64,000 nt of DNA from Sulfurimonas sp. HSL1-2 (lineage in GTDB: Bacteria > Campylobacterota > Campylobacteria > Campylobacterales > Sulfurimonadaceae): the NCBI RefSeq assembly GCF_039645565.1, contig NZ_CP147914.1, positions 1,485,573 through 1,549,572 of the forward strand, in the 5' to 3' direction. The translations under genes and the position numbers were made by a program. A model generated the notes under the pieces. The model was not told the DNA's origin, did no database searches, and worked only from the letters and a program-made list of their open reading frames with translations. This document shows, in pieces, positions 1-64,000 of this stretch. Position 1 is the stretch's first letter, and each line of letters begins with the position of its first letter.

Positions 1-1
1 G

Positions 2-1162
2 CGCAAGGAGCTGGAAGACTTCATCGCCCGCAACAAGGCGCGTGCCTCCACCGCGGCGCTGGCCCAGTCCAAGGTCAAGCAGCTCGAGAAGATGGGGGAG
101 ATGGACGACCTCGGCTTCGACCCCACGCTGAAGTTCGACTTCAACTTCAAGGAGACCCCGGCCAAGGTGCTGCTGGAAGTCAAAGACCTCAGCTTCGGCT
201 ATACGCCGGAGCACCTGCTTTTCAAGGACGTCTCCTTCACACTGGAGAAGGGGCAGTGCCTCGCCATCATCGGTAAGAACGGTACGGGTAAATCGACCCT
301 GCTCAACAACATCGCCGGCGAGCTCACCCCTTTAAGCGGCGAAGTGGCGTTCCACCCCTCTACCTCCTTCGGCCATTTCGGGCAGACGAACATCTCGCGT
401 CTCAACCCGGGCCAAACCATCATGGAGGAGATCTACGAGGCCAACCCGAAACTCTCCGCCTCCGTCGTGCGCGGCATCTGCGGCGGCATGATGTTCAGCG
501 GGGACCTCGCCGAGAAGAAGGTCTCCCTGCTCTCGGGCGGCGAGAAGAGCCGCGTCATGCTCGGCCAGATCCTCGCGCGCCCGGCGAACCTGCTCTTCCT
601 CGACGAACCGACCCACCACCTCGACATCGACTCCATCGAGGCGCTGATGGTCGCCATCGAGAATTTCCAGGGCTCCTGCATCATCGTCACCCACTCCGAG
701 GAGATGCTCCGCCGCGTCGCCGACCGGCTCATCATCTTCTCCAAAAACGGGGCCGAGTACTTCGACGGCGGCTATGACGACTTTCTGGCGAAGATCGGCT
801 GGGGCGAGGAGGACCAAGTAGAAAAGGTCAAAACCGCCCCCAAGAACAACTACAAGGCGAACAAAAAAGAGATCAACGCCCTCACCCGCGAACGCTCCAA
901 GGCGACCGCGCCGCTGCGCAAAGCGGTAGAGAAGCTGGAGAAGGCGATCATGGAGGGCGAAGCACGTATCAAGTCGCTCCATGCGGAGCTTGTGAGCGCT
1001 TCGAACAGCGGGGACAACTCCAGGGTGATGGAACTCCACCAGACCGTTGCCAAAGAGGAGAAGGCGGTAGAGGCGGATTTCGAACGCCTCTCCGAAGCGC
1101 AGGAGGAACTCGACGAGCTCATGGCAAGCTACGAGATGCGCTTCGCGGAGCTGGAGGGGTGA
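2..1162 (+). CDS. ABC-F family ATPase, 5'-truncated by the window edge
   Basis: The reading frame is open from the first bases, so this is the C-terminal part of a larger protein; an in-frame ATG at 92 is internal. The second ABC domain is complete: Walker A GKNGTGKS, signature LSGGEKSRVMLGQIL, Walker B LLFLDEPTHHLD and a switch His in IVTHS. A Lys/Glu-rich coiled-coil tail follows, as in Uup-type ABC-F proteins. There are no membrane segments. ABC-F proteins act on ribosomes or nucleic acids, not in transport; which subtype this is cannot be told without the N-terminus. It is GC-rich like most of the window and converges with the AT-rich island that begins 24 nt downstream. Confidence 0.9.
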   Translation, partial: RKELEDFIARNKARASTAALAQSKVKQLEKMGEMDDLGFDPTLKFDFNFKETPAKVLLEVKDLSFGYTPEHLLFKDVSFTLEKGQCLAIIGKNGTGKSTLLNNIAGELTPLSGEVAFHPSTSFGHFGQTNISRLNPGQTIMEEIYEANPKLSASVVRGICGGMMFSGDLAEKKVSLLSGGEKSRVMLGQILARPANLLFLDEPTHHLDIDSIEALMVAIENFQGSCIIVTHSEEMLRRVADRLIIFSKNGAEYFDGGYDDFLAKIGWGEEDQVEKVKTAPKNNYKANKKEINALTRERSKATAPLRKAVEKLEKAIMEGEARIKSLHAELVSASNSGDNSRVMELHQTVAKEEKAVEADFERLSEAQEELDELMASYEMRFAELEG

Positions 1163-1185
1163 TCCTCCTCGACTTCGTCCAAAAG

Positions 1186-2067
1186 TCAAACTTCTAAATA
1201 TTCTTCTTTGTAGCGCTGCAAATTTATAAAGTTTGTATTTGCACAATAAATTATTGGTTTACCTGTAGAAGCCACTTGGGATCTTCCAACGACTATAACA
1301 TGGGCACCATTTAACTCTTCTAGATTTTTTATTTTGAAAGCATCTATAAACTCATCCGCCTTGTCTGGAAATATTTTTATACTCAGCTCTTTTTTTGAGT
1401 CCCCCGCATTGAGCCAAATAGTTCCGTCTGAACTCTTATTGGCAGTAACAATCAATCCCCAATAAATTTTATGTTCACGACCTTCACTTGGTTTAAAATC
1501 ATCAAAATTGACAATTTCATTTCTGACAATTCCATCGATTTGAATTGCACCTGCTGATGAATAGAAACGTATTTTTTTATCAGAAAATCGGAAATTTTGA
1601 TATCTTACTAACGAAGCCAACACCTGTCGTAATGTTTTATCTTTATTAGTGTAATTTTTACCAGCCAAACCCTTAACATTACGTGTACCACTCGGATCAG
1701 TGTCATCACTTGTCTCTTTCTTATTTTCATTAGACAAGTCCGCGATAACACCACCTTTTTTTTCGTCCAGATTAACCGCAATTTCATCTGCAGTAGTGAC
1801 AGTTTCTGTAGTCGAAGGCGCAGCATCTCGTTCATCTTCAACAAGTACATAACTCGTTTTTTGGCTACATCCTTCTTTGTGATGAGAATTAAAATAAGCT
1901 TCCCTATCTTTTATCCCATTCTGAGTTGAACGAGTAAACCATGCTCTTTCTTTACATTCGACACAAAAAAGACTTGCCCTTTTTTCTTGTAGTTCATCAT
2001 CAGGTAGCTTTTCAAAATCTCTTGCAGAATATTGTTTATTATCACTTTTGCAAAAGGCATATCTCAT
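1186..2067 (-). CDS. Putative zinc-binding protein, last gene of the AT-rich island operon
   Basis: About 293 aa, function not recognised. The N-terminal part carries a possible zinc site (C6, C35-x2-C38, H62/H63, C67), loosely like the zinc region at the start of CoiA-type proteins. A Ser/Thr/Asp-rich linker (about 75-135) follows, then a C-terminal beta-rich domain with the segment HVIVVGRS. The ATG at 2067 is preferred over 2073 because GAGGA lies six bases ahead of it, whereas at 2073 the same motif abuts the codon. The gene starts 15 nt after the stop of the DUF2130 gene, so it is probably co-transcribed. It is strongly AT-rich compared with the ABC-F neighbour. Role in the island is inferred from position only. 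Confidence 0.7.
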   Translation of the reverse strand: MRYAFCKSDNKQYSARDFEKLPDDELQEKRASLFCVECKERAWFTRSTQNGIKDREAYFNSHHKEGCSQKTSYVLVEDERDAAPSTTETVTTADEIAVNLDEKKGGVIADLSNENKKETSDDTDPSGTRNVKGLAGKNYTNKDKTLRQVLASLVRYQNFRFSDKKIRFYSSAGAIQIDGIVRNEIVNFDDFKPSEGREHKIYWGLIVTANKSSDGTIWLNAGDSKKELSIKIFPDKADEFIDAFKIKNLEELNGAHVIVVGRSQVASTGKPIIYCANTNFINLQRYKEEYLEV

Positions 2068-2099
2068 CTTCATTCCTCATCTTCATTCCTCATCTTCAT
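2063..2099. repeat. 13-bp tandem repeat at a gene junction
   Basis: The unit CTCATCTTCATTC occurs just under three times. It covers the end of the DUF2130 gene (acidic ...HEDEE tail) and the ribosome site and start of the next gene. On the coding strand each unit contains both GAGGA and ATGAAGATG, so the repeat supplies several alternative ribosome site/start combinations. Copy-number change would alter the C-terminus of one protein and the start of the other. Confidence 0.7.
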
Positions 2100-3558
2100 G
2101 ATATGGCAATTCAAGCGTTTTAATATGCCCTATAGCATTCCCTGCAATTCCACGAATAGAACCATACATTCCAATTGTATTTTCAAGCACTTTATCTATT
2201 TGTTTTTCGCGTTGTTTCCAGATACGGGCCATCGCGCGTTTTTCTGAATCAAGATCGCTTTGCATCTGTGTGAACCCTTCAACAATAGCCTCAATTTGCA
2301 TTCTGAATTCATTGCTTGTCAGATAGCCATAGAGCAAACTCATTTTGTCAGTTTTATTTTCTTCTGACTGAACAGCATGCGCTAATCGAATAACACTTTC
2401 ACGCAAAACGGCTGATAGCCCTTTAAACTCTTCATACGAGCATATCCATATTCCGTCCATCAACTGCATACGGTCAACGCCTGAAGGCATAGCGCTGCTC
2501 ACCAACACACCAATGTCTGCACCTTTATCTCTCATATCAGCCTTGAACTTTTCTACCCATGCGGGTTGAAAATCTTTTGTACGTTTGCTCTCATAGTAGA
2601 TAGTTCCGCAGTTTTGCATTTCACGAGTATGCACTGTCTGAATACAGTCACCACCTCTAGCACCCTTTTTAATCTCTTCAATTGAATCAAATGGATACTG
2701 GACCGTCAGCCATTCTTCAATAGCCAATTCTTGTGCTTCACCCTGCAACTGCATAGAGCCTTGTTCTGCTTTGCGCTGTGCTTCTGCAAGCTGGCGTTTT
2801 AACTGTTCAAGATGTTCGTCTTTTTCCTTGAGTTTAAGCTCGACTTGTTCAGTGGCCAGCTTTTGAATCTTCTCTTTTTCGCTTTTGAGCTGTTCGGTCA
2901 GTTGTTGCTGAGCTTTAACTTGTGCTGCTTCCTCGACCTCATCAATCTGTCGCTTGAGCTGTTCTATTTCCACTTTTGAAGCATTGAGTTCTTTAACCTG
3001 TTCGGTCTTAGTCTGCAATTCTTTTTGCAATACTTCCAATTGCCCACTCATTTCTTCTGCAAACTGCTCTTTAAGACGTTTTTCTGTCTTTTCACGTTCG
3101 ACTTTGAGAGATTCGTTGATACGCTTTTGAAGCTCTGCTTCGGTTTTTTCGGCTATTTCCTCTTTTTCCCGTTTAAGCTGTTCGATCTCCACTTTGGTTC
3201 GATTGAGCTCTTTGACCTGCTCAGACTTTTCAGCAATCTCTTTTTGAAGCACAGCCATCTGCTCACTCTGCTCATCCAAAATCTGTTTTTTCAGTGCATC
3301 GGTCAATTTCTGTCGTTCGGCCTTGAGCTGTTTGGACACACTTTCTCTTAACTGTTCTTCGAATTTCTCTTGCTGGTTTTTAAATGCTTCTTCTTTGGAC
3401 TTGAGAGCATCCATAGCTTCTTTATATCTTTTCCGATGTTCGTTAACTTCACCATCGAATTTCTTTTTCATTTCATCTTCAAGCTGATGGTAAAGAATTT
3501 CGTTGATGTCGATTTGAGTGCCACAGTTCGGGCATTGAATTGTAGTTTGATTAGACAT
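2083..3558 (-). CDS. DUF2130 protein: zinc-ribbon-like N-terminus, long coiled coil, PD-(D/E)XK-like core
   Basis: 491 aa. It begins with CPNCG (C9/C12), continues as a long Lys/Glu/Gln coiled coil (about 30-265) and ends in a globular domain that matches the DUF2130 family as I know it. That domain shows a nuclease-like pattern: Glu in QELAIEEWL, GGD at about 302-304 and YESK at about 322-325, which fits E...D...ExK. The start at 3558 overlaps the stop of the upstream ATPase gene by 8 nt (ATGTCTAA), so translation is probably coupled. A longer in-frame start at 3624 lies inside the ATPase gene and is unlikely. It is AT-rich like its operon partners. Nuclease activity is inference from the motif; biological role is unknown. 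Confidence 0.85.
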   Translation of the reverse strand: MSNQTTIQCPNCGTQIDINEILYHQLEDEMKKKFDGEVNEHRKRYKEAMDALKSKEEAFKNQQEKFEEQLRESVSKQLKAERQKLTDALKKQILDEQSEQMAVLQKEIAEKSEQVKELNRTKVEIEQLKREKEEIAEKTEAELQKRINESLKVEREKTEKRLKEQFAEEMSGQLEVLQKELQTKTEQVKELNASKVEIEQLKRQIDEVEEAAQVKAQQQLTEQLKSEKEKIQKLATEQVELKLKEKDEHLEQLKRQLAEAQRKAEQGSMQLQGEAQELAIEEWLTVQYPFDSIEEIKKGARGGDCIQTVHTREMQNCGTIYYESKRTKDFQPAWVEKFKADMRDKGADIGVLVSSAMPSGVDRMQLMDGIWICSYEEFKGLSAVLRESVIRLAHAVQSEENKTDKMSLLYGYLTSNEFRMQIEAIVEGFTQMQSDLDSEKRAMARIWKQREKQIDKVLENTIGMYGSIRGIAGNAIGHIKTLELPYHEDEE

Positions 3559-6500
3559 TGACTGTCCTATAATATTTTCTCGTTCGATTATCAAATGCAG
3601 GGAATGTCCCCTCAAGCACCTCAACTATTTTTTCGTTAATTTCTTTAGCTTCAATTGCTCCTAACACATATGAGACCTCGTTTTTGTTTGCTTTATCGAT
3701 TTTAGAGTATATGATTTGTTCTGCATCTGATACAACTGCAATATTCGGGTTATGTGTGACAATAATAATTTGTCTTCTTTGTTTTGCACGTTTGATATAT
3801 GGCACTAAATATTCAAAAACAGATTCATTGTCCAAATTATCTTCGGGCTGATCAATAATTAGCGGTATGTCACCTTTGTCAATCAACAAGTAAAAAATGA
3901 TCAGTAACGCACCTCTCTCACCAGGTGACAGTTGACTAACTGTCTTGCCATCTAACTTGATGTCGTATTCAATAGCAACATAGCTCATATCCCATAATAC
4001 GACATAAAAATCTAATGTTTTTTTGTAATCTCTAAATTGCTGTTCTATAGGTTTTTTGTCATTTATTATGTTTTCAATTCTTTGCAATAAACGGCGCATG
4101 CTTTTTGCATCAAAGAGGTTATGCTCATCAATAAGTTCAATCACATCTTTATCGTCAAATCTTTTTCGTCTATTATCAAAAAAGTCAAGCAGCTTACTTG
4201 TAAATTCCTTCTTCTTAAATACTAAATTGGTTGTAAATTCTATAAAGCCTTTTGTGGCATTCGTCTTTTTTTTCTCATCTTCAATGAACTGTAGGACTGG
4301 CTTGTACAACTCTTCGTATATAGCTAATTCTTGTTTATATGTGTCATGAAGTTGAAAATACGCCTGCAATAAATCACGCTTGATTTTAAAAACCTTTGCA
4401 GGAAGTTTCTCTTTCTTAAATATAATTCTTTCTTCTATCCTGTTTTTTTGAGCAATGAACTCACGCTTTTTCGCTTCCCACTGTTGCATTTGCTCGACAT
4501 ATTTTTGATATGCTTGCTGTACTTCACTCAGGGCATTTGTCAGACCATCAATATCAACTTTTTTCTTCTCAAGCATTTGATCGACGACTGCAATCTTCAC
4601 CTTCCGAGCACCAATGGTTTTAGTAATGGTTTCAATTTTTGAATCAATCAAACTAGTATCGAAAGAGAGCGTCACCATTTGATCTATGTCCATTTCAATC
4701 TTGGCCTCGAAAAATTTCTGATTTACTTCTTGTAAGCGTTCTTTGAAACTTTCAACTTCTTGTTTTAAACTTTGTAAAGTGTTTTCAAGAATATTTTTTT
4801 GTACTACATATTCTTTTAATTGATTTTGCAGTTTCTCTTTGAAGCTTTCCAAAGTTAGTGCATGTTTATTTAACCTAGTGATCTTTTTGAACTGTTTTTT
4901 TTGTTCGTCCTGAACCTGTTCATCATCTTCGGGTTTTTTTACTTCAATGATGTTTTCATTCTTGTACTCTTCATGTTCGTCTATTTCTTTATTCTTTTCC
5001 CTCAAAGCATTTTCAACCTTTTTCATCTCAAGGTCGCTATAGTCTGTTCTTAAGGCAATTAATGAATCAAATAAATTTTTTATGTTTTCACCAAGTCGTT
5101 CTCTTCGTTCTTTTACCGCGTCAGTCTTTTCTGAAATCAATTTGCTTAAGTTCTGTTTTCCGAGCTTTTCTTCCTCATCTATGTGAGAAAAGACTACTTT
5201 GTTTATTTCATCTTGAAAATCTTCATAGTTTTCACTAGTACAGATTGTTTCAATATATTTTTGAGGCAAGTACTTGACTCTCTCAATTTCGTCAATTTTA
5301 AAAGTCTCATCCAAATTAACTGTACTTTGGTCTTTATCCTCCCACAAAAGTGTTGCCTCAAAATTTTTTGCCAAGCCATTTCGTCTAAATTTTTCTTTTG
5401 TCAAGAACACATAATCCGTATGATTAATTAACTGTGCATTACCAGTCAAAGCAATAATATCGGCCAAAGCACTTTTCCCATTGCCTTTATTACCAATGAT
5501 GGCAACAAGGCCGGGATTGATATCGAGTTCGTTGTCGAACCACAAATCAGATAAGCGACTTGCTGAAGTTTTCGTGATTTTAACTTTTGAGATATATTTA
5601 GATTTATTTAGTAAAACCGTTTGTCTTTTTGGGGGATTCTCTCCAAGAAACACCCGTTCTCTTGGTTCATTTACAACTTGCTTTAGACCTACAAAATTTG
5701 GGTTAGCTTTTATCCATGTGAATCTATTATTCGCTGGTATGAATAAGTTCTCATAGCCATGCGCATCGGAACCCCATATGCATACTTTGATACTTTTGAA
5801 CTCTTTGATGTAATCTTCTTCAGTTTCATTGAATTCACCAAGACCCCACTTAATAGTTTTAGGATTAGAAGCGAAAAGCATATCGGCTTTTTGCAAAATT
5901 ACTTTTCGTACATTGTGATCTTGGCTTTTCCAGTTTATTACACTAAGGTCTTCGTCAGAAGGGACTACAATCAAATACTTATCTTTGAATTTAGATTGCT
6001 TATTCTTTAAAATGTCAAGTATCTGAGTATCATCAACGACGGCACATTTTAGTCCTACAAATAATTCACTACTTCCTAATTCAGGTTGTTCTTCTATTAG
6101 TTTTTTGCCAAGCTCTTTAATATTTGGAATCTTTAATTTCCACTTCTCATCACTACCTTGAGGATTGCCTTCATAGATAAACTCTAACTCATGTAAAAAG
6201 TTTTCTTCTATATCTGTGATTGAAACATCATCTGAAAAAATTACATGAAAATTTACTCTATTCGTACCAATTATTTTGTTGAGCCTAAACTCTATATTGG
6301 GAAGTATTTTTATAGTTTGAATCTGTCTAATCTGTTCTTCTATAAAAAGAGATTTGAGTTTTTCATAATTATTCAAATACTCATTTTTGATCTTTTTATA
6401 ACCTTCTATTGAAAAATAATCAGTTATTCCTATCACAGCGATTTGATGTGTTATGGCGTTTAGAAAGAGAGTTTTTACATACTCATCAAAGTCATCACCA

Positions 6501-6580
6501 AATTGATTATTTAAGTATGAATAAGGTGTATGTACATGTAAATCCCATTTGCGCCATTCAGAACCTCGATTAAAATTCAT
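3551..6580 (-). CDS. PHP-domain plus SMC/ABC-like ATPase (TrlF-like)
   Basis: 1009 aa. N-terminal PHP phosphoesterase domain: LHVHTPYS at 14-21, and SDAHGYE near 271-277 as a second metal motif. Then an ATPase head split by a long coiled coil: Walker A GNKGNGKS at about 363-370, coiled coil about 470-790, signature LSPGE at about 884, Walker B LIIDQPEDNLD near 907-917 and a switch VTHNPN near 941. This layout matches PHP-ATPase proteins annotated as TrlF-like, often near restriction or defence genes. ATG 6580 has GGGGGAAAG just upstream; the longer frame from 6616 does not. It lies 16 nt after the winged-helix nuclease gene and overlaps the DUF2130 gene by 8 nt. Substrate of the PHP domain (nucleic acid or nucleotide) is unknown. 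Confidence 0.88.
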   Translation of the reverse strand: MNFNRGSEWRKWDLHVHTPYSYLNNQFGDDFDEYVKTLFLNAITHQIAVIGITDYFSIEGYKKIKNEYLNNYEKLKSLFIEEQIRQIQTIKILPNIEFRLNKIIGTNRVNFHVIFSDDVSITDIEENFLHELEFIYEGNPQGSDEKWKLKIPNIKELGKKLIEEQPELGSSELFVGLKCAVVDDTQILDILKNKQSKFKDKYLIVVPSDEDLSVINWKSQDHNVRKVILQKADMLFASNPKTIKWGLGEFNETEEDYIKEFKSIKVCIWGSDAHGYENLFIPANNRFTWIKANPNFVGLKQVVNEPRERVFLGENPPKRQTVLLNKSKYISKVKITKTSASRLSDLWFDNELDINPGLVAIIGNKGNGKSALADIIALTGNAQLINHTDYVFLTKEKFRRNGLAKNFEATLLWEDKDQSTVNLDETFKIDEIERVKYLPQKYIETICTSENYEDFQDEINKVVFSHIDEEEKLGKQNLSKLISEKTDAVKERRERLGENIKNLFDSLIALRTDYSDLEMKKVENALREKNKEIDEHEEYKNENIIEVKKPEDDEQVQDEQKKQFKKITRLNKHALTLESFKEKLQNQLKEYVVQKNILENTLQSLKQEVESFKERLQEVNQKFFEAKIEMDIDQMVTLSFDTSLIDSKIETITKTIGARKVKIAVVDQMLEKKKVDIDGLTNALSEVQQAYQKYVEQMQQWEAKKREFIAQKNRIEERIIFKKEKLPAKVFKIKRDLLQAYFQLHDTYKQELAIYEELYKPVLQFIEDEKKKTNATKGFIEFTTNLVFKKKEFTSKLLDFFDNRRKRFDDKDVIELIDEHNLFDAKSMRRLLQRIENIINDKKPIEQQFRDYKKTLDFYVVLWDMSYVAIEYDIKLDGKTVSQLSPGERGALLIIFYLLIDKGDIPLIIDQPEDNLDNESVFEYLVPYIKRAKQRRQIIIVTHNPNIAVVSDAEQIIYSKIDKANKNEVSYVLGAIEAKEINEKIVEVLEGTFPAFDNRTRKYYRTVNV

Positions 6581-6596
6581 GTCTTTCCCCCAATTA

Positions 6597-7484
6597 TTAA
6601 TACGTCTGCACTCCAAACTTCAAAAGCATCTTCGGCAACACGTCGTCAAGATTGAAAACATCCTCGTCCGTCAGCTCGATCAGCTTGAAGTTGTATTTTT
6701 CGTAGATCGCCTTTTTCACCCGTTTGCGCTCGGCATATTTCGGATCGTTCTCCAACCCCCAAAACTCAATATATACTTTGCCCGTTGGGATGTAGAAGTC
6801 GCAATATACCTCTTCTTCGATGGGGAGACGGCGTTCGTAGGCGTGGACGATCTCAGCCATGTAGAGCCAGTTATCAATGAGCATCTCGGCCTTGCTTCGT
6901 ACAAAGTGCCCGTCGGTGGCACGGTGCTTGGCCTCAAATTTTGTTCGGAAGTCATCACCTTCGGACTTATCGACTTTGGCCTGCGTCTCTTCGCCTGCAT
7001 CGCCCTGCACTTCTCGTAAAACGGCCTTGAAAGCCTGGTTCTCAAAAATACTCTTAGGCCACTCTACAAAGGGGATACCATTTTTTGTGTTCTCTTTCTG
7101 GATACCGCCGTTCTTCATTCCGAGGGCAGTGATATTCCACCCTTTAAGATAGTGCTCTATCCATCCAAGCTCGGAGAGCATCATATTGATCCGTCTTGCG
7201 GAAAGATTGTATTTCTTGGCAATAGCCGTCGCATTGAAAAAGTCATTTCCTTGCGTAAGAGTCTTATCGGGAAGATCTAGCGTTTCAGGCCAGACTATAT
7301 AAGTACCATATTTGGGATGAGTTTGCCAAGTACCACCTTCATCTTCACCTTTCTTTGTAAGCGAAAAACCATTTTCTGCACGTTCAATAAATCCTGCTGA
7401 AAGAAGAAGTTCGTCAAGTTTGTTTTTCGGGATAGAGAGGTTTTTAGAAAGTTGACTCGTGGATATCAATTTTATGTCAGACAT
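6597..7484 (-). CDS. Tandem winged-helix protein with C-terminal PD-(D/E)XK-like domain
   Basis: 295 aa, first gene of the island operon. Two similar DNA-binding units are visible at about 5-66 and 80-142. Each has a helix-turn-helix (SQLSKNLSIPKNKLDELL; AIAKKYNLSARRINMML), a short wing and a closing WP motif, and they resemble phage antirepressor (KilA-C type) domains. The C-terminal domain has Glu in SKAEML (E200), Asp in CDFYIP (D229), KVYIEFWG (E240) and a basic helix KRVKKAIY (254-261). This fits a PD-(D/E)XK endonuclease fold, but Trp stands where the catalytic Lys is usual. Start ATG 7484 has GAGAAAG upstream. GC content rises toward the 3' end, unlike the other island genes. A role in DNA targeting is inference. 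Confidence 0.8.
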   Translation of the reverse strand: MSDIKLISTSQLSKNLSIPKNKLDELLLSAGFIERAENGFSLTKKGEDEGGTWQTHPKYGTYIVWPETLDLPDKTLTQGNDFFNATAIAKKYNLSARRINMMLSELGWIEHYLKGWNITALGMKNGGIQKENTKNGIPFVEWPKSIFENQAFKAVLREVQGDAGEETQAKVDKSEGDDFRTKFEAKHRATDGHFVRSKAEMLIDNWLYMAEIVHAYERRLPIEEEVYCDFYIPTGKVYIEFWGLENDPKYAERKRVKKAIYEKYNFKLIELTDEDVFNLDDVLPKMLLKFGVQTY

Positions 7485-7503
7485 TACTTTCTCACTGAAT
7501 TCA

Positions 7504-7509
7504 TTATAA
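7504..7509 (-). promoter_or_regulatory. -10 element of the island operon
   Basis: A perfect TATAAT on the minus strand lies 20 bases ahead of the first island gene in a very AT-rich stretch. No good -35 is visible, which is usual for Campylobacterota sigma-70 promoters. Confidence 0.5.
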
Positions 7510-7585
7510 ATACACTGAAGAATAGCTAAAAAATATTTAATCTAATAAGGTTTCAATTTTGGAACTACACCCATTGGGGATCGAA

Positions 7586-7775
7586 TCTTTTTTTTTCTAA
7601 CAAATGGCAAAATAATATGCTGTTCATTCTTTTCTTTTTCATCAGAAAAGAACCAAAAGAAAATCGTCGTTGCGCGAATCACACGCTGCTCCCGGCTTTG
7701 GGCCTCCGCAGCGGCTTTCAAGGCACGCTTAACGACCCTTGGCCTATTGATTAATGAGCTTCGGGAACCGAAGCT
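7586..7775. repeat. Palindromic repeat copy A (right part only)
   Basis: Right half of the interspersed repeat: the TTCTTTTC/GAAAAGAA hairpin, the arm with CCCGGCTTTGGGCCTCC, and the closing palindrome AGCTTCGGGAACCGAAGCT (7757-7775). Homology to the full copies fades near 7580 and the left half is absent; the AT-rich island starts about 100 bases to the left. A short remnant resembling another left end follows at about 7785-7805. Apart from this and the island promoter the 7485-7814 gap holds nothing I recognise. Confidence 0.8.
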
Positions 7776-7814
7776 AGTGAGAGAATGCAAAGCGCATTTA
7801 ATTTAGGAATGCAG

Positions 7815-8198
7815 CTATTTTTGCTGGCGTGCCGCCCTTCTCGCTGCTTTTTCCGCTGCTTTTGCCGCGCGGAACTCTTCCATATCCATCGTTTTTATCT
7901 CTTCGATAATTTCGACAAGCTCCTCTTCCGAAAATACGCCCGGTTTTTTGAAAACGACCGTTTTCTCCTTCATGATCACCGTTGTCGGCGTGCTTGAGAT
8001 AAAGAAATGATCCGAAATACTCGTTTCCACCTGGGAATTGAGCTTAGTGAAGGTGATCTCGGGGTATTTTTCAGACGTCTTTTCAAAGATAGGGGCAAAC
8101 TGTGCGCACGGTGCACAAAAATTTTGCCAGCAATCTATGATCACAATCTCGCTGCCGTCAACGGTATTATCGTAATTCTCTTTTGTCAATTCGAGCAT
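7815..8198 (-). CDS. Thioredoxin-family protein with CAPC active site
   Basis: 127 aa, cytoplasmic (no signal peptide). The thioredoxin fold is clear: IVIIDCWQNFCAPC with the active site at about 29-32 and the cis-Pro loop STPTTVIM. The active site CAPC differs from the usual CGPC. After the fold there is an unusual Ala/Arg/Lys-rich C-terminal tail. It is paralogous to the thioredoxin at 9525, which shares the tail layout, and lies 31 nt downstream of a rhodanese gene on the same strand. Together they suggest a sulfur-transfer or thiol-redox pair; the partner is unknown. Confidence 0.9.
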   Translation of the reverse strand: MLELTKENYDNTVDGSEIVIIDCWQNFCAPCAQFAPIFEKTSEKYPEITFTKLNSQVETSISDHFFISSTPTTVIMKEKTVVFKKPGVFSEEELVEIIEEIKTMDMEEFRAAKAAEKAARRAARQQK

Positions 8199-8229
8199 CT
8201 GTTATTTCTCCTGCTTTTGCTTTTACTTA

Positions 8230-8592
8230 CTAGACCGTTTCCAGACCTTTGTCGATCCAGCCCCAGTTGATCCCGCCGTCGAGCTCATAGACATTTTTGT
8301 AGCCCAGTTTCGAACCCATAATCTCACAGGCGACTTTCGTCCGGCTGGCATGGGCGCAGACCATGACAAAAGGCTGTTCCTTCGTCGTCACGACCTTCGA
8401 AAACGACTCCAGGAAGGCGTCGATGTCGAAGCCGCCCATCGCGTCAAAAAAGGTGATCTTGTGGCTCCCTTCGATGATGCCGTCTTCTTCCCACTCTTCG
8501 GCTCTTCTGATGTCGATGACAGTGAAGCCTTCCTCTTTTTTCTTCTGGAACTCCTTGGTCGAGAGCGACTTGAACGGTCCGAAATTTAACAC
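8230..8592 (-). CDS. Single-domain rhodanese-like sulfurtransferase
   Basis: 120 aa, one rhodanese domain. It contains VIDIRRAEEWEEDG and the catalytic loop MVCAHASRT with Cys near residue 80, then the usual LDGGINWGW end. Single-domain rhodaneses carry persulfide sulfur from donors to acceptors; this fits a sulfur-oxidising organism. No signal peptide. It sits directly upstream of the CAPC thioredoxin and the two are likely one operon. The physiological donor and acceptor cannot be read from the sequence. Confidence 0.92.
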   Translation of the reverse strand: MLNFGPFKSLSTKEFQKKKEEGFTVIDIRRAEEWEEDGIIEGSHKITFFDAMGGFDIDAFLESFSKVVTTKEQPFVMVCAHASRTKVACEIMGSKLGYKNVYELDGGINWGWIDKGLETV

Positions 8593-8703
8593 TGTTTCCC
8601 TCCTGGTGGCGCTGCCGTGCGCCGGGTGTTTTTGGGGATATGTACAATAATCATGCCTGACGAGAAGATCCAGAAGAAAATCGAACCTGTAAGCAATAAA
8701 AAG

Positions 8704-9015
8704 AGCTTCGAGCAGTCGAAGCGCATAAAATCAATAGGCTCAATGTCGTTAAGCGTGCCTTGAAAGCCGCTGCGGAGGCCCAAAGCCGGGAGCAGCGTGC
8801 GATTCGCGCAACGACGATTTTCTTTTGTTTCTTTTCTTATGAAAAAGAAAAGATAGAGAAGTGTATTTCTTTGCCACTTTTTTAGAAAAAGTAGCGCAAA
8901 AAGCGGCCTCTCACGAATCGCTCATCCCCTCCCGGTTTTATGCCTCCGGGATGGCTTTCAAGGAGCGTTCGAGGCCAATTCCTAATTGATTGAATGCGCT
9001 TCGGGGACCGAAGCT
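8704..9015. repeat. Palindromic repeat copy B (full length, inverted)
   Basis: 312 bp, inverted relative to copies C and D. It starts with the palindrome AGCTTCGAGCAGTCGAAGC (8704-8722) and ends with CTTCGGGGACCGAAGCT. Between them are both arms, which are imperfect inverted repeats of each other, and the two central A/T hairpins. It fills most of the 8593-9044 gap; the rest of the gap contains only a possible TACAAT element near 8642. Confidence 0.88.
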
Positions 9016-9044
9016 AATGGGAGTTATAGAGCAAAGAGAATGCT

Positions 9045-9353
9045 CTACTCCTCTTCATCCACCTCGTAATCCACGACGTGCATCTCCTCCGTCTTGTCCT
9101 TGATGAAATTGAGCACTTCCAGGCTCTCCTGTTCGACCTTGTACCACATCAGGTGTTCCTTGGTCTTGAAGGTCGCGTAGAGGCAGAGGTCATACGAGTG
9201 CGCCCCGTGGTTGAAGTCCATCCCCACCTGCATCGTCTGCAGCCACTCCACCTTTTCGGGCAGCGCTTCGAGCATCTCTTTGGCCTTGACCATGTTGGCC
9301 ATCTTGTTCAATTCGAGTTTGAACTTATACATTTCAACGTGTACTATCATCAT
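9045..9353 (-). CDS. Dabb-domain (stress-responsive A/B barrel) protein
   Basis: 102 aa. It fits the small dimeric alpha-beta barrel family: N-terminal strand MIVHVEMYKFK, central GMDFNHGAHSYDLCLYATFK, and the motif HLMWYKVEQESLEVLNFI typical of Dabb proteins. The C-terminus is acidic (DEEE). Two adjacent ATGs (9353, 9350) follow a GGGG ribosome site; either may be used. It is monocistronic between repeat copy B and the divergent thioredoxin. Family members range from stress proteins to small enzymes, so no reaction is assigned. Confidence 0.85.
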   Translation of the reverse strand: MMIVHVEMYKFKLELNKMANMVKAKEMLEALPEKVEWLQTMQVGMDFNHGAHSYDLCLYATFKTKEHLMWYKVEQESLEVLNFIKDKTEEMHVVDYEVDEEE

Positions 9354-9524
9354 TCACCCCACTTGGAAAAAATATGCTATCAACGAAAAGTCTGCTTTAT
9401 CCGTTAGCTGCCGAGCGAGTTGCAAAATTTATGCATGAAGCTGGTTTTGTACAACAAAAACTCCCTCAAAATCACCCCTTGAATCTAATTTGCATAGGGC
9501 CGTAAAAACAACCAAGGAGAAAGA

Positions 9525-9908
9525 ATGGCACCAGTAGCACTGACAGCGGAGAACTTTGACAAAACAATAGCGGACAACGAGATCGTCATCATCGATTTCT
9601 GGGCGACATGGTGCGGACCCTGCAAGCAGTACGGCCCCATCTTTGAACGCGTCGCGGAGAACGTTTCAGACATCACCTTTGCCAAGATCAATACCGACGA
9701 GCAGCAGCAACTGGCCGCCCAGTTCCATATCCGTTCCATCCCGACGACGGTGGTGATGAAAGACGAGATCATCGTGTTCCAGCAGGAGGGGGTGCTCTTC
9801 CACGAGAAGCTGCTGGACATCGCGGAAAAGGCGCAGGCCCTCGACATGGACATGGTCCGCGCAAAAATTGCAGAGCAGGAAGCGGCAGCAGCACAGCAAG
9901 AAGGCTAG
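9525..9908 (+). CDS. Thioredoxin-family protein with CGPC active site
   Basis: 127 aa, cytoplasmic. Canonical WATWCGPCKQYGPIF active site near residues 29-37 and cis-Pro loop SIPTTVVM. It has a Gln/Ala-rich tail after the fold. It is about the same length as the CAPC thioredoxin at 7815 and shares its layout, so the two look like paralogues lying on either side of repeat copy B in opposite orientation. The start ATG has AAGGAGAAAGA upstream. A general thiol-disulfide reductase role is likely; with two copies, specialised partners are possible. Confidence 0.92.
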   Translation: MAPVALTAENFDKTIADNEIVIIDFWATWCGPCKQYGPIFERVAENVSDITFAKINTDEQQQLAAQFHIRSIPTTVVMKDEIIVFQQEGVLFHEKLLDIAEKAQALDMDMVRAKIAEQEAAAAQQEG

Positions 9909-9931
9909 TCCCACCTCCCCATATATCAATT

Positions 9932-10242
9932 AGCTTCGCCCCGTCGAAGCGCATTCAATTAAATTGGAGGTTGGCCTTGAGCGCTCCTTGAAAGCCGTCC
10001 TGGAGGCCCAAAGCCGGGAAGGGCGAGCGATTCGAGAAAGGCCGCTTTTTGTGCTACTTTTTCTAAAAAAGTGGCAAAGAACTATTATCTTCATTCTTTT
10101 CTTTTTCATAAGAAAAGAACCAAAAGAAAATCGTCGTTGCGCGAATCGCACGCTGCTCCCGGCTTTGGGCCTCCGCAGCGGCTTTCAAGGCACGCTTAAC
10201 GACAGGTTGCCTATCGATTTATGCGCTTCAGGAACCGAAGCT
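9932..10242. repeat. Palindromic repeat copy C (full length)
   Basis: 311 bp. Left palindrome AGCTTCGCCCCGTCGAAGC at 9932-9950, left arm, two central hairpins, right arm, right palindrome closing at 10242. Any reading frames inside are by-products of the repeat and recur in copy D. Confidence 0.9.
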
Positions 10243-10260
10243 CTTATGAGATATAAAAAG

Positions 10261-10572
10261 AGCTTTGTCGCGACAAAGCGCATTCAATCAAATTGGAGGT
10301 TGGCCTTGAGCGCTCCTTGAAAGCCACCCTGAAGGCATAAAGCCGAGAAAGGGTGAGCGATTCGCGAAAGGCCGCTTTTTGCGCTACTTTTTCTAAAAAA
10401 GTGGCAAAGAACTATTATCTTCATTCTTTTCTTTTTCATAAGAAAAGAACCAAAAGAAAATCGTCGTTGCGCGAATCGCACGCTGCTCCCGGCTTTGGGC
10501 CTCCGCAGCGGCTTTCAAGGCACGCTTAACGACACTGAGCCTATCGATCAATGCGCTTCGGGAACCGAAGCT
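10261..10572. repeat. Palindromic repeat copy D (full length)
   Basis: 312 bp, direct tandem of copy C after an 18-nt AT-rich spacer. The left palindrome is the variant AGCTTTGTCGCGACAAAGC; the rest is nearly identical to C. The 9909-10632 gap is entirely made of copies C, D and fragment E. Confidence 0.9.
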
Positions 10573-10587
10573 AGTATCAGTAAAAAG

Positions 10588-10620
10588 AGCTTTGTCGCGA
10601 CAAAGCGCATTCATTCAAAT
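10588..10620. repeat. Palindromic repeat fragment E (left end only)
   Basis: AGCTTTGTCGCGACAAAGC followed by the usual GCGCATTCA continuation, 15 nt after copy D. The element then stops and the end of the transglutaminase gene begins. Confidence 0.75.
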
Positions 10621-10632
10621 AGAAATCTGTTT

Positions 10633-11442
10633 TTATAACGCACTATCGGAGGGAGGCGAGACCATCCGTTCGACATTGACGGACATATACAGCAGCTCCA
10701 CGGGATCGCCGAACTGGGTGTAGATGGCGACGTCGGCGGCATCCCGTCCGAAAGCAATCGCGATGCGCCCGCCCCACAGGTCGTTTTGTGTCGGGTCGAA
10801 CGTGTACCACCGGCCGCCTACATAGGCCTCAAACCAGGCGTGGAGGTCCATCGGTTCGAGGCTCTCCAGGTAGCCCACAACCATGCGCGCCGGGATTGAC
10901 AGCGCCCGGCAGCAGGCGATGCCAAGGTGGGCCATGTCGCGGCATACGCCGAAGCCGCTCTGGTTGAGCTCGGAGGCGCTGATGATCTGCTGCCCCATGC
11001 CGGGCGCGTACCGGACCGTATTGCGGATATACTCGACGATGGCGGCGCACTGGTCGTAGCCGGCGGCCCGGCCCGCCGTGATGGACCTGGCCATCTCGGT
11101 AAAACGGTCCGATTCGCAGTAGCGGCTGGGGTAGAGGTAGGGGAGCGTTTCGTCGGGCAGCTGCTGCACCTCGACAAAAGGAGCACCCGGGGCCGTATCA
11201 TAGGCCTCCGCGGTTTCAATGTCGACGGAGGTGTGAACGGAGAAATAGCCAGACGGTGCGACCAGCCGCTGGCAGAGGTTGCCGAACATGTCCGTAAACT
11301 CCATCACCGGCACGTTGGGCGACAGAACGTAGTGCTCGCTGGCGACCCACTGCTGCCATCCGCTCCGGGGGCGCAGCATCAGCAGGAATGGCGTCGGAAC
11401 CGGAATACTGAATTCAAGAAAACAAGATGCGTGCAACCACAT
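10633..11442 (-). CDS. Transglutaminase-like cysteine peptidase family protein
   Basis: 269 aa. An N-terminal beta region (about 1-110) precedes a transglutaminase core with the expected triad: Cys in GVCRDMAHL (about 167), His in [10 protein letters not shown] (about 202) and Asp in YTFDPTQ (about 217). No signal peptide or membrane segment, so probably cytoplasmic. The start is supported by AAGGATTGTC. Bacterial members of this family act as proteases or amidases or in peptide cross-link chemistry; the substrate is unknown. An 11-bp palindrome TCACACTGTGA lies just upstream (about 11452-11462) and could be an operator. The gene is flanked on both sides by palindromic repeats. Confidence 0.85.
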
Positions 11443-11599
11443 GACAATCCTTCACACTGTGACAAGTGGTGTTTGCACCCCTGTCCCACCGGTTATTCAT
11501 TATAGCGTGTCACATTACATGCGGGACACAAATAAAAGCAAGTGAATAGAGCCTCTGATGGATTCATATGGTCATCTCTCGGAAAAGCACAGCCTAATC

Positions 11600-11810
11600 A
11601 GCTTCGATATGTCGAAGTGCATTCATCCAATCACAGAATGGTATTGAGATACACTGCTCATTCTTTTCTTTTTACTAAGAAAAGAACCAAAAGAAAATCG
11701 TCGTTGCGCGAATCGCACGCTGCTCCCGGCTTTATGCCTCTGCAGCGGCTTTCAAGGCACGCTTAACGACAGGTTGCCTATCGATTAATGCGCTTCGAGA
11801 AATCGAAGCT
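11600..11810. repeat. Palindromic repeat copy F (left arm deleted)
   Basis: Has the left-end palindrome (11600-11618), then jumps to the TTCTTTTC/GAAAAGAA hairpin, right arm and right palindrome. The left arm is missing. The start is degenerate compared with other copies. Confidence 0.82.
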
Positions 11811-11821
11811 AGTATATAAAG

Positions 11822-12018
11822 AGCTTTGTCGCGACAAAGCGCATTCAATAAAATTAAGAATTGGCATTGAGCGCTCTTTGTAAGCCATCCCGGAGGCACA
11901 AAGCCGGGAGGGATGAGCGATTCGCGAAAGGCCGCTTTTTGCGCTACTTTTTCTAAAAAAGTGGCATGAAAATTATCTACCTACCAATTTGATTGAATGC
12001 GCTTCAAGCATTGAAGCT
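11822..12018. repeat. Palindromic repeat copy G (right arm deleted)
   Basis: Begins 11 nt after copy F with AGCTTTGTCGCGACAAAGC, keeps the left arm and the CTACTTTTT/AAAAAAGTGG hairpin, then closes with a diverged right palindrome (CTTCAAGCATTGAAGCT). Complementary in content to copy F. Together F and G occupy most of the 11443-12069 gap. Confidence 0.82.
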
Positions 12019-12069
12019 GATTGTGGGGATGAAACCCCGTTGAATCTTTTAATATGCTAGACTTCCGCC

Positions 12070-12363
12070 ATGTCAACACAACTCGAAAGCAAGACCGAAC
12101 TCGCCACCAGCGAACCGAAAATGTTCGCCGTCTTCATGCTCAACGACGACTATACGACCTGGGAGTTCTGCATCAAGATCATCAGTACCGTATTTCACAA
12201 GACCATTGCGGAAGCGGACGCCATCACCCATGACATCCACACCAAGGGCAAGGGCCTGTGCGGCATCTACACCTACGAGATCGCGGAAACGAAGGCTTTC
12301 ATGGTTCGGGAGCAGGCCCGTAAAGAGGGCTTCCCCATGCGCTGTTCTGTTGAAGAGCAGTAA
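12070..12363 (+). CDS. clpS: ATP-dependent Clp protease adaptor ClpS
   Basis: 97 aa. The ClpS core is clear: VFMLNDDYTTWEFCIKII, HDIHTKGKGLCGIYTYEIAETK and the closing PMRCSVEEQ. ClpS binds the N-domain of ClpA and delivers N-end-rule substrates to ClpAP in the cytoplasm. In many Campylobacterota clpS lies beside clpA; here the next gene is a TSUP transporter, so ClpA must be elsewhere. A TATGCT -10-like element lies just upstream of the start, right after repeat copy G. Confidence 0.93.
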   Translation: MSTQLESKTELATSEPKMFAVFMLNDDYTTWEFCIKIISTVFHKTIAEADAITHDIHTKGKGLCGIYTYEIAETKAFMVREQARKEGFPMRCSVEEQ

Positions 12364-12408
12364 GACTACAACTTGCAAATATTAAGCATTTAAATCAGTC
12401 TGGTTCTT

Positions 12409-13161
12409 ATGGAAATATCGATTGAAATGCTCATGTTCCTGTTTGCCGCCTCCATCGTCGCCGGCACGATGGACACGATGGTCGGGGGCGGCGGGCTCAT
12501 TACCCTGCCCTCGCTGATGCTCACCGGCCTGTCCCCCATCAACGCGCTGGGCACGAACAAGCTGCAGGGGTGCGTCGGCACGGGGATGGCAACTGTCCTG
12601 CTGCTCAGGAAGTCCAAAATAAGGTGGCGGCACATCAAGCCACTCTTTATTGCCGCCTTTGTCGGCTCGGTCATCGGCACCGTAGCCGTGCAGTTCATCA
12701 GCCAGCACTCTTTGTCACTGGTCATCCCCGTCGTGCTCGTGCTGATCATCGGCTACTTTCTGCTCTACAACCCAAGCAGAACCGCTAACTTCAGCATCAA
12801 AGTGGGTGCGAAAAAGTTTACCTGGCTCGTCGTTCCCGGCATCGGTTTTTACGACGGCATGTTCGGCCCCGGGACGGGCTCCTTCTTCAGCTTTGCGAAC
12901 GTGCTGCTTCGGCGCGCGAAACTGGTGGCAGCAACCGCCACGGCCAAGCCGCTCAACTTCGCCACCAACGTTTCATCCCTCTTGGTTTTCATCCTTTTCG
13001 GCAACGTCGTCTGGCACGTGGGTCTGGTGATGATGCTGGGCCAGGCCATCGGCGCCTGGCTGGGGGTGCATCTGCTTTACAAGATCAACCCGCAGTACCT
13101 GCGCGCCTTCGTCATCGTCGTCTGTCTGCTGATGCTCGCTAAGTACATCGCCTCCTCCTGA
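12409..13161 (+). CDS. TSUP (TauE/SafE) family anion permease
   Basis: 250 aa with seven to eight hydrophobic segments. It contains the family signatures GTMDTMVGGGGLITLPSL near the N-terminus and GFYDGMFGPGTGSFF near the middle, the two repeated half motifs of TSUP transporters. Members export or import sulfite, sulfoacetate, taurine or related anions; in a sulfur oxidiser a sulfur oxyanion is plausible but unproven. It lies 45 nt after clpS on the same strand. Confidence 0.92.
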   Translation: MEISIEMLMFLFAASIVAGTMDTMVGGGGLITLPSLMLTGLSPINALGTNKLQGCVGTGMATVLLLRKSKIRWRHIKPLFIAAFVGSVIGTVAVQFISQHSLSLVIPVVLVLIIGYFLLYNPSRTANFSIKVGAKKFTWLVVPGIGFYDGMFGPGTGSFFSFANVLLRRAKLVAATATAKPLNFATNVSSLLVFILFGNVVWHVGLVMMLGQAIGAWLGVHLLYKINPQYLRAFVIVVCLLMLAKYIASS

Positions 13162-13319
13162 TGTACTGACCCTTACTGGCAGCATTACTTTCAGACCCTT
13201 TCGTTCCCCATTGTCACTTTTTGCTACAATCAGTGAAGGAGTACAGACATTGTCGTCCGGATGCAATACCCCTCCGGATCAATCGCAGCATATCTGCATT
13301 AGCAAGTAAGGAGAGCGCG

Positions 13320-13670
13320 ATGGAACATGTTCAAGAAGTTTTGAAAACCTCCCTGGAGGAGCTTGAAAGGGTGCTGAGCACCAAAACGGTCGTCGGGGAG
13401 CCCTTCGTCATCGAAGGCAACACCCTCATCCCCCTTATCAGCATCGGGTTCGGGTTCGGTGCCGGCGGCAACATCGGCGGCAAAAAAAGCGGTGACGGAC
13501 AGGGCGCCGGTACGGGCGGCGGTGGCGGCATCCGGCCGGTGGCCCTCGTCATCATCAACAAGGACGGCGTCAGGGTCGAACCCATCAAAAGCGGGATGGC
13601 CAGCGTCTTCGAACACCTCGGCGAAACCCTCGCCAAGGCGATGAAGGAGAAAGAGGACGACGACGAGTAG
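13320..13670 (+). CDS. GerW/YtfJ family protein
   Basis: 116 aa. It shows the YtfJ/GerW pattern: VVGEPFVIEGNTLIPLISIGFGFGAGG, a Gly-rich loop, then RPVALVIINKDGVRVEPI. ATG 13320 has AAGGAGAGCGCG upstream; longer in-frame starts lack a ribosome site. In Bacillus ytfJ (gerW) is adjacent to ytfI (DUF2953), and the same neighbour occurs here 9 nt downstream. There is no sign of sporulation genes, so the pair must serve some general role outside spores. Confidence 0.85.
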   Translation: MEHVQEVLKTSLEELERVLSTKTVVGEPFVIEGNTLIPLISIGFGFGAGGNIGGKKSGDGQGAGTGGGGGIRPVALVIINKDGVRVEPIKSGMASVFEHLGETLAKAMKEKEDDDE

Positions 13671-13679
13671 CAGCAGAAC

Positions 13680-14192
13680 ATGCTAACAGTTCTCTATCTC
13701 ATCGCCTTTCTGTTCCTGTTTCTGCTCGCGTTGCTCGCCACTCCCGTCGAACTGAGCCTGCAGCTGGAAAAGGAGGAGACCTTCGACTACAAGGCCAGGC
13801 TGCACTGGTTTTTCGGGCTTATCTCCGTCGACCTGACCGGGCTGGCAAAGAAAGCAGGCACGGTGAAAAAAACGAAGCGCAAAAAGCATAGGACAAAGTT
13901 CCCGGGCGGGAGTGTGTCAGCCCAGAGTGTCACCCGGCTTCTGCGGGGGCTGCGACGCAGCCTGCAGGTCAGGGAGTTCAGCCTTCACGGCCGCATCGGG
14001 CTGGGCGACCCGGCCTGTACCGGAATGCTGATAGGTGCGCTGAAGCCGCTGCTCCTGCCCGCGCGGCAGGTGAGCCTCGTCGCGGATTACGAGGAAGCGG
14101 TCTTTGAAGGCCGCTTCAGCACGAGGGTCCGCCTCGTCCCCCTGCGGATCTTCGGCGTTTTGCTGCGCTTTTTCTTTGCGGGAAGGCGCTAG
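13680..14192 (+). CDS. DUF2953 (YtfI-like) membrane-anchored protein
   Basis: 170 aa. One N-terminal transmembrane helix (VLYLIAFLFLFLLALLATPV), then ELSLQLEKEETFDYKARLHWFFGLIS as in DUF2953 proteins, a basic linker KKTKRKKHR and a C-terminal hydrophobic segment LRIFGVLLRFFF. It immediately follows the YtfJ-like gene. Function unknown; the conserved pairing suggests the two proteins act together at the inner membrane. Confidence 0.75.
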   Translation: MLTVLYLIAFLFLFLLALLATPVELSLQLEKEETFDYKARLHWFFGLISVDLTGLAKKAGTVKKTKRKKHRTKFPGGSVSAQSVTRLLRGLRRSLQVREFSLHGRIGLGDPACTGMLIGALKPLLLPARQVSLVADYEEAVFEGRFSTRVRLVPLRIFGVLLRFFFAGRR

Positions 14193-14249
14193 GATGATCA
14201 CTGCGGCAGGGTGACCGTCCGCGACACCGACAGACGAAAGGAGAACCCA

Positions 14250-14972
14250 ATGCCCGCCGAACGCACCGCCTCATCGCACCCCCTCTACCTCTGCGCTCCC
14301 GTCAACGCCCTCGTTGAGGGGATCTACGAGGAAAATATCCCCCTGGCCGAGATCAAGCGCCACGGCGACTTCGGCCTGGGCACCTTTGACGACCTGGACG
14401 GGGAGATGGTGATGCTTGACGGCGACGTCTACCAGATCAGCGCCGACGGGGAGGCCCACCGCGTCTCCGACGCCAAACACACCCCCTTTGCCGTCGTCAC
14501 CTTTTTCGAACCGACCTTTGCGGCGACTTTCGAAGAGGCGATGGAGTACGACACCTTCCTCGCACGCCTCGACGCCCTGCTCCCCTCGCCCAACCTCTTC
14601 TACGCCCTCCGCATCCGCGGCCGCTTCGACCTGGTCCGGGCGCGCTCCGTCCCCAAGCAGCACAACTACCGGCCGCTCAGCGAAGCGGCCGCCGAACAGC
14701 ACGAATTCCGCTTCGAGAACGCGGCGGGGTGCCTCGCCGGCTTCTACACCCCCGCGTTCATGGCGTCGCTCAACGTCCCCGGCCTGCACCTGCACTTCCT
14801 CACAACGGATCGCCGCCGCGGCGGCCACCTGCTGGAGTGCCGCACCCGAGGCGTCACCGTCGAGATACAGATGCTCCACACCCTCGAGCTTTCCCTTCCC
14901 ATGACCCACGACTACCTGACCCGCGATTTCAAGCGTGACACGGCCGCAGACCTCGAGGCGGCGGAGAAGTAG
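14250..14972 (+). CDS. alsD: Alpha-acetolactate decarboxylase
   Basis: 240 aa. The family pattern is complete: HGDFGLGTFDDLDGEMVMLDG, the ALRIRGRFDLVRARSVPKQ segment, and the zinc-binding GLHLHFLTTDRRRGGHLLE with its three His. The enzyme converts 2-acetolactate to (R)-acetoin in the cytoplasm (EC 4.1.1.5). ATG 14250 has AAAGGAG upstream. It is alone: no catabolic acetolactate synthase is nearby, so it may draw on acetolactate from branched-chain amino acid synthesis. Confidence 0.92.
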   Translation: MPAERTASSHPLYLCAPVNALVEGIYEENIPLAEIKRHGDFGLGTFDDLDGEMVMLDGDVYQISADGEAHRVSDAKHTPFAVVTFFEPTFAATFEEAMEYDTFLARLDALLPSPNLFYALRIRGRFDLVRARSVPKQHNYRPLSEAAAEQHEFRFENAAGCLAGFYTPAFMASLNVPGLHLHFLTTDRRRGGHLLECRTRGVTVEIQMLHTLELSLPMTHDYLTRDFKRDTAADLEAAEK

Positions 14973-15102
14973 CACCCGGGAGAGATGCGAATTTCTGCCT
15001 GTATCTACCGTAACCATCCCTACGACCGCACTGGACAAATATAGAGCATCGGGCAGGGAGGAAGCGTATTGATACCTGCGATACCCGCCTTTTCGCAGCC
15101 AC

Positions 15103-15152
15103 TTTCCTTAAAATATAAAAAGTATAATATTCCACAAATATTTTTAAGGAAA
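15103..15152. promoter_or_regulatory. AT-rich inverted repeat ahead of cowN
   Basis: Arms of about 14 bp (TTTCCTTAAAATAT and ATATTTTTAAGGAAA) flank a possible -10 TATAAT, in an otherwise GC-rich surrounding. It sits about 55 bases before the cowN start and is a reasonable operator candidate. I found no convincing sigma-54 -24/-12 pair. Confidence 0.45.
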
Positions 15153-15205
15153 CTAATGACGCTCCGCACCGCCGCGCCCCTCCTCCCTTCCGAAAAGCAC
15201 GCCCA

Positions 15206-15517
15206 ATGAACAATGAAATCCGCATAGACGAACGCTACGTTTCCTTTGCGAACATCGACTGCTTCGAGAACGCCTGCCTCGTCATCGACCGGCTGCTCTA
15301 TGTGACCGCTCAGGCCGAACACGTCAACCTCTACTGGAAAAAGATCATCCCGACGATCCCCCAGGCCTACTACGACCGTGACCCGAAAGCGGACGAGAAA
15401 GAGGCCCTGCTCTACCTCGTCTGCTCCAACGTCTTCTACCTCGAAGAGCTCTTCGAGAACGAAGAGGACGAGGAGGGGCTCAATGCCCTGAAGCGCGCCG
15501 AACTGGAGTGCTGCTAA
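15206..15517 (+). CDS. cowN: CowN, protects nitrogenase from carbon monoxide
   Basis: 103 aa. It matches the CowN pattern: RYVSFANIDCFENA at the N-terminus, a helical middle, LEELFENEEDEEGLNALKRAE and the terminal ECC. CowN sustains nitrogen fixation when CO is present by acting on the MoFe nitrogenase. Its presence agrees with nifK at the right end of the window, but it lies nearly 48 kb away in this window. Regulation by CO or nitrogen status is known for the family; here an inverted repeat lies upstream. Confidence 0.9.
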   Translation: MNNEIRIDERYVSFANIDCFENACLVIDRLLYVTAQAEHVNLYWKKIIPTIPQAYYDRDPKADEKEALLYLVCSNVFYLEELFENEEDEEGLNALKRAELECC

Positions 15518-15595
15518 GCGGCGGCCCCGCCCCTCTTCCCACCATAGGCTACACAAGTGTTACTCCCAATCTCCCCTCTTGACTATCGCAGATAT

Positions 15596-15629
15596 TTGCA
15601 ATATACTTGTTTACTCAAATATATTGCAA
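15596..15629. promoter_or_regulatory. Inverted repeat, likely operator of the MarR gene
   Basis: Perfect arms TTGCAATATA (15596-15605) and TATATTGCAA (15620-15629) with a 14-nt spacer. The second arm directly precedes the ribosome site of the marR-type gene, so binding would block its own expression. Confidence 0.6.
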
Positions 15630-15638
15630 GGATAATCT

Positions 15639-16052
15639 ATGGCTACGAAACTGGAATGGCTCTTCGCCTTCTCCTCCGCGCATGCGAAGCTCTTCAAGCA
15701 GGTCGACCGGGCGCTCAGCGTCCACGGCATCAGCTTCTCGGAGTTTTACATCCTGCACCGGCTCCGGAACGCTCCGGGGCGGGCCATGCGGCGCATCGAC
15801 CTGGCCGAAGAGGTCGGGATGAGCGCCTCGGGGATCACCCGGGCGCTGAACCCGCTGGAGAAGCTGGGGCTGGTGCAGAAAGAGAAAAACCCAAGAGACG
15901 CGCGGGTGAGCCTCGTCAAGCTCTCCGACACCGGGGTGCGGCAGTCCACCGACGCCCTGGCGACGGTGCAGATGACCCTCGACACCCTGCTCTCGCCGCT
16001 GGATGAGAGCGACATCGACGCCTGCATGGCAATCGCGGCAAAACTAAACTAA
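15639..16052 (+). CDS. MarR-family transcriptional regulator
   Basis: 137 aa. The winged helix is clear: RRIDLAEEVGMSASGITRALNPLEKLGLVQKEKNPRDAR, with the DxR wing motif, flanked by dimerisation helices. MarR proteins usually repress their own promoter and a neighbouring gene until a small ligand binds. The acetyltransferase gene starts 10 nt downstream and is probably the controlled partner. Start at ATG 15639 with AAGGATAATCT. Confidence 0.9.
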   Translation: MATKLEWLFAFSSAHAKLFKQVDRALSVHGISFSEFYILHRLRNAPGRAMRRIDLAEEVGMSASGITRALNPLEKLGLVQKEKNPRDARVSLVKLSDTGVRQSTDALATVQMTLDTLLSPLDESDIDACMAIAAKLN

Positions 16053-16062
16053 GGAGAAGACT

Positions 16063-16731
16063 ATGCTGGACCCGTCGAAAAAACACCCCATGGTGATGCC
16101 CGACGGCACCGCTGTCGAACAGGTCGTCCACCTCAGGGCGGTCATAGACCACCCCCGCATCGAGGTGGGCGAATTCAGCTACTACCACAATTTTGAAAAG
16201 CTGGAGAATTACGCGGGCTATCTCGCCCCCTACCTCTTCCCCCTCAGCCTCGACAGGCTCATCATCGGGAAGTTTGTCCAGATCGCCCACGGGGTGCGCT
16301 TCATTACGAGCTCGGCCAACCACGCCATGGGCGGGTTCTCCACCTACCCCTTCGACAACTTCACGATGAACGCGGAGACGACGGGCGCGGAAATCGCCGC
16401 CATGTTCGAGAAGTCCGGCAACCGCGGTGACACCGTCGTCGGTAACGACGTCTGGATCGGGCTGGGAGCCACGATCATGCCGGGGGTGACCATCGGCGAC
16501 GGCGCCATCATCGGCAGCCATGCCGTCGTCGCGGGGGACGTCGCACCCTACACCGTCGTGGCGGGCAACCCGGCACGCCCCGTCCGCAAGCGCTTCGACG
16601 AGGAGGTCATAGAGTCGCTGCTTGCCATCCGCTGGTGGGAGTGGCCGACGGAAAAGATAGAGAAAAATATCGACGTCATCACCGGCGGCGACATCGACGC
16701 CCTGAAGCGCTGCAGCCGGGAGAGCTTCTAA
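16063..16731 (+). CDS. Vat/CatB-type xenobiotic O-acetyltransferase (left-handed beta-helix)
   Basis: 222 aa. Hexapeptide repeats such as VVGNDVWIGLGATIMPGVTIGDGAIIGSHAVVAGDVAPYTVVAGNPA, with the catalytic His loop TSSANHAMGG and the FSTYPF segment of the Vat/CatB group. These trimeric enzymes move acetyl from acetyl-CoA to hydroxyl groups of streptogramins, chloramphenicol or sugars. The real substrate here is unknown; resistance is not implied. It forms an operon with the MarR gene and its 3' end overlaps the convergent small gene by 4 nt. Confidence 0.9.
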   Translation: MLDPSKKHPMVMPDGTAVEQVVHLRAVIDHPRIEVGEFSYYHNFEKLENYAGYLAPYLFPLSLDRLIIGKFVQIAHGVRFITSSANHAMGGFSTYPFDNFTMNAETTGAEIAAMFEKSGNRGDTVVGNDVWIGLGATIMPGVTIGDGAIIGSHAVVAGDVAPYTVVAGNPARPVRKRFDEEVIESLLAIRWWEWPTEKIEKNIDVITGGDIDALKRCSRESF

Positions 16732-16976
16732 TCCTTCAGGCGCTTCTCCTGCAGCTCGCGCTTAAACTTCTCCTGCGCCTCTTTGGCCCGCTGGCGCTCC
16801 GCGTCACGCTGCCGCAGCCGCTCTTTGAAAACCGCCTCCTGCTTCTTCTGCTCGGCGGTCAGCTCCTTTTCCGGGGCGGGTTCGTCCTCTTCGTAGGGGA
16901 CGATGACGCCGACACTGATGGCAAAGGCCAGGCTGCCGTAGAGCAGGAAAACCGCTGCAAATACGCTCTTTTTCAT
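16728..16976 (-). CDS. Small exported coiled-coil protein
   Basis: 82 aa, not recognised. Signal peptide KKSVFAAVFLLYGSLAFA, then a short acidic segment and a charged helix rich in Glu, Lys, Arg and Gln (about 35-82) likely to form a coiled coil. ATG 16976 follows AAAAAGGATCAGCGT. It converges with the acetyltransferase gene, with overlapping ends. Probably periplasmic or membrane-attached. Confidence 0.65.
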   Translation of the reverse strand: MKKSVFAAVFLLYGSLAFAISVGVIVPYEEDEPAPEKELTAEQKKQEAVFKERLRQRDAERQRAKEAQEKFKRELQEKRLKD

Positions 16977-17021
16977 ACGCTGATCCTTTTTACCGTATGC
17001 GTCCACACATATCATAGTATC

Positions 17022-17230
17022 AGCTTCGACACGTCGAAGCGCATAAAATCAATTCAAGAAGTGGCATGAGTATTTTTCTCTATCTTTTCTTTTTCATAAG
17101 AAAAGAAACAAAAGAAAATCGTCGTTGCGCGAATCGCAAGCCCTTCTCGGCTTTATGCCTTCAGGGCGGCTTTCAAGGCACGCTTAACGACAGGTTATCT
17201 ATCAATTTATGCGCTTCGGGAACCGAAGCT
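17022..17230. repeat. Palindromic repeat copy H (left arm deleted)
   Basis: Left palindrome AGCTTCGACACGTCGAAGC (17022-17040), remnant GAAGTGGC, then the A/T hairpin, right arm and right palindrome to 17230. Same deletion type as copy F. Confidence 0.85.
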
Positions 17231-17244
17231 AACAAAAACAAGAG

Positions 17245-17435
17245 AGCTTCGACACGTCGAAGCGCATTCAATCAAATTGGGAATTGGCCTTGAGCGCTCT
17301 TTGTAAGCCATCCCGGAGGCATAAAGCCGGGAGGGATGAGCGATTCGCGAAAGGCCGCTTTTTGCGCTACTTTTTCTAAAAAAGTGGCAAAGAGATTACT
17401 ATTCAGTCTTCAATTTGACTGATGAAGGCACAGCT
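17245..17435. repeat. Palindromic repeat copy I (right arm deleted)
   Basis: Starts 14 nt after copy H with AGCTTCGACACGTCGAAGC, keeps the left arm and the CTACTTTTT/AAAAAAGTGG hairpin, and loses recognisable sequence near 17400-17435 where the MATE gene ends. Same type as copy G. H and I fill the 16977-17434 gap. Confidence 0.8.
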
Positions 17436-18793
17436 TATATCTTCGTCTTCAACCACTTGCGCCGGGCGAAGATCTTCCAGAAGATGATCCCCTTGATGAA
17501 GGTCTCCACCGTCATGATGATGTAGACGGCGATGATGCCGAAGCCCATTTTCATGGCGATGTAGGAGGGGATGACGCGTAGCAGCCAGAGCGCGGCGATG
17601 TTGATTTTCAGCGGCGTGCGGGTATCCCCCGCGCCGCGCAGGACGTTGCTGAGCACGAAGAGCACGGCCAGCGGCACCTGGGAGAGGCCGACGAGCCGCA
17701 GGTAGAGCGACGCCTGTTCCACCGTCGCGGGGTCGTGGGTGAAAAGGCGCACAAAGAGCTCCGGCCAGATGACCATGACAAGCCCGAGCAGCCCCATGAA
17801 TGCCGCGGCGACTTTGAGGCTGTAAAGCCCTCCCTCGTAGGCCTCCTCGGGGCGCTTCGCCCCCAGCTGCTGCCCGACGATGGCCATCGCCGCGACGGCG
17901 AAGCCGAAGCCCGGCATGAAGGCGAGCCCCTCCACGCGCAGCCCCACCTGGTACCCCGCCAGGGCGGCCGTCCCGTAGGAGGCGATGACCCAGATGAAGA
18001 GCAGGAAGGAGCTGACGGTGATGAGGCGCTCCAGCGCCGCGTGGCTGCCGACTTTGACGGCGCGCTTCAGGTCCGGCAGGTTCCACAGCGGCAGGAAATG
18101 CAGCCGCGCGTCGTGCCGCCGCAGCAACAGCAGGTAGAGCACGATGTTGAGGCCGTAAGCCGCCACCGTCGCGTAGGCCGCCCCGGCGACGCCCATCGCC
18201 GGCAGACCCCAGTGGCCGAAGATGAGCAGGTAGTCCAGCAGGGCATTGACCCCGGCGGAAGCGAGCTTGATGTACAGCGAGCTCTTCGTATCGCCCGCCG
18301 CGCTGAGCTGGTTGTAAAAGAGCGCGTCGAGGAAGATAAGGGGGAAGCCTATAGAGAGTGCGCCGAAATAGACGCCGCCGTAGTGCACGACGTCCTCGCC
18401 CGTGCCCAGCAGGCGGTAGAACTCGTCAGCAAAGAAGGTACCCGCTACGGCGAACGGAAGCGAGAGCAGCAGGGAGAAAATGCCCAGGGTAAAGAGCAGC
18501 GCGTAGGCCCTTTTGCGCCGCCGTGCACCGATGAGGCGCGCCGTCACGGCGTTGCCCCCCACGACGTAGAGGGTGATGACGACGTTGACGACCATGATGA
18601 ACTGCATGCTCGTCCCGACCGCCGCCAGGGCGGAGACGCTCAGCAGCCCTACCATCAGCATGTCGACGAGGATCTGCAGGACGTCGAGGAGGTGTTTGAA
18701 AGCCGCAGGCAGCGCCAGCCGCAGCACCTCGCGCAGGCGCGCGTTGGGCCGCAGAGACGTCAGCACGGAGCGGGACGGTTGGTTCATTTGCAT
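17435..18793 (-). CDS. MATE-family efflux transporter
   Basis: 452 aa, about twelve membrane segments, the usual MATE length. Visible family features include LALPAAFKHLLDVLQILVDMLMVG near the N-terminus, AAGDTKSSLYIKLASAGVNALLDYLLIFG in the first half and RGAGDTRTPLKINIAALWLLRVIPSY in the second. MATE proteins export cationic drugs or metabolites in exchange for Na+ or H+. ATG 18793 follows AGGAAGCA; the longer frame from 18907 has a polar, non-membrane extension and overlaps the upstream gene. Substrate unknown. Confidence 0.9.
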   Translation of the reverse strand: MQMNQPSRSVLTSLRPNARLREVLRLALPAAFKHLLDVLQILVDMLMVGLLSVSALAAVGTSMQFIMVVNVVITLYVVGGNAVTARLIGARRRKRAYALLFTLGIFSLLLSLPFAVAGTFFADEFYRLLGTGEDVVHYGGVYFGALSIGFPLIFLDALFYNQLSAAGDTKSSLYIKLASAGVNALLDYLLIFGHWGLPAMGVAGAAYATVAAYGLNIVLYLLLLRRHDARLHFLPLWNLPDLKRAVKVGSHAALERLITVSSFLLFIWVIASYGTAALAGYQVGLRVEGLAFMPGFGFAVAAMAIVGQQLGAKRPEEAYEGGLYSLKVAAAFMGLLGLVMVIWPELFVRLFTHDPATVEQASLYLRLVGLSQVPLAVLFVLSNVLRGAGDTRTPLKINIAALWLLRVIPSYIAMKMGFGIIAVYIIMTVETFIKGIIFWKIFARRKWLKTKI

Positions 18794-18842
18794 TGCTTCC
18801 TGCCTGCACCCGCCATCGGTGCGGCAATGGTTAAGATGGATG

Positions 18843-19616
18843 TCAGCGCGGCGGAAGGGCCGAGACGTGCAGGACGACGGAGCGTCTGCTGGAGCGTCTG
18901 TTCTCAATAACGCTGCCGCCGTGGGGGAAAAGCGGGTGCCAGATGAGGGCGTCGCCGCTGCGGAAGGCGAACGCCTCCTCTATCAATCCGGCCGCCTCGT
19001 AGTGCCGCTTCAGCGTCTCCTGGTACCGGCGCCATGCGCCTGGATCCTGTGGCGGCATTGTATCGAAACGTTCGTAGAATCGGTGCGGCAGACGGTAGCG
19101 TTCCGCCGCAACCCGGTGGGCGCCTTTGACGCCTGTCAGCGTACCGTTGTCAGGCGTCGTATCTTCCAGGGCGATCCAGATCCTGAAATAGGGCTCCCCG
19201 GGCATCACGTGAAAGACGGGGATGTCCCGGTGCAGCGGCTGCTGGCTCCCCTGCAAAAAGGTGATCGAAGTCCGCAGCGACGGCCCCAAGCCGAACAGCA
19301 GCTCCTGCAATTTTACGATGGTGCGCTCCGCAAAGAGTGCATTGATCTCGGGGATTTCATCGTGCAGCCCGATCAGGCGCGGGTAGGTGCCGTCCTCTTT
19401 CTTGTTCGCCGCCAGGGCTTTGATATTGGCGACCGTCCAGTCGTCCAGCGCGTCGTTGACCTTTTCGACCGTTTCGTCGCCTATTGCACCCCTGTAGAGG
19501 TAGCAGCCGTCCGCGTTGAACTGCTCGACAATCGCCCTCTCCTCCCCGGAGAGACCGAGATATCGGGGATGCCGAGCGTAGTTTTCGTACTCGAACCAAT
19601 GTTTTTCCGCCGTCAT
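18843..19616 (-). CDS. Phytanoyl-CoA dioxygenase (PhyH)-like Fe(II)/2OG oxygenase
   Basis: 257 aa from ATG 19616. The double-stranded beta-helix motifs are visible: HRD in QQPLHRDIPVFH (about 129-131), RIWIALEDTTPDNGTLTGVKGAH, and a distal His in ALIWHPLFPHGG, followed by a basic end. These are the iron ligands and 2-oxoglutarate region of PhyH oxygenases. A GTG start 15 bases upstream with GGGGAG is an equally possible start. It lies 49 nt ahead of the MATE gene, same strand; a hydroxylated small molecule exported by the MATE protein is speculative. Confidence 0.8.
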   Translation of the reverse strand: MTAEKHWFEYENYARHPRYLGLSGEERAIVEQFNADGCYLYRGAIGDETVEKVNDALDDWTVANIKALAANKKEDGTYPRLIGLHDEIPEINALFAERTIVKLQELLFGLGPSLRTSITFLQGSQQPLHRDIPVFHVMPGEPYFRIWIALEDTTPDNGTLTGVKGAHRVAAERYRLPHRFYERFDTMPPQDPGAWRRYQETLKRHYEAAGLIEEAFAFRSGDALIWHPLFPHGGSVIENRRSSRRSVVLHVSALPPR

Positions 19617-19696
19617 CGGCCCCACTTTCACTGCACTGCTCCCCTCTCTGCGCTCTCGCCTTTTAGACGGCAAAGCAATTTCTGTTCGACCCCGCG

Positions 19697-20677
19697 TCAA
19701 AAGAGCGTCGGCTGCCGCAGCTGCCGGTAGAGCTCCAGCACGCCGGGCAGCTTCACCGCCCTAAGCATCCGCCCCGCTTCCCAGTAGGAGGGTTTGAGCA
19801 GTTCGTCGAAGAGCAGCTGCTTCTCCAGCGGGTCGACATAGTCCACCATCTTAACATCTTCAGGCCTGCCGCCCCGCAGGCGGGTCACAAAGAGCTGCCG
19901 CGCGATCCGTTCGCGTTCGCGCTGGGTGTAGACGGCATCGATGACGTCGCGGTAGGTGCTGTAGTCGTTGCCGGGAAGGCGGCTGCGGTTGTTCAGCATG
20001 GAGAAGAAGTGCTTCAGCTCCGGGGCGCGGAGCATGGCAACGAGCGTATCGGGGTGAAGAGGTTCGGGCTCCTTGTAAAGCCCCAGGCCCGCTTCGCCGT
20101 AAAGCAGAATGCCCACATGCTCGAAGCGGTTGCCCAAGGTCTGCAGGTACTTGGTGAGAAACCGCTCATCGAGTGCGACGTAGACGTGGTTGCTGAAACG
20201 GGAGTAGCTGTCAAGCTGACGGTAGAGGCGGTCTAGGTTGTCCTTGTCGCTCTTGATCTCGACGGCGACGAGCGTCTCGTTTTCCGAGAGGGCGTAGAGG
20301 TCCGGGCGGACATTGATGGTCCACTGCGAGAACTCGTGGATGATATGTGTCCCTTCCCCGTAGCGTTCGCGCAGGAAGGTTTCGGCGGCCTCGCGCAGTT
20401 CGGCCTCGTTCGACGCCGGGGCGGGCCGCAGCTTGCGGTACTTGGCGAGGAAGCTCTTGTGGTCACGGTCCCGGCGCTGGCGCGGGGTCATATCCGTATA
20501 AGCCTGCCGCACATAGCCTTCGTCGTCGCCCCCGCTGCAGTAGTCGCACAATTGCTTGCGGCGCCGTTTCAGGCGGCGGGGAATGAAGGGGTTGTCGGGC
20601 TGCTCTTCGAGCAGGGCTTCGTCGGCAGTGACGGCATTGAGAAGGGCGAGGACTTCGCCCGCGTTGATGGCATCCAT
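19697..20677 (-). CDS. PD-(D/E)XK nuclease-like protein (sce7726-like)
   Basis: 326 aa. An N-terminal basic region with a CDYC pair is followed by a nuclease-like core: Glu in AAETFLRERYGEG, RPDLYAL and VAVEIKSDKDNLDRLYRQLDSY, i.e. D...ExK with a following Gln. This matches proteins labelled sce7726, whose members occur near mobile DNA but are uncharacterised. ATG 20677 is chosen because a TATAAT lies only six bases ahead of it, implying a leaderless message; the upstream in-frame GTG at 20728 lies ahead of that promoter element. GC-rich like its neighbours, so no sign of recent transfer. Confidence 0.72.
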   Translation of the reverse strand: MDAINAGEVLALLNAVTADEALLEEQPDNPFIPRRLKRRRKQLCDYCSGGDDEGYVRQAYTDMTPRQRRDRDHKSFLAKYRKLRPAPASNEAELREAAETFLRERYGEGTHIIHEFSQWTINVRPDLYALSENETLVAVEIKSDKDNLDRLYRQLDSYSRFSNHVYVALDERFLTKYLQTLGNRFEHVGILLYGEAGLGLYKEPEPLHPDTLVAMLRAPELKHFFSMLNNRSRLPGNDYSTYRDVIDAVYTQRERERIARQLFVTRLRGGRPEDVKMVDYVDPLEKQLLFDELLKPSYWEAGRMLRAVKLPGVLELYRQLRQPTLF

Positions 20678-20683
20678 GACGCG

Positions 20684-20689
20684 ATTATA
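20684..20689 (-). promoter_or_regulatory. -10 element of the nuclease-like gene
   Basis: TATAAT on the minus strand, six bases ahead of ATG 20677. Transcription would begin at or next to the start codon. A divergent TACAAT (20742-20747) serves the plus-strand gene at 20775. Confidence 0.45.
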
Positions 20690-20774
20690 GCGCGAAGCCG
20701 GAGCGTCAACCGAAAATATGACGTGCACGCGAAGGGGATGCTACAATGCCGTAAACACAAACAGGGAGAGCGGT

Positions 20775-21278
20775 ATGAAAGAGCTGCGCTATCTAGCCCA
20801 CTACCCCGAGACGCTCCAGGCGCAGGTGCGCCGCCTGATCGAAAGCGGGAAACTCGGCGATTTTCTGCTGCAGAAGTACCCCGAGGCGCACACCCTCTCC
20901 ACCGACGGCGCGCTCTACGACTACGCCGACGCTATGCGCAGCGCCCACATGCGCAACTCCCAGCCCCTGCACAAGGTCGTCTACGACACGAAGATCAGGG
21001 TCATCGACGACGCCCTGGGGATGCACACCCGCATCTCGAAGGTGCACGGCGGCCGGGTGCGCTCCCGGCGGGAGATCCGCATCGCTTCCCTCTTCAAGCG
21101 GGTCCCCGAGCCCTTCTTGCAGATGATCGTCGCCCACGAACTTGCCCACCTCAAGGAGCGCGACCACAACAAGGCTTTTTACAACCTCTGCGAGCACATG
21201 GCCCCCGGCTACCACCAGCTGGAGTTCGACCTGCGCCTCTACCTGACCCACCTGGAGCACTCCGGGAAGCTCTACTGA
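20775..21278 (+). CDS. YgjP-like metallopeptidase family protein
   Basis: 167 aa. The zinc motif HELAHLKERDHNKAFY (HExxH with a downstream His) and the following CEHMAPGYHQLEFDLRLYL match the YgjP/DUF45 family. ATG 20775 has AGGGAGAGCGGT; an upstream in-frame start lacks support. No signal peptide. The family is metallopeptidase-like with poorly known substrates. Divergent from the nuclease-like gene with a shared promoter region. Confidence 0.85.
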   Translation: MKELRYLAHYPETLQAQVRRLIESGKLGDFLLQKYPEAHTLSTDGALYDYADAMRSAHMRNSQPLHKVVYDTKIRVIDDALGMHTRISKVHGGRVRSRREIRIASLFKRVPEPFLQMIVAHELAHLKERDHNKAFYNLCEHMAPGYHQLEFDLRLYLTHLEHSGKLY

Positions 21279-21305
21279 CCCTACGACGCATTTTCCCCTG
21301 CACGC

Positions 21306-21311
21306 TATAAT
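21306..21311 (+). promoter_or_regulatory. -10 element of the lipoprotein gene
   Basis: TATAAT 33 bases ahead of the lipoprotein start at 21345; no clear -35. Confidence 0.4.
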
Positions 21312-21344
21312 GGCGCCTTTCCATACCCTTTATAAAGGCACCCT

Positions 21345-22226
21345 ATGAAGATGTTTTTTTCCCGCCTGGCGGCACTCCTTTTGATCGTTGCGGCGTTTAC
21401 CGGCTGTTTCGAGCCCAAGACGCCACAGGAGGCTGCGGCAGCGTTCTGGAAGGCCGTCGAACAGAACGATGCAGGCGATGCGGTCCGCTACTCCACCCTG
21501 GAAGACGAGGCGGCGTTCGACGCCTTCAGACATTCCTGGGAGGGGGCCGAAGCGACGGTCGAACAAATCCTCATCGAAGGGCGCAGAGCGCAGATCGTCT
21601 CGCGCATCAGCGCCCCGGAAGGGCGCGACCTGCCCGACACGGTGACGACCTACCTCGTCCAGCGCGACGAGACGTGGCTCGTCGACTACGAGCGTACGGC
21701 AGAGGGATTGCGCGGCAACGCCCTCTCCGCCCTCTTTTCGGAACTGACCAAGTTCACCCGGGAGCTGGCGGGACAGCTCGGCGCCACCTCCGACGACCTG
21801 CAGCAGCAGCTCGGGACGATGCGGCAGCAAATCGACGCCTACGCCGAGACGCTGAACCGGCAGATGTCGGACGCCATCGAACGCTACGGCAGCGTCCTGC
21901 GCGAACAGATCGACGCACTGGCCGCATCGGCCCGCGACGCACTCGACGAACACGGGGAACAGCTCACACCGCAGGAGCAGCAGACCCTGAACGACGTCGC
22001 CGGGGAGATGGAACACCAAAGCGACACCCTCTCCGAACCCGACGCGGACAACGTGACCGAAGGGACCGAGAAAGCCCTCGAGGCCCAGGGGATGCTGCTG
22101 CAGCTTGATGAAAAGACGCTGGAGCGCTACAAAGCGCAGTGGATCGAGTGGCGCAAACAGTTTGAGAAAGAGGCGAAAGCCTTCTTCGACACCCTCGATG
22201 CCGAACTCCGCAAAGAGAAGGAGTAA
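21345..22226 (+). CDS. Lipoprotein with DUF4878-like domain and helical C-terminus
   Basis: 293 aa. Signal peptide with lipobox FTGC (Cys near 20). Residues about 25-125 form an NTF2-like or DUF4878-like fold (TPQEAAAAFWKAVEQND... ETWLVDYERT). The rest is a long amphipathic helical region rich in Gln, Glu and Asp (DDLQQQLGTMRQQIDAYAE). Likely anchored in the inner or outer membrane and facing the periplasm. No function assigned. Downstream is a divergently styled set of SPOR-like genes. Confidence 0.75.
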   Translation: MKMFFSRLAALLLIVAAFTGCFEPKTPQEAAAAFWKAVEQNDAGDAVRYSTLEDEAAFDAFRHSWEGAEATVEQILIEGRRAQIVSRISAPEGRDLPDTVTTYLVQRDETWLVDYERTAEGLRGNALSALFSELTKFTRELAGQLGATSDDLQQQLGTMRQQIDAYAETLNRQMSDAIERYGSVLREQIDALAASARDALDEHGEQLTPQEQQTLNDVAGEMEHQSDTLSEPDADNVTEGTEKALEAQGMLLQLDEKTLERYKAQWIEWRKQFEKEAKAFFDTLDAELRKEKE

Positions 22227-22337
22227 GGCGCACCCCTCTCTCCCGATCACGCCCCGGTCGTTCTTTCTCTCCCAAAGCTTTTAAATTTTTTTTAAAAACA
22301 TGTTTAATAAAGTTATTAATGTTACAATTATTTTTCC

Positions 22338-22357
22338 CGGCACCAATTCCGGTGCCG
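22338..22357 (+). promoter_or_regulatory. Leader hairpin CGGCACC/GGTGCCG
   Basis: Perfect 7-bp stem with a 6-base loop, 15 bases ahead of the SPOR-like gene at 22373 and between its TACAAT element and ribosome site. A similar hairpin precedes the paralogue at 23564. Confidence 0.5.
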
Positions 22358-22372
22358 CCGAGAAGGAGAACC

Positions 22373-22999
22373 ATGCGACCGATCATCGCGACACTACTAC
22401 TGTTTATTACGGCGGCGTCCCTCGCGGCTGCCACCACCAAGGTCATCGTCGTCGGGGCGTTCCACACCCCCGAACAGGCGCAGCAGCGCGTCGACACCCT
22501 CAAAGGGTATCTGCGCTTTGAACCGGAGAGCTACGCCCTGCAGCGCGCCGGATACTACACCTACGGCGTCCGAAGTGCAGCGCCCTACTACGTCGCGGTA
22601 CTGTACGATTTCCGCAATTTCGACGAAGTGCTGACGGTGCGCAACAGCATCAAGAAGATCTACCCCGACGCCTACCTGAAGAACAACATGGACTTTACGC
22701 GCCCGCTCGGTGCTGCCGTTCAGCGCATGGCAGCCGATGAGAGCGCGGCATTCGCTCCGGCGGCCGTCTCTGCCGAAGGCATGGCGGAAAGCGTCATGAC
22801 GGCGACGGACACGACCGTCATCGCTACGGTGCCGGGTACCGAAGTGACGGCGGTGACAACTCCCGCGACACTCTCATCGGCTTCCCTTCCCCCGGAAACG
22901 ACGGGACCGTCCTTCCTGCCGCTGCTGATCGCCGAACTGCTCGGCGGGGCGGCGTTCATTATGCTCTTTGCAGGAAGACGCCAGCCGGTGCAAGCCTGA
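22373..22999 (+). CDS. Exported SPOR-like protein with C-terminal membrane anchor
   Basis: 208 aa. Signal peptide MRPIIATLLLFITAASLAAA, one SPOR-like unit (VIVVGAFHTPEQAQQRVDTL ... YYVAVLYDF ... VRNSIKKIYPDAYLKN, about 22-105), a Thr/Ala/Pro-rich linker and a C-terminal membrane helix with a basic end. SPOR domains bind denuded peptidoglycan glycan strands at division sites; this unit is diverged, so binding is inference. ATG 22373 follows AAGGAGAACC. It is paralogous to the gene at 23564, which has two such units. Confidence 0.72.
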   Translation: MRPIIATLLLFITAASLAAATTKVIVVGAFHTPEQAQQRVDTLKGYLRFEPESYALQRAGYYTYGVRSAAPYYVAVLYDFRNFDEVLTVRNSIKKIYPDAYLKNNMDFTRPLGAAVQRMAADESAAFAPAAVSAEGMAESVMTATDTTVIATVPGTEVTAVTTPATLSSASLPPETTGPSFLPLLIAELLGGAAFIMLFAGRRQPVQA

Positions 23000-23005
23000 C
23001 CCGAT

Positions 23006-23344
23006 TCAGATCTGCTTCACACTGAGAATCGATCCTGACGGGTCGATCTCTACCGCAAGCTGCACCGTGCAGCACTCTCCCCGGTAATTCTGCGCCGTAA
23101 ACACGGTCACGACACGCACGTTGTTTCCCTCGCCTTCGGTACAGCTGCAGAGGGGCTCGAAACTGTCCGGTACTCTCAGACGTTTACGGATGTAGTTTGT
23201 CACGGCAGTATGGATTCCGCCACCCAGTCCGGTCTGGCGCTGCGCATTTTCAGTGCAGAAGCTGTTTTCGCAGCGTGCCGCCGCAGATGCCTCTGCAGCG
23301 CTGAGGCGCTGCAGGGGTTTCCGGGATGTCGGTATCATGGTCAT
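23006..23344 (-). CDS. Small hypothetical protein, Cys-containing
   Basis: 112 aa, not recognised. It has CENSFC and CSCTEGEGNN segments and a C-terminal beta region (VRVVTVFTAQNYRGECCTVQLAVEI). No signal peptide. ATG 23344 has AGGAAAACACG upstream. It converges with the SPOR-like gene at 22373 (7-nt gap) and diverges from the one at 23564. Coding potential is moderate. Confidence 0.5.
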   Translation of the reverse strand: MTMIPTSRKPLQRLSAAEASAAARCENSFCTENAQRQTGLGGGIHTAVTNYIRKRLRVPDSFEPLCSCTEGEGNNVRVVTVFTAQNYRGECCTVQLAVEIDPSGSILSVKQI

Positions 23345-23527
23345 CGTGTTTTCCTGCGCAGATCATCGTTGGCCGCCACTTTACCCCCTTTGCACTACAG
23401 CAGGGTTACAAAAATGCATTTTTTATTGCTACATCTTCTAAAATGTTAAAAAACGGCAAAACACACCGGTTTTTGCAACAGAAAAAAGTTAGACAAAGTT
23501 CCGAGTGCTAAAATTGTCTTCTTTCAT

Positions 23528-23544
23528 TGGTGCGTTCGGCACCA
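23528..23544 (+). promoter_or_regulatory. Leader hairpin TGGTGC/GCACCA
   Basis: Six-bp stem with GTTCG loop, 19 bases ahead of the start at 23564. Stem sequence is related to that ahead of the paralogue at 22373. Confidence 0.45.
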
Positions 23545-23563
23545 TATTCGTTAAAGGAGTTCC

Positions 23564-24514
23564 ATGCGTCTGGCCACCCTATCGTTCTTTCTGTTTCTGG
23601 TGGTGCTCCCGCTCGCAGCCGCAACGTCAGAAGCCATTATCGCAGGGGCGTTCCAAACGGAACAGGATGCAAAACAGCGCATCGAAGCACTTCAGTGGTA
23701 CCTCCAGCAGGACCCGGAGACCAGTGCCCTCCAGGCCGCAGGCGTCTTTACCTACAGCGTGCGCAGCGCCGTGCCGGACTACCTGGCCGTCCTCCACCAC
23801 TTCCGCACGACCGAGGAGCGCCGCACCGTGCTGCGCACCATCCAGAAACTGCATCCGGATGCGTTCACGACCAACGGCGGGGAGATCATTGCCGGCGTCT
23901 TCAAAAGCAAACGCGAGGCACAGCAGCGCAACGAAGCGCTGCAGTGGTACCTCCAGCACAACCCGGACACCAGCCGTCTTCAGAATGAAAACGGTTTCGC
24001 CTATGCCGTCAGCGGCGGGAGCAAGAACTACCTGGCCGTCCTCGAACAGTTCCGTCACAAGCAGGATATCCAGACGATCCTCGGCAGTATCCGGAAACTG
24101 CACCCCAACGCCTATGTCGAGAACGACCTGAACAGCCTGAAACCCTTTGTCACCCAGCCGCTCGAACCGCAGGCCCACACGACCATCAAAACGCCCGCGC
24201 CGGAGATCGAGGCTGCCGCCCGCGCCGCCGCCGCCCCGGAACCGGAACCGGAAGCTCTCCCAACGGCCCTGCCCGAAAGTACCAAAACCACGGTGATCGA
24301 GAACGACGCCGAAGCGCCCGTGCTGCCGCAGACGCCCGCTGCCAAACATGTCCCGGCGACGCAGGAGTTTGAACGCACGACACCGTTCGAGATCTCGGAT
24401 GCGTCCGAAGTCTCGGACGAGTCCATGCTCTCCTCCGTCATCACCCTCCTGCTCGCCGAACTGCTGCTCGGCGGCGCCGCCCTGATGCTTTTTTTCAGAC
24501 AGCGTCCGAACTAA
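23564..24514 (+). CDS. Exported protein with two SPOR-like units and C-terminal anchor
   Basis: 316 aa. Signal peptide MRLATLSFFLFLVVLPLAAA; SPOR-like unit 1 at about 23-102 and unit 2 at about 106-187. Both carry AGxF..., EALQWYLQ and YLAVL...F...IRKLHP elements and are close copies of one another. A long Pro/Glu/Ala linker and a C-terminal membrane helix (VITLLLAELLLGGAALMLFF) follow. Same architecture as the protein at 22373 but with the domain duplicated. Probably a periplasmic protein held to the inner membrane by its C-terminus. Start has AAAGGAGTTCC. Confidence 0.72.
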   Translation: MRLATLSFFLFLVVLPLAAATSEAIIAGAFQTEQDAKQRIEALQWYLQQDPETSALQAAGVFTYSVRSAVPDYLAVLHHFRTTEERRTVLRTIQKLHPDAFTTNGGEIIAGVFKSKREAQQRNEALQWYLQHNPDTSRLQNENGFAYAVSGGSKNYLAVLEQFRHKQDIQTILGSIRKLHPNAYVENDLNSLKPFVTQPLEPQAHTTIKTPAPEIEAAARAAAAPEPEPEALPTALPESTKTTVIENDAEAPVLPQTPAAKHVPATQEFERTTPFEISDASEVSDESMLSSVITLLLAELLLGGAALMLFFRQRPN

Positions 24515-24584
24515 ACGCCGCCCCCCCTGCCCGAAATGCCGCTGAACCTGCAGCGGTATGAATATAACTTGCACAGGTACAGCA

Positions 24585-24758
24585 ATGGAAACACTCTACT
24601 GCCTTCACTGCGACAAAATCTACCGGGTCCGACCCGAAGACATCCTCCTCGTGCAGCAAAACAGCTCCGCTCTCGAAAAGAAAAGGGAGCAGTACCGTTT
24701 CACCGCGGGCTGCTTTTTCAAAACGCTGACGGCACTCAAACGCGAACGTACCCGCTAA
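24585..24758 (+). CDS. Small CxxC protein
   Basis: 57 aa, METLYCLHCDKIYRVR followed by a helical and basic end. The CLHC pair could be half of a zinc site. No strong ribosome site is visible, and no family is recognised; it may be a real small gene downstream of the SPOR-like protein. Confidence 0.42.
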   Translation: METLYCLHCDKIYRVRPEDILLVQQNSSALEKKREQYRFTAGCFFKTLTALKRERTR

Positions 24759-24824
24759 GCGCATCGTCTCACAATTATTTAACGATTTCCCGTTATACTG
24801 AAGCTATCAATTAAGGAGGATACG

Positions 24825-25784
24825 ATGCGATACAGCAACTTCATATCCGTCGCAGCCGCGCTGCTGATCGGCTCGGCCGGGCTCCATGCGGCTCCCGACC
24901 ATGATGGCAGGAAAGACAACGACAGAGGCGGTTCAAAGCAGGAACGCTCTTATGAGAAACAGGACCGCTCGTACAACAAGCAGGACCGCTCTTATAATCA
25001 ACAGGACCGTTCCTACAACCAGAGCCGTTCCGGTAACCAGGGCAACGCCCTGGGGCAGGAGATTCGCCGCGACCGTAACCAGCCCTCCAAGGGTGAGATC
25101 CGCCGCGAAGAGGTACGCCGCTCCGAACCCCAGAAGTACACGCCCCATCCGGTCAAACCTGCGCCGGTCGTCCGCCCGCAAGAACGCGAGGAGTACAGAC
25201 ATACCGAACAGCGTACAGTCCGCCCGCCGAAGGTGGAATACCGCAACGGCAAACGGGTCTATCCGCCTGCCAAGGGTGACATCGTACGTATCGACAAGCA
25301 CAAGCGCTACTACCGACCGCCGGGGGCCCGTCCTCTGACCTATTATCAGCGTCCGGGCTATGTGGTACACAGTCTGCCGCGTCTGGCGATCTCTCTGAGC
25401 CTCGGCGCGCTCTCGTTCTACTATGCCGACGGTCTTTACTACCGCCATCACGACAGCGGGTTTATCGTCACCGTTCCGCCGGTAGGCCTCGTGGTCCATA
25501 CCCTGCCGGTTGGCTACACCGTCTTCGTACATAGCGGGCGCACGTACTACTACTATGCGGACGTCTACTACACCTGGGACACCTACCGCAACGCCTACCG
25601 CGTCGTCAAGCCGCCGGTGGCCTATTATGACGTCGAATTCGCTCCCGGCCAGGTACTCGACAGCCTCCCCGACGGTGCGTACAGTGTCACGATCGACGGG
25701 GCGCAGTACTACCGCTACGCGGATACCTACTTCATGCAGGCAATCCAGGGAGACCGTATCGTCTATATCGTCGTCACGCCCTAA
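24825..25784 (+). CDS. DUF6515-type exported protein with QDRSYN repeats
   Basis: 319 aa. Signal peptide MRYSNFISVAAALLIGSAGLHA, then a low-complexity polar region with the heptad QDRSYNK/Q repeated about four times (residues about 40-65), a basic Pro/Arg-rich stretch, one hydrophobic segment (LAISLSLGALSFYYADG) and Tyr-rich beta units (YYRHHDSGFIVTVPPVGLVV, TYYYYADVYYTWD, YYRYADTYFM). Tyr-rich repeats such as these suggest a surface or envelope protein. Good ribosome site AAGGAGGATACG. Confidence 0.75.
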   Translation: MRYSNFISVAAALLIGSAGLHAAPDHDGRKDNDRGGSKQERSYEKQDRSYNKQDRSYNQQDRSYNQSRSGNQGNALGQEIRRDRNQPSKGEIRREEVRRSEPQKYTPHPVKPAPVVRPQEREEYRHTEQRTVRPPKVEYRNGKRVYPPAKGDIVRIDKHKRYYRPPGARPLTYYQRPGYVVHSLPRLAISLSLGALSFYYADGLYYRHHDSGFIVTVPPVGLVVHTLPVGYTVFVHSGRTYYYYADVYYTWDTYRNAYRVVKPPVAYYDVEFAPGQVLDSLPDGAYSVTIDGAQYYRYADTYFMQAIQGDRIVYIVVTP

Positions 25785-25794
25785 GACGGCACCG

Positions 25795-26370
25795 ATGATC
25801 CCCTTCAACCATCTCGGTTGGGCCTTTAGCCGCTTCGGAGCGGCCGTTTACCCCGACACTGCCGTCGCGCAGCTCTGCGCTGCCCTGCACGCCCTTCCCC
25901 CCGACGCCGACATCCTCGACCTCGGCGCGGGAACGGGCACCCTCGCCAACTACGCCCTCGGCTGCCGCAACGATTTAAGAGCCGTCGCCGCCGATCCGGC
26001 CGAAGGGATGCTGCGCTATGTCCCCGATACGGTCGCGCGTGTCATCGCCAGGGCCGAAGCCCTTCCCTTCGCCGCCGACCGCTTTGACGGCATCCTCGTG
26101 GGCGAGGCGCTGCACCATTTCACCGTTCCCGAAGAAGCGCTCGACGAGATGGCCCGCGTCCTCCGCCCCGGCGGACTCCTGTTCGTCTACGACTTCGACC
26201 CCTCCACCCTCCTCGGCGGCCTGCTGCGGCGGGCGGAGAAGCTGCTGGGGGAACCGGGGCACTTCTATCCTCCGGAGTCGCTGGCTTCGCTGCTACGGGA
26301 GCGCGGTTTTTCCACTGCTGTCAACCGCTACGGCTGGCGCTACAGCCTTGCCGCCCTGTTGGAGGCGTAG
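25795..26370 (+). CDS. SAM-dependent methyltransferase (class I)
   Basis: 191 aa. SAM site ILDLGAGTGTLANYAL (about 41-56), PFAADRFDGILVGEALHHF and ARVLRPGGLLFVYDF are the usual class I motifs. The start ATG 25795 lies 10 nt after the DUF6515 gene; longer in-frame starts lie inside that gene. Similar to UbiE/Methyltransf_11 proteins but shorter, with an unknown substrate. Confidence 0.88.
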   Translation: MIPFNHLGWAFSRFGAAVYPDTAVAQLCAALHALPPDADILDLGAGTGTLANYALGCRNDLRAVAADPAEGMLRYVPDTVARVIARAEALPFAADRFDGILVGEALHHFTVPEEALDEMARVLRPGGLLFVYDFDPSTLLGGLLRRAEKLLGEPGHFYPPESLASLLRERGFSTAVNRYGWRYSLAALLEA

Positions 26371-26439
26371 GCCCGGACGTTTGTCTATTTCCCCCCTTTC
26401 ATTGTAAAATTGCGCTATCCCAATTCCCAAGGTTTCACC

Positions 26440-26916
26440 ATGAAGATTACGAAAAACAGCCTCGTCACCCTGAACTATGAACTCTCCACCTCCGACGGCG
26501 AGCTGCTCAACCCCGACGACTCCGAACTGATGTATCTCCACGGCGGCTACGGGCAGATTTTTGCCAAGCTTGAAACGGAACTTGAGGGGAAACAGACCGG
26601 GGATGACGTCCATGTCACCCTCTCCCCCGCCGAAGCGTTCGGAGAGTACGACGGTTCCCTCCTTGTCGAAGAGGCGCTCTCCGAGCTCCCCGACGACCTG
26701 GAAGCGGGCATGGAGATCGAAGGCCACCTCGAATCGAACCCGGAGGACGTCATCATCTACACGGTCAAGGAGATCCGCGGCGACGAAGCGGTCCTCGACG
26801 GCAACCACCCCCTGGCAGGCCGCAGCCTCGTTTTCGACGGGACGGTCACGGCAGTAGAGCCGCTCGACGATGCCGCCGTCCGGGAGATCCTGGAACACGA
26901 GCATCATCACCACTGA
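26440..26916 (+). CDS. SlyD-like FKBP peptidyl-prolyl isomerase
   Basis: 158 aa. FKBP/IF architecture: LVTLNYELSTSDGELL ... LMYLHGGYGQIF, the insert-in-flap region (AGMEIEGHLE), and a C-terminal EHEHHHH metal-binding tail. SlyD-type proteins are cytoplasmic prolyl isomerases and chaperones that also handle nickel; the tail here is short. ATG 26440 is preferred over the in-frame 26410. It overlaps dtd by one base (TGATG). Confidence 0.9.
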   Translation: MKITKNSLVTLNYELSTSDGELLNPDDSELMYLHGGYGQIFAKLETELEGKQTGDDVHVTLSPAEAFGEYDGSLLVEEALSELPDDLEAGMEIEGHLESNPEDVIIYTVKEIRGDEAVLDGNHPLAGRSLVFDGTVTAVEPLDDAAVREILEHEHHHH

Positions 26917-27359
26917 TGCTGGCCGTACTGCAACGCGTCGGCAACTCCTCCGTCCACGTTGACGGCCGCGAAATCGCTGCGATCGGAAAGGGGCTGAACC
27001 TTCTTCTGGGTGTCCTGGAGGGCGATACGGAGGCGGACGCCGACAAGCTGCTCTCCAAGATCCTGACGCTGCGCATCTTCGCCGACGAGGCAGGCAAGAT
27101 GAACCGTTCCCTGCTCGACGTCGGGGGCGAACTCCTCGTCATCTCCCAGTTTACCCTGGCCGCCGACGTCAAAAAGGGGCGGCGCCCCTCCTTCGATGCC
27201 GCCGCCCGGCCGGAGCGGGCCGAAACCCTCTACCGGTACTTCATTGACCGGGCATCCGGGAGCGTCCCGGTCTCGCACGGTATCTTCGGTGCCCATATGG
27301 ATGTGCGCATCGCGAACGACGGGCCGGTGACCATCGTGATCGATTCCAAAACGCTCTGA
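26916..27359 (+). CDS. dtd: D-aminoacyl-tRNA deacylase
   Basis: 147 aa, full length. It has LQRVGNSSVHVDG, the catalytic SQFTLAAD loop and the GPVT motif near the C-terminus (NDGPVTIVID). It removes D-amino acids and misplaced glycine from tRNA in the cytoplasm. It is translationally coupled to slyD upstream and shares a one-base overlap with the DUF6498 gene downstream. Confidence 0.95.
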   Translation: MLAVLQRVGNSSVHVDGREIAAIGKGLNLLLGVLEGDTEADADKLLSKILTLRIFADEAGKMNRSLLDVGGELLVISQFTLAADVKKGRRPSFDAAARPERAETLYRYFIDRASGSVPVSHGIFGAHMDVRIANDGPVTIVIDSKTL

Positions 27360-28021
27360 TGGCAGCGTTGTTCTCTACGCTCGGGCGCTACGTTTCCCTG
27401 CCGCTCATCGTTCTGCTGGCGGCCAATCTCTACCCGCTTTACGGTGTCCTGGAACGGGGATGGGGCGTCTTCGAACTGATCTTTCTCTACTGGATGGAAA
27501 ACGTCGTGATCGGCCTCTTCAATGTCCTCAAGATGATCACCAACCGCCCCGAAGATCTCGCCGGCAATCTCGGCAAACTCTTCCTCGTACCCTTTTTCAT
27601 TTTCCACTACGGCATGTTCACCTACGTGCACGGCATCTTCGTCATCGCGCTGTTCGCGCCGGAGGAGCTGCACCTGAACGTCTTCGGACTCGCCGGTTAC
27701 CTCTACCACCGCGACACGCTCTTCGGCAACGGCATGCTCACGGCCCTGACGCTGCTCATCGTCAGCCACGCCGTCTCCTTCTACGTCGATTATGTCCGCA
27801 GCGGCGACTATGAGCGCACCACCCTACGGGAGTGGATGGGCGCGCCCTACGGTCGCGTTGCCGTCCTGCACATCGGCCTGATCGGCGGCGGTTTTCTCGT
27901 CGCGGCCCTGGGACAGCCCGTTGCCGGGCTGATCGTCCTGCTCTTTTTGAAGGTCGGCATGGACGCACGTTCACTCATCCTGCGGCATGATGCCCTGCAG
28001 CGGAAACTGCCGGTGGATTAA
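27359..28021 (+). CDS. DUF6498-type integral membrane protein
   Basis: 220 aa with about five hydrophobic segments. The segment FELIFLYWMENVVIGLFNVLKM and a HYGMFTYVHGIF motif match DUF6498 proteins. It starts on the stop codon of dtd (TGATGG), so it belongs to the slyD-dtd unit. Function unknown. Confidence 0.8.
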   Translation: MAALFSTLGRYVSLPLIVLLAANLYPLYGVLERGWGVFELIFLYWMENVVIGLFNVLKMITNRPEDLAGNLGKLFLVPFFIFHYGMFTYVHGIFVIALFAPEELHLNVFGLAGYLYHRDTLFGNGMLTALTLLIVSHAVSFYVDYVRSGDYERTTLREWMGAPYGRVAVLHIGLIGGGFLVAALGQPVAGLIVLLFLKVGMDARSLILRHDALQRKLPVD

Positions 28022-28133
28022 TGTGACTTTTTGATGATCATATTAATCCGATAGCTGATTATTTTTTATCCATATTATCGCCGAAAATCTTCCGGCCGTG
28101 TCGTACACTTGCGTATTATTCGCGGAGGTCATT

Positions 28134-28679
28134 ATGGCATCAAAAGAAAACTATATTCAGAATATTCGAAATGCACGAACACACCAGCTCAAATGGATCA
28201 ACCAGATCAAACTGATGGTCTCCGGGGTCAGCCAAGAAAAGGATGCCGTCCCCGTCAACCAGTCCGACAGCGACTTCAGCCGCTGGCTCTATGACGATGC
28301 GATGGTCTTTTCCACCTCCAACGCCAAAAGCGTCATTGATGAAATGATCACACTCCATACCGAGTGTTACGATATCTATCTGAAGATCTATGCCACGCTG
28401 TTTGCCGGAAAATCGGGGGGACTGATGGGGGTGTTCGGATCGAAAAAGGCGAGCGCCAGCGACCTGAAACTCGCCCAGAACTACTACGAGGAGCTCTTAA
28501 ACGTCTCGGACGCGCTGCTCAAACGGCTGCGCGCCTTTGAGAGTGTCATGCTGGCAACGCCGCAGACGAAGTTCGATGAACTGATGGTCGCACCGGAACC
28601 GGTGACGGTCGCCGCCGAGCCTGCAGCACCCGCCCCAAAACAGAAGCTCTACTTCCGCGGACAGCTTATCGAGGGCTGA
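28134..28679 (+). CDS. CZB-like helical protein with degenerate zinc site
   Basis: 181 aa. A helical domain (about 12-80) with HQLKWINQIKL, SDFSRWLYDD and LHTECYDIYLKIY resembles the chemoreceptor zinc-binding (CZB) domain found in receptors and diguanylate cyclases. The position that is normally Cys (CxFGxW) is Ser here, so zinc binding may be lost or altered. The rest is helical with a Pro/Ala tail ending KLYFRGQLIEG. Start ATG 28134 has GGAGGTCATT. No output domain is fused, so it may be a stand-alone partner of a signalling protein. Confidence 0.55.
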   Translation: MASKENYIQNIRNARTHQLKWINQIKLMVSGVSQEKDAVPVNQSDSDFSRWLYDDAMVFSTSNAKSVIDEMITLHTECYDIYLKIYATLFAGKSGGLMGVFGSKKASASDLKLAQNYYEELLNVSDALLKRLRAFESVMLATPQTKFDELMVAPEPVTVAAEPAAPAPKQKLYFRGQLIEG

Positions 28680-28686
28680 GCCGCAC

Positions 28687-29061
28687 TTAGTGTAAGTATG
28701 TGACGTACGTCGTCACGCCGCACGGTACCCATACGCCCCAGTCTTCAATGACGGTACCGTCATCATACTCCACGCTGATATCATAATTCTGGTCGCATTC
28801 ATAGATATCGAGTACCAGATCGTCCCCCGGGTAGAGCACATCCGCGCCCAGCAGCTCGTTCCCCCAGCTCGAAGCCGTGGAAGGCGCGGCATAGGCATAC
28901 CAGATATCGCCCCAGGAGTCTATATCATTATGGATCACCAGTGTCGCCGGCACGTAGGGGATATGCGGGTCGTTGTCCTCGACATAGATAAAACAGCCGG
29001 ACAACAGCCAGAGCGGCATCAGCAGTACGGTGAGCCTGAGCATAACTTTACTGCGCTTCAT
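28687..29061 (-). CDS. Small lipoprotein
   Basis: 124 aa. Lipobox LSGC after a hydrophobic signal (LTVLLMPLWL). The mature part is rich in Asp, Tyr and Trp with two Cys pairs possible (CDQ, PCG) and looks beta-rich. Not assigned to a family. It overlaps the end of the upstream small exported protein by 14 nt, so the two are co-expressed. Confidence 0.75.
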   Translation of the reverse strand: MKRSKVMLRLTVLLMPLWLLSGCFIYVEDNDPHIPYVPATLVIHNDIDSWGDIWYAYAAPSTASSWGNELLGADVLYPGDDLVLDIYECDQNYDISVEYDDGTVIEDWGVWVPCGVTTYVTYLH

Positions 29062-29299
29062 CGGACACCTCCGGCTTCGGAAGATAAAAGACGTTGGGGA
29101 GTTTCCGGTCGTTCAGTTTGCCGAAATCCTTGGCCGGTTTGGAAGCCGGAGGAAGCGCTTCGGGCTTTTCAACAGCCTCCGGGGCACTCTGGAGGTGAAC
29201 CACTTTACGCACCTGCAGCGGGCGTGATTCCGTCGGGACGGACGCAAAAACGGTCCCTGCGACGAAGACTGCCGAAATCAATGCTGTCATTCGTTTCAT
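29048..29299 (-). CDS. Small exported protein
   Basis: 83 aa. Signal peptide MKRMTALISAVFVAGTVFA, then a Pro/Lys-rich mature segment of about 60 residues. ATG 29299 with AGGAGCGATT. Likely periplasmic partner of the lipoprotein whose gene it overlaps. No family recognised. Confidence 0.7.
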   Translation of the reverse strand: MKRMTALISAVFVAGTVFASVPTESRPLQVRKVVHLQSAPEAVEKPEALPPASKPAKDFGKLNDRKLPNVFYLPKPEVSDEAQ

Positions 29300-29582
29300 A
29301 ATCGCTCCTTTGTCAATGAATAAGACAACTGTACAGTGAAACCATGCAGTAATCGTGAAACGGGAATCGTACCGAAATATCAGCGTTTTTCCGCTTGCCC
29401 GGCGAAAGCGCCGGTAATGATCAACACACCGGGAGGACGCGTCTGCACCCCCGCGTGAAACAGTAGTACAACGATAATAGTGAAGTATGGCAAACAGCCA
29501 AAGTGTGCGGCAGCGGCGGGCGTCACGGTGCCCGGCAGGAACGGCGGTTGCATTTTGTACCAAACCACTCAAGGAACCTGTT

Positions 29583-29819
29583 ATGGAACACCATGTCATC
29601 ATTGAAAAACTCTGCAGCTGCGCCAAAAGAAACGGCCTCGACCAGATCGTCTCCTACGATAACAAAGAGAGCGCCAAAAGCGCCGCGGAAGCGCAACTCT
29701 CCTTTATGAAGAACAGCTTCTGCGGCAAACACCACTTCGATGTCACCGAAGTCGACGACCACTTCGTCATCGGGATGCTCCAGGGCGGCTGCGGCTGCGG
29801 CAGCCACGAGCACCACTAA
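29583..29819 (+). CDS. Small Cys protein of the CxCAK...FCGKHxF family (copy 1)
   Basis: 78 aa. HHVIIEKLCSCAKRNGLDQI, a helical middle, NSFCGKHHFDVTEVDDHFVI and a Cys/His-rich tail GGCGCGSHEHH. Two paralogues lie at 59129 and 62558 (the latter downstream of nifK); all share C-x-C-A near the start and SFCGKHxF. No signal peptide. The conserved Cys suggest metal or Fe-S binding, or redox chemistry. The tail with extra CGCG and HEHH is unique to this copy. Confidence 0.72.
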   Translation: MEHHVIIEKLCSCAKRNGLDQIVSYDNKESAKSAAEAQLSFMKNSFCGKHHFDVTEVDDHFVIGMLQGGCGCGSHEHH

Positions 29820-29831
29820 GGCCCGCGCGCC

Positions 29832-30245
29832 TCAGTGCTGCACGCGCAGATAGACCTGGAAAAAAGGCAGCACTTCGATATCACCCGCGTCGATACTGAC
29901 ACTGCCGTCCGGTGCAACACTGGCGATAATCTCCACCGCTTTATCCTCGCTCATGAAACTGAGCAGTGCTACATCATCGCTCTTCTCCTCGAAAAGCCCG
30001 AGGCCTGTCTTTGTGATCATGTCGCGCAGGACTTCCGCCGACTCGAAAACGGCCGCGGTAATCGCCGTCAGAAAAGTCGCAAAGGGTTCGCAGCGCACCT
30101 CACAGAGCAGGCAATCCGTTTCCGAACGGCTGATGCCCCGGTTTTCGAAGTGGATAAAATCGTACTGCTGCAGGACTTCAAGATCATCCATCGTGATTTC
30201 GCGCGAAGCGTAGACGGCTTTGAGTGCATTGAACGTCGATAGCAT
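29832..30245 (-). CDS. Hypothetical protein with Cys cluster
   Basis: 137 aa, not recognised. N-terminal helical region, then DCLLCEVRCEP (three Cys in nine residues) and a C-terminal half with SVAPDGSVSIDAGDIEVLPFFQVYLRV, beta-rich. ATG 30245 has GAGGAGATAACG. It is convergent with the Cys protein at 29583 and divergent from the hemerythrin gene. Confidence 0.6.
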   Translation of the reverse strand: MLSTFNALKAVYASREITMDDLEVLQQYDFIHFENRGISRSETDCLLCEVRCEPFATFLTAITAAVFESAEVLRDMITKTGLGLFEEKSDDVALLSFMSEDKAVEIIASVAPDGSVSIDAGDIEVLPFFQVYLRVQH

Positions 30246-30372
30246 CGTTATCTCCTCTTCGCCCGCTTTCAGGCGTTTTGGATAAAGTACTGCATATTCC
30301 GTGCGATACAGGGGTATCGCATGAAAGTTGCACAGGGCGCGGTAAAGACACGGCAGTGTGAAGGAGCATCGA

Positions 30373-30759
30373 ATGGAAGAGCTGACTCTCGGCATAGAGG
30401 TGATGGACGAGACCCACACGGAGTTTCTGCAGTGCCTCGCCCGTGTTAAAGCGGCTTCGGGCAGTGACTTCGTCGAGGGGTTCTCCGCGCTTGTCGAGCA
30501 TACGGAAGCCCACTTCGCCATGGAGGAAGAGCTGATGCGGAGCCTCGGCTTCTACGGTCTTCAGGAACACCATGACGAACATGAGACCCTGCTCTCCGAG
30601 ATGCGCTACTTCCTGCAAAAAGCACGAAAGCTTCCCCCCTTCGGGCGCTCCTATATCGACGACTACGCCTATGAAAAGTTCCGGCGCCACATCATCAATA
30701 TCGACTCGCAGCTGGCGATGTTCCTCAAAACAGTCGAAACGGAGAAAGTTTATGGTTAA
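30373..30759 (+). CDS. Bacteriohemerythrin-like O2-binding protein
   Basis: 128 aa. The diiron ligands are in place: DETHTEFLQC, LVEHTEAHFAMEEELM, EHHDEHETLL and YEKFRRHIINID. Such proteins bind oxygen and buffer or sense it, which fits a microaerobic nitrogen fixer. ATG 30373 has AAGGAGCATCGA; a GTG at 30358 is less likely. The next gene, an aldo/keto reductase, starts 8 nt before its stop. Confidence 0.92.
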   Translation: MEELTLGIEVMDETHTEFLQCLARVKAASGSDFVEGFSALVEHTEAHFAMEEELMRSLGFYGLQEHHDEHETLLSEMRYFLQKARKLPPFGRSYIDDYAYEKFRRHIINIDSQLAMFLKTVETEKVYG

Positions 30760-31597
30760 GACGCTTCACACGCGTGCCGGCGTCGAGATGCCCACACTCA
30801 TCTACGGAACGGCCTGGAAAAAAGAGCAGACGGCCCCCCTGGTCGAAGCGGCACTGCGCTGCGGGTTCCGCGGCATCGATACGGCCTGCCAGCCCCGCCA
30901 CTACCATGAGGCCGGTGTCGGCGAGGCCCTCGAGGTGATGCGCGCCGAGGGCCTCGAACGCGAAGCGCTCTTCCTGCAGACCAAGTTCACCCCCGTAGAC
31001 GGGCAGGATCCGGAGAACACCCCCTATGACCGAAAAGCTGCGCTTGCGGAGCAGGTCCGCCAATCGTTCCGCGTTTCGCAGGACAATCTGCGCACCGATT
31101 ATGTCGATTCGTATGTCCTGCACTCGCCGCTCTTCCCCTTTTCGCAGCTGCTTGCCGTCTGGCGCGCCATGGAGACGATTGCAAAAGAGGGCAACGCGCG
31201 GCAGCTCGGAATCAGCAACTGCTATGATCTGCGCACCCTGCAGCGGCTTTTTGACGAAGCGGAGGTCAAACCGGCGGTGCTCCAGAACCGCTTCTACGCC
31301 GATTCCGGCTATGATGTGGAGCTGCGCGCCTTCTGCGACGCAAACGCCATCCGCTACCAGAGCTTCTGGAGCCTGACCGCCAACCCCCACCTGCTCGGCA
31401 GCGAGCCGGTCATCCGCGCCGCGATGGCCCGGCGCATCGGTACCCCACAGATCTTTTATGCCTACCTCATCGCCAAAGGGATCACCCCCCTCGACGGCAC
31501 GACCTCATCCGTGCACATGCAAGAAGACCTTCACGTCCCGGAGATCCGCCTGGCACCCGAGGAGATTGCGGCGATCGACCGGCTGCTCCTCTCTTGA
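30752..31597 (+). CDS. Aldo/keto reductase family oxidoreductase
   Basis: 281 aa. TIM-barrel AKR motifs: GFRGIDTACQPRHYHEAGVGEAL (Asp and Tyr of the catalytic set), LFLQTKFTP (Lys), VDSYVLHSPL (His), LGISNCYDL and the C-terminal nucleotide loop. An NADPH-linked aldehyde or ketone reductase acting in the cytoplasm; substrate unknown. Overlaps the hemerythrin gene by 8 nt, so coupled expression is likely. Confidence 0.9.
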   Translation: MVKTLHTRAGVEMPTLIYGTAWKKEQTAPLVEAALRCGFRGIDTACQPRHYHEAGVGEALEVMRAEGLEREALFLQTKFTPVDGQDPENTPYDRKAALAEQVRQSFRVSQDNLRTDYVDSYVLHSPLFPFSQLLAVWRAMETIAKEGNARQLGISNCYDLRTLQRLFDEAEVKPAVLQNRFYADSGYDVELRAFCDANAIRYQSFWSLTANPHLLGSEPVIRAAMARRIGTPQIFYAYLIAKGITPLDGTTSSVHMQEDLHVPEIRLAPEEIAAIDRLLLS

Positions 31598-31953
31598 AAA
31601 CCTAGCACATTTTGGCGCCTGATCTACCTTTTGTACAATCCCGAAAAGCAATTGATTAAAAGTTAATCATAAAATTGCATAGTACGCTTGACAAATATTC
31701 TATACTGTGTGTACCCGTAAAAGGGTAAGCATTCCGATGCGATTGATTTGTATCAGACTTTCTTTTGAAAGTCGAGCCATTACGTTTTTGTTCTTCTACT
31801 CCCTTGCATTCGCGGTGCTGCTGACACCGCGAGCCTTTCACCCTCACACCAAAACAACACCTTCCGGTCATACATCGAGATTGATAATGAAACCGTGCGA
31901 CCGTGCCGGCCGTCACGCAGTAGCAGTATGAAAGGGGAGCCGCGGGGAGAAGG
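31598..31953. other. Gene-free interval with several small hairpins
   Basis: 356 bases with no ORF that has a ribosome site and family match; more AT-rich than its surroundings. It holds a perfect palindrome GATTAA-AAG-TTAATC (31654-31668), ACTTTC/GAAAGT near 31758-31773 and CGCGGTG/CACCGCG near 31812-31832. A TTGACA and TATACT occur at 31688 and 31701 but are too close to be one promoter. A small RNA is possible. Confidence 0.35.
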
Positions 31954-32805
31954 TTACTGCTTCTCCGCCTTCGCTTCGGCTTTCTTTTCGAGTTCGTAGA
32001 AATAGTTTGTCGCTTCGACGAAACCGTCGACGCTCCCGCAGTCGAAACGCTTGCCCTTGAACTTGTAGCCCAGGACCATCCCCTTTTTCGCCTGCGTCAG
32101 GAGGGCGTCGGTGATCTGCAGTTCGCCGTTCTTGCCCGGCTTGGTGTTCTTGATCACTTCGAAGATATCCGGGGTGAGGATGTAGCGGCCGATAATGGCC
32201 AGATTGGACGGCGCTTTGTCGTTGTCCGGTTTTTCCACCATGTCGTCGACCATGAAAACGCCCTCTTCGATTTCGCGCCCGGCGATAACGCCGTACTTAT
32301 GGACCTGCTCCTTCGGGACCTCCATGATGGCGACGATGCAGCACTTGTACTTGTTGTACAGCTCCACCATCTGCTTGAGGACCCCGTCGCCCTTGGGATT
32401 GATGCAGAGGTCGTCGGCGAGGATGACGGCAAAAGGGTCCGTCTCGCCGACCAAAACTCTGCCTTTGTAGATGGCGTCGCCGAGCCCCTTCATCTCGTTC
32501 TGGCGCGTATAGGTGAAGGTGCAGCTGTCGATAAGGCGGCGGATGTCTTTGAGCAGCGACTCCTTCGAGGAGCCCTTGATCTGATGTTCCAGCTCGTAGC
32601 TGATGTCGAAATGATCGGTAATGGCCCGTTTGCCGCGCCCCGTAATGACGGCCATAACGTCACAGCCGGCGTCGTTGGCCTCTTCCACCCCGTACTGGAT
32701 CAGCGGCTTGGTGAGGATGGGCAGCATCTCCTTGGGCATCGCCTTGGTCGCGGGCAGAAAGCGCGTGCCGTATCCGGCAGCGGGAAATAGACATTTTGTA
32801 ATCAT
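31954..32805 (-). CDS. galU: UTP-glucose-1-phosphate uridylyltransferase
   Basis: 283 aa. Nucleotidyltransferase motif FPAAGYGTRFLPATKAMPKEMLPI, the active loop ILADDLCINP, and the C-terminal KGKRFDCGSVDGF typical of GalU. It makes UDP-glucose from UTP and glucose-1-phosphate. It is the last gene of the glucosylglycerate operon, overlapping the phosphorylase gene by four bases (ATGA). It would re-activate the glucose-1-phosphate the phosphorylase releases, and also feed GpgS. Confidence 0.95.
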   Translation of the reverse strand: MITKCLFPAAGYGTRFLPATKAMPKEMLPILTKPLIQYGVEEANDAGCDVMAVITGRGKRAITDHFDISYELEHQIKGSSKESLLKDIRRLIDSCTFTYTRQNEMKGLGDAIYKGRVLVGETDPFAVILADDLCINPKGDGVLKQMVELYNKYKCCIVAIMEVPKEQVHKYGVIAGREIEEGVFMVDDMVEKPDNDKAPSNLAIIGRYILTPDIFEVIKNTKPGKNGELQITDALLTQAKKGMVLGYKFKGKRFDCGSVDGFVEATNYFYELEKKAEAKAEKQ

Positions 32806-34577
32806 TCAAACTCCTTTTCATTGATGATGGGCAGCGCCTGGTTGCAGCACGCCTCGAACGCCTCGACATCGATACGGCATTTTATCCACATCACTCCGTA
32901 ACTTTCAATCTGCAGTGTCTCCGACGTTACATAGATGTTACTGATGCACTCCGTCGCAGGTAGTTCAAGGTAATCGGGCAGATGGAACCGGACCGTCTCG
33001 CCGCTGAAGTTGTGGACGGCCAGGATATGGCTGTCCAGTTCGCGGCTCTCGCGCTGGAGACAGAAAAGCGACGGGTGCAGATCGAGGAAAATGAACGGCC
33101 CGAAGGGATCGAAGGCCGTCTCGTTGATCCGGATGGAGAGCAGCCGTTTGTAGGCCAGGTAGACCCGGCGCTCCAGCCCGCCCTCCTTCTGCAGCTGCTC
33201 GTCGAGCCAGTTGGAGTTGAACTTCTCGCGGTTGATGGAGCGGTTGATGCCCGTCATCTTGACACCCTCGAGATAGTTGCGCGAACCGAACAGCGAGTGG
33301 AAGTAGATCCCCGGCACTCCGGGCATCGCAAGGGCCACGGCCTGGGTCAGCAGCATCCGCTTCGCCCGGACGGCATCGTCCGCATCCGGCGGTGTGAGCA
33401 GATCGATGTAGCTGCAGTTGAGCTCATAGGGGCTCTGCGTACCGTCGGCATTCGCCCGGTACGAGACCAGGCCGCCCGAACGTTTCGCCGCCGCCTCCAG
33501 GGCCGCGATATCCTCGATGTCAAGGAGCTCGCTCACGGGCCGTAGCCCCACCCCGTCGTGCGAGGCGGTGAAGTTGAAGAAGCAGACCTTGTCGCTGGGC
33601 AGCGTCAGTGTGCGCGCCCAGGCGAGCAGCTTGGCCGGGCTCCCCGTCAGGACCGAATGCGCCAGCAGCGGGGGGAGCGCGAAGTTGTAGACCATCTGTG
33701 CCTCGTCGTCGCCGCTGCCGAAGTAGGAGATGTTCTCCTGGTGCGGCACGTTCGTCTCGGTGATGATGATGACTTCGGGGGCGACCTTGTGCAGCACCTC
33801 CCGCATCAACTGGATCAGTTCGTGGGTCTGCGGGAGGTGGACGCTGGGCGTACCGATCTCCTTCCAGACGAAAGCGATCGCATCCAGCCGCAGCAGCGTC
33901 GCCCCTTTTTCGATGTAGAAGAAGAGCGCGTCGAGCACGGCCAGCAGTACCTTGTAGTTGGCATAGTTGAGGTCGACCTGGTCCCGGCTGAAGGTCGTCC
34001 AGATATAGCGAATCCGCCCCTCGGCGTCTTTGAACTCGTGCAGCAGCGGCGAGGTGCGCGGCCGTACGACGGAACTCAGGTCCTGGGTGGGATCGGCATC
34101 GATAAAAAAGTTCGCATAGTCGGGGTCGCCCTCGAGGTACTTCTTGAACCAGTCGGAGAACTGCGAGACATGGTTGATGACCGCATCGAACATCAGGCGG
34201 AAATGGGTGCCCAGCTGTTCCACCTCGCTCCAGGAGCCGCAGTGCGGGTCGACCGCCTTGTAATCGACCACGGAGAAGCCGTCATCGGAGGAGTAGGGGT
34301 AAAACGGCAGCAGGTGCACCGCGTTGACGAGCCCGTCGATATGCGACACCAGGAAGTCGTTGAGCTCTTTGAGCGGCGGTTCGGGCGGACTCTGCACCTG
34401 GTCGCCGTAGGTAATGAGAATGGCATCTTTCTCGCTGAGGTGATAGTCATAGGAGGTGATCCGTTCGCGGTAGCCGTTGATCAGCTCCCGGATGCCCTTA
34501 TAGGCGTTGTCCGCGTCTTCGGGCGTGTAGAGGACCGTCAAACGCTCCCGTATCGAATGCGGTTCGTACTGGATCAT
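32802..34577 (-). CDS. GH13_18 sugar phosphorylase, likely glucosylglycerate phosphorylase
   Basis: 591 aa. GH13 barrel with the nucleophile in LLRLDAIAFVWKEIG, the acid/base Glu in VIIITETNVPH and FTASHDGVGLRPV. It falls in the sucrose-phosphorylase-like subfamily (GH13_18), which includes glucosylglycerate phosphorylases. The proposed reaction is glucosylglycerate + Pi to glucose-1-phosphate + glycerate; the specificity is inferred from the gpgS, phosphatase and glycerate kinase genes beside it. Starts three bases after gpgS ends. Sucrose or glucosylglycerol are alternatives. Confidence 0.85.
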   Translation of the reverse strand: MIQYEPHSIRERLTVLYTPEDADNAYKGIRELINGYRERITSYDYHLSEKDAILITYGDQVQSPPEPPLKELNDFLVSHIDGLVNAVHLLPFYPYSSDDGFSVVDYKAVDPHCGSWSEVEQLGTHFRLMFDAVINHVSQFSDWFKKYLEGDPDYANFFIDADPTQDLSSVVRPRTSPLLHEFKDAEGRIRYIWTTFSRDQVDLNYANYKVLLAVLDALFFYIEKGATLLRLDAIAFVWKEIGTPSVHLPQTHELIQLMREVLHKVAPEVIIITETNVPHQENISYFGSGDDEAQMVYNFALPPLLAHSVLTGSPAKLLAWARTLTLPSDKVCFFNFTASHDGVGLRPVSELLDIEDIAALEAAAKRSGGLVSYRANADGTQSPYELNCSYIDLLTPPDADDAVRAKRMLLTQAVALAMPGVPGIYFHSLFGSRNYLEGVKMTGINRSINREKFNSNWLDEQLQKEGGLERRVYLAYKRLLSIRINETAFDPFGPFIFLDLHPSLFCLQRESRELDSHILAVHNFSGETVRFHLPDYLELPATECISNIYVTSETLQIESYGVMWIKCRIDVEAFEACCNQALPIINEKEFE

Positions 34578-34580
34578 GCG

Positions 34581-35798
34581 TTACGCCTCCTGCGCATCCA
34601 AGGCGACGGCACGGGCGAACTTCTCCGAGAACTCCGGCAGCACCGATCGGACGGTAATCCACGGGGACATCGACGGTACGCCGAGCGGATTTTCGAAGAA
34701 CTCCTTGGCCGCCTCCTCGATAGCGTCCTGGAAGGCTTCGACGGCGCTGATCTCCTTCTCGCGGTTGTACTCCAGGCCGTTGAGCTTGGAGAGCGCCACG
34801 TACTTGGAGATCTCGAAACGCGACTCCTGGAAATAGGTCGCCAGCAGGGTCTTGAAATGCGACTCGGTAAAGACGATCCCCTCCTGTGCCATCACCCGGA
34901 AGAGCGCCTTGGCGATGTCGCCGGCCATCTTGTAGACGCCGCCGCCCTCCGCCTTGTTGCCGAGGTCCTGGTGCTTATGCTCGTAGGTATCCATGATCTC
35001 CGTCTGGCAGATGCGGCGATTGGAGGTGTTCTTGTAGACCTCGCTGAGCGTCGAGACCTCCAGCCCCCAGGTCGGTGAAATCGCGATCCCGCGCCCCAGC
35101 GAGCGGATAAAGGCGAACTCCCCGGAGAGCGCGTAGCGGAAGCTGTCCATGTACTCGAGGTATCGGTTCGTGCCCATCACCTTCTCCAGGGCATGGATCA
35201 GCGGGGTGTAAAAGAGGCGCGTCACCCTGCCGTGGAGCTTGTTCGTCACCCGGGAGTAGTACCCTTTGTTGAACTCGTAGTCCAGGGCCGGGTGGACGAT
35301 GGGGTAAAAAAGGCGGGCAACGATCTCGCGCGAGTAGTTGACGATGTCGCAGTCGTGCAGGGCAAAGGCGTAGTTCTCCTCCCCCGTCAGGCCGTAACCG
35401 ATCATCGTCCAGACGTTGCGCCCCTTGCCCGGATCTTTCAGGCAGGGGAACCCTTCGCGGGTCAGCTCCGCGTAGAGCTCCTGGATGCGCGGGCCGTCGT
35501 TCCAGAGGATCTCCACTTCGCACGGCAGCTGGACCATCAGTTTTTTGACTTCGAGAAACTGTTCGCGGGTCGCGCGGTCAAGGCCGAGGATGATGCGGTG
35601 CAGGTAGCGGACATGCTTGAGCTCTTCGATGATCGTATGCATCGCCGGGGTCTCGAACTCGCTGTAGAGTGCGGGAAGCAGCAGGACCATTTTGCGGCGT
35701 TCGGACATGTGTTCAAGGTCCTTCTCCATCGCTTCAAGGCTTCTGCCCCCTACCCGTTGCAGTGACGTGATCACCCCGTTTTGAAAAAAGTCAGCCAT
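34581..35798 (-). CDS. gpgS: Glucosyl-3-phosphoglycerate synthase (GT81)
   Basis: 405 aa. Glycosyltransferase 2-like fold: VLLLPALYSEFE, GKGRNVWTMIGYGL (sugar-nucleotide loop), the metal motif LHDCDIVNYSRE, and FNKGYYSRVTNKLHGRVTRLF. It transfers glucose from a nucleotide sugar to 3-phosphoglycerate, the first committed step toward the compatible solute glucosylglycerate. It overlaps the glycerate kinase gene by 8 nt. Mannosyl-3-phosphoglycerate synthesis is the alternative, but the sequence looks like the GpgS group. Confidence 0.88.
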   Translation of the reverse strand: MADFFQNGVITSLQRVGGRSLEAMEKDLEHMSERRKMVLLLPALYSEFETPAMHTIIEELKHVRYLHRIILGLDRATREQFLEVKKLMVQLPCEVEILWNDGPRIQELYAELTREGFPCLKDPGKGRNVWTMIGYGLTGEENYAFALHDCDIVNYSREIVARLFYPIVHPALDYEFNKGYYSRVTNKLHGRVTRLFYTPLIHALEKVMGTNRYLEYMDSFRYALSGEFAFIRSLGRGIAISPTWGLEVSTLSEVYKNTSNRRICQTEIMDTYEHKHQDLGNKAEGGGVYKMAGDIAKALFRVMAQEGIVFTESHFKTLLATYFQESRFEISKYVALSKLNGLEYNREKEISAVEAFQDAIEEAAKEFFENPLGVPSMSPWITVRSVLPEFSEKFARAVALDAQEA

Positions 35799-37074
35799 TT
35801 TCCTCTCCTTTGTAAGCTAATACCACATCCATGACATTGGTGCCGGTGTAGCCGGTCTTGATGAGTGCCGCTTTCTCGGCGAAAAACGTGTTGGAGTCGA
35901 AACGTGCCAGGGCGTCGTCGATCTCCCCGGGAGTGCATTGCCGATAGAGCGCGTCGGAGATGCGGGCCCCGGCCGCATCCGAATTGCCGTCGATCCCGTC
36001 GGTACCGGCACATATGATATCGTAACCGATATTTGTTTTTAAACGTTTCAAACAATGAAGCGCGAAATGCTGGTTCCGTCCCCCTTTTCCGTTGCCCGAG
36101 ACCGTCACCGTCGTTTCGCCGCCCTGCAGCAGCAGGGTACCCGGCGGCAGCATCTCGAAGCGGCGGCAGAATGCCGCGGCCGCTGCTTCGACGTCCCCCT
36201 CGATGGGGGTTTCGACGACCCGGACGTCCCGGCCGTGCTCCACGCCGCAGGCCGCCGCGGCTTCCAGCGCCTGCTTGTTGCTGCCGATCATCAGATGCGT
36301 CACGCCCGGCAGCGGTTCCGTCGGCGTTTCGGCAATGGCACCGCGCTCCCCCTCCGCCAGGACGTCGCGTACCGTGGCAGGGAGCCTCTCAAACAGCCCC
36401 TTCTCCTTCAGCATCGCCGTGACGCCGGCATAGGTGCTGCGGTCGCAGTAGAGCGGGGCCGACCCGATGGTTTCGAGATCGTCCCCGATGACGTCGGAGA
36501 TGACCAGCACGATCACGGTCGCCTTCGTCATCTGCGCCAGCCGCCCCCCTTTGATCATGGAGAGATGCTTGCGCACACTGTTCGTCTCCTCGATGCTGCA
36601 GCCGTTCTCCAGCAGCAGCCTGGTCGTCTCCGCCATCGCTTCCAGCGTCACCGGCGGCTGCGGTTTCTCAATCAGCGCGGAGGTGCCGCCGCTGAGCAGA
36701 AAAAGGATCAGGTCCCCCTCTTCCGCCGCCGCGAACTGCGCCATCAACTGCTCTGCCGCCGCAACGCTCTCTTCGGAAGGGATGGGATGGGTGCTGTGGA
36801 CGTAGCGGCAGTAGCGCAGCGGACGTTCCGCTTCGGGCGTGACGATCACCCCGCCGGCGATGCGTGCCCCCAGAATGCCCTCGCACGCTTCGGCCATCGG
36901 CAGTGCCGCTTTGCCCGCACCGCAAAGGTAGAGGCGGCGGTAGCGTTCCAGGTCGAACTCTCTGTCATCAATGCAGAGCATCCCGTCATGAAGCTGCATC
37001 CGCTCCGGGAGCATCTGCTGCGGCATCACCGCATCGACCGCCGCCTCGAAGAGGGCTGCGAGCTCAGGCAACAC
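35791..37074 (-). CDS. Glycerate 2-kinase (GckA/MOFRL type)
   Basis: 427 aa from a GTG start. N-terminal DUF4147 region with LYLCGAGKAALPMAEA, LFLLSGGTSALIE and NSVRKHLSMIKGGRLA, then a C-terminal MOFRL domain with GKGGRNQHFAL and CAGTDGIDGNSDAAGA. It phosphorylates glycerate to 2-phosphoglycerate. The GTG at 37074 is chosen because CAGGAG lies seven bases ahead and it overlaps the phosphatase stop by only 11 nt; longer starts run deep into that gene. It would return the glycerate released by the phosphorylase to glycolysis. Confidence 0.88.
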   Translation of the reverse strand: MLPELAALFEAAVDAVMPQQMLPERMQLHDGMLCIDDREFDLERYRRLYLCGAGKAALPMAEACEGILGARIAGGVIVTPEAERPLRYCRYVHSTHPIPSEESVAAAEQLMAQFAAAEEGDLILFLLSGGTSALIEKPQPPVTLEAMAETTRLLLENGCSIEETNSVRKHLSMIKGGRLAQMTKATVIVLVISDVIGDDLETIGSAPLYCDRSTYAGVTAMLKEKGLFERLPATVRDVLAEGERGAIAETPTEPLPGVTHLMIGSNKQALEAAAACGVEHGRDVRVVETPIEGDVEAAAAAFCRRFEMLPPGTLLLQGGETTVTVSGNGKGGRNQHFALHCLKRLKTNIGYDIICAGTDGIDGNSDAAGARISDALYRQCTPGEIDDALARFDSNTFFAEKAALIKTGYTGTNVMDVVLAYKGEENG

Positions 37075-37873
37075 CGAAAAGCTCCTGCAAAACGGCATTC
37101 CAGCCTCTGGGCCCCGGATAGGGCGCCTTGATGAGATTGGGCAGGCTGATAGCGGCATAGCTGCCGTCGTGCTTGGGAATAAGCACTGGGATATCGACAC
37201 TCTGCAGCATCGAGAAATCGTTTTCACTGTCTCCCAGCGCGATGGATCTGAAACGGATCCCCGTCGACGCCTCGGCGCGCTCGAGCAGTGCTTCGACCGC
37301 ACTCCCCTTGCTCTGGTTCCGCCCGATAAGATGGTAAAAGCGCCCCCCCTTGGTGATCATGAAACCCTCGGCCGAAACGGCCGCTATCAGGTCATCAAGC
37401 AGGCTCTCGTCTTCCATAATAAAGGGTTCGGAGCAGTAGCGCGTTTTCGCCATCACGGCGCTTTCGCTCTGCAGTCCCGTCCGTTCGGCCACCTCGTCAT
37501 GGTGCATATGCGAAAAACCTCTCAGGCGGAAGCGGGTTTTCAGGTTGTCCAGCAGGTTCGTACAGGCGTCATAGGCCGCCCCGAGGGTAATCACCTCGTA
37601 ATCAGCCTCATGATCTGCGCCGTAAAAGCGGCTGCAGCAACGCGGGATGAAGATCGCCCCGCCGTTCTCCACGATGAAGGGGGCACAGAGTCCCAGTTTC
37701 TCCTGGAGTTTGACGGCTTCAGGCTGCGTTTTGCTGGTCACGAAAACCAGCGGTATCTCTTCACGTATCAGGTAGTCGATCGCGGGCTGCGCCGCCGAAT
37801 GCGAGTAGGTTTCGTGATCAAGCAGTGTGGCATCTAGGTCAGTGAAAACGATGTAGTGCGGCGAATCAGACAT
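37064..37873 (-). CDS. Glucosyl/mannosyl-3-phosphoglycerate phosphatase (HAD, MpgP type)
   Basis: 269 aa. HAD motif I FTDLDATLLD, motif II VFVTSKTQPE, FIVENGGAIFIP and motif IV GDSENDFSML, the signature of the MPGP subfamily (Cof-type cap). With GpgS beside it, the substrate is most likely glucosyl-3-phosphoglycerate, giving glucosylglycerate. First gene of the operon; its start at 37873 faces the divergent HAD gene at 38017 across a 143-base promoter region. Confidence 0.88.
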   Translation of the reverse strand: MSDSPHYIVFTDLDATLLDHETYSHSAAQPAIDYLIREEIPLVFVTSKTQPEAVKLQEKLGLCAPFIVENGGAIFIPRCCSRFYGADHEADYEVITLGAAYDACTNLLDNLKTRFRLRGFSHMHHDEVAERTGLQSESAVMAKTRYCSEPFIMEDESLLDDLIAAVSAEGFMITKGGRFYHLIGRNQSKGSAVEALLERAEASTGIRFRSIALGDSENDFSMLQSVDIPVLIPKHDGSYAAISLPNLIKAPYPGPRGWNAVLQELFGVA

Positions 37874-38016
37874 CCGCTCGGCCTTGCATGTTTGTCATGT
37901 TCCCATTGTAACATCACTGCCGCCGTTATACGCTGGATCCCTGCCTGCTTTTTAGGCATACACAAAGGGCCCCATGGGGTATACTTCAAAAATATCCCGG
38001 GAAAAGAGAACATTTT

Positions 38017-38769
38017 ATGAACACTTCGATCATCAGAGGCGTCCTGTGCGATATCGGCGGTGTGCTTTACGAAGGCGACACCCCCTATCCCGGCGCCGTC
38101 GAAGCAGTCGCGCGGCTCAAAGCGCGCTATCCCGTCCGCTTCCTGACCAACACGACCCAGAAGACGGGTGCGGAAGTGGTCGCAAAACTGCAGCGGATGG
38201 GATTTGCGATCACGGCCTCGGAAGTGATCACCGCCCTGGACGTCACCAAAGCGTACCTTACCGAACGCCAAAGCCGGGCAACCTTCCTCCTCACGGACGC
38301 CGCCGAGGCGTTTTTCGACGACCTGCCCGACGCCCCCTGCCGCTGTGTCGTCGTCGGCGACGCCCAGGAAAACTTCACCTATACACGCTTCAATGAAGCC
38401 TTCCGTACCCTGATGGAAGGCGGCGAGCTCCTTGCCGCGGCGAAAAACCGCTATTTCAAAGACCACGGCGGCCGCCTCAGTATGGATGCCGGCGGCTTCG
38501 TCGCGGCCCTGGAGTACGCGTCGGGGAAAACGGCAACGGTCATCGGCAAACCGAGCAGCGCCTTCTACCGTCTGGCCTGTGCGCAGATGGGCATCACGCC
38601 CGAGGCGGCGGTCATGATCGGCGACGACGTCGAAAGCGATGTCGGCGGTGCGCAGGCGGCGGGCCTGCAGGGCATCCTCGTCGAGACGGGAAAATACGCA
38701 CCCGCCGACCTCGCACGCGGCATCACCCCCGATGCCGTCTTCCCCTCCCTCGCCGCGATCAGCCTCTGA
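38017..38769 (+). CDS. HAD-IIA hydrolase, LHPP-like
   Basis: 250 aa. Motif I is CDIGGVLYEGD, i.e. DIGGVL rather than the common DxDG; the human LHPP group (DISGVL) has the same change. Also FLTNTTQKTG, GKPSSAFY and MIGDDVESDVGGAQAAGL. Members dephosphorylate phosphohistidine, phospholysine or small phosphates. Divergent from the glucosylglycerate operon; the small TIM-barrel-like gene follows 61 bases later. Confidence 0.85.
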   Translation: MNTSIIRGVLCDIGGVLYEGDTPYPGAVEAVARLKARYPVRFLTNTTQKTGAEVVAKLQRMGFAITASEVITALDVTKAYLTERQSRATFLLTDAAEAFFDDLPDAPCRCVVVGDAQENFTYTRFNEAFRTLMEGGELLAAAKNRYFKDHGGRLSMDAGGFVAALEYASGKTATVIGKPSSAFYRLACAQMGITPEAAVMIGDDVESDVGGAQAAGLQGILVETGKYAPADLARGITPDAVFPSLAAISL

Positions 38770-38830
38770 AAAAACCTCGGAACCGGACTTGCATATCCCT
38801 CCTTGCACTAACGAGGAGGAGTTTCTATAT

Positions 38831-39433
38831 ATGACGATTGATGTCAACGTTAAAGCAACCAATGAGGATTTTCTCGACGAGATCGACGAGATCATCGAAG
38901 ATACGATGGTGCAGATCTTTTTTCTGCAGCCCGAAGACGAAGCGGCCCTGGAAAAGGCCAAAGAGGATGCCGAAGCGTACACGGCCCTCTTCTACACCGC
39001 CCCCATTGCCCTGGGCGAGCAGTCGAATGCGAAATGCGTCGGCTACCGCGTCAACAGTGCCGACGAACTGCGTGCGGCGTCCATCGCGGACAAACCGCTC
39101 TTTGTGGATGAAAGCGCTCTTGACGATACCCTCCGCTCCCTGCTGATCGAACGCGGCGACCGGGGGGTCATCCTCAACGCCACGCAGGCGCATGACGACC
39201 TCGAGCAGTTCTTCGTGGCCATCGGCCCCTCCAATGTCGGCGCATTCGACCATGAGGTCCTCGCCGGCCTCTCCATGGACAAGATCATGCTGCAGAGCGG
39301 TTTCCCCGAGCACGGCTTTGACGAGATCTTCCCGGCGGTCAAAACGATCTCGGACGCGATGTTCCGCCCCGAACACAGCATCATCGCCCGGGCGACCAAG
39401 CACGCCCTCGCCCTTGCGGGCCTGAAAAAATAG
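38831..39433 (+). CDS. TatD-like protein lacking metal ligands
   Basis: 200 aa. It looks like a shortened TatD-type TIM barrel (DKIMLQSGFPEHGFDEIFPAVK at the end, where TatD has its LETDaP region, followed by ATKHALALAGL). The HxH and other metal ligands of active TatD nucleases are not visible, so it is probably not a nuclease. ATG 38831 has GAGGAGGAG upstream. Unknown role. Confidence 0.5.
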   Translation: MTIDVNVKATNEDFLDEIDEIIEDTMVQIFFLQPEDEAALEKAKEDAEAYTALFYTAPIALGEQSNAKCVGYRVNSADELRAASIADKPLFVDESALDDTLRSLLIERGDRGVILNATQAHDDLEQFFVAIGPSNVGAFDHEVLAGLSMDKIMLQSGFPEHGFDEIFPAVKTISDAMFRPEHSIIARATKHALALAGLKK

Positions 39434-39448
39434 TCCAAGGAGACAACC

Positions 39449-39883
39449 GTGACCGAAACCACACTGACATGGCTGGCGGCGAACGACTACGACGCCGGGA
39501 ACCTTGACCTTCAGGGCAGCTACGGCAATACCGCCCTGATGAAGGCCGCCCGCGAAGGCAATGCCGCGATCGTGCGCGAACTGCTCGACGCCGGCGCGGA
39601 CATCATGCTCAAGAACGTCGACGGCAATACCGCGCTGTGGCTCTCCTGCTTCGGCGAGAACCCCGAGGTCGTCTCCATGCTCATCGACGCGGGCATCGAG
39701 CTTGATACGGCGAACGTCAACGGCGTCACCTCCCTGATGTACGCCGCTTCCAGCGGCAAAGAGGCGATGGTGAAAATGCTCGTGGACGCGGGTGCCGACG
39801 TCGCCATCAAGAACCCCGACGACTTCACGGCCCTCGACCTCGCCGTCACCCCGAAGATCCTCCGTCTGCTGCGGAAGAAATAA
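39449..39883 (+). CDS. Ankyrin-repeat protein
   Basis: 144 aa from GTG 39449. Three to four ankyrin repeats: GNTALMKAAREGNAAIVRELLDAGADI, GNTALWLSCFGENPEVVSMLIDAGIEL, GVTSLMYAASSGKEAMVKMLVDAGADV, then DDFTALDLA. No signal peptide; a cytoplasmic protein-binding module. It lies 15 nt after the TatD-like gene, probably one operon. Confidence 0.9.
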   Translation: MTETTLTWLAANDYDAGNLDLQGSYGNTALMKAAREGNAAIVRELLDAGADIMLKNVDGNTALWLSCFGENPEVVSMLIDAGIELDTANVNGVTSLMYAASSGKEAMVKMLVDAGADVAIKNPDDFTALDLAVTPKILRLLRKK

Positions 39884-40008
39884 GTCCGGGTGGGGAGGCC
39901 CGCCCGATATCCTGCTTTCCAACTCTCTCTCCATACCAACACGGCGGATACGTCCCGCATAGTATAATAAGCAGTGATAAGTAGAAAAATATCGTTCAGA
40001 GAGACACC

Positions 40009-40638
40009 GTGAAGTACAAGCTCGTCATTTTCGATTTCGACGGTACCCTTGCCGACTCTTTTCCCTTTTTCCTGCACGCCGTCAACGCCCTGGCGGAAAA
40101 ACACCATTTCAGAAAAATAGACCCGGAACAGGTCGAGACCCTGCGGCACTATGATGCGAAACGCATCATCAGGCAGCTCCGTATCCCCTTATGGAAAGTG
40201 CCGATGGTCGCCGCCGTTTTCAGGAAGCGGATGGCACAGAATGTCGGCGATATTCCCATGTTTCCCGCGGTAACGGAAATGCTGCACACCCTGTCGGAAC
40301 AGGGCATCACCCTCAGCCTCGTCACGAGCAACTCGCACGAAAATGTCCTGAAAATCCTGGGAAAGGAAAATACGGGGCTGCTGCGCTACCCGCAATACGG
40401 TACAAGCCTGTTCGGAAAAGCGTCCAAGCTGAAAACCATCCTGCGAAAGAGCGGCCTGGCCGCGGAAGAGGCCATCTATATCGGTGACGAGATCAGGGAC
40501 CTGAACGCCGCACGGGCCGTCAATATGGATTTCGGTGCCGTTACATGGGGGTATACGAAAGGGGATGCCCTGATGGAGCACTCCCCTTCAGCGATGTTCA
40601 ATCGTGTCGGGGAGATTGCGGAGAAGCTGGCGCACTGA
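40009..40638 (+). CDS. HAD hydrolase, phosphoglycolate-phosphatase-like
   Basis: 209 aa from GTG 40009. HAD motif I FDFDGTLADS, motif II LVTSNSHENV, Lys in SLFGKASKLKTIL and motif IV YIGDEIRDLNAA. Shorter cap than Gph. Substrate unknown. A TATAAT at 39963-39968 is a fitting -10. It converges with ald. Confidence 0.88.
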   Translation: MKYKLVIFDFDGTLADSFPFFLHAVNALAEKHHFRKIDPEQVETLRHYDAKRIIRQLRIPLWKVPMVAAVFRKRMAQNVGDIPMFPAVTEMLHTLSEQGITLSLVTSNSHENVLKILGKENTGLLRYPQYGTSLFGKASKLKTILRKSGLAAEEAIYIGDEIRDLNAARAVNMDFGAVTWGYTKGDALMEHSPSAMFNRVGEIAEKLAH

Positions 40639-40673
40639 AATACGCGCTTGCCGTTGGTTCGGGCCCGAAGGCC

Positions 40674-41771
40674 TCACAGCTCGCAGTATTCGAGCCCGTG
40701 CGCTTCGGCGACGGCCAGGTTGGTGAGCTTACCGTCATAGGTATTGAGCGCACTGTGCAGCAGCGGGAACTTCACGTACGCTTCTTCGCCGCCGAATTCC
40801 GCCAGTTTCAGCAGGTAGGGCAGTGTCGCGTTCGTGAGCGCCATTGTCGAGGTGCGCGGGTAGGCCCCCGGCATATTGGCGACGCAGTAGTGCACGACCC
40901 CGTCGACAACGTAGGTCGGTTCGGTGTGTGTCGTCGCCCTGGAGGTTTCGAAACAGCCGCCCTGGTCGATGGAGACGTCGATCAGCACACTGCCCTCCTG
41001 CATGATAGAGAGCATCTCCTTCGTGATCAGCTTCGGGGCCTTTGCCCCCGGGATCAGCACCGTACCGATAACGATGTCCGTCTTCGGCAGCAGCGACTCG
41101 ATGGCGTCGGTCGTACTGTACAAGGTGCTGACGTTGGCAGGAAGCACGTCGTTAAGGTAGTGCAGGCGCGCAAGGTTGATGTCGAGGATCGTCACCTTCG
41201 CCCCCATCCCCGCCGCGACCTGGGCCGCGGAGAGCCCGGCGACACCGCCGCCGAGGATCATGACGTCGGCACGCGGCGTCCCGACAACCCCGCCGGGCAG
41301 GATACCCCGGCCGCCCTGGTAGCGTCCCAGGTAGAAGCCGCCCATGATCGCCGCCATCTTCCCGGCGACCTCACTCATCGGCTCGAGCAGCGGCAGACGG
41401 CGGTCCACCTTGAGCGTCTCGTAGGCGTAGGCCTTGATCTTCTTCTCCAGCAGGAATTTGGTCTGCGCTTCGTCCGCGGCCAGGTGCAGGTAGGTAAAGA
41501 GGGTCTGCCCCTCCTTGAACAGGGGGTACTCCTGCGCGATCGGCTCCTTGACCTTGACAATAAGCTCCGCCGCGTCGAAGACGGCCGCGGCGCCTTCCAG
41601 CAGTTCGGCACCGGCCGCGGCATAGTCATCATCGCTGAAGCCGCTGCCCTCGCCCGCACTGGTCTGCACATAGACCGTATGGCCGTTTTTGACCAGCTCC
41701 TTGACCCCCGAAGGCGTCACCGCCACCCGGTACTCTTCTGTTTTAACTTCTTTTGGCACGCCGATTTTCAT
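40674..41771 (-). CDS. ald: Alanine dehydrogenase
   Basis: 365 aa, full length. N-terminal MKIGVPKEVKTEEYRVAVTP, the NAD fold VMILGGGVAGLSAAQVAAGMGAKVTILDIN, and the catalytic region DVSIDQGGCFETSRATTH. It interconverts alanine with pyruvate plus ammonia using NAD. In a diazotroph it may assimilate or release ammonia. A lone gene with no partner on the strand. Confidence 0.95.
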   Translation of the reverse strand: MKIGVPKEVKTEEYRVAVTPSGVKELVKNGHTVYVQTSAGEGSGFSDDDYAAAGAELLEGAAAVFDAAELIVKVKEPIAQEYPLFKEGQTLFTYLHLAADEAQTKFLLEKKIKAYAYETLKVDRRLPLLEPMSEVAGKMAAIMGGFYLGRYQGGRGILPGGVVGTPRADVMILGGGVAGLSAAQVAAGMGAKVTILDINLARLHYLNDVLPANVSTLYSTTDAIESLLPKTDIVIGTVLIPGAKAPKLITKEMLSIMQEGSVLIDVSIDQGGCFETSRATTHTEPTYVVDGVVHYCVANMPGAYPRTSTMALTNATLPYLLKLAEFGGEEAYVKFPLLHSALNTYDGKLTNLAVAEAHGLEYCEL

Positions 41772-41980
41772 GGGGTCCCCTTTAATGATTAGTGATATGG
41801 GTTTTAACTAAAGGATAAATACTATCAACTACATGCATTAACAGTTCCCAAAAGGGGTCTGCCGCCTGTTTACCGTACTTCCGTACCTTCTCCGTCATCA
41901 ATTTCTTGTGTCGGTAATGTGATATGATATAGCAGATTGAAGCGGAAGGGTCCATTATCAAACGTATATGTCCGTTTTTT

Positions 41981-42514
41981 GTGTCGGTCTCCGTCCTTTT
42001 TTTGTCGTTTTGTTTCGCCGATGACTCTTCCATTGTCATCAACGGGCATCGGCTTCCGCCCGAGCCCGATCCCAAAGTCAACAGTGCGACGCTGCTCGGT
42101 GTGGATGTGAACAGCAACGGCGTACGCGATGATGTGGAGCGGAAAATCTATTTCAGATACAAGCGACCGATCATACAGGCTTTTATGATGCAGTGCGCAA
42201 GATTTTTTCCAAAGCAGTTGGTAAACCCCAAACAAGCAGCTGTTTCACCAGAGCTGAAAGACGAAGAGTGGAATCTTTTTTCATGCAAAGGATATCTTAG
42301 AAACAAAGGAATTACTATTCCGAAGGGTTCTATAGATTTCATAGAGAATAGCTATGTAAACACCAAAGAGCGCTTTAACTCATATGTTTTATTTAATCAA
42401 GCATCGAGTGGGAAAACATATCGGATTCCTATACATTCCAAAGACCAAAAAGCCGAAAACTGCGACTTCAACATCACATTGATACTGGAAATGGAAAAGC
42501 AAGGAGGAAAATGA
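41981..42514 (+). CDS. Hypothetical exported protein, low-GC, no ATG start
   Basis: About 177 aa from GTG 41981. The N-terminus is hydrophobic (VSVLFLSFCFA) and then DGHRLPPEPDPKVN-type polar sequence with DVNSNGVRDDVER, a calcium-loop-like D-x-N-x-N-G pattern. Extending upstream in the same frame adds basic residues (KR) that would complete a signal peptide, but the only starts there are rare (ATT at 41954, with GGAAGGG ahead). GC content is lower than the neighbours. Its stop overlaps the glutaminase start by four bases. Confidence 0.55.
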   Translation: MSVSVLFLSFCFADDSSIVINGHRLPPEPDPKVNSATLLGVDVNSNGVRDDVERKIYFRYKRPIIQAFMMQCARFFPKQLVNPKQAAVSPELKDEEWNLFSCKGYLRNKGITIPKGSIDFIENSYVNTKERFNSYVLFNQASSGKTYRIPIHSKDQKAENCDFNITLILEMEKQGGK

Positions 42515-43437
42515 TGGACTACCAGGCCGTACTGAACGAGATTGCCGAAGAGATCAAACCGTATCTCGGTGAGGGGAAAGTCGCCGATTATATCCCCGCC
42601 CTGGCGGAAGTCGACCCGCAGCAGTTCGGGATGACGTTGACAATGTTCGACGGGACGCAATACAGCGTCGGGGACGCCGATACCCACTTCTCGATCCAGA
42701 GCATCTCCAAGGTCTTTACCTTCACGCTGGCGCTCGACGCCTACGGCTATGACCTCTACCGCCGCGTCGGCCGCGAACCCTCCGGAAACCCCTTCAACTC
42801 ATTGGTCCAGCTCGAATACGAACACGGCATCCCCCGCAACCCCTTTATCAATGCCGGGGCCATCAACGTTACCGACGCACTGATCTCGCACTACGGTTCC
42901 GTGGCCCTCACCTCCAAAGAGATCCTCGGGTTTATCCGGGAGATCGCCGGCAACGGGATGATCGAAAGCGACAAGATCGTTACGGAGTCGGAGATGCAGC
43001 ACGGCTACCGTAACCGCGCACTGGCAAACCTGATGAAGAGTTTCGGCAACCTCGACAATGATGTTCTGGAAGTCGTGCATACCTATTTTGAGCACTGCGC
43101 CATCGCGATGAACACCCGCACGCTGTCGCGTGCCATGCTCTACCTCGCCAACCACGGCGAAGACCCTATTACGGGCAAAAAATTCATCACCCCGCAGCAG
43201 GCGAAGCGGATCAACGCCGTCATGCTTACCTGCGGCCACTACGACGCTTCGGGCGATTTCGCCTTTCATGTCGGTCTGCCCGGCAAAAGCGGTGTCGGCG
43301 GGGGGATCGTCGCCGTTATTCCGAAAAAGCTGAGCCTCTGTGTCTGGTCGCCGGCACTGAACGAACAGGGCAACTCCCTGGCGGGCACGAAAGCGTTGGA
43401 GCTCTTTACCAGTAAAACAGGATTGTCGATCTTTTAG
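42511..43437 (+). CDS. glsA: Glutaminase
   Basis: 308 aa. Beta-lactamase-like serine fold: catalytic FSIQSISKVFT (SxxK), EPSGNPFNSLVQLE, PRNPFINAGAI and GKSGVGGGIVAV. It hydrolyses glutamine to glutamate and ammonia in the cytoplasm. Coupled by overlap to the small exported protein upstream. A terminator follows at 43445. Confidence 0.95.
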   Translation: MMDYQAVLNEIAEEIKPYLGEGKVADYIPALAEVDPQQFGMTLTMFDGTQYSVGDADTHFSIQSISKVFTFTLALDAYGYDLYRRVGREPSGNPFNSLVQLEYEHGIPRNPFINAGAINVTDALISHYGSVALTSKEILGFIREIAGNGMIESDKIVTESEMQHGYRNRALANLMKSFGNLDNDVLEVVHTYFEHCAIAMNTRTLSRAMLYLANHGEDPITGKKFITPQQAKRINAVMLTCGHYDASGDFAFHVGLPGKSGVGGGIVAVIPKKLSLCVWSPALNEQGNSLAGTKALELFTSKTGLSIF

Positions 43438-43444
43438 GAGGAGC

Positions 43445-43472
43445 GTACCGGGGAGAACCGGTACGTATTTTA
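43445..43472 (+). terminator. Terminator after glutaminase
   Basis: Stem GTACCGG/CCGGTAC with a six-base loop, followed by GTATTTT, eight bases after the glsA stop. Confidence 0.75.
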
Positions 43473-43546
43473 AACATAGGGCAAGCGGCGGCGGATTGTA
43501 TGGAGGAGAGTGCCGTCGCCGGGGTGGTGCTTAAGAGCGAAGTCTT

Positions 43547-43594
43547 AAAAGGGCACCCCTCAGGCCGTTGGCACAAGGGGCTTCAGGGGTACCC
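43547..43594 (-). terminator. Terminator of the 51-aa Cys-rich gene
   Basis: On the minus strand GGGTACCCCTGAAGCC pairs with GGCCTGAGGGGTGCCC (one or two mismatches) and is followed by TTTTAAG. It begins 13 bases after the stop codon of the small gene. Confidence 0.65.
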
Positions 43595-43606
43595 TCGCAG
43601 CAGATA

Positions 43607-43762
43607 TCAGTCCCAGAGGATCTCTTCGCAGCAGTCCGCCAGAGCATCAATGCAGTCAAACTCTTCGTTGAAGTGCATGTTTTCACAGTTGCAGTCATCA
43701 TAGTGGTGCAGCAGGTGGTTAAAACTAAAATCTTCCAGTTCAATCATTTCACATTCAAACAT
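43607..43762 (-). CDS. 51-aa acidic Cys-rich protein
   Basis: 51 aa starting MFECEMIELEDF, with HHYDDCNCENMHF, FDCIDALADCCEE and ending EILWD: six Cys, many Asp/Glu and three His. ATG 43762 has AAAGGATACAAA upstream, and a matching terminator follows, so this is a complete small transcription unit. No family recognised. The spacing of Cys and His suggests metal binding. Confidence 0.6.
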   Translation of the reverse strand: MFECEMIELEDFSFNHLLHHYDDCNCENMHFNEEFDCIDALADCCEEILWD

Positions 43763-44011
43763 TTTGTATCCTTTAGGCGGAGTCTCTCGGGCTCCTAGAT
43801 TTACCCCTACTGATACAATTCGTGTTCCCGTTTTTCACTCCGAATATATGCAATTTTCATACTAAAAATAAAATATTACGACAATTTTGTCATATTTGTC
43901 AGAAAAACCGAGATATTTGTCATTAAAAAGAGTCTTTTTATCTCTTTTAACCCGTTCGTATCAAAATTGCAATGGCGTCGGCGACAACTATATAGTATTG
44001 CAAGGACCGCC

Positions 44012-45016
44012 ATGAACCCGATAAGCACGAAACGCTCCCTGACCCACCTCACCGACCGCAAGGTACCCGTCTTCCTCTGGGGGCCTCCGGGCATCGGCAA
44101 ATCCTCCATCGTCGCCCAGATCGCCAAGGAGAAGAAAATCGCCTACATCGACCTTCGTCTCTCCCTGCTCGACCCGACCGACCTGCGGGGCATCCCCTTC
44201 TTTAACGCAGACACTGGCGAAGCCGTCTGGGCCCCCGCTTCCTTCCTGCCCGACGGAAGCAAGGCGGAGGGCATCCTCTTCCTCGATGAGCTCAACACCG
44301 CCGCGCCGATGGTGCAGGCCTCGGCCTACCAGCTCATCCTCGACCGAAAGATCGGCGAATACCAGCTGCCCGACGGATGGGCCATCGTCGCCGCCGGTAA
44401 CCGCGAAAGCGACCGCGGTGTCGTCTTCCGCATGGCCGCACCGCTGGCCAACCGCTTTGTGCACCTGGAGATGGAAGCAAGCGTCGAGGACTGGAAACAG
44501 TGGGCCGTCGGCGCCGGCATCGATCCCGCCATCATCGCCTTTATCTCCTACCGCCCCGACGCGCTCTTCACCTTCGGACAGGGCAAGGACGACAGCCGCT
44601 CCTTCGCGACGCCGCGGACCTGGGAGTACGTCAACGAGATTGTCGCCTCCGAGCCCGACCCCGACCTGATCATGCCCCTGGTCGCCGGCGCCATTGGCGA
44701 AGACCTCGCCGCAGCCTTCCTCGGTTTCAAAGTCGTCGCGGGCGAACTCCCCGACCTCGACGGCATTTTTGACGGCAGCGTCTCCGCCGTCCCGACGGAA
44801 CCGGCAGCCCTGCATATGCTCAGCACCGCCCTGGCCATGCGCGTGGGCGAAGGGACCAGCAGCAAAAAGCTCAACAACCTCATCGCCTACACCCTCAAGA
44901 TGCCTGGCGAATTTGCCGTCATGATCATCCAGGACCTGCGCGAACGCAAGATCGAGCTCGACCACGTCGACAGCTGGACGCTCTGGATGCGCCAGTTCAA
45001 CAACCTCCTGCACTAA
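44012..45016 (+). CDS. MoxR-type AAA+ ATPase
   Basis: 334 aa. Walker A WGPPGIGKSS (about 24-33), Walker B ILFLDELNTA, and the sensor region AAGNRESDRGVVFRM. The start is ATG 44012 with AAGGACCGCC. It pairs with the VWA protein 9 nt downstream; MoxR/VWA pairs act as cytoplasmic chaperones that insert metals or remodel complexes. The substrate here is unknown. The 249-base gap upstream is AT-rich and contains two copies of ATATTTGTCA (near 43890 and 43912). Confidence 0.88.
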   Translation: MNPISTKRSLTHLTDRKVPVFLWGPPGIGKSSIVAQIAKEKKIAYIDLRLSLLDPTDLRGIPFFNADTGEAVWAPASFLPDGSKAEGILFLDELNTAAPMVQASAYQLILDRKIGEYQLPDGWAIVAAGNRESDRGVVFRMAAPLANRFVHLEMEASVEDWKQWAVGAGIDPAIIAFISYRPDALFTFGQGKDDSRSFATPRTWEYVNEIVASEPDPDLIMPLVAGAIGEDLAAAFLGFKVVAGELPDLDGIFDGSVSAVPTEPAALHMLSTALAMRVGEGTSSKKLNNLIAYTLKMPGEFAVMIIQDLRERKIELDHVDSWTLWMRQFNNLLH

Positions 45017-45025
45017 GGGCCTGTT

Positions 45026-46195
45026 TTGACCCCTGAACAGCTACTGACCAAAGCCAAGTCCCAGCTGACGATGAAGCATCCCTACTTCGGGATGCTCGCC
45101 TCCCGCCTGAAACAGGAGCCCAAAGAGGGGCTGCGCGGCTATGCCAGCAACGGCAAGCGCTTTTTGTACGACCCGGAGTTCATGGGGCGCCGCAGCATCG
45201 AGGAAGTGATGTTCATCCTCACCAACTGCGTCATGCACCACGTCCTCTCGCACCAGCAGCGCCAGCTGGGACGCAAAGGGGGACTCTGGCAGCTGGCCAC
45301 CGACTACGCCATCAACAACCTCCTGCACAAAAACGGCCTCGCCATTCCCCAGGGCGCCAACTTCAACGAAGAGTTCGAGGGGATGTACGCCGAGGAGATC
45401 TACGACGCCCTCAAAGAGAGCTATTACAGCAACATTGACGACGCCTTCGGCGGCGAGGACGACGTGCCTCCCCCGCCGGGGATGCCGGGCGGATCGGCTG
45501 AAGGCGGTGAAGGAGAGGAGGACAGCGGCGCTTTCTCCAACCTCGGCAATATCGAAGAGGAGCTCGACGCCCAGAACGAGTCGGAGTGGCAGTACGCCTC
45601 CTCCGTCGCCCAGGAGGTCGCGCAGCGCAAAAGCGCGATGCCCTCGGGGATGGAGCGGCTGGGCAAGAAGGTCAAGGCCGCCGACGTCGACTGGCGTTTC
45701 GAACTCTACAACGCCGTCAACAAGCACATGCGCAACAACTACGCTTTCATGCCGCCGAACAAGAAACACCTCTACCGTGGCGTCGCGCTGCCCTCCCTGG
45801 CCAGCGATACGCTCAGCCTCTGCGTCGCCGTCGACACCTCCGGTTCCATCAACGAAGCATTGCTGGGGGCCTTTACGGAGGAGTTCAAAAGCATCATGAC
45901 GACCTTCCCCGCCATCCGGATCGAGCTGATCATCGCCGACGCGAAAGTGCACGGCCACTACAGCTTCCAGGGCGGCGAGAAGCTGGACTTCCCCCTCAAA
46001 GGGGGCGGCGGGACGGACTACCGCCCCGTCTTCGACTACATCGAGGCGGAGCTGCCGATGACGACGATGCTGCTCTACTTCACCGACGGCGACGGCTGGT
46101 TCCCGCGCATCCCGCCGCCGTACGAGGTGCTCTGGGCCCTCTCCCGCCCGGCCAAGGTCCCCTTCGGGCGCGGGCTGGTCATCTTCAACTCCTAG
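45026..46195 (+). CDS. DUF2201-type VWA-like metallopeptidase-domain protein
   Basis: 389 aa from a TTG start. N-terminal putative metallopeptidase region (CVMHHVLSHQQRQLGRKGGLWQLATDYAINNLL), a Gly/Pro/Asp/Glu-rich linker (PPPPGMPGGSAEGGEGEEDS) and a C-terminal VWA-like domain with the MIDAS motif AVDTSGSIN and GGGGTDYRPVFDYI. Usual partner of MoxR ATPases. Probably a client-recognition protein of the complex. Confidence 0.85.
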   Translation: MTPEQLLTKAKSQLTMKHPYFGMLASRLKQEPKEGLRGYASNGKRFLYDPEFMGRRSIEEVMFILTNCVMHHVLSHQQRQLGRKGGLWQLATDYAINNLLHKNGLAIPQGANFNEEFEGMYAEEIYDALKESYYSNIDDAFGGEDDVPPPPGMPGGSAEGGEGEEDSGAFSNLGNIEEELDAQNESEWQYASSVAQEVAQRKSAMPSGMERLGKKVKAADVDWRFELYNAVNKHMRNNYAFMPPNKKHLYRGVALPSLASDTLSLCVAVDTSGSINEALLGAFTEEFKSIMTTFPAIRIELIIADAKVHGHYSFQGGEKLDFPLKGGGGTDYRPVFDYIEAELPMTTMLLYFTDGDGWFPRIPPPYEVLWALSRPAKVPFGRGLVIFNS

Positions 46196-46200
46196 CCTTC

Positions 46201-46214
46201 AGCCCCACGGGGCT
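46201..46214 (+). terminator. Short hairpin after the VWA gene
   Basis: AGCCCC-AC-GGGGCT, six bases after the stop; no U-run follows, so a weak or factor-dependent end. Confidence 0.35.
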
Positions 46215-46252
46215 ACAATACACGACAATTTTTTTGTCGCGAGTAGTCCAAA

Positions 46253-46648
46253 ATGTCCGTCCAGACGATTATGATCATCGCCTTTACCGCCGCCACCGTA
46301 CTGGCCGCATGGAAGCTCTACGCCTTTCTGCCCAACAAGCCGCTGCCCGATGACGACAGCAACGAAGCCTCCAAGGAGGAGCTGACCACCCTGATGCTCG
46401 AGGTCATCGAAAAGGAGCACCGCCACGAGGCGCCGCTTACGGCTCAGGAGCTCTTTGAGCAGATCGTCAGGCACGAAGCCTTCGACAAGGAGCACTACTG
46501 GCGTTTCAACCAGAACAAGCTCAACCAGCTGCTGCAGCGCTACTACCTGCACTATCCGCATACCGGTTCGATCCCTGCCATTTATGATCACCTGCGCGAC
46601 ACGAAACCCGATACGGATCAACAAAAAGAGCAGCGCCCCGAAGCGTGA
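46253..46648 (+). CDS. Small membrane-anchored protein
   Basis: 131 aa. One N-terminal membrane helix (VQTIMIIAFTAATVLAAWKLY) followed by a soluble helical domain with HRHEAPLTAQELFEQI and HYWRFNQNKLNQLLQRYYL, reminiscent of a winged-helix-like fold. No clear ribosome site. Function unknown. Confidence 0.6.
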   Translation: MSVQTIMIIAFTAATVLAAWKLYAFLPNKPLPDDDSNEASKEELTTLMLEVIEKEHRHEAPLTAQELFEQIVRHEAFDKEHYWRFNQNKLNQLLQRYYLHYPHTGSIPAIYDHLRDTKPDTDQQKEQRPEA

Positions 46649-46735
46649 GACAAACGCACAGTGTCATTTGTCGTCTGCGGTCAAGTCTGTAATATTAAGC
46701 GTGCTGAATAAAGCGGGGAGCGTGAGGTAATGGCG

Positions 46736-46751
46736 GGACGCCGGGGCGTCC
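46736..46751 (-). terminator. Hairpin after soxZ
   Basis: GGACGCC-GG-GGCGTCC, 10 bases beyond the soxZ stop, without a T-run. A processing or termination hairpin. Confidence 0.4.
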
Positions 46752-46760
46752 GCCGGAAGA

Positions 46761-47066
46761 TTATTTGATTTTGGCTTTGGAAGTCTTGGTGTTGCCCTTG
46801 AGGTCAACCCAAGTCATGACGAGTTCGTCACCCGCTTTGAAGTCGCCTTTGAATGCGAACTTGAAGATCGGGTTCTTGGAGAGGAACTGGCTGACAGACG
46901 CGTCCATAACGGTTGCAGCGCCGACTTTTGCGTCGATGTGCGTGATGAAGTTCGCGTTGTTGCGGTCGCCGGTTTTCTTCTCAGCGATATCGTATGTCCA
47001 CATGTCGTGCTTCGCCATCGCTTTTACAGAAACGACATTACCTTTGAGTTTTGCTTTGATTCTCAT
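46761..47066 (-). CDS. soxZ: SoxZ, sulfur carrier complex subunit
   Basis: 101 aa. Immunoglobulin-like beta protein: MRIKAKLKGNVVSVKAMAKHDMWTYDIA, FITHIDAKVGAATVMDASVSQFLSKNP, GDELVMTWVDLKGNTKTSKAKIK. SoxZ forms the carrier complex with SoxY in the periplasm; it is carried by the SoxY Tat signal. Lies 41 nt downstream of soxY. Confidence 0.95.
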   Translation of the reverse strand: MRIKAKLKGNVVSVKAMAKHDMWTYDIAEKKTGDRNNANFITHIDAKVGAATVMDASVSQFLSKNPIFKFAFKGDFKAGDELVMTWVDLKGNTKTSKAKIK

Positions 47067-47107
47067 GATATAACCTTTCTATTTCTTTGTTCTATAGGCG
47101 AAGGCGA

Positions 47108-47560
47108 TCAGCCCTCACAACCACCGAGTGCAACGTCGAGTGTTTTGGAGCCGCTGTAGAGCTTGCCGTCTGTACCCTGTACGACTGCTGTGATCGTACC
47201 GGAAGCCTTCATCTTGATCTTGATGGAGAAGTCGATGATGCTGTACTCGTTGAGGTCGTAAACGATAACCGCTGCTTCCGGGTTGACGTTCTGGACGATG
47301 ATCATGGATTTCGCAGCGATGTCGGATTTGACATCGACCGGTACCGCGCCGCCGTTGCTTGCAACGTCCGGAGCGACGACAGTGACGCCCTGAGCGACAG
47401 TCGCCGTCGTGCCGTACATCGCTTTGAGGGCATCGTCAACAGTTTTTGCCGTCCATACTGTCGGCTTGGATTTACGGAAATCTTCCGCCAGGACGCTTGC
47501 CGGTACGGCAGCCAGAGCACAGGCGCCAGCCGCCATGGAGAGGAATGTTCTTCTTTGCAT
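47108..47560 (-). CDS. soxY: SoxY, sulfur-carrier protein of thiosulfate oxidation
   Basis: 150 aa from ATG 47560. Tat-type signal MQRRTFLSMAAGACALAAVPASVLA, beta domain (TVVAPDVASNGGAVPVDVKS, IVYDLNEYSIIDFSIKI) and a C-terminal swinging arm ending GGCEG. The Cys carries the sulfur intermediates as thiosulfonate during oxidation; most SoxY end GGCGG. AAGGATAACCC precedes the start. The DUF302 lipoprotein lies upstream on the same strand and an AraC regulator is divergent beyond it. Confidence 0.95.
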   Translation of the reverse strand: MQRRTFLSMAAGACALAAVPASVLAEDFRKSKPTVWTAKTVDDALKAMYGTTATVAQGVTVVAPDVASNGGAVPVDVKSDIAAKSMIIVQNVNPEAAVIVYDLNEYSIIDFSIKIKMKASGTITAVVQGTDGKLYSGSKTLDVALGGCEG

Positions 47561-47698
47561 TGGGTTATCCTTTGGTTTGAGATCTAACTGCTCTTCGGAG
47601 CACTTTGTCAATCACAGTGTCGAGTTTATCGTACAAATGTGAACTGATTGTGAACGCCGCAGTAACGCAAAGAGACTGCGGCATCGGGAAAGGTGTGA

Positions 47699-48286
47699 CT
47701 AGAAATCGCCGATCGCTGCACGCGCCGGGATCTCATCCATCGCTTTTTTGACGCTGAGTGCCATTTTGAGCATTTCAGTCGGGAGCTCGTATCCGCCGTG
47801 GATCGCAAGCGTCATGTCCATTGAAACAAGGTAGCGGACGCCGCTGCCGTATTCGACCAGCATGATGCGGCACGGCATGAAACCGCCGTAGTAGCGGGAG
47901 TAGTTCAGGAAGACTTTCGCGATCGGAAGGCTGCACAGCGAGAAGATGCGCGCATGCTTGACCTCTTCCGGCGCCGCGTCGTCTTTGGTGTACATCTTGA
48001 TATCGCCCGTGACACGCATGTTGTACTCTTCCGCAAGCGATTTGATCGTCTCGGCGACATCTTCGTTCGCGATATCGTCTTTGACCTGCCACTCCTGCAT
48101 CATCGCTCTGGCAGGATCGCCGTACTCGACAACCTTTGTAAACATGTTGTCATAGGCCTCCATCGCCTTGTCGTCCAGTTTGTGCTGACCCGTTACGGCC
48201 GTCCATCCCATATGCATCGTTGAACATCCGCTCATTGTCAGTGCGAGGGCGACTGCAAATACACCCGTCAAAAGGCCTTTTATCAT
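47699..48286 (-). CDS. DUF302 lipoprotein upstream of soxYZ
   Basis: 195 aa. Lipobox MSGC; the rest matches the DUF302 fold, with YNMRVTGDIKMYTKD, HARIFSLCSLPIAKVFL, GGFMPCRIMLVEYGSGVRYLVSMDM. DUF302 proteins bind small ligands or haem-like groups but are poorly known; they occur near sulfur oxidation genes. Probably co-transcribed with soxYZ (138-base gap). Confidence 0.85.
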   Translation of the reverse strand: MIKGLLTGVFAVALALTMSGCSTMHMGWTAVTGQHKLDDKAMEAYDNMFTKVVEYGDPARAMMQEWQVKDDIANEDVAETIKSLAEEYNMRVTGDIKMYTKDDAAPEEVKHARIFSLCSLPIAKVFLNYSRYYGGFMPCRIMLVEYGSGVRYLVSMDMTLAIHGGYELPTEMLKMALSVKKAMDEIPARAAIGDF

Positions 48287-48417
48287 CTACGTTCTCCTAA
48301 AGTTTTGTTGATAGACTACGGTTTTCATAGCCCTGGAATTTCACCTTATGTATAATAGTCTATTAAGAAACGGATTTGAATGGGCATTTCTATGAAAAAA
48401 TTGTCTATTTGTATCAA

Positions 48418-49341
48418 ATGGAGATTTCAGTGGAAAAAGAAACCCTTATACAAGAACTTTTTAAAACCTATGATTTCGAGAACACCCAGGGGTTCAAAGA
48501 CACCTACCTCGATGAAGTCAAACTGCTGCAGATCAATCACCATGAGCAGGGAAAGTCCCTGCTTTACAACCGTGGGATCGTCCTGATCGCAAGCGGCCGG
48601 CAGCGCGGCTATATCGATGACAAACAGGTGACGGTCGGCAGCAGCAACTACGTCATCGTCGCGACCATACAGCCCGTAGAGTGCGAAACGTTCGTCTGCG
48701 AAACGGGCATCAAGGGGGTCTATATCAATCTGAACATGCAGCGGCTGCAGCGCATCAGCGCGCTGCTGGACAAGAAGGCGCCGCCCCACGCCTTCAAAAC
48801 CCCCACCAACATCGTCACCGGCAATATGAACGAGGATCTCGACGAAGCGTTCAACCGTTTGATGAAGATCCTGCTCAACCCTGAGGATTCCAAGGTCCTG
48901 GGGGACCAGGTCCTCGACGAGATCTACTACCGGATCATCAAAAGCACGGCGGGGGAACACCTGATCCAGCTCTGCTGCCAGCTGACGCACTTCGCACGCA
49001 TCTCCCACATCGTCGACGAAATCCAGAACCAGCTTGACGAAGAGATCAACATCGATGAACTGGCCAAAAAGGCGAAAATGAGCAAGGCCAATTTCCACAA
49101 GAAGTTCAAGGAGATCTTCAACGATTCGCCGCTGCAGTACATCAAAAAAATACGCCTCAACAAGGCCAGACAATATATCCTGTTCGACAAGATGAAAATC
49201 GTGGACGCCGCCACGAAGGTCGGTTATGAGAGTCCGGCCCAGTTCAGCCGCGAATTCAAGCACCATTTCGGGATCCCGCCGTCCGATCTGAAAAAAGGCG
49301 ATACCCGGGAGATCAGCCAGGAGTGCCGCAAACTCGCATAA
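48418..49341 (+). CDS. AraC-family regulator divergent from the sox genes
   Basis: 307 aa from ATG 48418; a GTG at 48430 with GGAG six bases ahead is equally good. N-terminal cupin-like domain (residues about 30-170) of the AraC_N type, and two C-terminal HTH motifs: INIDELAKKAKMSKANFHKKFKE and MKIVDAATKVGYESPAQFSREFKHHFG. Its divergent placement suggests control of the DUF302-soxYZ genes, an inference only. A TATAAT lies at 48351-48356. Confidence 0.88.
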   Translation: MEISVEKETLIQELFKTYDFENTQGFKDTYLDEVKLLQINHHEQGKSLLYNRGIVLIASGRQRGYIDDKQVTVGSSNYVIVATIQPVECETFVCETGIKGVYINLNMQRLQRISALLDKKAPPHAFKTPTNIVTGNMNEDLDEAFNRLMKILLNPEDSKVLGDQVLDEIYYRIIKSTAGEHLIQLCCQLTHFARISHIVDEIQNQLDEEINIDELAKKAKMSKANFHKKFKEIFNDSPLQYIKKIRLNKARQYILFDKMKIVDAATKVGYESPAQFSREFKHHFGIPPSDLKKGDTREISQECRKLA

Positions 49342-49436
49342 GCCGCATCGGCGCGCCCTTCCCGCCCGCTTCTTACCTGCATCAGAGCAAAAAGCGCCTA
49401 GAATGGCGTTCAGTTTAACCCATGGAGACAACAACA

Positions 49437-50255
49437 ATGTACCGAATCCTTTTACTCCTCTTCTTCGCCGCGGCCAGCCTCTGCGCCGAATCGATCTTTA
49501 CCCTGCGCGGCGTCGACAGGGTCTACCCCGTCGTCGACATCTCGGGCGAGAAGGTCCCCAAGAGCAGCAAACCCGCCATCCGCGAGGCCCTTGATGCCAC
49601 CATCGGTGAACTGGGCATCGATACCGCCGGTTACAGCGACCGTTCCCTCGCCATCCTTGTCGCGGAAGAGTATGTCGGGGAAACCGTGCTGATCAACGTC
49701 CGCCTCGTCATCGGCGAGCAGGTGAAGCGCATGGGCTCCGACGATAAAGTCTTTGCACTGACCTACCAGAACGCGCTCGCCTTTGCCTATGACAAGGAGA
49801 GCGTCGAAGAGAAGCTCGAAGACAGCGTCGACGAGCTGCTGTCCAAATTCGCCGACCAGTACGCCCAGGAGCGCGGCACCCTCAAACGTGTCAAGGAAAA
49901 AGGATCGCTCGCGGCGTCGCTGGGGTATGAAACAGACTACGAAACGGCCGTCGCGCGGGCTAAAAAAGAGCACAAAAACGTCATGCTGGTCCTCGTCGCG
50001 AACTACTGCCCCTGGTGCCGGAAGTTCGAAGAGCTCGTGTTGCGCAAGGAGGATGTCAACGCCCTCGTGCACAGCAAATACGTCCCGGTGATCCTCAACA
50101 AGGAGAAAGACGCCTTCCCGCCGGCATTCAACATCTCCTTCACCCCCGTCGTCCACTTTGTCGACCCCGCGACGCAGCAGGCCTACCACACGGTCGCCGG
50201 TTACAACAGCCGCGACGAGTTCGTTCACTGGCTCGAGGCGGACAAACGTCCCTGA
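49437..50255 (+). CDS. Exported thioredoxin-fold protein (CPWC)
   Basis: 272 aa from ATG 49437. Signal peptide MYRILLLLFFAAASLCA, a middle domain of about 120 residues of unknown type, and a C-terminal thioredoxin-like domain with NVMLVLVANYCPWCRKFEELVLR and ISFTPVVHFVD. Probably a periplasmic disulfide or thiol-handling protein in the sulfur-metabolism region; close to the SoxW or DsbD-type partners in idea, but not shown. Confidence 0.85.
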   Translation: MYRILLLLFFAAASLCAESIFTLRGVDRVYPVVDISGEKVPKSSKPAIREALDATIGELGIDTAGYSDRSLAILVAEEYVGETVLINVRLVIGEQVKRMGSDDKVFALTYQNALAFAYDKESVEEKLEDSVDELLSKFADQYAQERGTLKRVKEKGSLAASLGYETDYETAVARAKKEHKNVMLVLVANYCPWCRKFEELVLRKEDVNALVHSKYVPVILNKEKDAFPPAFNISFTPVVHFVDPATQQAYHTVAGYNSRDEFVHWLEADKRP

Positions 50256-50264
50256 ACGGGGATG

Positions 50265-50293
50265 TTGACCCGTTTGTCCCCATACAGTACAAT
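50265..50293 (+). promoter_or_regulatory. Sigma-70-type promoter
   Basis: TTGACC, 17-base spacer, TACAAT, 33 bases ahead of the lipoprotein start at 50327; the best -35/-10 pair seen in the window. Confidence 0.6.
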
Positions 50294-50326
50294 GGCCCAA
50301 ACCGATTGCTTTGACGAAGGAAGAAT

Positions 50327-50968
50327 ATGAAAATACGCCCACTGCTATTGGCGGCATCGGCCGCGGCCGCGCTGGCATTCTCCGGCTGCGGCGAGGACAG
50401 CTCGACCGAACTGCGTGTCCACCTGCTCACGATGATCAATGCCCTCGACGGCAATATCTCCGCCCACCACTTCTACGGCGACATCACGCCACTGGCACCC
50501 AGAACATCCCTCGACGACGACTTCGAAGACGTCTCCGAAGCCCCCAGCATCTGGTACACGCTGCCCGCTGCCCCTGACACGAAAGTGGGCAAAGTGACCA
50601 TTTCCCAGGGCCACCTGATCAACGCCTACATCGCCACCGACTGTACGGATGACAATCAAGTGAATCGTGACCATCTCTACCATGCCCCAAACCCCGGTTC
50701 GCTCAATGTCGTTAATACGACCGATACACACTTTACAATCGACTTCGGCGGCGATACGGGTCAGCAGTACTTCGGCGCCTGTGCCGTCAGGGAGTTTGAC
50801 GGTGCAGCGCTTTCCAATCAAAGCAGTATCGATGTTACCGTCGACAGTCAAACCTACACGATCGACCTGCCACAGAACGGGGGCGTTTACGACGTCGTCA
50901 TCTACCCGACAGTCACTCCCCCCTACGTTGGCGTCAAAGAGTTCGCCGTCAAGGCGTTCAAAGGCTGA
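50327..50968 (+). CDS. Lipoprotein of unknown function
   Basis: 213 aa. Lipobox FSGC after a hydrophobic signal; the mature region is Asp/Thr-rich and beta-like (TISQGHLINAYIATDCTDD, VDVTV-type strands). Possibly a bacterial Ig- or calcium-binding-like fold. AAGGAAGAAT precedes the start. No family recognised. Confidence 0.7.
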   Translation: MKIRPLLLAASAAAALAFSGCGEDSSTELRVHLLTMINALDGNISAHHFYGDITPLAPRTSLDDDFEDVSEAPSIWYTLPAAPDTKVGKVTISQGHLINAYIATDCTDDNQVNRDHLYHAPNPGSLNVVNTTDTHFTIDFGGDTGQQYFGACAVREFDGAALSNQSSIDVTVDSQTYTIDLPQNGGVYDVVIYPTVTPPYVGVKEFAVKAFKG

Positions 50969-51080
50969 TCGTCGCGATCGGGGGGTTGCTGTACTCCACG
51001 AGCCCGACAAAATTGTCATCTACTTTTTTCCCGATCTGCTATACAATTTCACGTAATCTATCGGCGGCCCCGGGGCCGTC

Positions 51081-52652
51081 ATGCAAAGGCCCTCAGTGTC
51101 ACTCTTTTCCAATCTTCGCGGCAATCTTTTCGGCGGGCTGACGGCCGCCGTCATCGCGCTGCCGCTTGCGCTCGCCTTCGGCGTCGCCAGCGGTCTCGGC
51201 GCGGCGGCGGGGCTCTACGGCGCCATCATCCTCGGTTTCTTCGCCGCCCTGTTCGGCGGTACCCCTACGCAGATCTCCGGCCCGACCGGCCCCATGACCG
51301 TCGTCGTGGCCGCGGCCGTCGCAACGCTCGGCGGCGATATCGGCCTGGTCGCCACCGTCGTCCTTCTGGCGGGGATCTTCCAGATCGTTTTCGGGTTCAC
51401 CCGCATCGGCCGCTTCGTCCGCTTTATCCCCTATCCGGTCATCTCGGGCTTCATGAGCGGGATCGGCGTCATCATCATCCTGCTGCAGCTCAACCCCCTG
51501 CTGGGACTCCCCTCGGACGCTGCCGTCCTGCACCTGCTGGTCACCCTGCCTTCGCTGCTGCCGCAGACCAACTTCTGGGCGCTCCTGCTGGCACTCGCCG
51601 CCCTGGCCATCGTCTTTTTCACGCCGGCGCGGCTGGCCAAGGTCGTCCCCTCCCCGCTGATCGCCCTCGTCGTGCTCACCCCGCTCTCCGCGCTCCTACA
51701 GCTTCCCGTCGAGACGATCGGCACGATTCCCGCCGAGCTCCCGGCACTTGTCCTGCCGGACTTCAAACTGGAACACTACACGGTCATCATTTCGCTGGCC
51801 TTCACGCTGGCCGTCCTGGGGACCATCGATACCCTGCTGACCTCCATCGTCGCCGACTCCATCACCCGGACCAAGCACAACCCCGACCGTGAACTCTTCG
51901 GCCAGGGGCTGGGCAATACGCTGTGCGCCCTCGTCGGTGCCGTCCCGGGTGCCGGGGCGACGATGCGGACCGTCATCAACGTCAAAAGCGGCGGAACCGA
52001 CCGCCTATCGGGTATGACCCATGCCGTGGTGCTGCTGCTCATCGTCCTCTTCCTTGCACCGCTCGCCTCCAAGATCCCGCTGGCGGTACTGGCCGGTATC
52101 CTCATCAAGGTCGGTGTCGACATCCTGGACTACCGTTTCCTGAAGGTCTGGAAGGAGAGCCCCCGCAGCGACCTTATGACGATGCTCACCGTCTTCTTCG
52201 TCACCGTCTTCGTCGACCTCATCACCGCCGTGGGCCTCGGCATCGTCCTGGCGTCGCTGCTCATCGTCTACCGCATCACCAAGGAGACGCAGATCGTGCT
52301 CGAGACTGCCGGTGCCGGTACGCAGCAGCCTGACCTGGAAGCAAAAAATGCGCGCATCATCCGGATCAACGGCGCTTTCTTCTTCGGCTCCAGCACCTTT
52401 TTCGAGCGCCAGGCGAACAACCTGCTCGATACGAAAACGGTCATCATCGACATTATGAACGTACCGTTTATGGACATCACGGCGATCTTCACCCTCAAAG
52501 ACCTCATCGAAAAGCTGAAAACGGACGGGGTCAGGGTCATTATCGCCGCCCCCGACGCGTTTGCCAAGAAGCTGATGCGCTTCAACCACGAAAAACGGTT
52601 CGAGAACGTCGACTTCGCCCCCTCCCTCCAAAGTGCAGTCGCACTGATTTGA
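51081..52652 (+). CDS. SulP-family anion transporter with STAS domain
   Basis: 523 aa, about 12-14 membrane helices. N-terminal LRGNLFGGLTAAVIALPLALAFGVASGLG and PTQISGPTGPMTVVVAA are classic SulP signatures, and a C-terminal STAS domain (about 440-520) with VPFMDITAIFTLKDLIEKL follows. SulP proteins take up sulfate or bicarbonate, the latter as in BicA; bicarbonate uptake would suit an autotroph. No partner genes are adjacent. Confidence 0.92.
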   Translation: MQRPSVSLFSNLRGNLFGGLTAAVIALPLALAFGVASGLGAAAGLYGAIILGFFAALFGGTPTQISGPTGPMTVVVAAAVATLGGDIGLVATVVLLAGIFQIVFGFTRIGRFVRFIPYPVISGFMSGIGVIIILLQLNPLLGLPSDAAVLHLLVTLPSLLPQTNFWALLLALAALAIVFFTPARLAKVVPSPLIALVVLTPLSALLQLPVETIGTIPAELPALVLPDFKLEHYTVIISLAFTLAVLGTIDTLLTSIVADSITRTKHNPDRELFGQGLGNTLCALVGAVPGAGATMRTVINVKSGGTDRLSGMTHAVVLLLIVLFLAPLASKIPLAVLAGILIKVGVDILDYRFLKVWKESPRSDLMTMLTVFFVTVFVDLITAVGLGIVLASLLIVYRITKETQIVLETAGAGTQQPDLEAKNARIIRINGAFFFGSSTFFERQANNLLDTKTVIIDIMNVPFMDITAIFTLKDLIEKLKTDGVRVIIAAPDAFAKKLMRFNHEKRFENVDFAPSLQSAVALI

Positions 52653-52754
52653 CCCCCCGGGCTCCCCGGGCCCACCGCTTCTTTCCCTCCGGAAACCGTC
52701 CCGATCTTTTTAAATCCGATCTGCCCTTGTAACCTAAGCAAATAAAAAGATTGT

Positions 52755-52773
52755 CTATGCAATAGTTGCATAG
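52755..52773. promoter_or_regulatory. Perfect 19-bp palindrome ahead of the MarR-RND operon
   Basis: CTATGCAATAGTTGCATAG, between the probable promoter and the ribosome site of the marR gene; arms of eight bases and a three-base centre fit a MarR dimer site. Confidence 0.65.
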
Positions 52774-52790
52774 GTAATTAAAGGAGCCCC

Positions 52791-53246
52791 ATGGAATATC
52801 TTCTGGATGATTCAATCGGTTTTCGTCTCAACCGCACGGCCAACATCATTCACGCCGGATTTTCGAAATGCATCGAACCCTTCGGGATCGCACCCGAACA
52901 GTTCGCGACACTGAAGATCATCAGCGAGGACGGCGAGATCACCCAGTCCGAGATCGCCGAGATGCTTGCGAAGGGAAAACCGACCGTCAGCCGGGCCCTT
53001 GACGCCCTTGAAAAAAAGGGGTTGATCGTCCGTGAACGCAAAAGCGAAGACCGGCGCATCAAACCGATCCGTCTCACCGACAGGGGGCAGGAGATCCTTG
53101 ACCTGGTCATCCCCAAAGCCCTGACGTTCAACAATGCCATCAAAGCCCGGCTCACCCCGGATGAGATCAAAACTTTTTACCGTGTCCTCGACACCATCGT
53201 CGACACTTCCGAAACCCATACCAAGCAACTAGGAGCATCACTATGA
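52791..53246 (+). CDS. MarR-family regulator of the efflux operon
   Basis: 151 aa. Winged-helix ITQSEIAEMLAKGKPTVSRALDALEKKGLIVRERKSEDRR with the DRR wing. The first gene of a four-gene operon, overlapping the next gene by four bases (ATGA). Likely represses the operon through the palindrome 18 bases upstream. Confidence 0.92.
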   Translation: MEYLLDDSIGFRLNRTANIIHAGFSKCIEPFGIAPEQFATLKIISEDGEITQSEIAEMLAKGKPTVSRALDALEKKGLIVRERKSEDRRIKPIRLTDRGQEILDLVIPKALTFNNAIKARLTPDEIKTFYRVLDTIVDTSETHTKQLGASL

Positions 53247-54367
53247 AACGACACCCCTACGCCCCGCTCGTTTTCGCGGCATCACTGCTGTTCGGAAGCA
53301 GCCTTTTGGCCGAAACGGCAGCCCCCGCCGCCCCGGCACCGCACGCCGATGCCTACGTCGTCAAGGCATTGAAAACAAGCGACGTCGTCCTGAGCTACCC
53401 TGCCCGGCTCAAGAGCATCCGCAGTGCCACCGTCGTCTCCCGCGTGACGGGCGTACTGCTTGAGAAGCGCTTCAAAGAGGGCGACTACGTCAAGAAAGGC
53501 ACCCGCCTCTACCAGATCGAACCCGACCTCTACCAGGCGGCGGTCAACGAGCAGAAAGCCTCCGTCATCCTCCAAGAAGCGCTCTATACGAAAGCCGAAC
53601 GCGACTGGGCACGGGCACAGTCCCTCTACAAGGACAACGCCATCAGCGTCCAGGAGCACGATGCAGCGCTCTCGGCCTTTGAAACGGCACGCGCGCAGGT
53701 GAACGCGGCGAAGGCGCAGCTGCAGACCAGAGAGCTGGAACTGGGCTATACCGACGTCACCGCCCCCATCAGCGGGATCGCCGGCATCAAGCAGACCGAC
53801 GTCGGTAACGTCGTCAACGCCGGCACGCCGCTCGTGACCATCACCCAGACCGACCCGATTTACGCCCTCTTTTCCATCCCTTCGGGTGACCTGCAGAAAG
53901 CACGTGTTTCCAACAAAGAGGGGCGCTGGAGCTGGGCCAAAACGGGCAAGCTCAAAGCGACGCTCGACGTCGACGGCATCAAGGTGAGCGGCGAGATCGA
54001 CTATATCGCACCGGATGCGGATACGAAGACGGGCAGCGTCAGCGCCCGGGCGCGTTTCAAGAACAGCGACAACCTCCTGCTGCCGGGTGCCTTCGGGCGC
54101 ATCACGATCGAAGGTATCCGTCGCGAAAACGTCATCATGATCCCGCAGAAGGCCGTTTTGCAGAACCCGATGGGCACCATCGTCTTCGTCGAGCAGGAGG
54201 GGCAGGCCGCCGTCCGCCCCGTCGTCCTCGGCGACCCCGTCGGCAACAGTTTCGTCGTACGCAAAGGGCTTGCCGAAGGGGATAAGGTCATCGTGAACAA
54301 CTTCTTCCGTGTCAAACCCGGCGCCCCTGTCATCATCGACAAAACCGTCGATGCGGAAGGCAAATAA
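53243..54367 (+). CDS. RND efflux membrane-fusion (adaptor) protein
   Basis: 374 aa. Signal peptide ending LLA, then a lipoyl/barrel-sandwich half (ATVVSRVTGVLLEKRFKEGDYVKKGTRLYQIEPD), a helical hairpin (about 100-160), the returning lipoyl half (YTDVTAPISGIAG) and beta barrel. AcrA/MexA type, but with no lipobox. Periplasmic bridge between the RND pump and outer-membrane channel. Confidence 0.93.
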   Translation: MKRHPYAPLVFAASLLFGSSLLAETAAPAAPAPHADAYVVKALKTSDVVLSYPARLKSIRSATVVSRVTGVLLEKRFKEGDYVKKGTRLYQIEPDLYQAAVNEQKASVILQEALYTKAERDWARAQSLYKDNAISVQEHDAALSAFETARAQVNAAKAQLQTRELELGYTDVTAPISGIAGIKQTDVGNVVNAGTPLVTITQTDPIYALFSIPSGDLQKARVSNKEGRWSWAKTGKLKATLDVDGIKVSGEIDYIAPDADTKTGSVSARARFKNSDNLLLPGAFGRITIEGIRRENVIMIPQKAVLQNPMGTIVFVEQEGQAAVRPVVLGDPVGNSFVVRKGLAEGDKVIVNNFFRVKPGAPVIIDKTVDAEGK

Positions 54368-54379
54368 AGGTAACCGTTA

Positions 54380-57300
54380 ATGTTTTCAAAATTTTTCATC
54401 GACCGGCCCATTTTTGCCTCGGTCCTCTCCATCATTGTCATTCTGGCGGGGGTCGTAGCGATCAAGGGGCTGCCGGTCCAGGAGTACCCCAGCATCGTGC
54501 CGCCGCAGATCAACGTCCAGGCGGTCTACCCGGGCGCAGATGCCGAAACCCTCGCCAATACCGTCGCGGCCCCGCTCGAAGACGCCATCAACGGTGCGAA
54601 GGATATGATCTACATGACCTCGACCGCTTCGCCGAGCGGGATCCTGACCATGAGCATCACCTTCGCCACCGGCACGGACCCCTCCGCCGCCAACGTCGAC
54701 GTCAACAACCGCGTCCAGGTGGCCCTGAACAAGCTGCCCGAAGAGGTGCGCCGGCAGGGCGTCAGTGTGCGCGAACGCTCCCCGGACATGCTGCGCGTCA
54801 TCGCCTTTACCTCGGAAGAGCGTGTCCATGACGCCCTCTGGCTGAACAACTACGCCCTCATCAACGTCATCGACGACATCAAGCGTATCCCCGGCGTCGG
54901 AGACGCTTTTTTGTTCGGGTCGAAAGAGTACGCCCTGCGCGTCTGGCTCAAACCCGACAGCCTCGCGGCCTACGACCTGACAGTGAGCGACGTGCTCAGC
55001 GTCATCCGCAGCCAGAACGTCCAGCTCGCCGCGGGACAGATCGGCGGCGAGCCCGCCGCAGAAAAGATGGCCTACACCTACACGGTCACGACCCCCGGCC
55101 GCCTCAAGAGTGCCGATGAGTTCGGCAACATTCTCGTCCGCACCAATCCTGACGGCTCTTCGCTGCGCCTCAAAGACGTCGCCCGGGTCGAACTGGGCGC
55201 CGAACGCTATATGCTCAAGGGCACCCGCAACAAGGAGCCGATGGCCGTAGCCGGGGTCTTCCTGGCTCCCGGCGCCAACGCGCTCGAGGTCGATGCTGCC
55301 CTGACGAAGGTGCTCGAAGAGGTTTCGCAGAAGTTCCCAGAGGATGTCCGCTACCACACCCTCTACGACACGACAACCTTCGTCAAGACCTCCATTGAAG
55401 AGGTGCTGATGACCCTGGCCGAGGCAATCGTGATGGTCGTCCTGATCATCTACTTCTTCCTCGGCAACGTCCGGGCGACGATCATCCCGGTCCTGGCGAT
55501 CCCGGTCTCCATCGTAGGAACCTTCGCCGGGCTCTACATTGCGGGCTTTTCGATCAACCTGCTCACCCTCTTCGCGCTCATTCTCGCCATCGGGCTCGTT
55601 GTCGACGACGCCATCATCGTCATCGAGAACGTCGAGCGTCTCCTGCACGAGCGCAAGGAGCTCACGGTCCGCGAAGCGACGATCGAGGCGATGCGCGAGA
55701 TCACGGGACCGGTCGTCGCGATCGTTTTCGTCCTCTCGGCCGTCTTTATCCCCGCCTCGCTCATGGGCGGTTTCAGCGGGGTGATGTACCAGCAGTTCGC
55801 GATGACCATCGTCATCTCCGTCGTCATCTCGGGGATCGTCGCGCTCAGCCTGACGCCGGCGCTCTGCAAGGTCTTCCTGCGCCGCGAGGAGCCGCGTCCG
55901 ATCCTGCCGATCCGTATCTTCAACGCCTTCTTTGAACGTCTCACCTCCGGCTTCAACCGCGGGGTACGCCTGACGCTCAAACTGGCGGTCATGAACCTGC
56001 TGATCTTCGGCGTCCTTATCGGGGCCGGAGCCTGGATGTCGCAGAAACTGCCGACCGGCCTTGTCCCCGGCGAGGACAAAGGGGTCCTGATGGTCCTCAC
56101 CTACCTCATGCCGGGTGCGTCGCTCGAACGCACCGTCGAAGTCCAAAGCCAGGTCGCCGACACCCTTCTGGCCGACCCGCTGATCGAGTCCTTGGGGGCC
56201 ATGAGCGGGATCGACCTCGCGACCTTCGCCTTCAAGTCCGACGCGGGGGTCGCCTTTGCACACCTCACCGACTGGTCCGAGCGGACCGAGCCGAGCCAGA
56301 GCGCCGATGCGATGGCCGGCAAGTTCATGATGCAGATGATGCAGAACAAAGAGGCGATGATCATCCCGGTCAACCCGCCGCCGATCCGCGGCATGAGCGC
56401 CACGGGCGGCTTCGAGCTCTATGTCCAGGACCGCACCGGCGGCGACCTGCTCGCCTTTGACGGACTGATGAAACAGCTGGTCGAGAAAGCCAACGCGCGG
56501 CCGGAGCTCACGCGGGTCCGTACGACCTTCAACGCCGGGGTGCCGCAGTACCGCATCACCGTCGACGAGGACAAGGCCAAGGCGCTGGGGGTCCAGATCT
56601 CCGATATCTACACGACGCTGGGCTCGACCTTCGGGACCGGGTACGCCAACGACTTCAACCTCTACGGACGTACCTACCACGTCAACGTCCAGCTCGAGCC
56701 CTCCTACCGGGAGAGCGTCGAGGATTACCGCGACGTGTTCGTCCGCTCCTCCAGCGGTGCGCTGATCCCGATCAGCTCCCTCGTCGATGCCAAGCGCATC
56801 GTAGGGCCGAGCGTCGTGCAGCGTTTCAACATGTTCACGGCGGCGCAGCTCTCCGGACAGCCCTCACCGGGCTACAGTTCGGGCGACGCGATGCGCGCCA
56901 TCCAGGAAGTGGCGGCGGAGGTCCTGCCTGAGGGCTATACCATCGCCTGGGCCGGGACCTCCTACCAGGAGCAGCAGGTGGCGGGCAAAGGCAACAACGC
57001 CTTCATCTTCGCCATCGTCTTCATCTTCCTGATCCTCGCAGCCCTCTACGAGAGCTGGATGATCCCGTTCACGATCCTGATGACCGTCCCGTTCGCCCTG
57101 CTCGGCGCGACGCTGGCCGTCTACTTCCGCGGGCTCGAGAACGACATCTATTTCCAGGTCGGGCTCGTCACCCTGGTCGGCCTTACCGCGAAGAACGCGA
57201 TCCTGATCGTCGAGTTCGCGCAGCAGAAACTGCGCGAGGGGCTCGACCTCTACCAGGCGACGCTGGAGGGGGCACGGATCCGTTTCCGCCCCATCGTCAT

Positions 57301-57514
57301 GACGTCGCTCGCCTTTATCGGCGGGACGCTGCCGCTGGCGCTGAGCACCGGTGCCGGCGCGAACAGCCGCCATATCATCGGGACGACCGTCGTCGGCGGG
57401 ATGGTGATGCTGACCGTGGTCGCGATCTTCTTCATCCCGCTCTTTTACTACCTGATCATGCGCCTGCGGGCCAAATTCTACACCGACAAAGGAGGCGAAG
57501 ATGAACGCGCATAA
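54380..57514 (+). CDS. RND (HAE1) multidrug efflux pump
   Basis: 1044 aa, the usual AcrB length. N-terminal FFIDRPIFASVLSIIVILAGVVAI, and GLVVDDAIIVIENVER with the two Asp of the proton relay. Later QVGLVTLVGLTAKNAILIVEFAQ and the second half membrane set. Proton-driven pump for hydrophobic compounds across the envelope. Overlaps the channel gene by 14 nt. Confidence 0.95.
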   Translation: MFSKFFIDRPIFASVLSIIVILAGVVAIKGLPVQEYPSIVPPQINVQAVYPGADAETLANTVAAPLEDAINGAKDMIYMTSTASPSGILTMSITFATGTDPSAANVDVNNRVQVALNKLPEEVRRQGVSVRERSPDMLRVIAFTSEERVHDALWLNNYALINVIDDIKRIPGVGDAFLFGSKEYALRVWLKPDSLAAYDLTVSDVLSVIRSQNVQLAAGQIGGEPAAEKMAYTYTVTTPGRLKSADEFGNILVRTNPDGSSLRLKDVARVELGAERYMLKGTRNKEPMAVAGVFLAPGANALEVDAALTKVLEEVSQKFPEDVRYHTLYDTTTFVKTSIEEVLMTLAEAIVMVVLIIYFFLGNVRATIIPVLAIPVSIVGTFAGLYIAGFSINLLTLFALILAIGLVVDDAIIVIENVERLLHERKELTVREATIEAMREITGPVVAIVFVLSAVFIPASLMGGFSGVMYQQFAMTIVISVVISGIVALSLTPALCKVFLRREEPRPILPIRIFNAFFERLTSGFNRGVRLTLKLAVMNLLIFGVLIGAGAWMSQKLPTGLVPGEDKGVLMVLTYLMPGASLERTVEVQSQVADTLLADPLIESLGAMSGIDLATFAFKSDAGVAFAHLTDWSERTEPSQSADAMAGKFMMQMMQNKEAMIIPVNPPPIRGMSATGGFELYVQDRTGGDLLAFDGLMKQLVEKANARPELTRVRTTFNAGVPQYRITVDEDKAKALGVQISDIYTTLGSTFGTGYANDFNLYGRTYHVNVQLEPSYRESVEDYRDVFVRSSSGALIPISSLVDAKRIVGPSVVQRFNMFTAAQLSGQPSPGYSSGDAMRAIQEVAAEVLPEGYTIAWAGTSYQEQQVAGKGNNAFIFAIVFIFLILAALYESWMIPFTILMTVPFALLGATLAVYFRGLENDIYFQVGLVTLVGLTAKNAILIVEFAQQKLREGLDLYQATLEGARIRFRPIVMTSLAFIGGTLPLALSTGAGANSRHIIGTTVVGGMVMLTVVAIFFIPLFYYLIMRLRAKFYTDKGGEDERA

Positions 57515-58904
57515 GCTCCTCTCCCTCGCGGCGGCCCTCTGGCTGCTCGGCGGCTGTTCCATGGCGCCGAAGCTCACCGTCACGCCGCCCGAACTGCCGG
57601 AACAAAGCACGGCTTCGGCCGACACCAATGCCAGCACGCTCGGTGCGACGTGGTGGAAAGCCTTCAACGACGAGACGCTCGATGCCCTGGTCGAAGAGGC
57701 GCTGCAAAACAACGACGACCTGAAAATCGCCGCGAGCCGTGTCGACCAGGCGGCGGCATCGCTCGGCTTCAGCCGTGCCGAACGCTACCCGACCCTCGAC
57801 GGCGGGGCATCGGCATACCGGCAGAAGACCAGCGGGGAGACGCTCTCGCCCTTCTCCGGGTTTATCTACAACAGTTACGACCTCTCCGTCACGGCGGCCT
57901 ACGAGCTGGACTTCTGGGGCAAATACAAAAACCTCGAAGCGGCGGCGCGCGGGCAGCTGATCGCGACCGAAGCCGACCGGGAAACCGTGCGGATCGGCCT
58001 CATTGCCGGCGTCGCGGAGCTCTACTTCAACCTCGTCTCCCTGCGGCGTCAGATCATCGTCACCGAAGAGACGGTTGAAGCTTTCAAAGAGAGTTACGAG
58101 TACCGTGCGCGCCAGTTCCAGCACGGTGCGATCGACGAGCTCACCTTGCAGCAGTCCCATGCGCTCTATGCGACGGCGAAGGTCTCCCTTGCTTCCCTGC
58201 GCGAGGAGCATGCCCTCGCCGAAAACGCGATGGGCATCCTGCTGGGTCGTTCGCCGAAAGCCCTGCTCGAAGCGGCCTATGACACGGTGAGCATGCTGCC
58301 CGAACCGCAGTCTGTTCCGGCCGACCTCACCTCGAGCCTGCTTGAGCGCCGCCCCGACGTCCTGGCCGCCGAATCGCGCCTGCGCACGGCCAACGCGACG
58401 ATCGGCGTGGCGAAGGCCGCCTATTTCCCGACCATTTCACTGACCGGCACCGCCGGCTACAGCAGCAGCGAGCTGGACAACCTCCTCAACGCCTCCGCCC
58501 AGATGTGGGGCCTCGGCGCCGCGCTCTACGTTCCCCTGTTCGATTTCGGGCGGATCGGGAACAGCGTCAGGGAGGCGGAAGCGAAGAAGGATGAAGCCGT
58601 CACGCTCTATGCGCAGACGGTAAAGGTGGCGTTCAAAGAGGTGTATGATGCGCTGGCGAAGATCCGCGCGGCCGATGAGAAGCTCACCGCGCAGGAGGAG
58701 GCGAATACGGCGCTGGAAAAAGTCCTGAGCCTCTCACAGCGCCGCTTCGACAGCGGGTACGGAACCTACCTGGAAGTCATCGACGCCAAGCGGCTCCTGC
58801 TTGCGTCGCGGCTGAACCTCGTGCAGCTGAGTGCCGCCCGGATCACGAACCAGATCTCGCTCTACAAAGCCTTGGGGGGCGGATGGGAGCGTGCCCGCCC
58901 CTAA
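57501..58904 (+). CDS. Outer-membrane efflux lipoprotein (OprM/NodT type)
   Basis: 467 aa. Lipobox LGGC, then two OEP domains: WWKAFNDETLDALVEEALQNNDDLKIAASRVDQA and the second half starting near RRPDVLAAESRLRTANATIGVAKA. TolC-like trimeric channel. Last gene of the operon. Confidence 0.94.
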   Translation: MNAHKLLSLAAALWLLGGCSMAPKLTVTPPELPEQSTASADTNASTLGATWWKAFNDETLDALVEEALQNNDDLKIAASRVDQAAASLGFSRAERYPTLDGGASAYRQKTSGETLSPFSGFIYNSYDLSVTAAYELDFWGKYKNLEAAARGQLIATEADRETVRIGLIAGVAELYFNLVSLRRQIIVTEETVEAFKESYEYRARQFQHGAIDELTLQQSHALYATAKVSLASLREEHALAENAMGILLGRSPKALLEAAYDTVSMLPEPQSVPADLTSSLLERRPDVLAAESRLRTANATIGVAKAAYFPTISLTGTAGYSSSELDNLLNASAQMWGLGAALYVPLFDFGRIGNSVREAEAKKDEAVTLYAQTVKVAFKEVYDALAKIRAADEKLTAQEEANTALEKVLSLSQRRFDSGYGTYLEVIDAKRLLLASRLNLVQLSAARITNQISLYKALGGGWERARP

Positions 58905-58931
58905 CGGGTACCACACTCCCGGTCCGCCGTA

Positions 58932-59129
58932 TCAGAAGTTCCCGTTGAGAAAATCCGAATCGTTGAGGACTCTCGCTTTCTCGAAGCCGTCCTCGGTCCC
59001 TTTGGGATTGGTGGAAAAACCTGCGAGCGAGCCGCAGTGGGGGCATTTGCCCTCATTGAGAAGTGCCAGCTGATCCAGGGTGATCTTCCCGTTGCACTCC
59101 TGGCAGTAGAAGAAAGTTTCCTCTTCCAT
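58932..59129 (-). CDS. Small zinc-ribbon protein
   Basis: 65 aa. FYCQECNGKITLDQLALLNEGKCPHCGSL: two CxxC pairs of a zinc ribbon, then a short tail. ATG 59129 shares one base with the stop of the Cys protein just upstream (TGATG), so the two are translated together. Role unknown. Confidence 0.7.
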   Translation of the reverse strand: MEEETFFYCQECNGKITLDQLALLNEGKCPHCGSLAGFSTNPKGTEDGFEKARVLNDSDFLNGNF

Positions 59130-59341
59130 CAGTAGCTGCCTTCCCCGACAGCAATGACGTAGTTGTCGTCGACGGGGATCACGTTGAATTCATGCTTGCC
59201 GCAGAAGGACTCGTTGAGCTGCTGCGCCCAGGCACGGGCGACCATCAGCGCGTTCTCCTTGTCATCAAAGGTTTTGATCTGCGGCATATTCTGGCGCTTG
59301 GCGCATCCGCACATTTTTTCTACTACAACATGGTATTCCAT
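59129..59341 (-). CDS. Small Cys protein of the CxCAK...FCGKHxF family (copy 2)
   Basis: 70 aa. EYHVVVEKMCGCAKRQNMPQI ... NESFCGKHEFNVIPVDDNYVIAVGEGSY. Same plan as copies at 29583 and 62558. ATG 59341 has AAGGATTACAG. Coupled to the zinc-ribbon gene downstream, which supports a metal-related role. Confidence 0.72.
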   Translation of the reverse strand: MEYHVVVEKMCGCAKRQNMPQIKTFDDKENALMVARAWAQQLNESFCGKHEFNVIPVDDNYVIAVGEGSY

Positions 59342-59529
59342 CTGTAATCCTTTTTTTGAGTTCCCGTTGTTCTGCATACCCCGTTCCAGAAGGCCTTTTT
59401 TGGGGAGAAATAGCCTCTTCCGGTAACGCTCTATTCTTGAAGATATGATTTAGTCCGGGAGCAATATAAATACACAATATAATGTTTGGTAATATTCCGC
59501 CCCTAAAAACCATCTTTAAAGGAATACTC

Positions 59530-60675
59530 TTGATTCGAAACAGTCTGCTTATGATCTTTTTCCTGCTATGGCAGGGCGCCCAGGCGTCGACGACAACGGA
59601 CCTGCAGGGACTCGTCACGCAGGGCGAAACCCTCAACGGTGAACTAACCGCCTTTACTTTTTCGCAGGAGAACGCCTGCAGCGAACTCGGGACACTGAAT
59701 ACGTCCGTCAAAGACTATATCGTCTCGATCCAGGTGGCATCCAGCCATGTACCTTCCCCCTACTCTGTCAGTGTCGACGACCTCGATTCACTCGACAGTC
59801 TTTCCGCGATTGCCCTTCAGATGGCAAGGAACACCTTCCGCATCTCCACCGGTCTTCAAACGACCGGAAGCTGTTACGATCGTTCCAACTACGAAGTCCT
59901 GATGGCGGCGATGCTCCGCCTCTCCGATGATATCGGGACGATGGCCGACCGCATCCTGGAAATGGCGGACCGCATCCTCGTCATGGCCGACAATATCGGC
60001 ATCATGGCGGACCGGATTCTCATTACCCAGCAGTTGCAGAACAGCAATATCCTCCTGACCCAGGAGTCCGTGCTGCAGACGCAGAACAATATGGTCGGCC
60101 TCAGTGATGCGCTTACGCCGGAGATCTATGACGCCACGCTCTCCGGGCTGATCGCGAAGAGCCAGGCCCTGGCGAATGCTATGGCCGGAACGACGCTGAC
60201 GGAGACGACGATGGACGTCCAGCTGCAACAGCTTGAAGTCAACGCCTCCAGGCTAATGATGTCCACAAAGAACCTCTACGAATGGTCCGCCAAGAACAAC
60301 CAGGTCGCGGTGATCGAACCCAGCGGAGAGACCCTGACGATGTTCGGCGATCTCTCCCAGATACACCAGAACATGGGCAGCAGCCTTCAGACGTTCGCCA
60401 CGTCCATCGAAAACCTCTCCGATCAGACCGATTCGGACGTTCTGAAAGCGGCGATCGCCAGCATGCTGAAGCTCAGCTACGACATCGGTACCATGTCAAA
60501 CCGTATCATGGAGATGTCGGACAAGATCATCGTGATGGCCGACAACATCGGTATCATGACCGACCGTATCCGCCAGACCCAGGAGCTGCAGCAGGGGAGC
60601 TTTGAGACGATGTTCCACTCCATGTTCAGCGCACAGAGCTCTATGATCACCCTTTTCCAGTCCATGAACCCCTAA
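59530..60675 (+). CDS. Exported protein with two MADR-heptad blocks (paralogue 1)
   Basis: 381 aa from TTG 59530, which has AAAGGAATACTC upstream and gives a good signal peptide (IRNSLLMIFFLLWQGAQA); an ATG at 59482 lacks a ribosome site. The mature protein is alpha-helical and contains two blocks of strict seven-residue periodicity, [I/M]-x-x-M-(A/S)-D-(R/N/K), e.g. IGTMADRILEMADRILVMAD, at genomic 59911-60039 and 60463-60591, each followed by TQxLQ. Few Cys. No family recognised. It is followed 9 nt later by its paralogue. Confidence 0.75.
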   Translation: MIRNSLLMIFFLLWQGAQASTTTDLQGLVTQGETLNGELTAFTFSQENACSELGTLNTSVKDYIVSIQVASSHVPSPYSVSVDDLDSLDSLSAIALQMARNTFRISTGLQTTGSCYDRSNYEVLMAAMLRLSDDIGTMADRILEMADRILVMADNIGIMADRILITQQLQNSNILLTQESVLQTQNNMVGLSDALTPEIYDATLSGLIAKSQALANAMAGTTLTETTMDVQLQQLEVNASRLMMSTKNLYEWSAKNNQVAVIEPSGETLTMFGDLSQIHQNMGSSLQTFATSIENLSDQTDSDVLKAAIASMLKLSYDIGTMSNRIMEMSDKIIVMADNIGIMTDRIRQTQELQQGSFETMFHSMFSAQSSMITLFQSMNP

Positions 60676-60684
60676 GGAGGCACC

Positions 60685-61851
60685 GTGAAGACATTCAAAA
60701 ACCCGTTTAAAACCCTCATGCTCCTCGGCGCCCTGCTTGCCGCGTCGCTCCCGCTCCATGCGACGCTGCTGACCGACCTGCAGACCGCCAATACGAACGC
60801 CGGCAGTTTCAAGAGCCAGCTTGAAGCGATCAGCCTCGGCAGCGACAGCGTCTGCGCACCGCTGCTGCAGGCAAACAATGCGGCACGTGACCTCGTCAAC
60901 GAGATCAGCCGTATCGACGCAAGCCTTGCCGCCCCGCTGCAGGTGGATGCAGACGTGCTTACGGCGCTGGATCAGTACACCCTGACGGTCCTGGGCCTCG
61001 CCAATGAAGCGCTGCACCTCTCCACGGACCTCCAGATGCTCTCTTCATCCATGAACGCCGCCACCCTGAACGACGGAATCACGGCGATGCTCAGGCTCTC
61101 GGACGACATCGGGACGATGGCGGACCGCATCGGCGAGATGGCGGACAAGATTCTGATCATGTCGGACAACATCGGCCTGATGGCCGACCGTATTCTTGAG
61201 ACCCAGCAGCTGCAGAACGACAACGTCGCGCTCACCCAGTCCACCCTCCTGCAGACACAGAAGAATATGCTCGCGCTCATCTCGGTGATGCAATCGGACA
61301 GCTTCAACAGCGAACTGGAAAGCCTGAAATCGAGCGGCGACTTCCTGGCACAGCGCATGGATGCCGTCAGCCTGACGCCGTGGACGATGTCCATGGAACT
61401 CGAAGCCGTCTCCTGGGATGTACATCAATACCGGGGCGAAGTCGAATCCGTCTACAGCAGCATCACGGCGAATACGGTGCATAACAGCCTGTACATCAGT
61501 GCCGACACGCTTACGGACCTCGGCAACCTTGCGCTGATGCTCCGTTCGCTTTCAACGGCAGTAGACGGCTACGTTACCGCGATCGGGGGTATGGCCTCCA
61601 TGACCTCTGACCCCACGCTCTATGCCTCGCTCAAAAGCATGCTGCAGCTCTCCGCCGATATCGGCGTCATGGCCAACCGCATCCTCGAAGAGGCGGATAT
61701 CATCCTCGCGATGGCGGACAATATCGGACTGCAGGCCGACCAGATCGTTTCCACACAACAGTCGATGAACATCAATATCGCCGCCGTCCAGGGCGCAATC
61801 CTCGCTGCACAGCAGATGGCAATCACCCTCTTCGCCCAACGGGGGCTTTGA
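60685..61851 (+). CDS. Exported protein with two MADR-heptad blocks (paralogue 2)
   Basis: 388 aa from GTG 60685 (AGGAGGCACC upstream). Signal peptide LMLLGALLAASLPLHA, helical mature part with heptad blocks at genomic 61084-61215 (MLRLSDDIGTMADRIGEMAD) and 61639-61767 (ADIGVMANRILEEADIILAM). Overall plan as in paralogue 1, with closest identity in the blocks. Likely periplasmic; the heptads suggest a helical bundle or coiled coil with unusual Met-rich packing. Probably the same transcript as paralogue 1. Confidence 0.75.
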   Translation: MKTFKNPFKTLMLLGALLAASLPLHATLLTDLQTANTNAGSFKSQLEAISLGSDSVCAPLLQANNAARDLVNEISRIDASLAAPLQVDADVLTALDQYTLTVLGLANEALHLSTDLQMLSSSMNAATLNDGITAMLRLSDDIGTMADRIGEMADKILIMSDNIGLMADRILETQQLQNDNVALTQSTLLQTQKNMLALISVMQSDSFNSELESLKSSGDFLAQRMDAVSLTPWTMSMELEAVSWDVHQYRGEVESVYSSITANTVHNSLYISADTLTDLGNLALMLRSLSTAVDGYVTAIGGMASMTSDPTLYASLKSMLQLSADIGVMANRILEEADIILAMADNIGLQADQIVSTQQSMNINIAAVQGAILAAQQMAITLFAQRGL

Positions 61852-61875
61852 TACGGAAAGTCGTTTGAAGCGTCG

Positions 61876-62439
61876 TTACTGCTGCTGACTGAGGACGACG
61901 CCGAGCGCTACGAAACCGATTACGACGCCGATGAGCATCAGCACATTGATGATCGCGGCGACGACGACGACCCAGGTATGGTACCCGCCGAGCTGTTTCA
62001 TTGCCGCTACACGCGCGTCCGAATCCTCTGAGGCGGCTTCCGCCTTCAGTTTCAGCTCTTTGTAGGTCTTGTAGACGAAATAGGGAGCGGTACCACCCGC
62101 CAGGACCATGAAGATCAGCGAACCGATGAGCCCGAGCGGCAGGAGCGAAAAGACGACCGCCGCACCGAAATAGCCCAGCGCCGCCAGATAGGATTTGCGG
62201 TAGAGCAGGAACCAGAAGGTCACGAAGAAGGCCCACCAGGACCAGCTCCAGGCGAAACTGTCGACACCGTTCTGGTTGAACTTGGCGAAGGTACGCTTGT
62301 ACCATGCGAACTTCTCGGGTTTCTGTACGAACGCGTCGAGCATCGCGTCCTCGTATTGTGACGCTACTGCCGTAGTGTGTTCAGCCGTTTCGGACGGCTC
62401 TGCCGTTTCTGACGCCGGCGTATTCGGTTGGTTTTCCAT
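61876..62439 (-). CDS. DUF2628 membrane protein
   Basis: 187 aa. Acidic N-terminus (about 1-30), then FAWYKRTFAKFNQNGVDSFAWSWSWWAFFVTFWFLLYRKSYLAALGYFGAAVVF as in DUF2628 and two or three more helices. Possibly an inner-membrane protein of unknown function. Converges with the heptad paralogue. Confidence 0.8.
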   Translation of the reverse strand: MENQPNTPASETAEPSETAEHTTAVASQYEDAMLDAFVQKPEKFAWYKRTFAKFNQNGVDSFAWSWSWWAFFVTFWFLLYRKSYLAALGYFGAAVVFSLLPLGLIGSLIFMVLAGGTAPYFVYKTYKELKLKAEAASEDSDARVAAMKQLGGYHTWVVVVAAIINVLMLIGVVIGFVALGVVLSQQQ

Positions 62440-62557
62440 ACTGGTGGGCTCCTGGATAATCTCTGCTCGTGCAATGCATACGCAACGTTACAAGCGCCCT
62501 ATCGTATCGAAAAAGCATTTAAAATCGTGACAATCCGGTACACGAAAGCTGACCGGA

Positions 62558-62797
62558 CTAGTAAAGCTCGCACGCCTCGACGAATCCGCCCTCTTCGACG
62601 GAAATGACGAAGTTGTCGTCCACCTCCTTGACGTCAAAACCGTGTTTGCCGCAGAAACTGTTGTTGAGCGTATCGGCCCACTCGTAAGCATGCTCTTCGG
62701 CCTCATCACGGCTGTAGAAGGTACGGATCTGCTCCAGTCCCCTTTTTTGTGCGCAGCCGCACAGTTTTTCGACGACGACGTGGTATTGCGACGGCAT
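62558..62797 (-). CDS. Small Cys protein of the CxCAQ...FCGKHxF family (copy 3), downstream of nifK
   Basis: 79 aa. QYHVVVEKLCGCAQKRGLEQI ... NNSFCGKHGFDVKEVDDNFVISVEEGGFVEACELY. It lies 8 nt after the small helical protein and both follow nifK on the same strand. Linkage to nif genes suggests a role in nitrogenase metal-cluster chemistry or protection, inferred from position. Confidence 0.72.
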   Translation of the reverse strand: MPSQYHVVVEKLCGCAQKRGLEQIRTFYSRDEAEEHAYEWADTLNNSFCGKHGFDVKEVDDNFVISVEEGGFVEACELY

Positions 62798-62805
62798 GGG
62801 AAGCC

Positions 62806-62991
62806 TTAGGAGAGTTTGCTGTTGCTGGAGATCAGGTAGAACTGGTCTTTGAGTTTGTTGAGTTCGCGGATAACAAGATCGTGGTGTTCTTCGCTGAGCG
62901 CGTAGTGCTGCTCCATAAAATCGTAGAGTTTATCGATGTTGGTGTAGATCTCTTTCATCAGATTTTCCTTGATCTTCTCGGAAACGGCCAT
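62806..62991 (-). CDS. Small helical protein downstream of nifK
   Basis: 61 aa. SEKIKENLMKEIYTNIDKLYDFMEQHYALSEEHHDLVIRELNKLKDQFY, all-helical and charged. ATG 62991 with AAAGGACTATACCC. Separated from nifK by 211 bases with a UUCG hairpin, and co-directional. Not recognised. Confidence 0.65.
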   Translation of the reverse strand: MAVSEKIKENLMKEIYTNIDKLYDFMEQHYALSEEHHDLVIRELNKLKDQFYLISSNSKLS

Positions 62992-63052
62992 GGGTATAGT
63001 CCTTTTTTCCGCATCTAATGCAAAAACCGTGCTTGAAAGTGGTGGAAGGGAG

Positions 63053-63070
63053 TGTCCCCCGAAGGGGACA
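63053..63070 (-). terminator. UUCG-capped hairpin between nifK and the small genes
   Basis: Minus-strand TGTCCCC-TTCG-GGGGACA: a perfect seven-bp stem with the highly stable UUCG loop and no T-run. It may stabilise or process the nifK message, or attenuate the downstream genes. Confidence 0.5.
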
Positions 63071-63165
63071 ACATGAATTGAGGAGAGAGAAAGTCGGGGG
63101 TCCGAAGAAGACGCCCCGGTGCCGCCCCAGCGGTCCGAACCGGCCGTGGGGCCGCGGCGAAACTC

Positions 63166-63201
63166 AAAAAAAACAGGTATCCCTCTCCCCGGGGGAAGAG
63201 A
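63166..63201 (-). terminator. Possible terminator after nifK
   Basis: Imperfect GC-rich stem (ATCTCT...AGAGGGAT with a CCCC/GGGG core) directly after the nifK stop, followed by eight T on the minus strand. Confidence 0.4.
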
Positions 63202-63202
63202 T

Positions 63203-64000
63203 TTAGCGGATAAGGTCGAAGAAGTAGTCCGTCGTAGCGATACCCTTCGTCTCTTCGTCGAGCTGATCAAGAACTTTGTTCGTGATCTGAGTGAGCATGT
63301 TGAGCGCACCTTCGTAACCGCTCAGAGAGTAGCGGTGCAGGTGGTGACGGTCAAAGATCGGGAAGCCCATGTAGATGAGCGGAGTACCCGTATCACGCAT
63401 CAGTTCTTTACCGTAAGAGTTACCGATCATGAAATCGACAGGCTCAGTAAAGAGGAATGAACGCATGTGCCACAGGTCTTTGCCTGCCCAGACGTTCAGG
63501 GTGTCTTTTGCCGGTGACGTGTCGAGAAGCGCACGCATCTCTTCTTCCCAGCCGCGCGGTGCATTGTGGCACAGTACGTGTGTCGGTTCCGCACCCATTT
63601 CGAGCAGGAAGGAAACAACACCGATCAGGAAGTCAGGGTCGCCCCAGATCGCGAATTTCTTACCGTGCATGTACGGGTAGGAGTCCTGCATAGCATCGAC
63701 CAGGCGCTGGCGCTCTACTTTCAGCTCTTTCGGGATCTCGTTACCAGTCAGTTCGGCAAGCTTCATGATGAACTCGTCAGTGCCTTTCAGACCGATCGGG
63801 TTACACGTTGTGCTGCCTTTCTGCTTCCAGCGCTTCTCGACCATTTTCATGGTTTTCGGCGTAGCGTATTTCTGCAGAGAGATCGTCGCTTTAGAGTTGA
63901 TACAGTCTTTAGCGTCTTCAAGCTTCGTACCGCCGGCGAACATGTGGTATTCACCTGCAGGCATGTCCCACTGGTCAGAGTGGTCGCCGAGCATGATGTA
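63203..64000 (-). CDS. nifK: Nitrogenase MoFe protein beta chain, C-terminal part
   Basis: The frame is open to the window edge, giving about 265 residues of the C-terminal part. It has MLGDHSDQWDMPAGEYHMFAGGT, SKATISLQKYAT, GDPDFLIGVVSFLLEMGAEPTHVLCHNAP and MGFPIFDRHHLHRYSLSGYEGALNMLTQITNKVLDQLD, all NifK features. NifDK reduces N2; NifK carries part of the P-cluster. The stop is 63203, followed by a possible terminator and two small genes. Confidence 0.97.
   Translation of the reverse strand, partial: YIMLGDHSDQWDMPAGEYHMFAGGTKLEDAKDCINSKATISLQKYATPKTMKMVEKRWKQKGSTTCNPIGLKGTDEFIMKLAELTGNEIPKELKVERQRLVDAMQDSYPYMHGKKFAIWGDPDFLIGVVSFLLEMGAEPTHVLCHNAPRGWEEEMRALLDTSPAKDTLNVWAGKDLWHMRSFLFTEPVDFMIGNSYGKELMRDTGTPLIYMGFPIFDRHHLHRYSLSGYEGALNMLTQITNKVLDQLDEETKGIATTDYFFDLIR

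What the first reader, a model, noticed from the sequence alone, without database searches (positions are those of the whole stretch)
1186..7484. AT-rich four-gene operon with PHP-ATPase, DUF2130 and a winged-helix nuclease: candidate defence system
Seen: four minus-strand genes with overlaps or tiny gaps, one upstream -10, and composition far more AT-rich than the rest of the window. Known: PHP-ATPase (TrlF-like) and PD-(D/E)XK proteins often act in anti-phage or anti-plasmid systems. Inference: ATPase, two nuclease-like proteins and a zinc protein form one unit. I do not recall this exact gene set as a named system.
Basis: partly seen in the sequence, partly recalled or inferred. Interest (0 to 1): 0.8.

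Follow-up and report, generated by a model that had tools for sequence, protein, structure and literature searches.

The report
TrlF–DUF2130 defence pair plus accessories
A horizontally acquired four-gene operon carries a probable anti-virus core of two recurring partners (a PHP/SMC-type ATPase and a DNA-cutting-like protein), flanked by two genes that elsewhere live alone or with other defence systems; the exact four-gene set was found nowhere else.

Summary
In detail: four minus-strand genes (A 6597-7484, B 3551-6580, C 2083-3558, D 1186-2073), spaced +16, -8 and +9 bp, 33-45% GC in a 58% GC genome. A is PADLOC candidate PDC-S69 (winged helices plus a PD-(D/E)XK-like domain). B is a TrlF-family PHP/SMC-type ATPase. 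C is DUF2130 (zinc ribbon, coiled coil, PD-(D/E)XK-like core). D has no known family; it looks like a zinc finger plus OB fold.

The four genes together were found nowhere else. A homologues are not beside B, C or D in the 20 Campylobacterota loci read. B-C is a genuine recurring pair: DUF2130 follows TrlF at 4 of 80 genomic TrlF loci, in at least four places on the TrlF tree. In one genus, all 11 DUF2130 genes read precede an exchangeable SMC-like ATPase (TrlF 5, AAA_13 6). Window, Sulfuricurvum and a Flavobacteriaceae share one C clade and a broader B clade, which suggests co-transfer. D ends three different operons: this one, a SIR2-HerA operon and a DUF6791/ThiF-DUF6527 operon.

The operon occupies a hot spot: a sister genome has a methyltransferase plus putative restriction enzyme there, and two are empty. 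Most likely: a TrlF-DUF2130 defence core with accessories. Function is untested.

The parts
6597..7484 (-). Gene A: PDC-S69 family, two N-terminal winged helices and a C-terminal PD-(D/E)XK-like (Vsr/DUF559-like) domain
   Evidence: PADLOC PDC-S69 full length E 2.5e-109; ANT/HTH hits; motifs RSKAE 196, CDFYIP 228, YIEFWG 238. The last motif is E-x-W, not E-x-K. Stand-alone elsewhere.
3551..6580 (-). Gene B: TrlF-family PHP + SMC/ABC-type ATPase, 1009 aa
   Evidence: NCBIfam NF045780 626.6 bits, cut-off 350. PHP motifs HVH 15-17, D54, E97, H112, SDAH 271-274; Walker A 363, signature LSPGERG 884, Walker B 907, H-loop 941.
2083..3558 (-). Gene C: DUF2130, CxxC zinc ribbon, long coiled coil, PD-(D/E)XK-like core (D304...E323-S-K325)
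   Evidence: Pfam PF09903 E 8.4e-80; conserved G-x-DC...YESKRTK; AF2 model pLDDT 73; best fold match Hjc resolvase, Foldseek E 1.3e-3, prob 0.99.
1186..2073 (-). Gene D: unnamed family, N-terminal zinc-finger-like segment and C-terminal OB-like barrel
   Evidence: No family. AF2 model of low confidence (pLDDT 54 overall, about 65-84 across residues 150-280) matches OB folds, E about 1e-4. 3'-terminal gene of three different operons.
1163..1177 (+). Stub of the DEDDh-exonuclease-like gene (GTGATCCTCCTCGACTTC...) that follows the ABC-F gene in three sister genomes; left junction of the island at about 1177
   Evidence: Alignment with G302, G191 and G288 ends at 1177; the rest of the 175-codon gene is missing here.
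7592..7778 (.). Partial copy of a dispersed ~300 bp palindromic repeat at the right end of the island

Best explanation
The operon is a horizontally acquired composite. Its core is a TrlF-DUF2130 pair (B+C) acting against invading or damaged DNA. A (a PDC-S69 nuclease-like protein) and D (a zinc/OB-fold nucleic-acid-binding-like protein) are portable accessory or independent cargo captured into the same transcript. Proposed mechanism: TrlF, like its relative Ppl, is kept idle by bound nucleotide and wakes when phage activity drains nucleotides and exposes DNA 3' ends. Its PHP domain then trims single strands while the ATPase arms hold DNA, and DUF2130, a coiled-coil PD-(D/E)XK-type nuclease, makes or widens the breaks. 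D may bind the resulting single strands. Shown by sequence: the architectures, intact TrlF motifs, conserved DUF2130 catalytic-type residues, the recurring B-C pairing, the hot-spot insertion and the independence of A and D. Inferred: nuclease activities, trigger, cooperation and defence.
For: B-C pairing: DUF2130 is the next gene or gene remnant downstream of TrlF in Sulfuricurvum (3 bp), Gracilibacteria L153 (11 bp) and L150 (84 bp), and a Flavobacteriaceae MAG (L085, split DUF2130) among 80 genomic TrlF loci. In one Campylobacterota genus all 11 DUF2130 loci read precede an SMC-like ATPase: TrlF in 5 (one interrupted by IS607-like genes) and AAA_13 in 6, followed by fmt. DUF2130-linked TrlFs fall in at least four places on the TrlF tree. 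C of window, L083 and L085 form a clade (support 0.999) and their Bs lie in one clade (0.95). Hot spot with a methyltransferase + putative restriction gene in a sister genome. Ppl as mechanistic analogue: PMC12904381.
Against: DUF2130 is present in 84 of 249 Campylobacterota genomes, often without TrlF, and lies beside DNA polymerase, ligase or helicase genes on several viral contigs, so it is not defence-specific. About 95% of TrlF loci lack it. The only TrlF phenotype paper found concerns a Photorhabdus temperature-restriction locus and implicates trlG rather than trlF (PMC7554251). Tight spacing of all four genes suggests co-expression, which a pure hitch-hiker view does not explain. No activity was tested.
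Confidence: 0.6

Rival explanations
1. One obligate four-component defence system: A recognises a target through its winged helices, B is the motor and processing nuclease, C and A cut, D binds single strands.
For: Gaps of 16, -8 and 9 bp and one strand.
Against: No second example. None of 20 A loci has B, C or D. None of 87 TrlF loci has A or D. Sulfuricurvum has B-C without A or D. GC of the four genes differs, 33-45%.
Confidence: 0.12
2. A defence island compressed into one transcript: A, B(+C) and D are independent systems or genes stacked by repeated insertion at the hot spot, with no functional coupling, B-C included.
For: Variable site in sister genomes; A and TrlF each commonly stand alone; uneven GC.
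Against: Repeated B-C adjacency in at least four TrlF lineages and shared clades of both partners.
Confidence: 0.2
3. A DNA-repair or stress operon rather than defence: DUF2130 is a chromosomal DNA-processing nuclease, TrlF a repair ATPase, D an OB-fold accessory.
For: DUF2130 beside DNA polymerase, ligase and helicase genes in viral contigs and in a third of Campylobacterota genomes; TrlF linked to a temperature-restriction locus.
Against: Patchy distribution of TrlF (8/298), A (37/298) and D (3/298); location in a site where a sister genome has methyltransferase/restriction genes; TrlF on many plasmids.
Confidence: 0.12

Closest known systems
TrlF family AAA-like ATPase (NCBIfam NF045780)
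   Same: B scores 626.6 bits (cut-off 350) over its whole length; PHP plus SMC-like ATPase; usually mobile, with varied neighbours
   Different: Here followed by DUF2130, which only 4 of 80 genomic TrlF loci share; the Photorhabdus TRL operon instead pairs trlF with trlG (AlbA_2/HATPase)
Ppl (single-gene PHP-ATPase anti-phage exonuclease)
   Same: PHP + ATPase architecture; B matches PADLOC Ppl at E 4e-27 and NCBIfam Ppl at 114 bits
   Different: Far below NCBIfam's Ppl cut-off of 1000 bits; Ppl is a single-gene system
PADLOC candidate PDC-S69
   Same: A matches the full model, E 2.5e-109
   Different: Candidate is single-gene; here it heads a four-gene operon; no published test found
DUF2130 (PF09903)
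   Same: C is a clear member
   Different: No functional description found in the paper library
AAA_13 ATPases (PrrC/RloC-like by recollection)
   Same: Occupy the same slot downstream of DUF2130 as TrlF in one genus
   Different: No PHP domain; not present here
SIR2-HerA systems
   Same: A relative of D (29% identical) is the last gene of such an operon in G116
   Different: No SIR2 or HerA gene in the window operon

Membership tests
TrlF family (NF045780) | Score above curated cut-off over full length | tested here: met
   626.6 vs 350 bits, residues 5-1003
TrlF family (NF045780) | PHP metal-binding motifs and ABC-type ATPase motifs intact | tested here: met
   H15/H17, D54, E97, H112, D272/H274; Walker A 363, LSPGERG 884, Walker B 907, H-loop 941
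Ppl | NCBIfam Ppl equivalog cut-off (1000 bits) | tested here: not met
   114.4 bits
Ppl | NTP-inhibited 3'-5' ssDNA exonuclease | not testable with these tools
   Described for E. coli Ppl in PMC12904381
DUF2130 (PF09903) | Score above gathering cut-off | tested here: met
   268.2 vs 26.7 bits
PD-(D/E)XK nucleases (gene C) | D...(D/E)xK residues on a beta-beta-beta-alpha-beta core | tested here: met
   Invariant D304, E323, K325; model core 292-354; Hjc and restriction-enzyme fold hits, best E 1.3e-3. Activity not tested.
PD-(D/E)XK nucleases (gene A) | D...(D/E)xK residues | tested here: inconclusive
   D229 invariant and E-x-W rather than E-x-K; no structure predicted; matches PADLOC PD-DEXK models at E 3e-11
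PDC-S69 | Full-length model match | tested here: met
   model 1-289/289
PDC-S69 | Stand-alone gene | tested here: met
   20 Campylobacterota homologous loci without B, C or D; the window copy is the exception
Lamassu / MADS (weak ATPase hits) | Partner genes of those systems present | tested here: not met
   Only ATPase-level hits to LmuB, mad3 and mad8; no partner model matched by A, C or D
A-B-C-D as a conserved four-gene system | Same gene set in unrelated genomes | tested here: not met
   collections and ranking are capped, so rare cases could be missed

The most novel reading that the evidence does not exclude
DUF2130 is a general partner nuclease that plugs into exchangeable SMC-like ATPase effectors (TrlF, AAA_13, OLD-like), and D is a portable zinc/OB-fold accessory that can be appended to the 3' end of unrelated defence operons (TrlF-DUF2130, SIR2-HerA, ThiF-DUF6527), perhaps as a shared single-strand sensor or self-protection factor.
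Probability: 0.33. Interest if true: 0.68.

Novelty: new variant of a known kind. Interest (0 to 1): 0.45.

Why it matters
No function of DUF2130 was found in the paper library, although a third of sampled Campylobacterota genomes carry it. A recurrent pairing with a PHP-ATPase related to Ppl, and an exchangeable ATPase slot beside it in one genus, give a direct hypothesis to test. D illustrates an accessory that moves between unrelated defence operons, a pattern that gene-set-based detection tools would not see. The case also shows how an operon that looks like one four-gene system can be a composite of a real pair plus cargo.

Tried and rejected
Viral-contig searches with single proteins A, C and D gave no relatives; an alignment of A also none; the D alignment was too divergent to search with. 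Rfam: nothing in window 1-20000. PDB sequence search: no useful match for A, C or D, and only weak ATPase-level matches for B (AriA among them). Paper searches for DUF2130, COG4487, PDC-S69, TrlF and PHP+SMC found no description of this gene set. I first took the 408-522 aa genes that often follow TrlF for distant DUF2130 proteins. Clustering showed a mixed bag with only L150 a true DUF2130; three of them share a family that looks TrlG/AlbA_2-like by eye, not tested. I rejected the idea that the dispersed repeat is an integron attC array for lack of evidence; it was not tested.

Full report
WHAT IS THERE. Window 1186-7484 holds four minus-strand genes, A to D in order of transcription. A (295 aa) matches PADLOC candidate PDC-S69 over its full length (E 2.5e-109). 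B (1009 aa) is a TrlF-family AAA-like ATPase (626.6 bits, cut-off 350) with PHP and ABC-type ATPase motifs intact. C (491 aa) is DUF2130 (E 8e-80). D (295 aa) matches no family in Pfam, PADLOC, NCBIfam or PHROGs. Gaps are 16, -8 and 9 bp, and each start has a purine-rich RBS. GC is 45, 33, 41 and 35% against 58.5% around. The claimed promoter is only a TATAAT about 20 nt before A; no -35/-10 pair passes the scan.

WHERE IT LIES. The genome is a Campylobacterota member of the family that holds Sulfurimonas: G009 contig 2 has the length of the S. paralvinellae plasmid and its DUF2130 gene at the same position. Four genomes of the same genus, this one included, were compared at the site. G302 and G191 have an ABC-F gene, a 175-codon exonuclease-like gene, a dispersed repeat and a thioredoxin gene, with no insert. 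G288 has a D12-class methyltransferase and a 773-aa protein between exonuclease and repeat. The 773-aa protein has no significant Pfam family and is called a restriction enzyme only from its partner. In the window the four-gene block replaces the exonuclease gene: alignment with the sisters stops at 1177, six codons into that gene, and resumes in the repeat near 7592-7660. So the block is an insertion at a variable site where a sister holds restriction-modification-like genes.

IS IT ONE SYSTEM? A: homologues in 37 of 298 phylum genomes; of 20 loci read with wide flanks, none has B, C or D. On plasmids A also stands apart. B: 8 of 298 phylum genomes. A scan of 85k genomes kept the best 80 TrlF loci, plus 7 from viral contigs. 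None has A or D; four genomic ones have DUF2130 as the next gene or gene remnant downstream: L083 Sulfuricurvum (3 bp), L153 (11 bp) and L150 (84 bp) Gracilibacteria, and L085 Flavobacteriaceae (a small ORF between, DUF2130 split). If a DUF2130 gene sat at random among about 3000 genes, far fewer than one of 80 would be expected; this estimate is mine, and defence-island clustering raises it.

THE B-C PAIR. In genus g18 of the phylum (Helicobacter-like by gene order, from recollection) 11 DUF2130 genes were read. All are followed by an SMC-like ATPase and then fmt: TrlF in L058, L170, L171, L173 (interrupted by IS607-like genes) and L174; AAA_13 in L172 and L175-L179. L179 and L170 were assigned by homology or profile rather than by Pfam. 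On the DUF2130 tree these two kinds are intermixed, so the ATPase was exchanged beside a resident DUF2130. On the TrlF tree, DUF2130-linked TrlFs occupy at least four places. DUF2130 of the window, Sulfuricurvum and the Flavobacteriaceae MAG form a 0.999 clade, and their TrlFs a 0.95 clade that also holds three TrlFs without DUF2130. Window and Sulfuricurvum share 59% (B) and 76% (C) identity and a coiled-coil insertion absent from the other ten C proteins aligned. This suggests the pair moved as a unit. DUF2130 also occurs alone, beside OLD-type ATPase genes, an MmeI-type enzyme and phage DNA polymerase or ligase genes, so it is not tied to TrlF.

STRUCTURE. The DUF2130 model (pLDDT 73) has an N-terminal CxxC segment, long coiled coils and a beta-beta-beta-alpha-beta unit at 292-354. 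Invariant D304, E323 and K325 fall there; the best fold match is the Holliday junction resolvase Hjc (E 1.3e-3), with several restriction enzymes below. The D model is poor overall (54), but its C-terminal half matches OB folds at E about 1e-4, so D is probably a nucleic-acid binder.

GENE D. Three of 298 genomes carry it. In the window it follows DUF2130. In G288 a 75% identical copy follows a DUF6791-ThiF gene and a DUF6527 gene, in the same neighbourhood but at another site. In G116 a 29% identical relative overlaps the end of a HerA gene in a SIR2-HerA operon. Distant relatives sit on conjugative and other plasmids and on Vibrio phage records. D thus behaves as a portable 3'-terminal accessory, on three cases.

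MECHANISM. Ppl, a PHP-ATPase relative of B, is described as a 3'-5' ssDNA exonuclease held off by NTPs and triggered by nucleotide depletion plus 3' ends (PMC12904381). B is related to Ppl but is not a member by NCBIfam's cut-off (114 vs 1000 bits). I propose the same kind of trigger for B, with C as a second nuclease that makes or extends breaks. This is inference. The TrlF name comes from a Photorhabdus temperature-restriction locus in which trlG mutations gave tolerance and no trlF mutations were seen (PMC7554251), so a non-defence role for TrlF is open.

VERDICT. The four-part system is not supported; a TrlF-DUF2130 core with accessory cargo is. New variant of a known kind.

Noticed in passing
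window 7592-7778, 8702-9023, 9929-10251, 10259-10575, 11653-11973, about 17076-17396: A ~300 bp imperfect palindromic repeat with dozens of matches across this genome and its sister genomes, clustered in a few regions; no Rfam match. It borders the variable insertion site.
   Followed up: partly
L052:9080-11871 (G288): D homologue next to DUF6791-ThiF and DUF6527 genes, a ubiquitin-like-conjugation type operon, in the sister genome's variable region.
   Followed up: partly
L053:8629-14786 (G116): SIR2-HerA operon with a D relative overlapping its end, next to an SMC/SbcC-like ATPase and a metallophosphoesterase.
   Followed up: partly
L058, L170-L179: Exchangeable ATPase slot between DUF2130 and fmt in one Campylobacterota genus (TrlF or AAA_13).
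   Followed up: yes
L226, L227, L229, L235: Viral contigs with DUF2130 close to DNA polymerase A, ligase, SNF2-helicase or HerA-like genes, pointing to a replication or recombination role.
   Followed up: partly
window 1163-1177: The exonuclease-like gene downstream of the ABC-F gene is deleted here but intact in three sister genomes.
   Followed up: partly
window 9500-12400 versus L220, L221, L052: The neighbouring stretch also differs between sister genomes (1777-aa protein in G302, three unknown genes in G191), so the hot spot is wider than the operon.
   Followed up: no
L042, L044, L050, L051: PDC-S69 relatives with a shorter, different N-terminus (membrane-helix-like in L042) in one shared genomic context of genus g8, which looks resident rather than mobile.
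   Followed up: no
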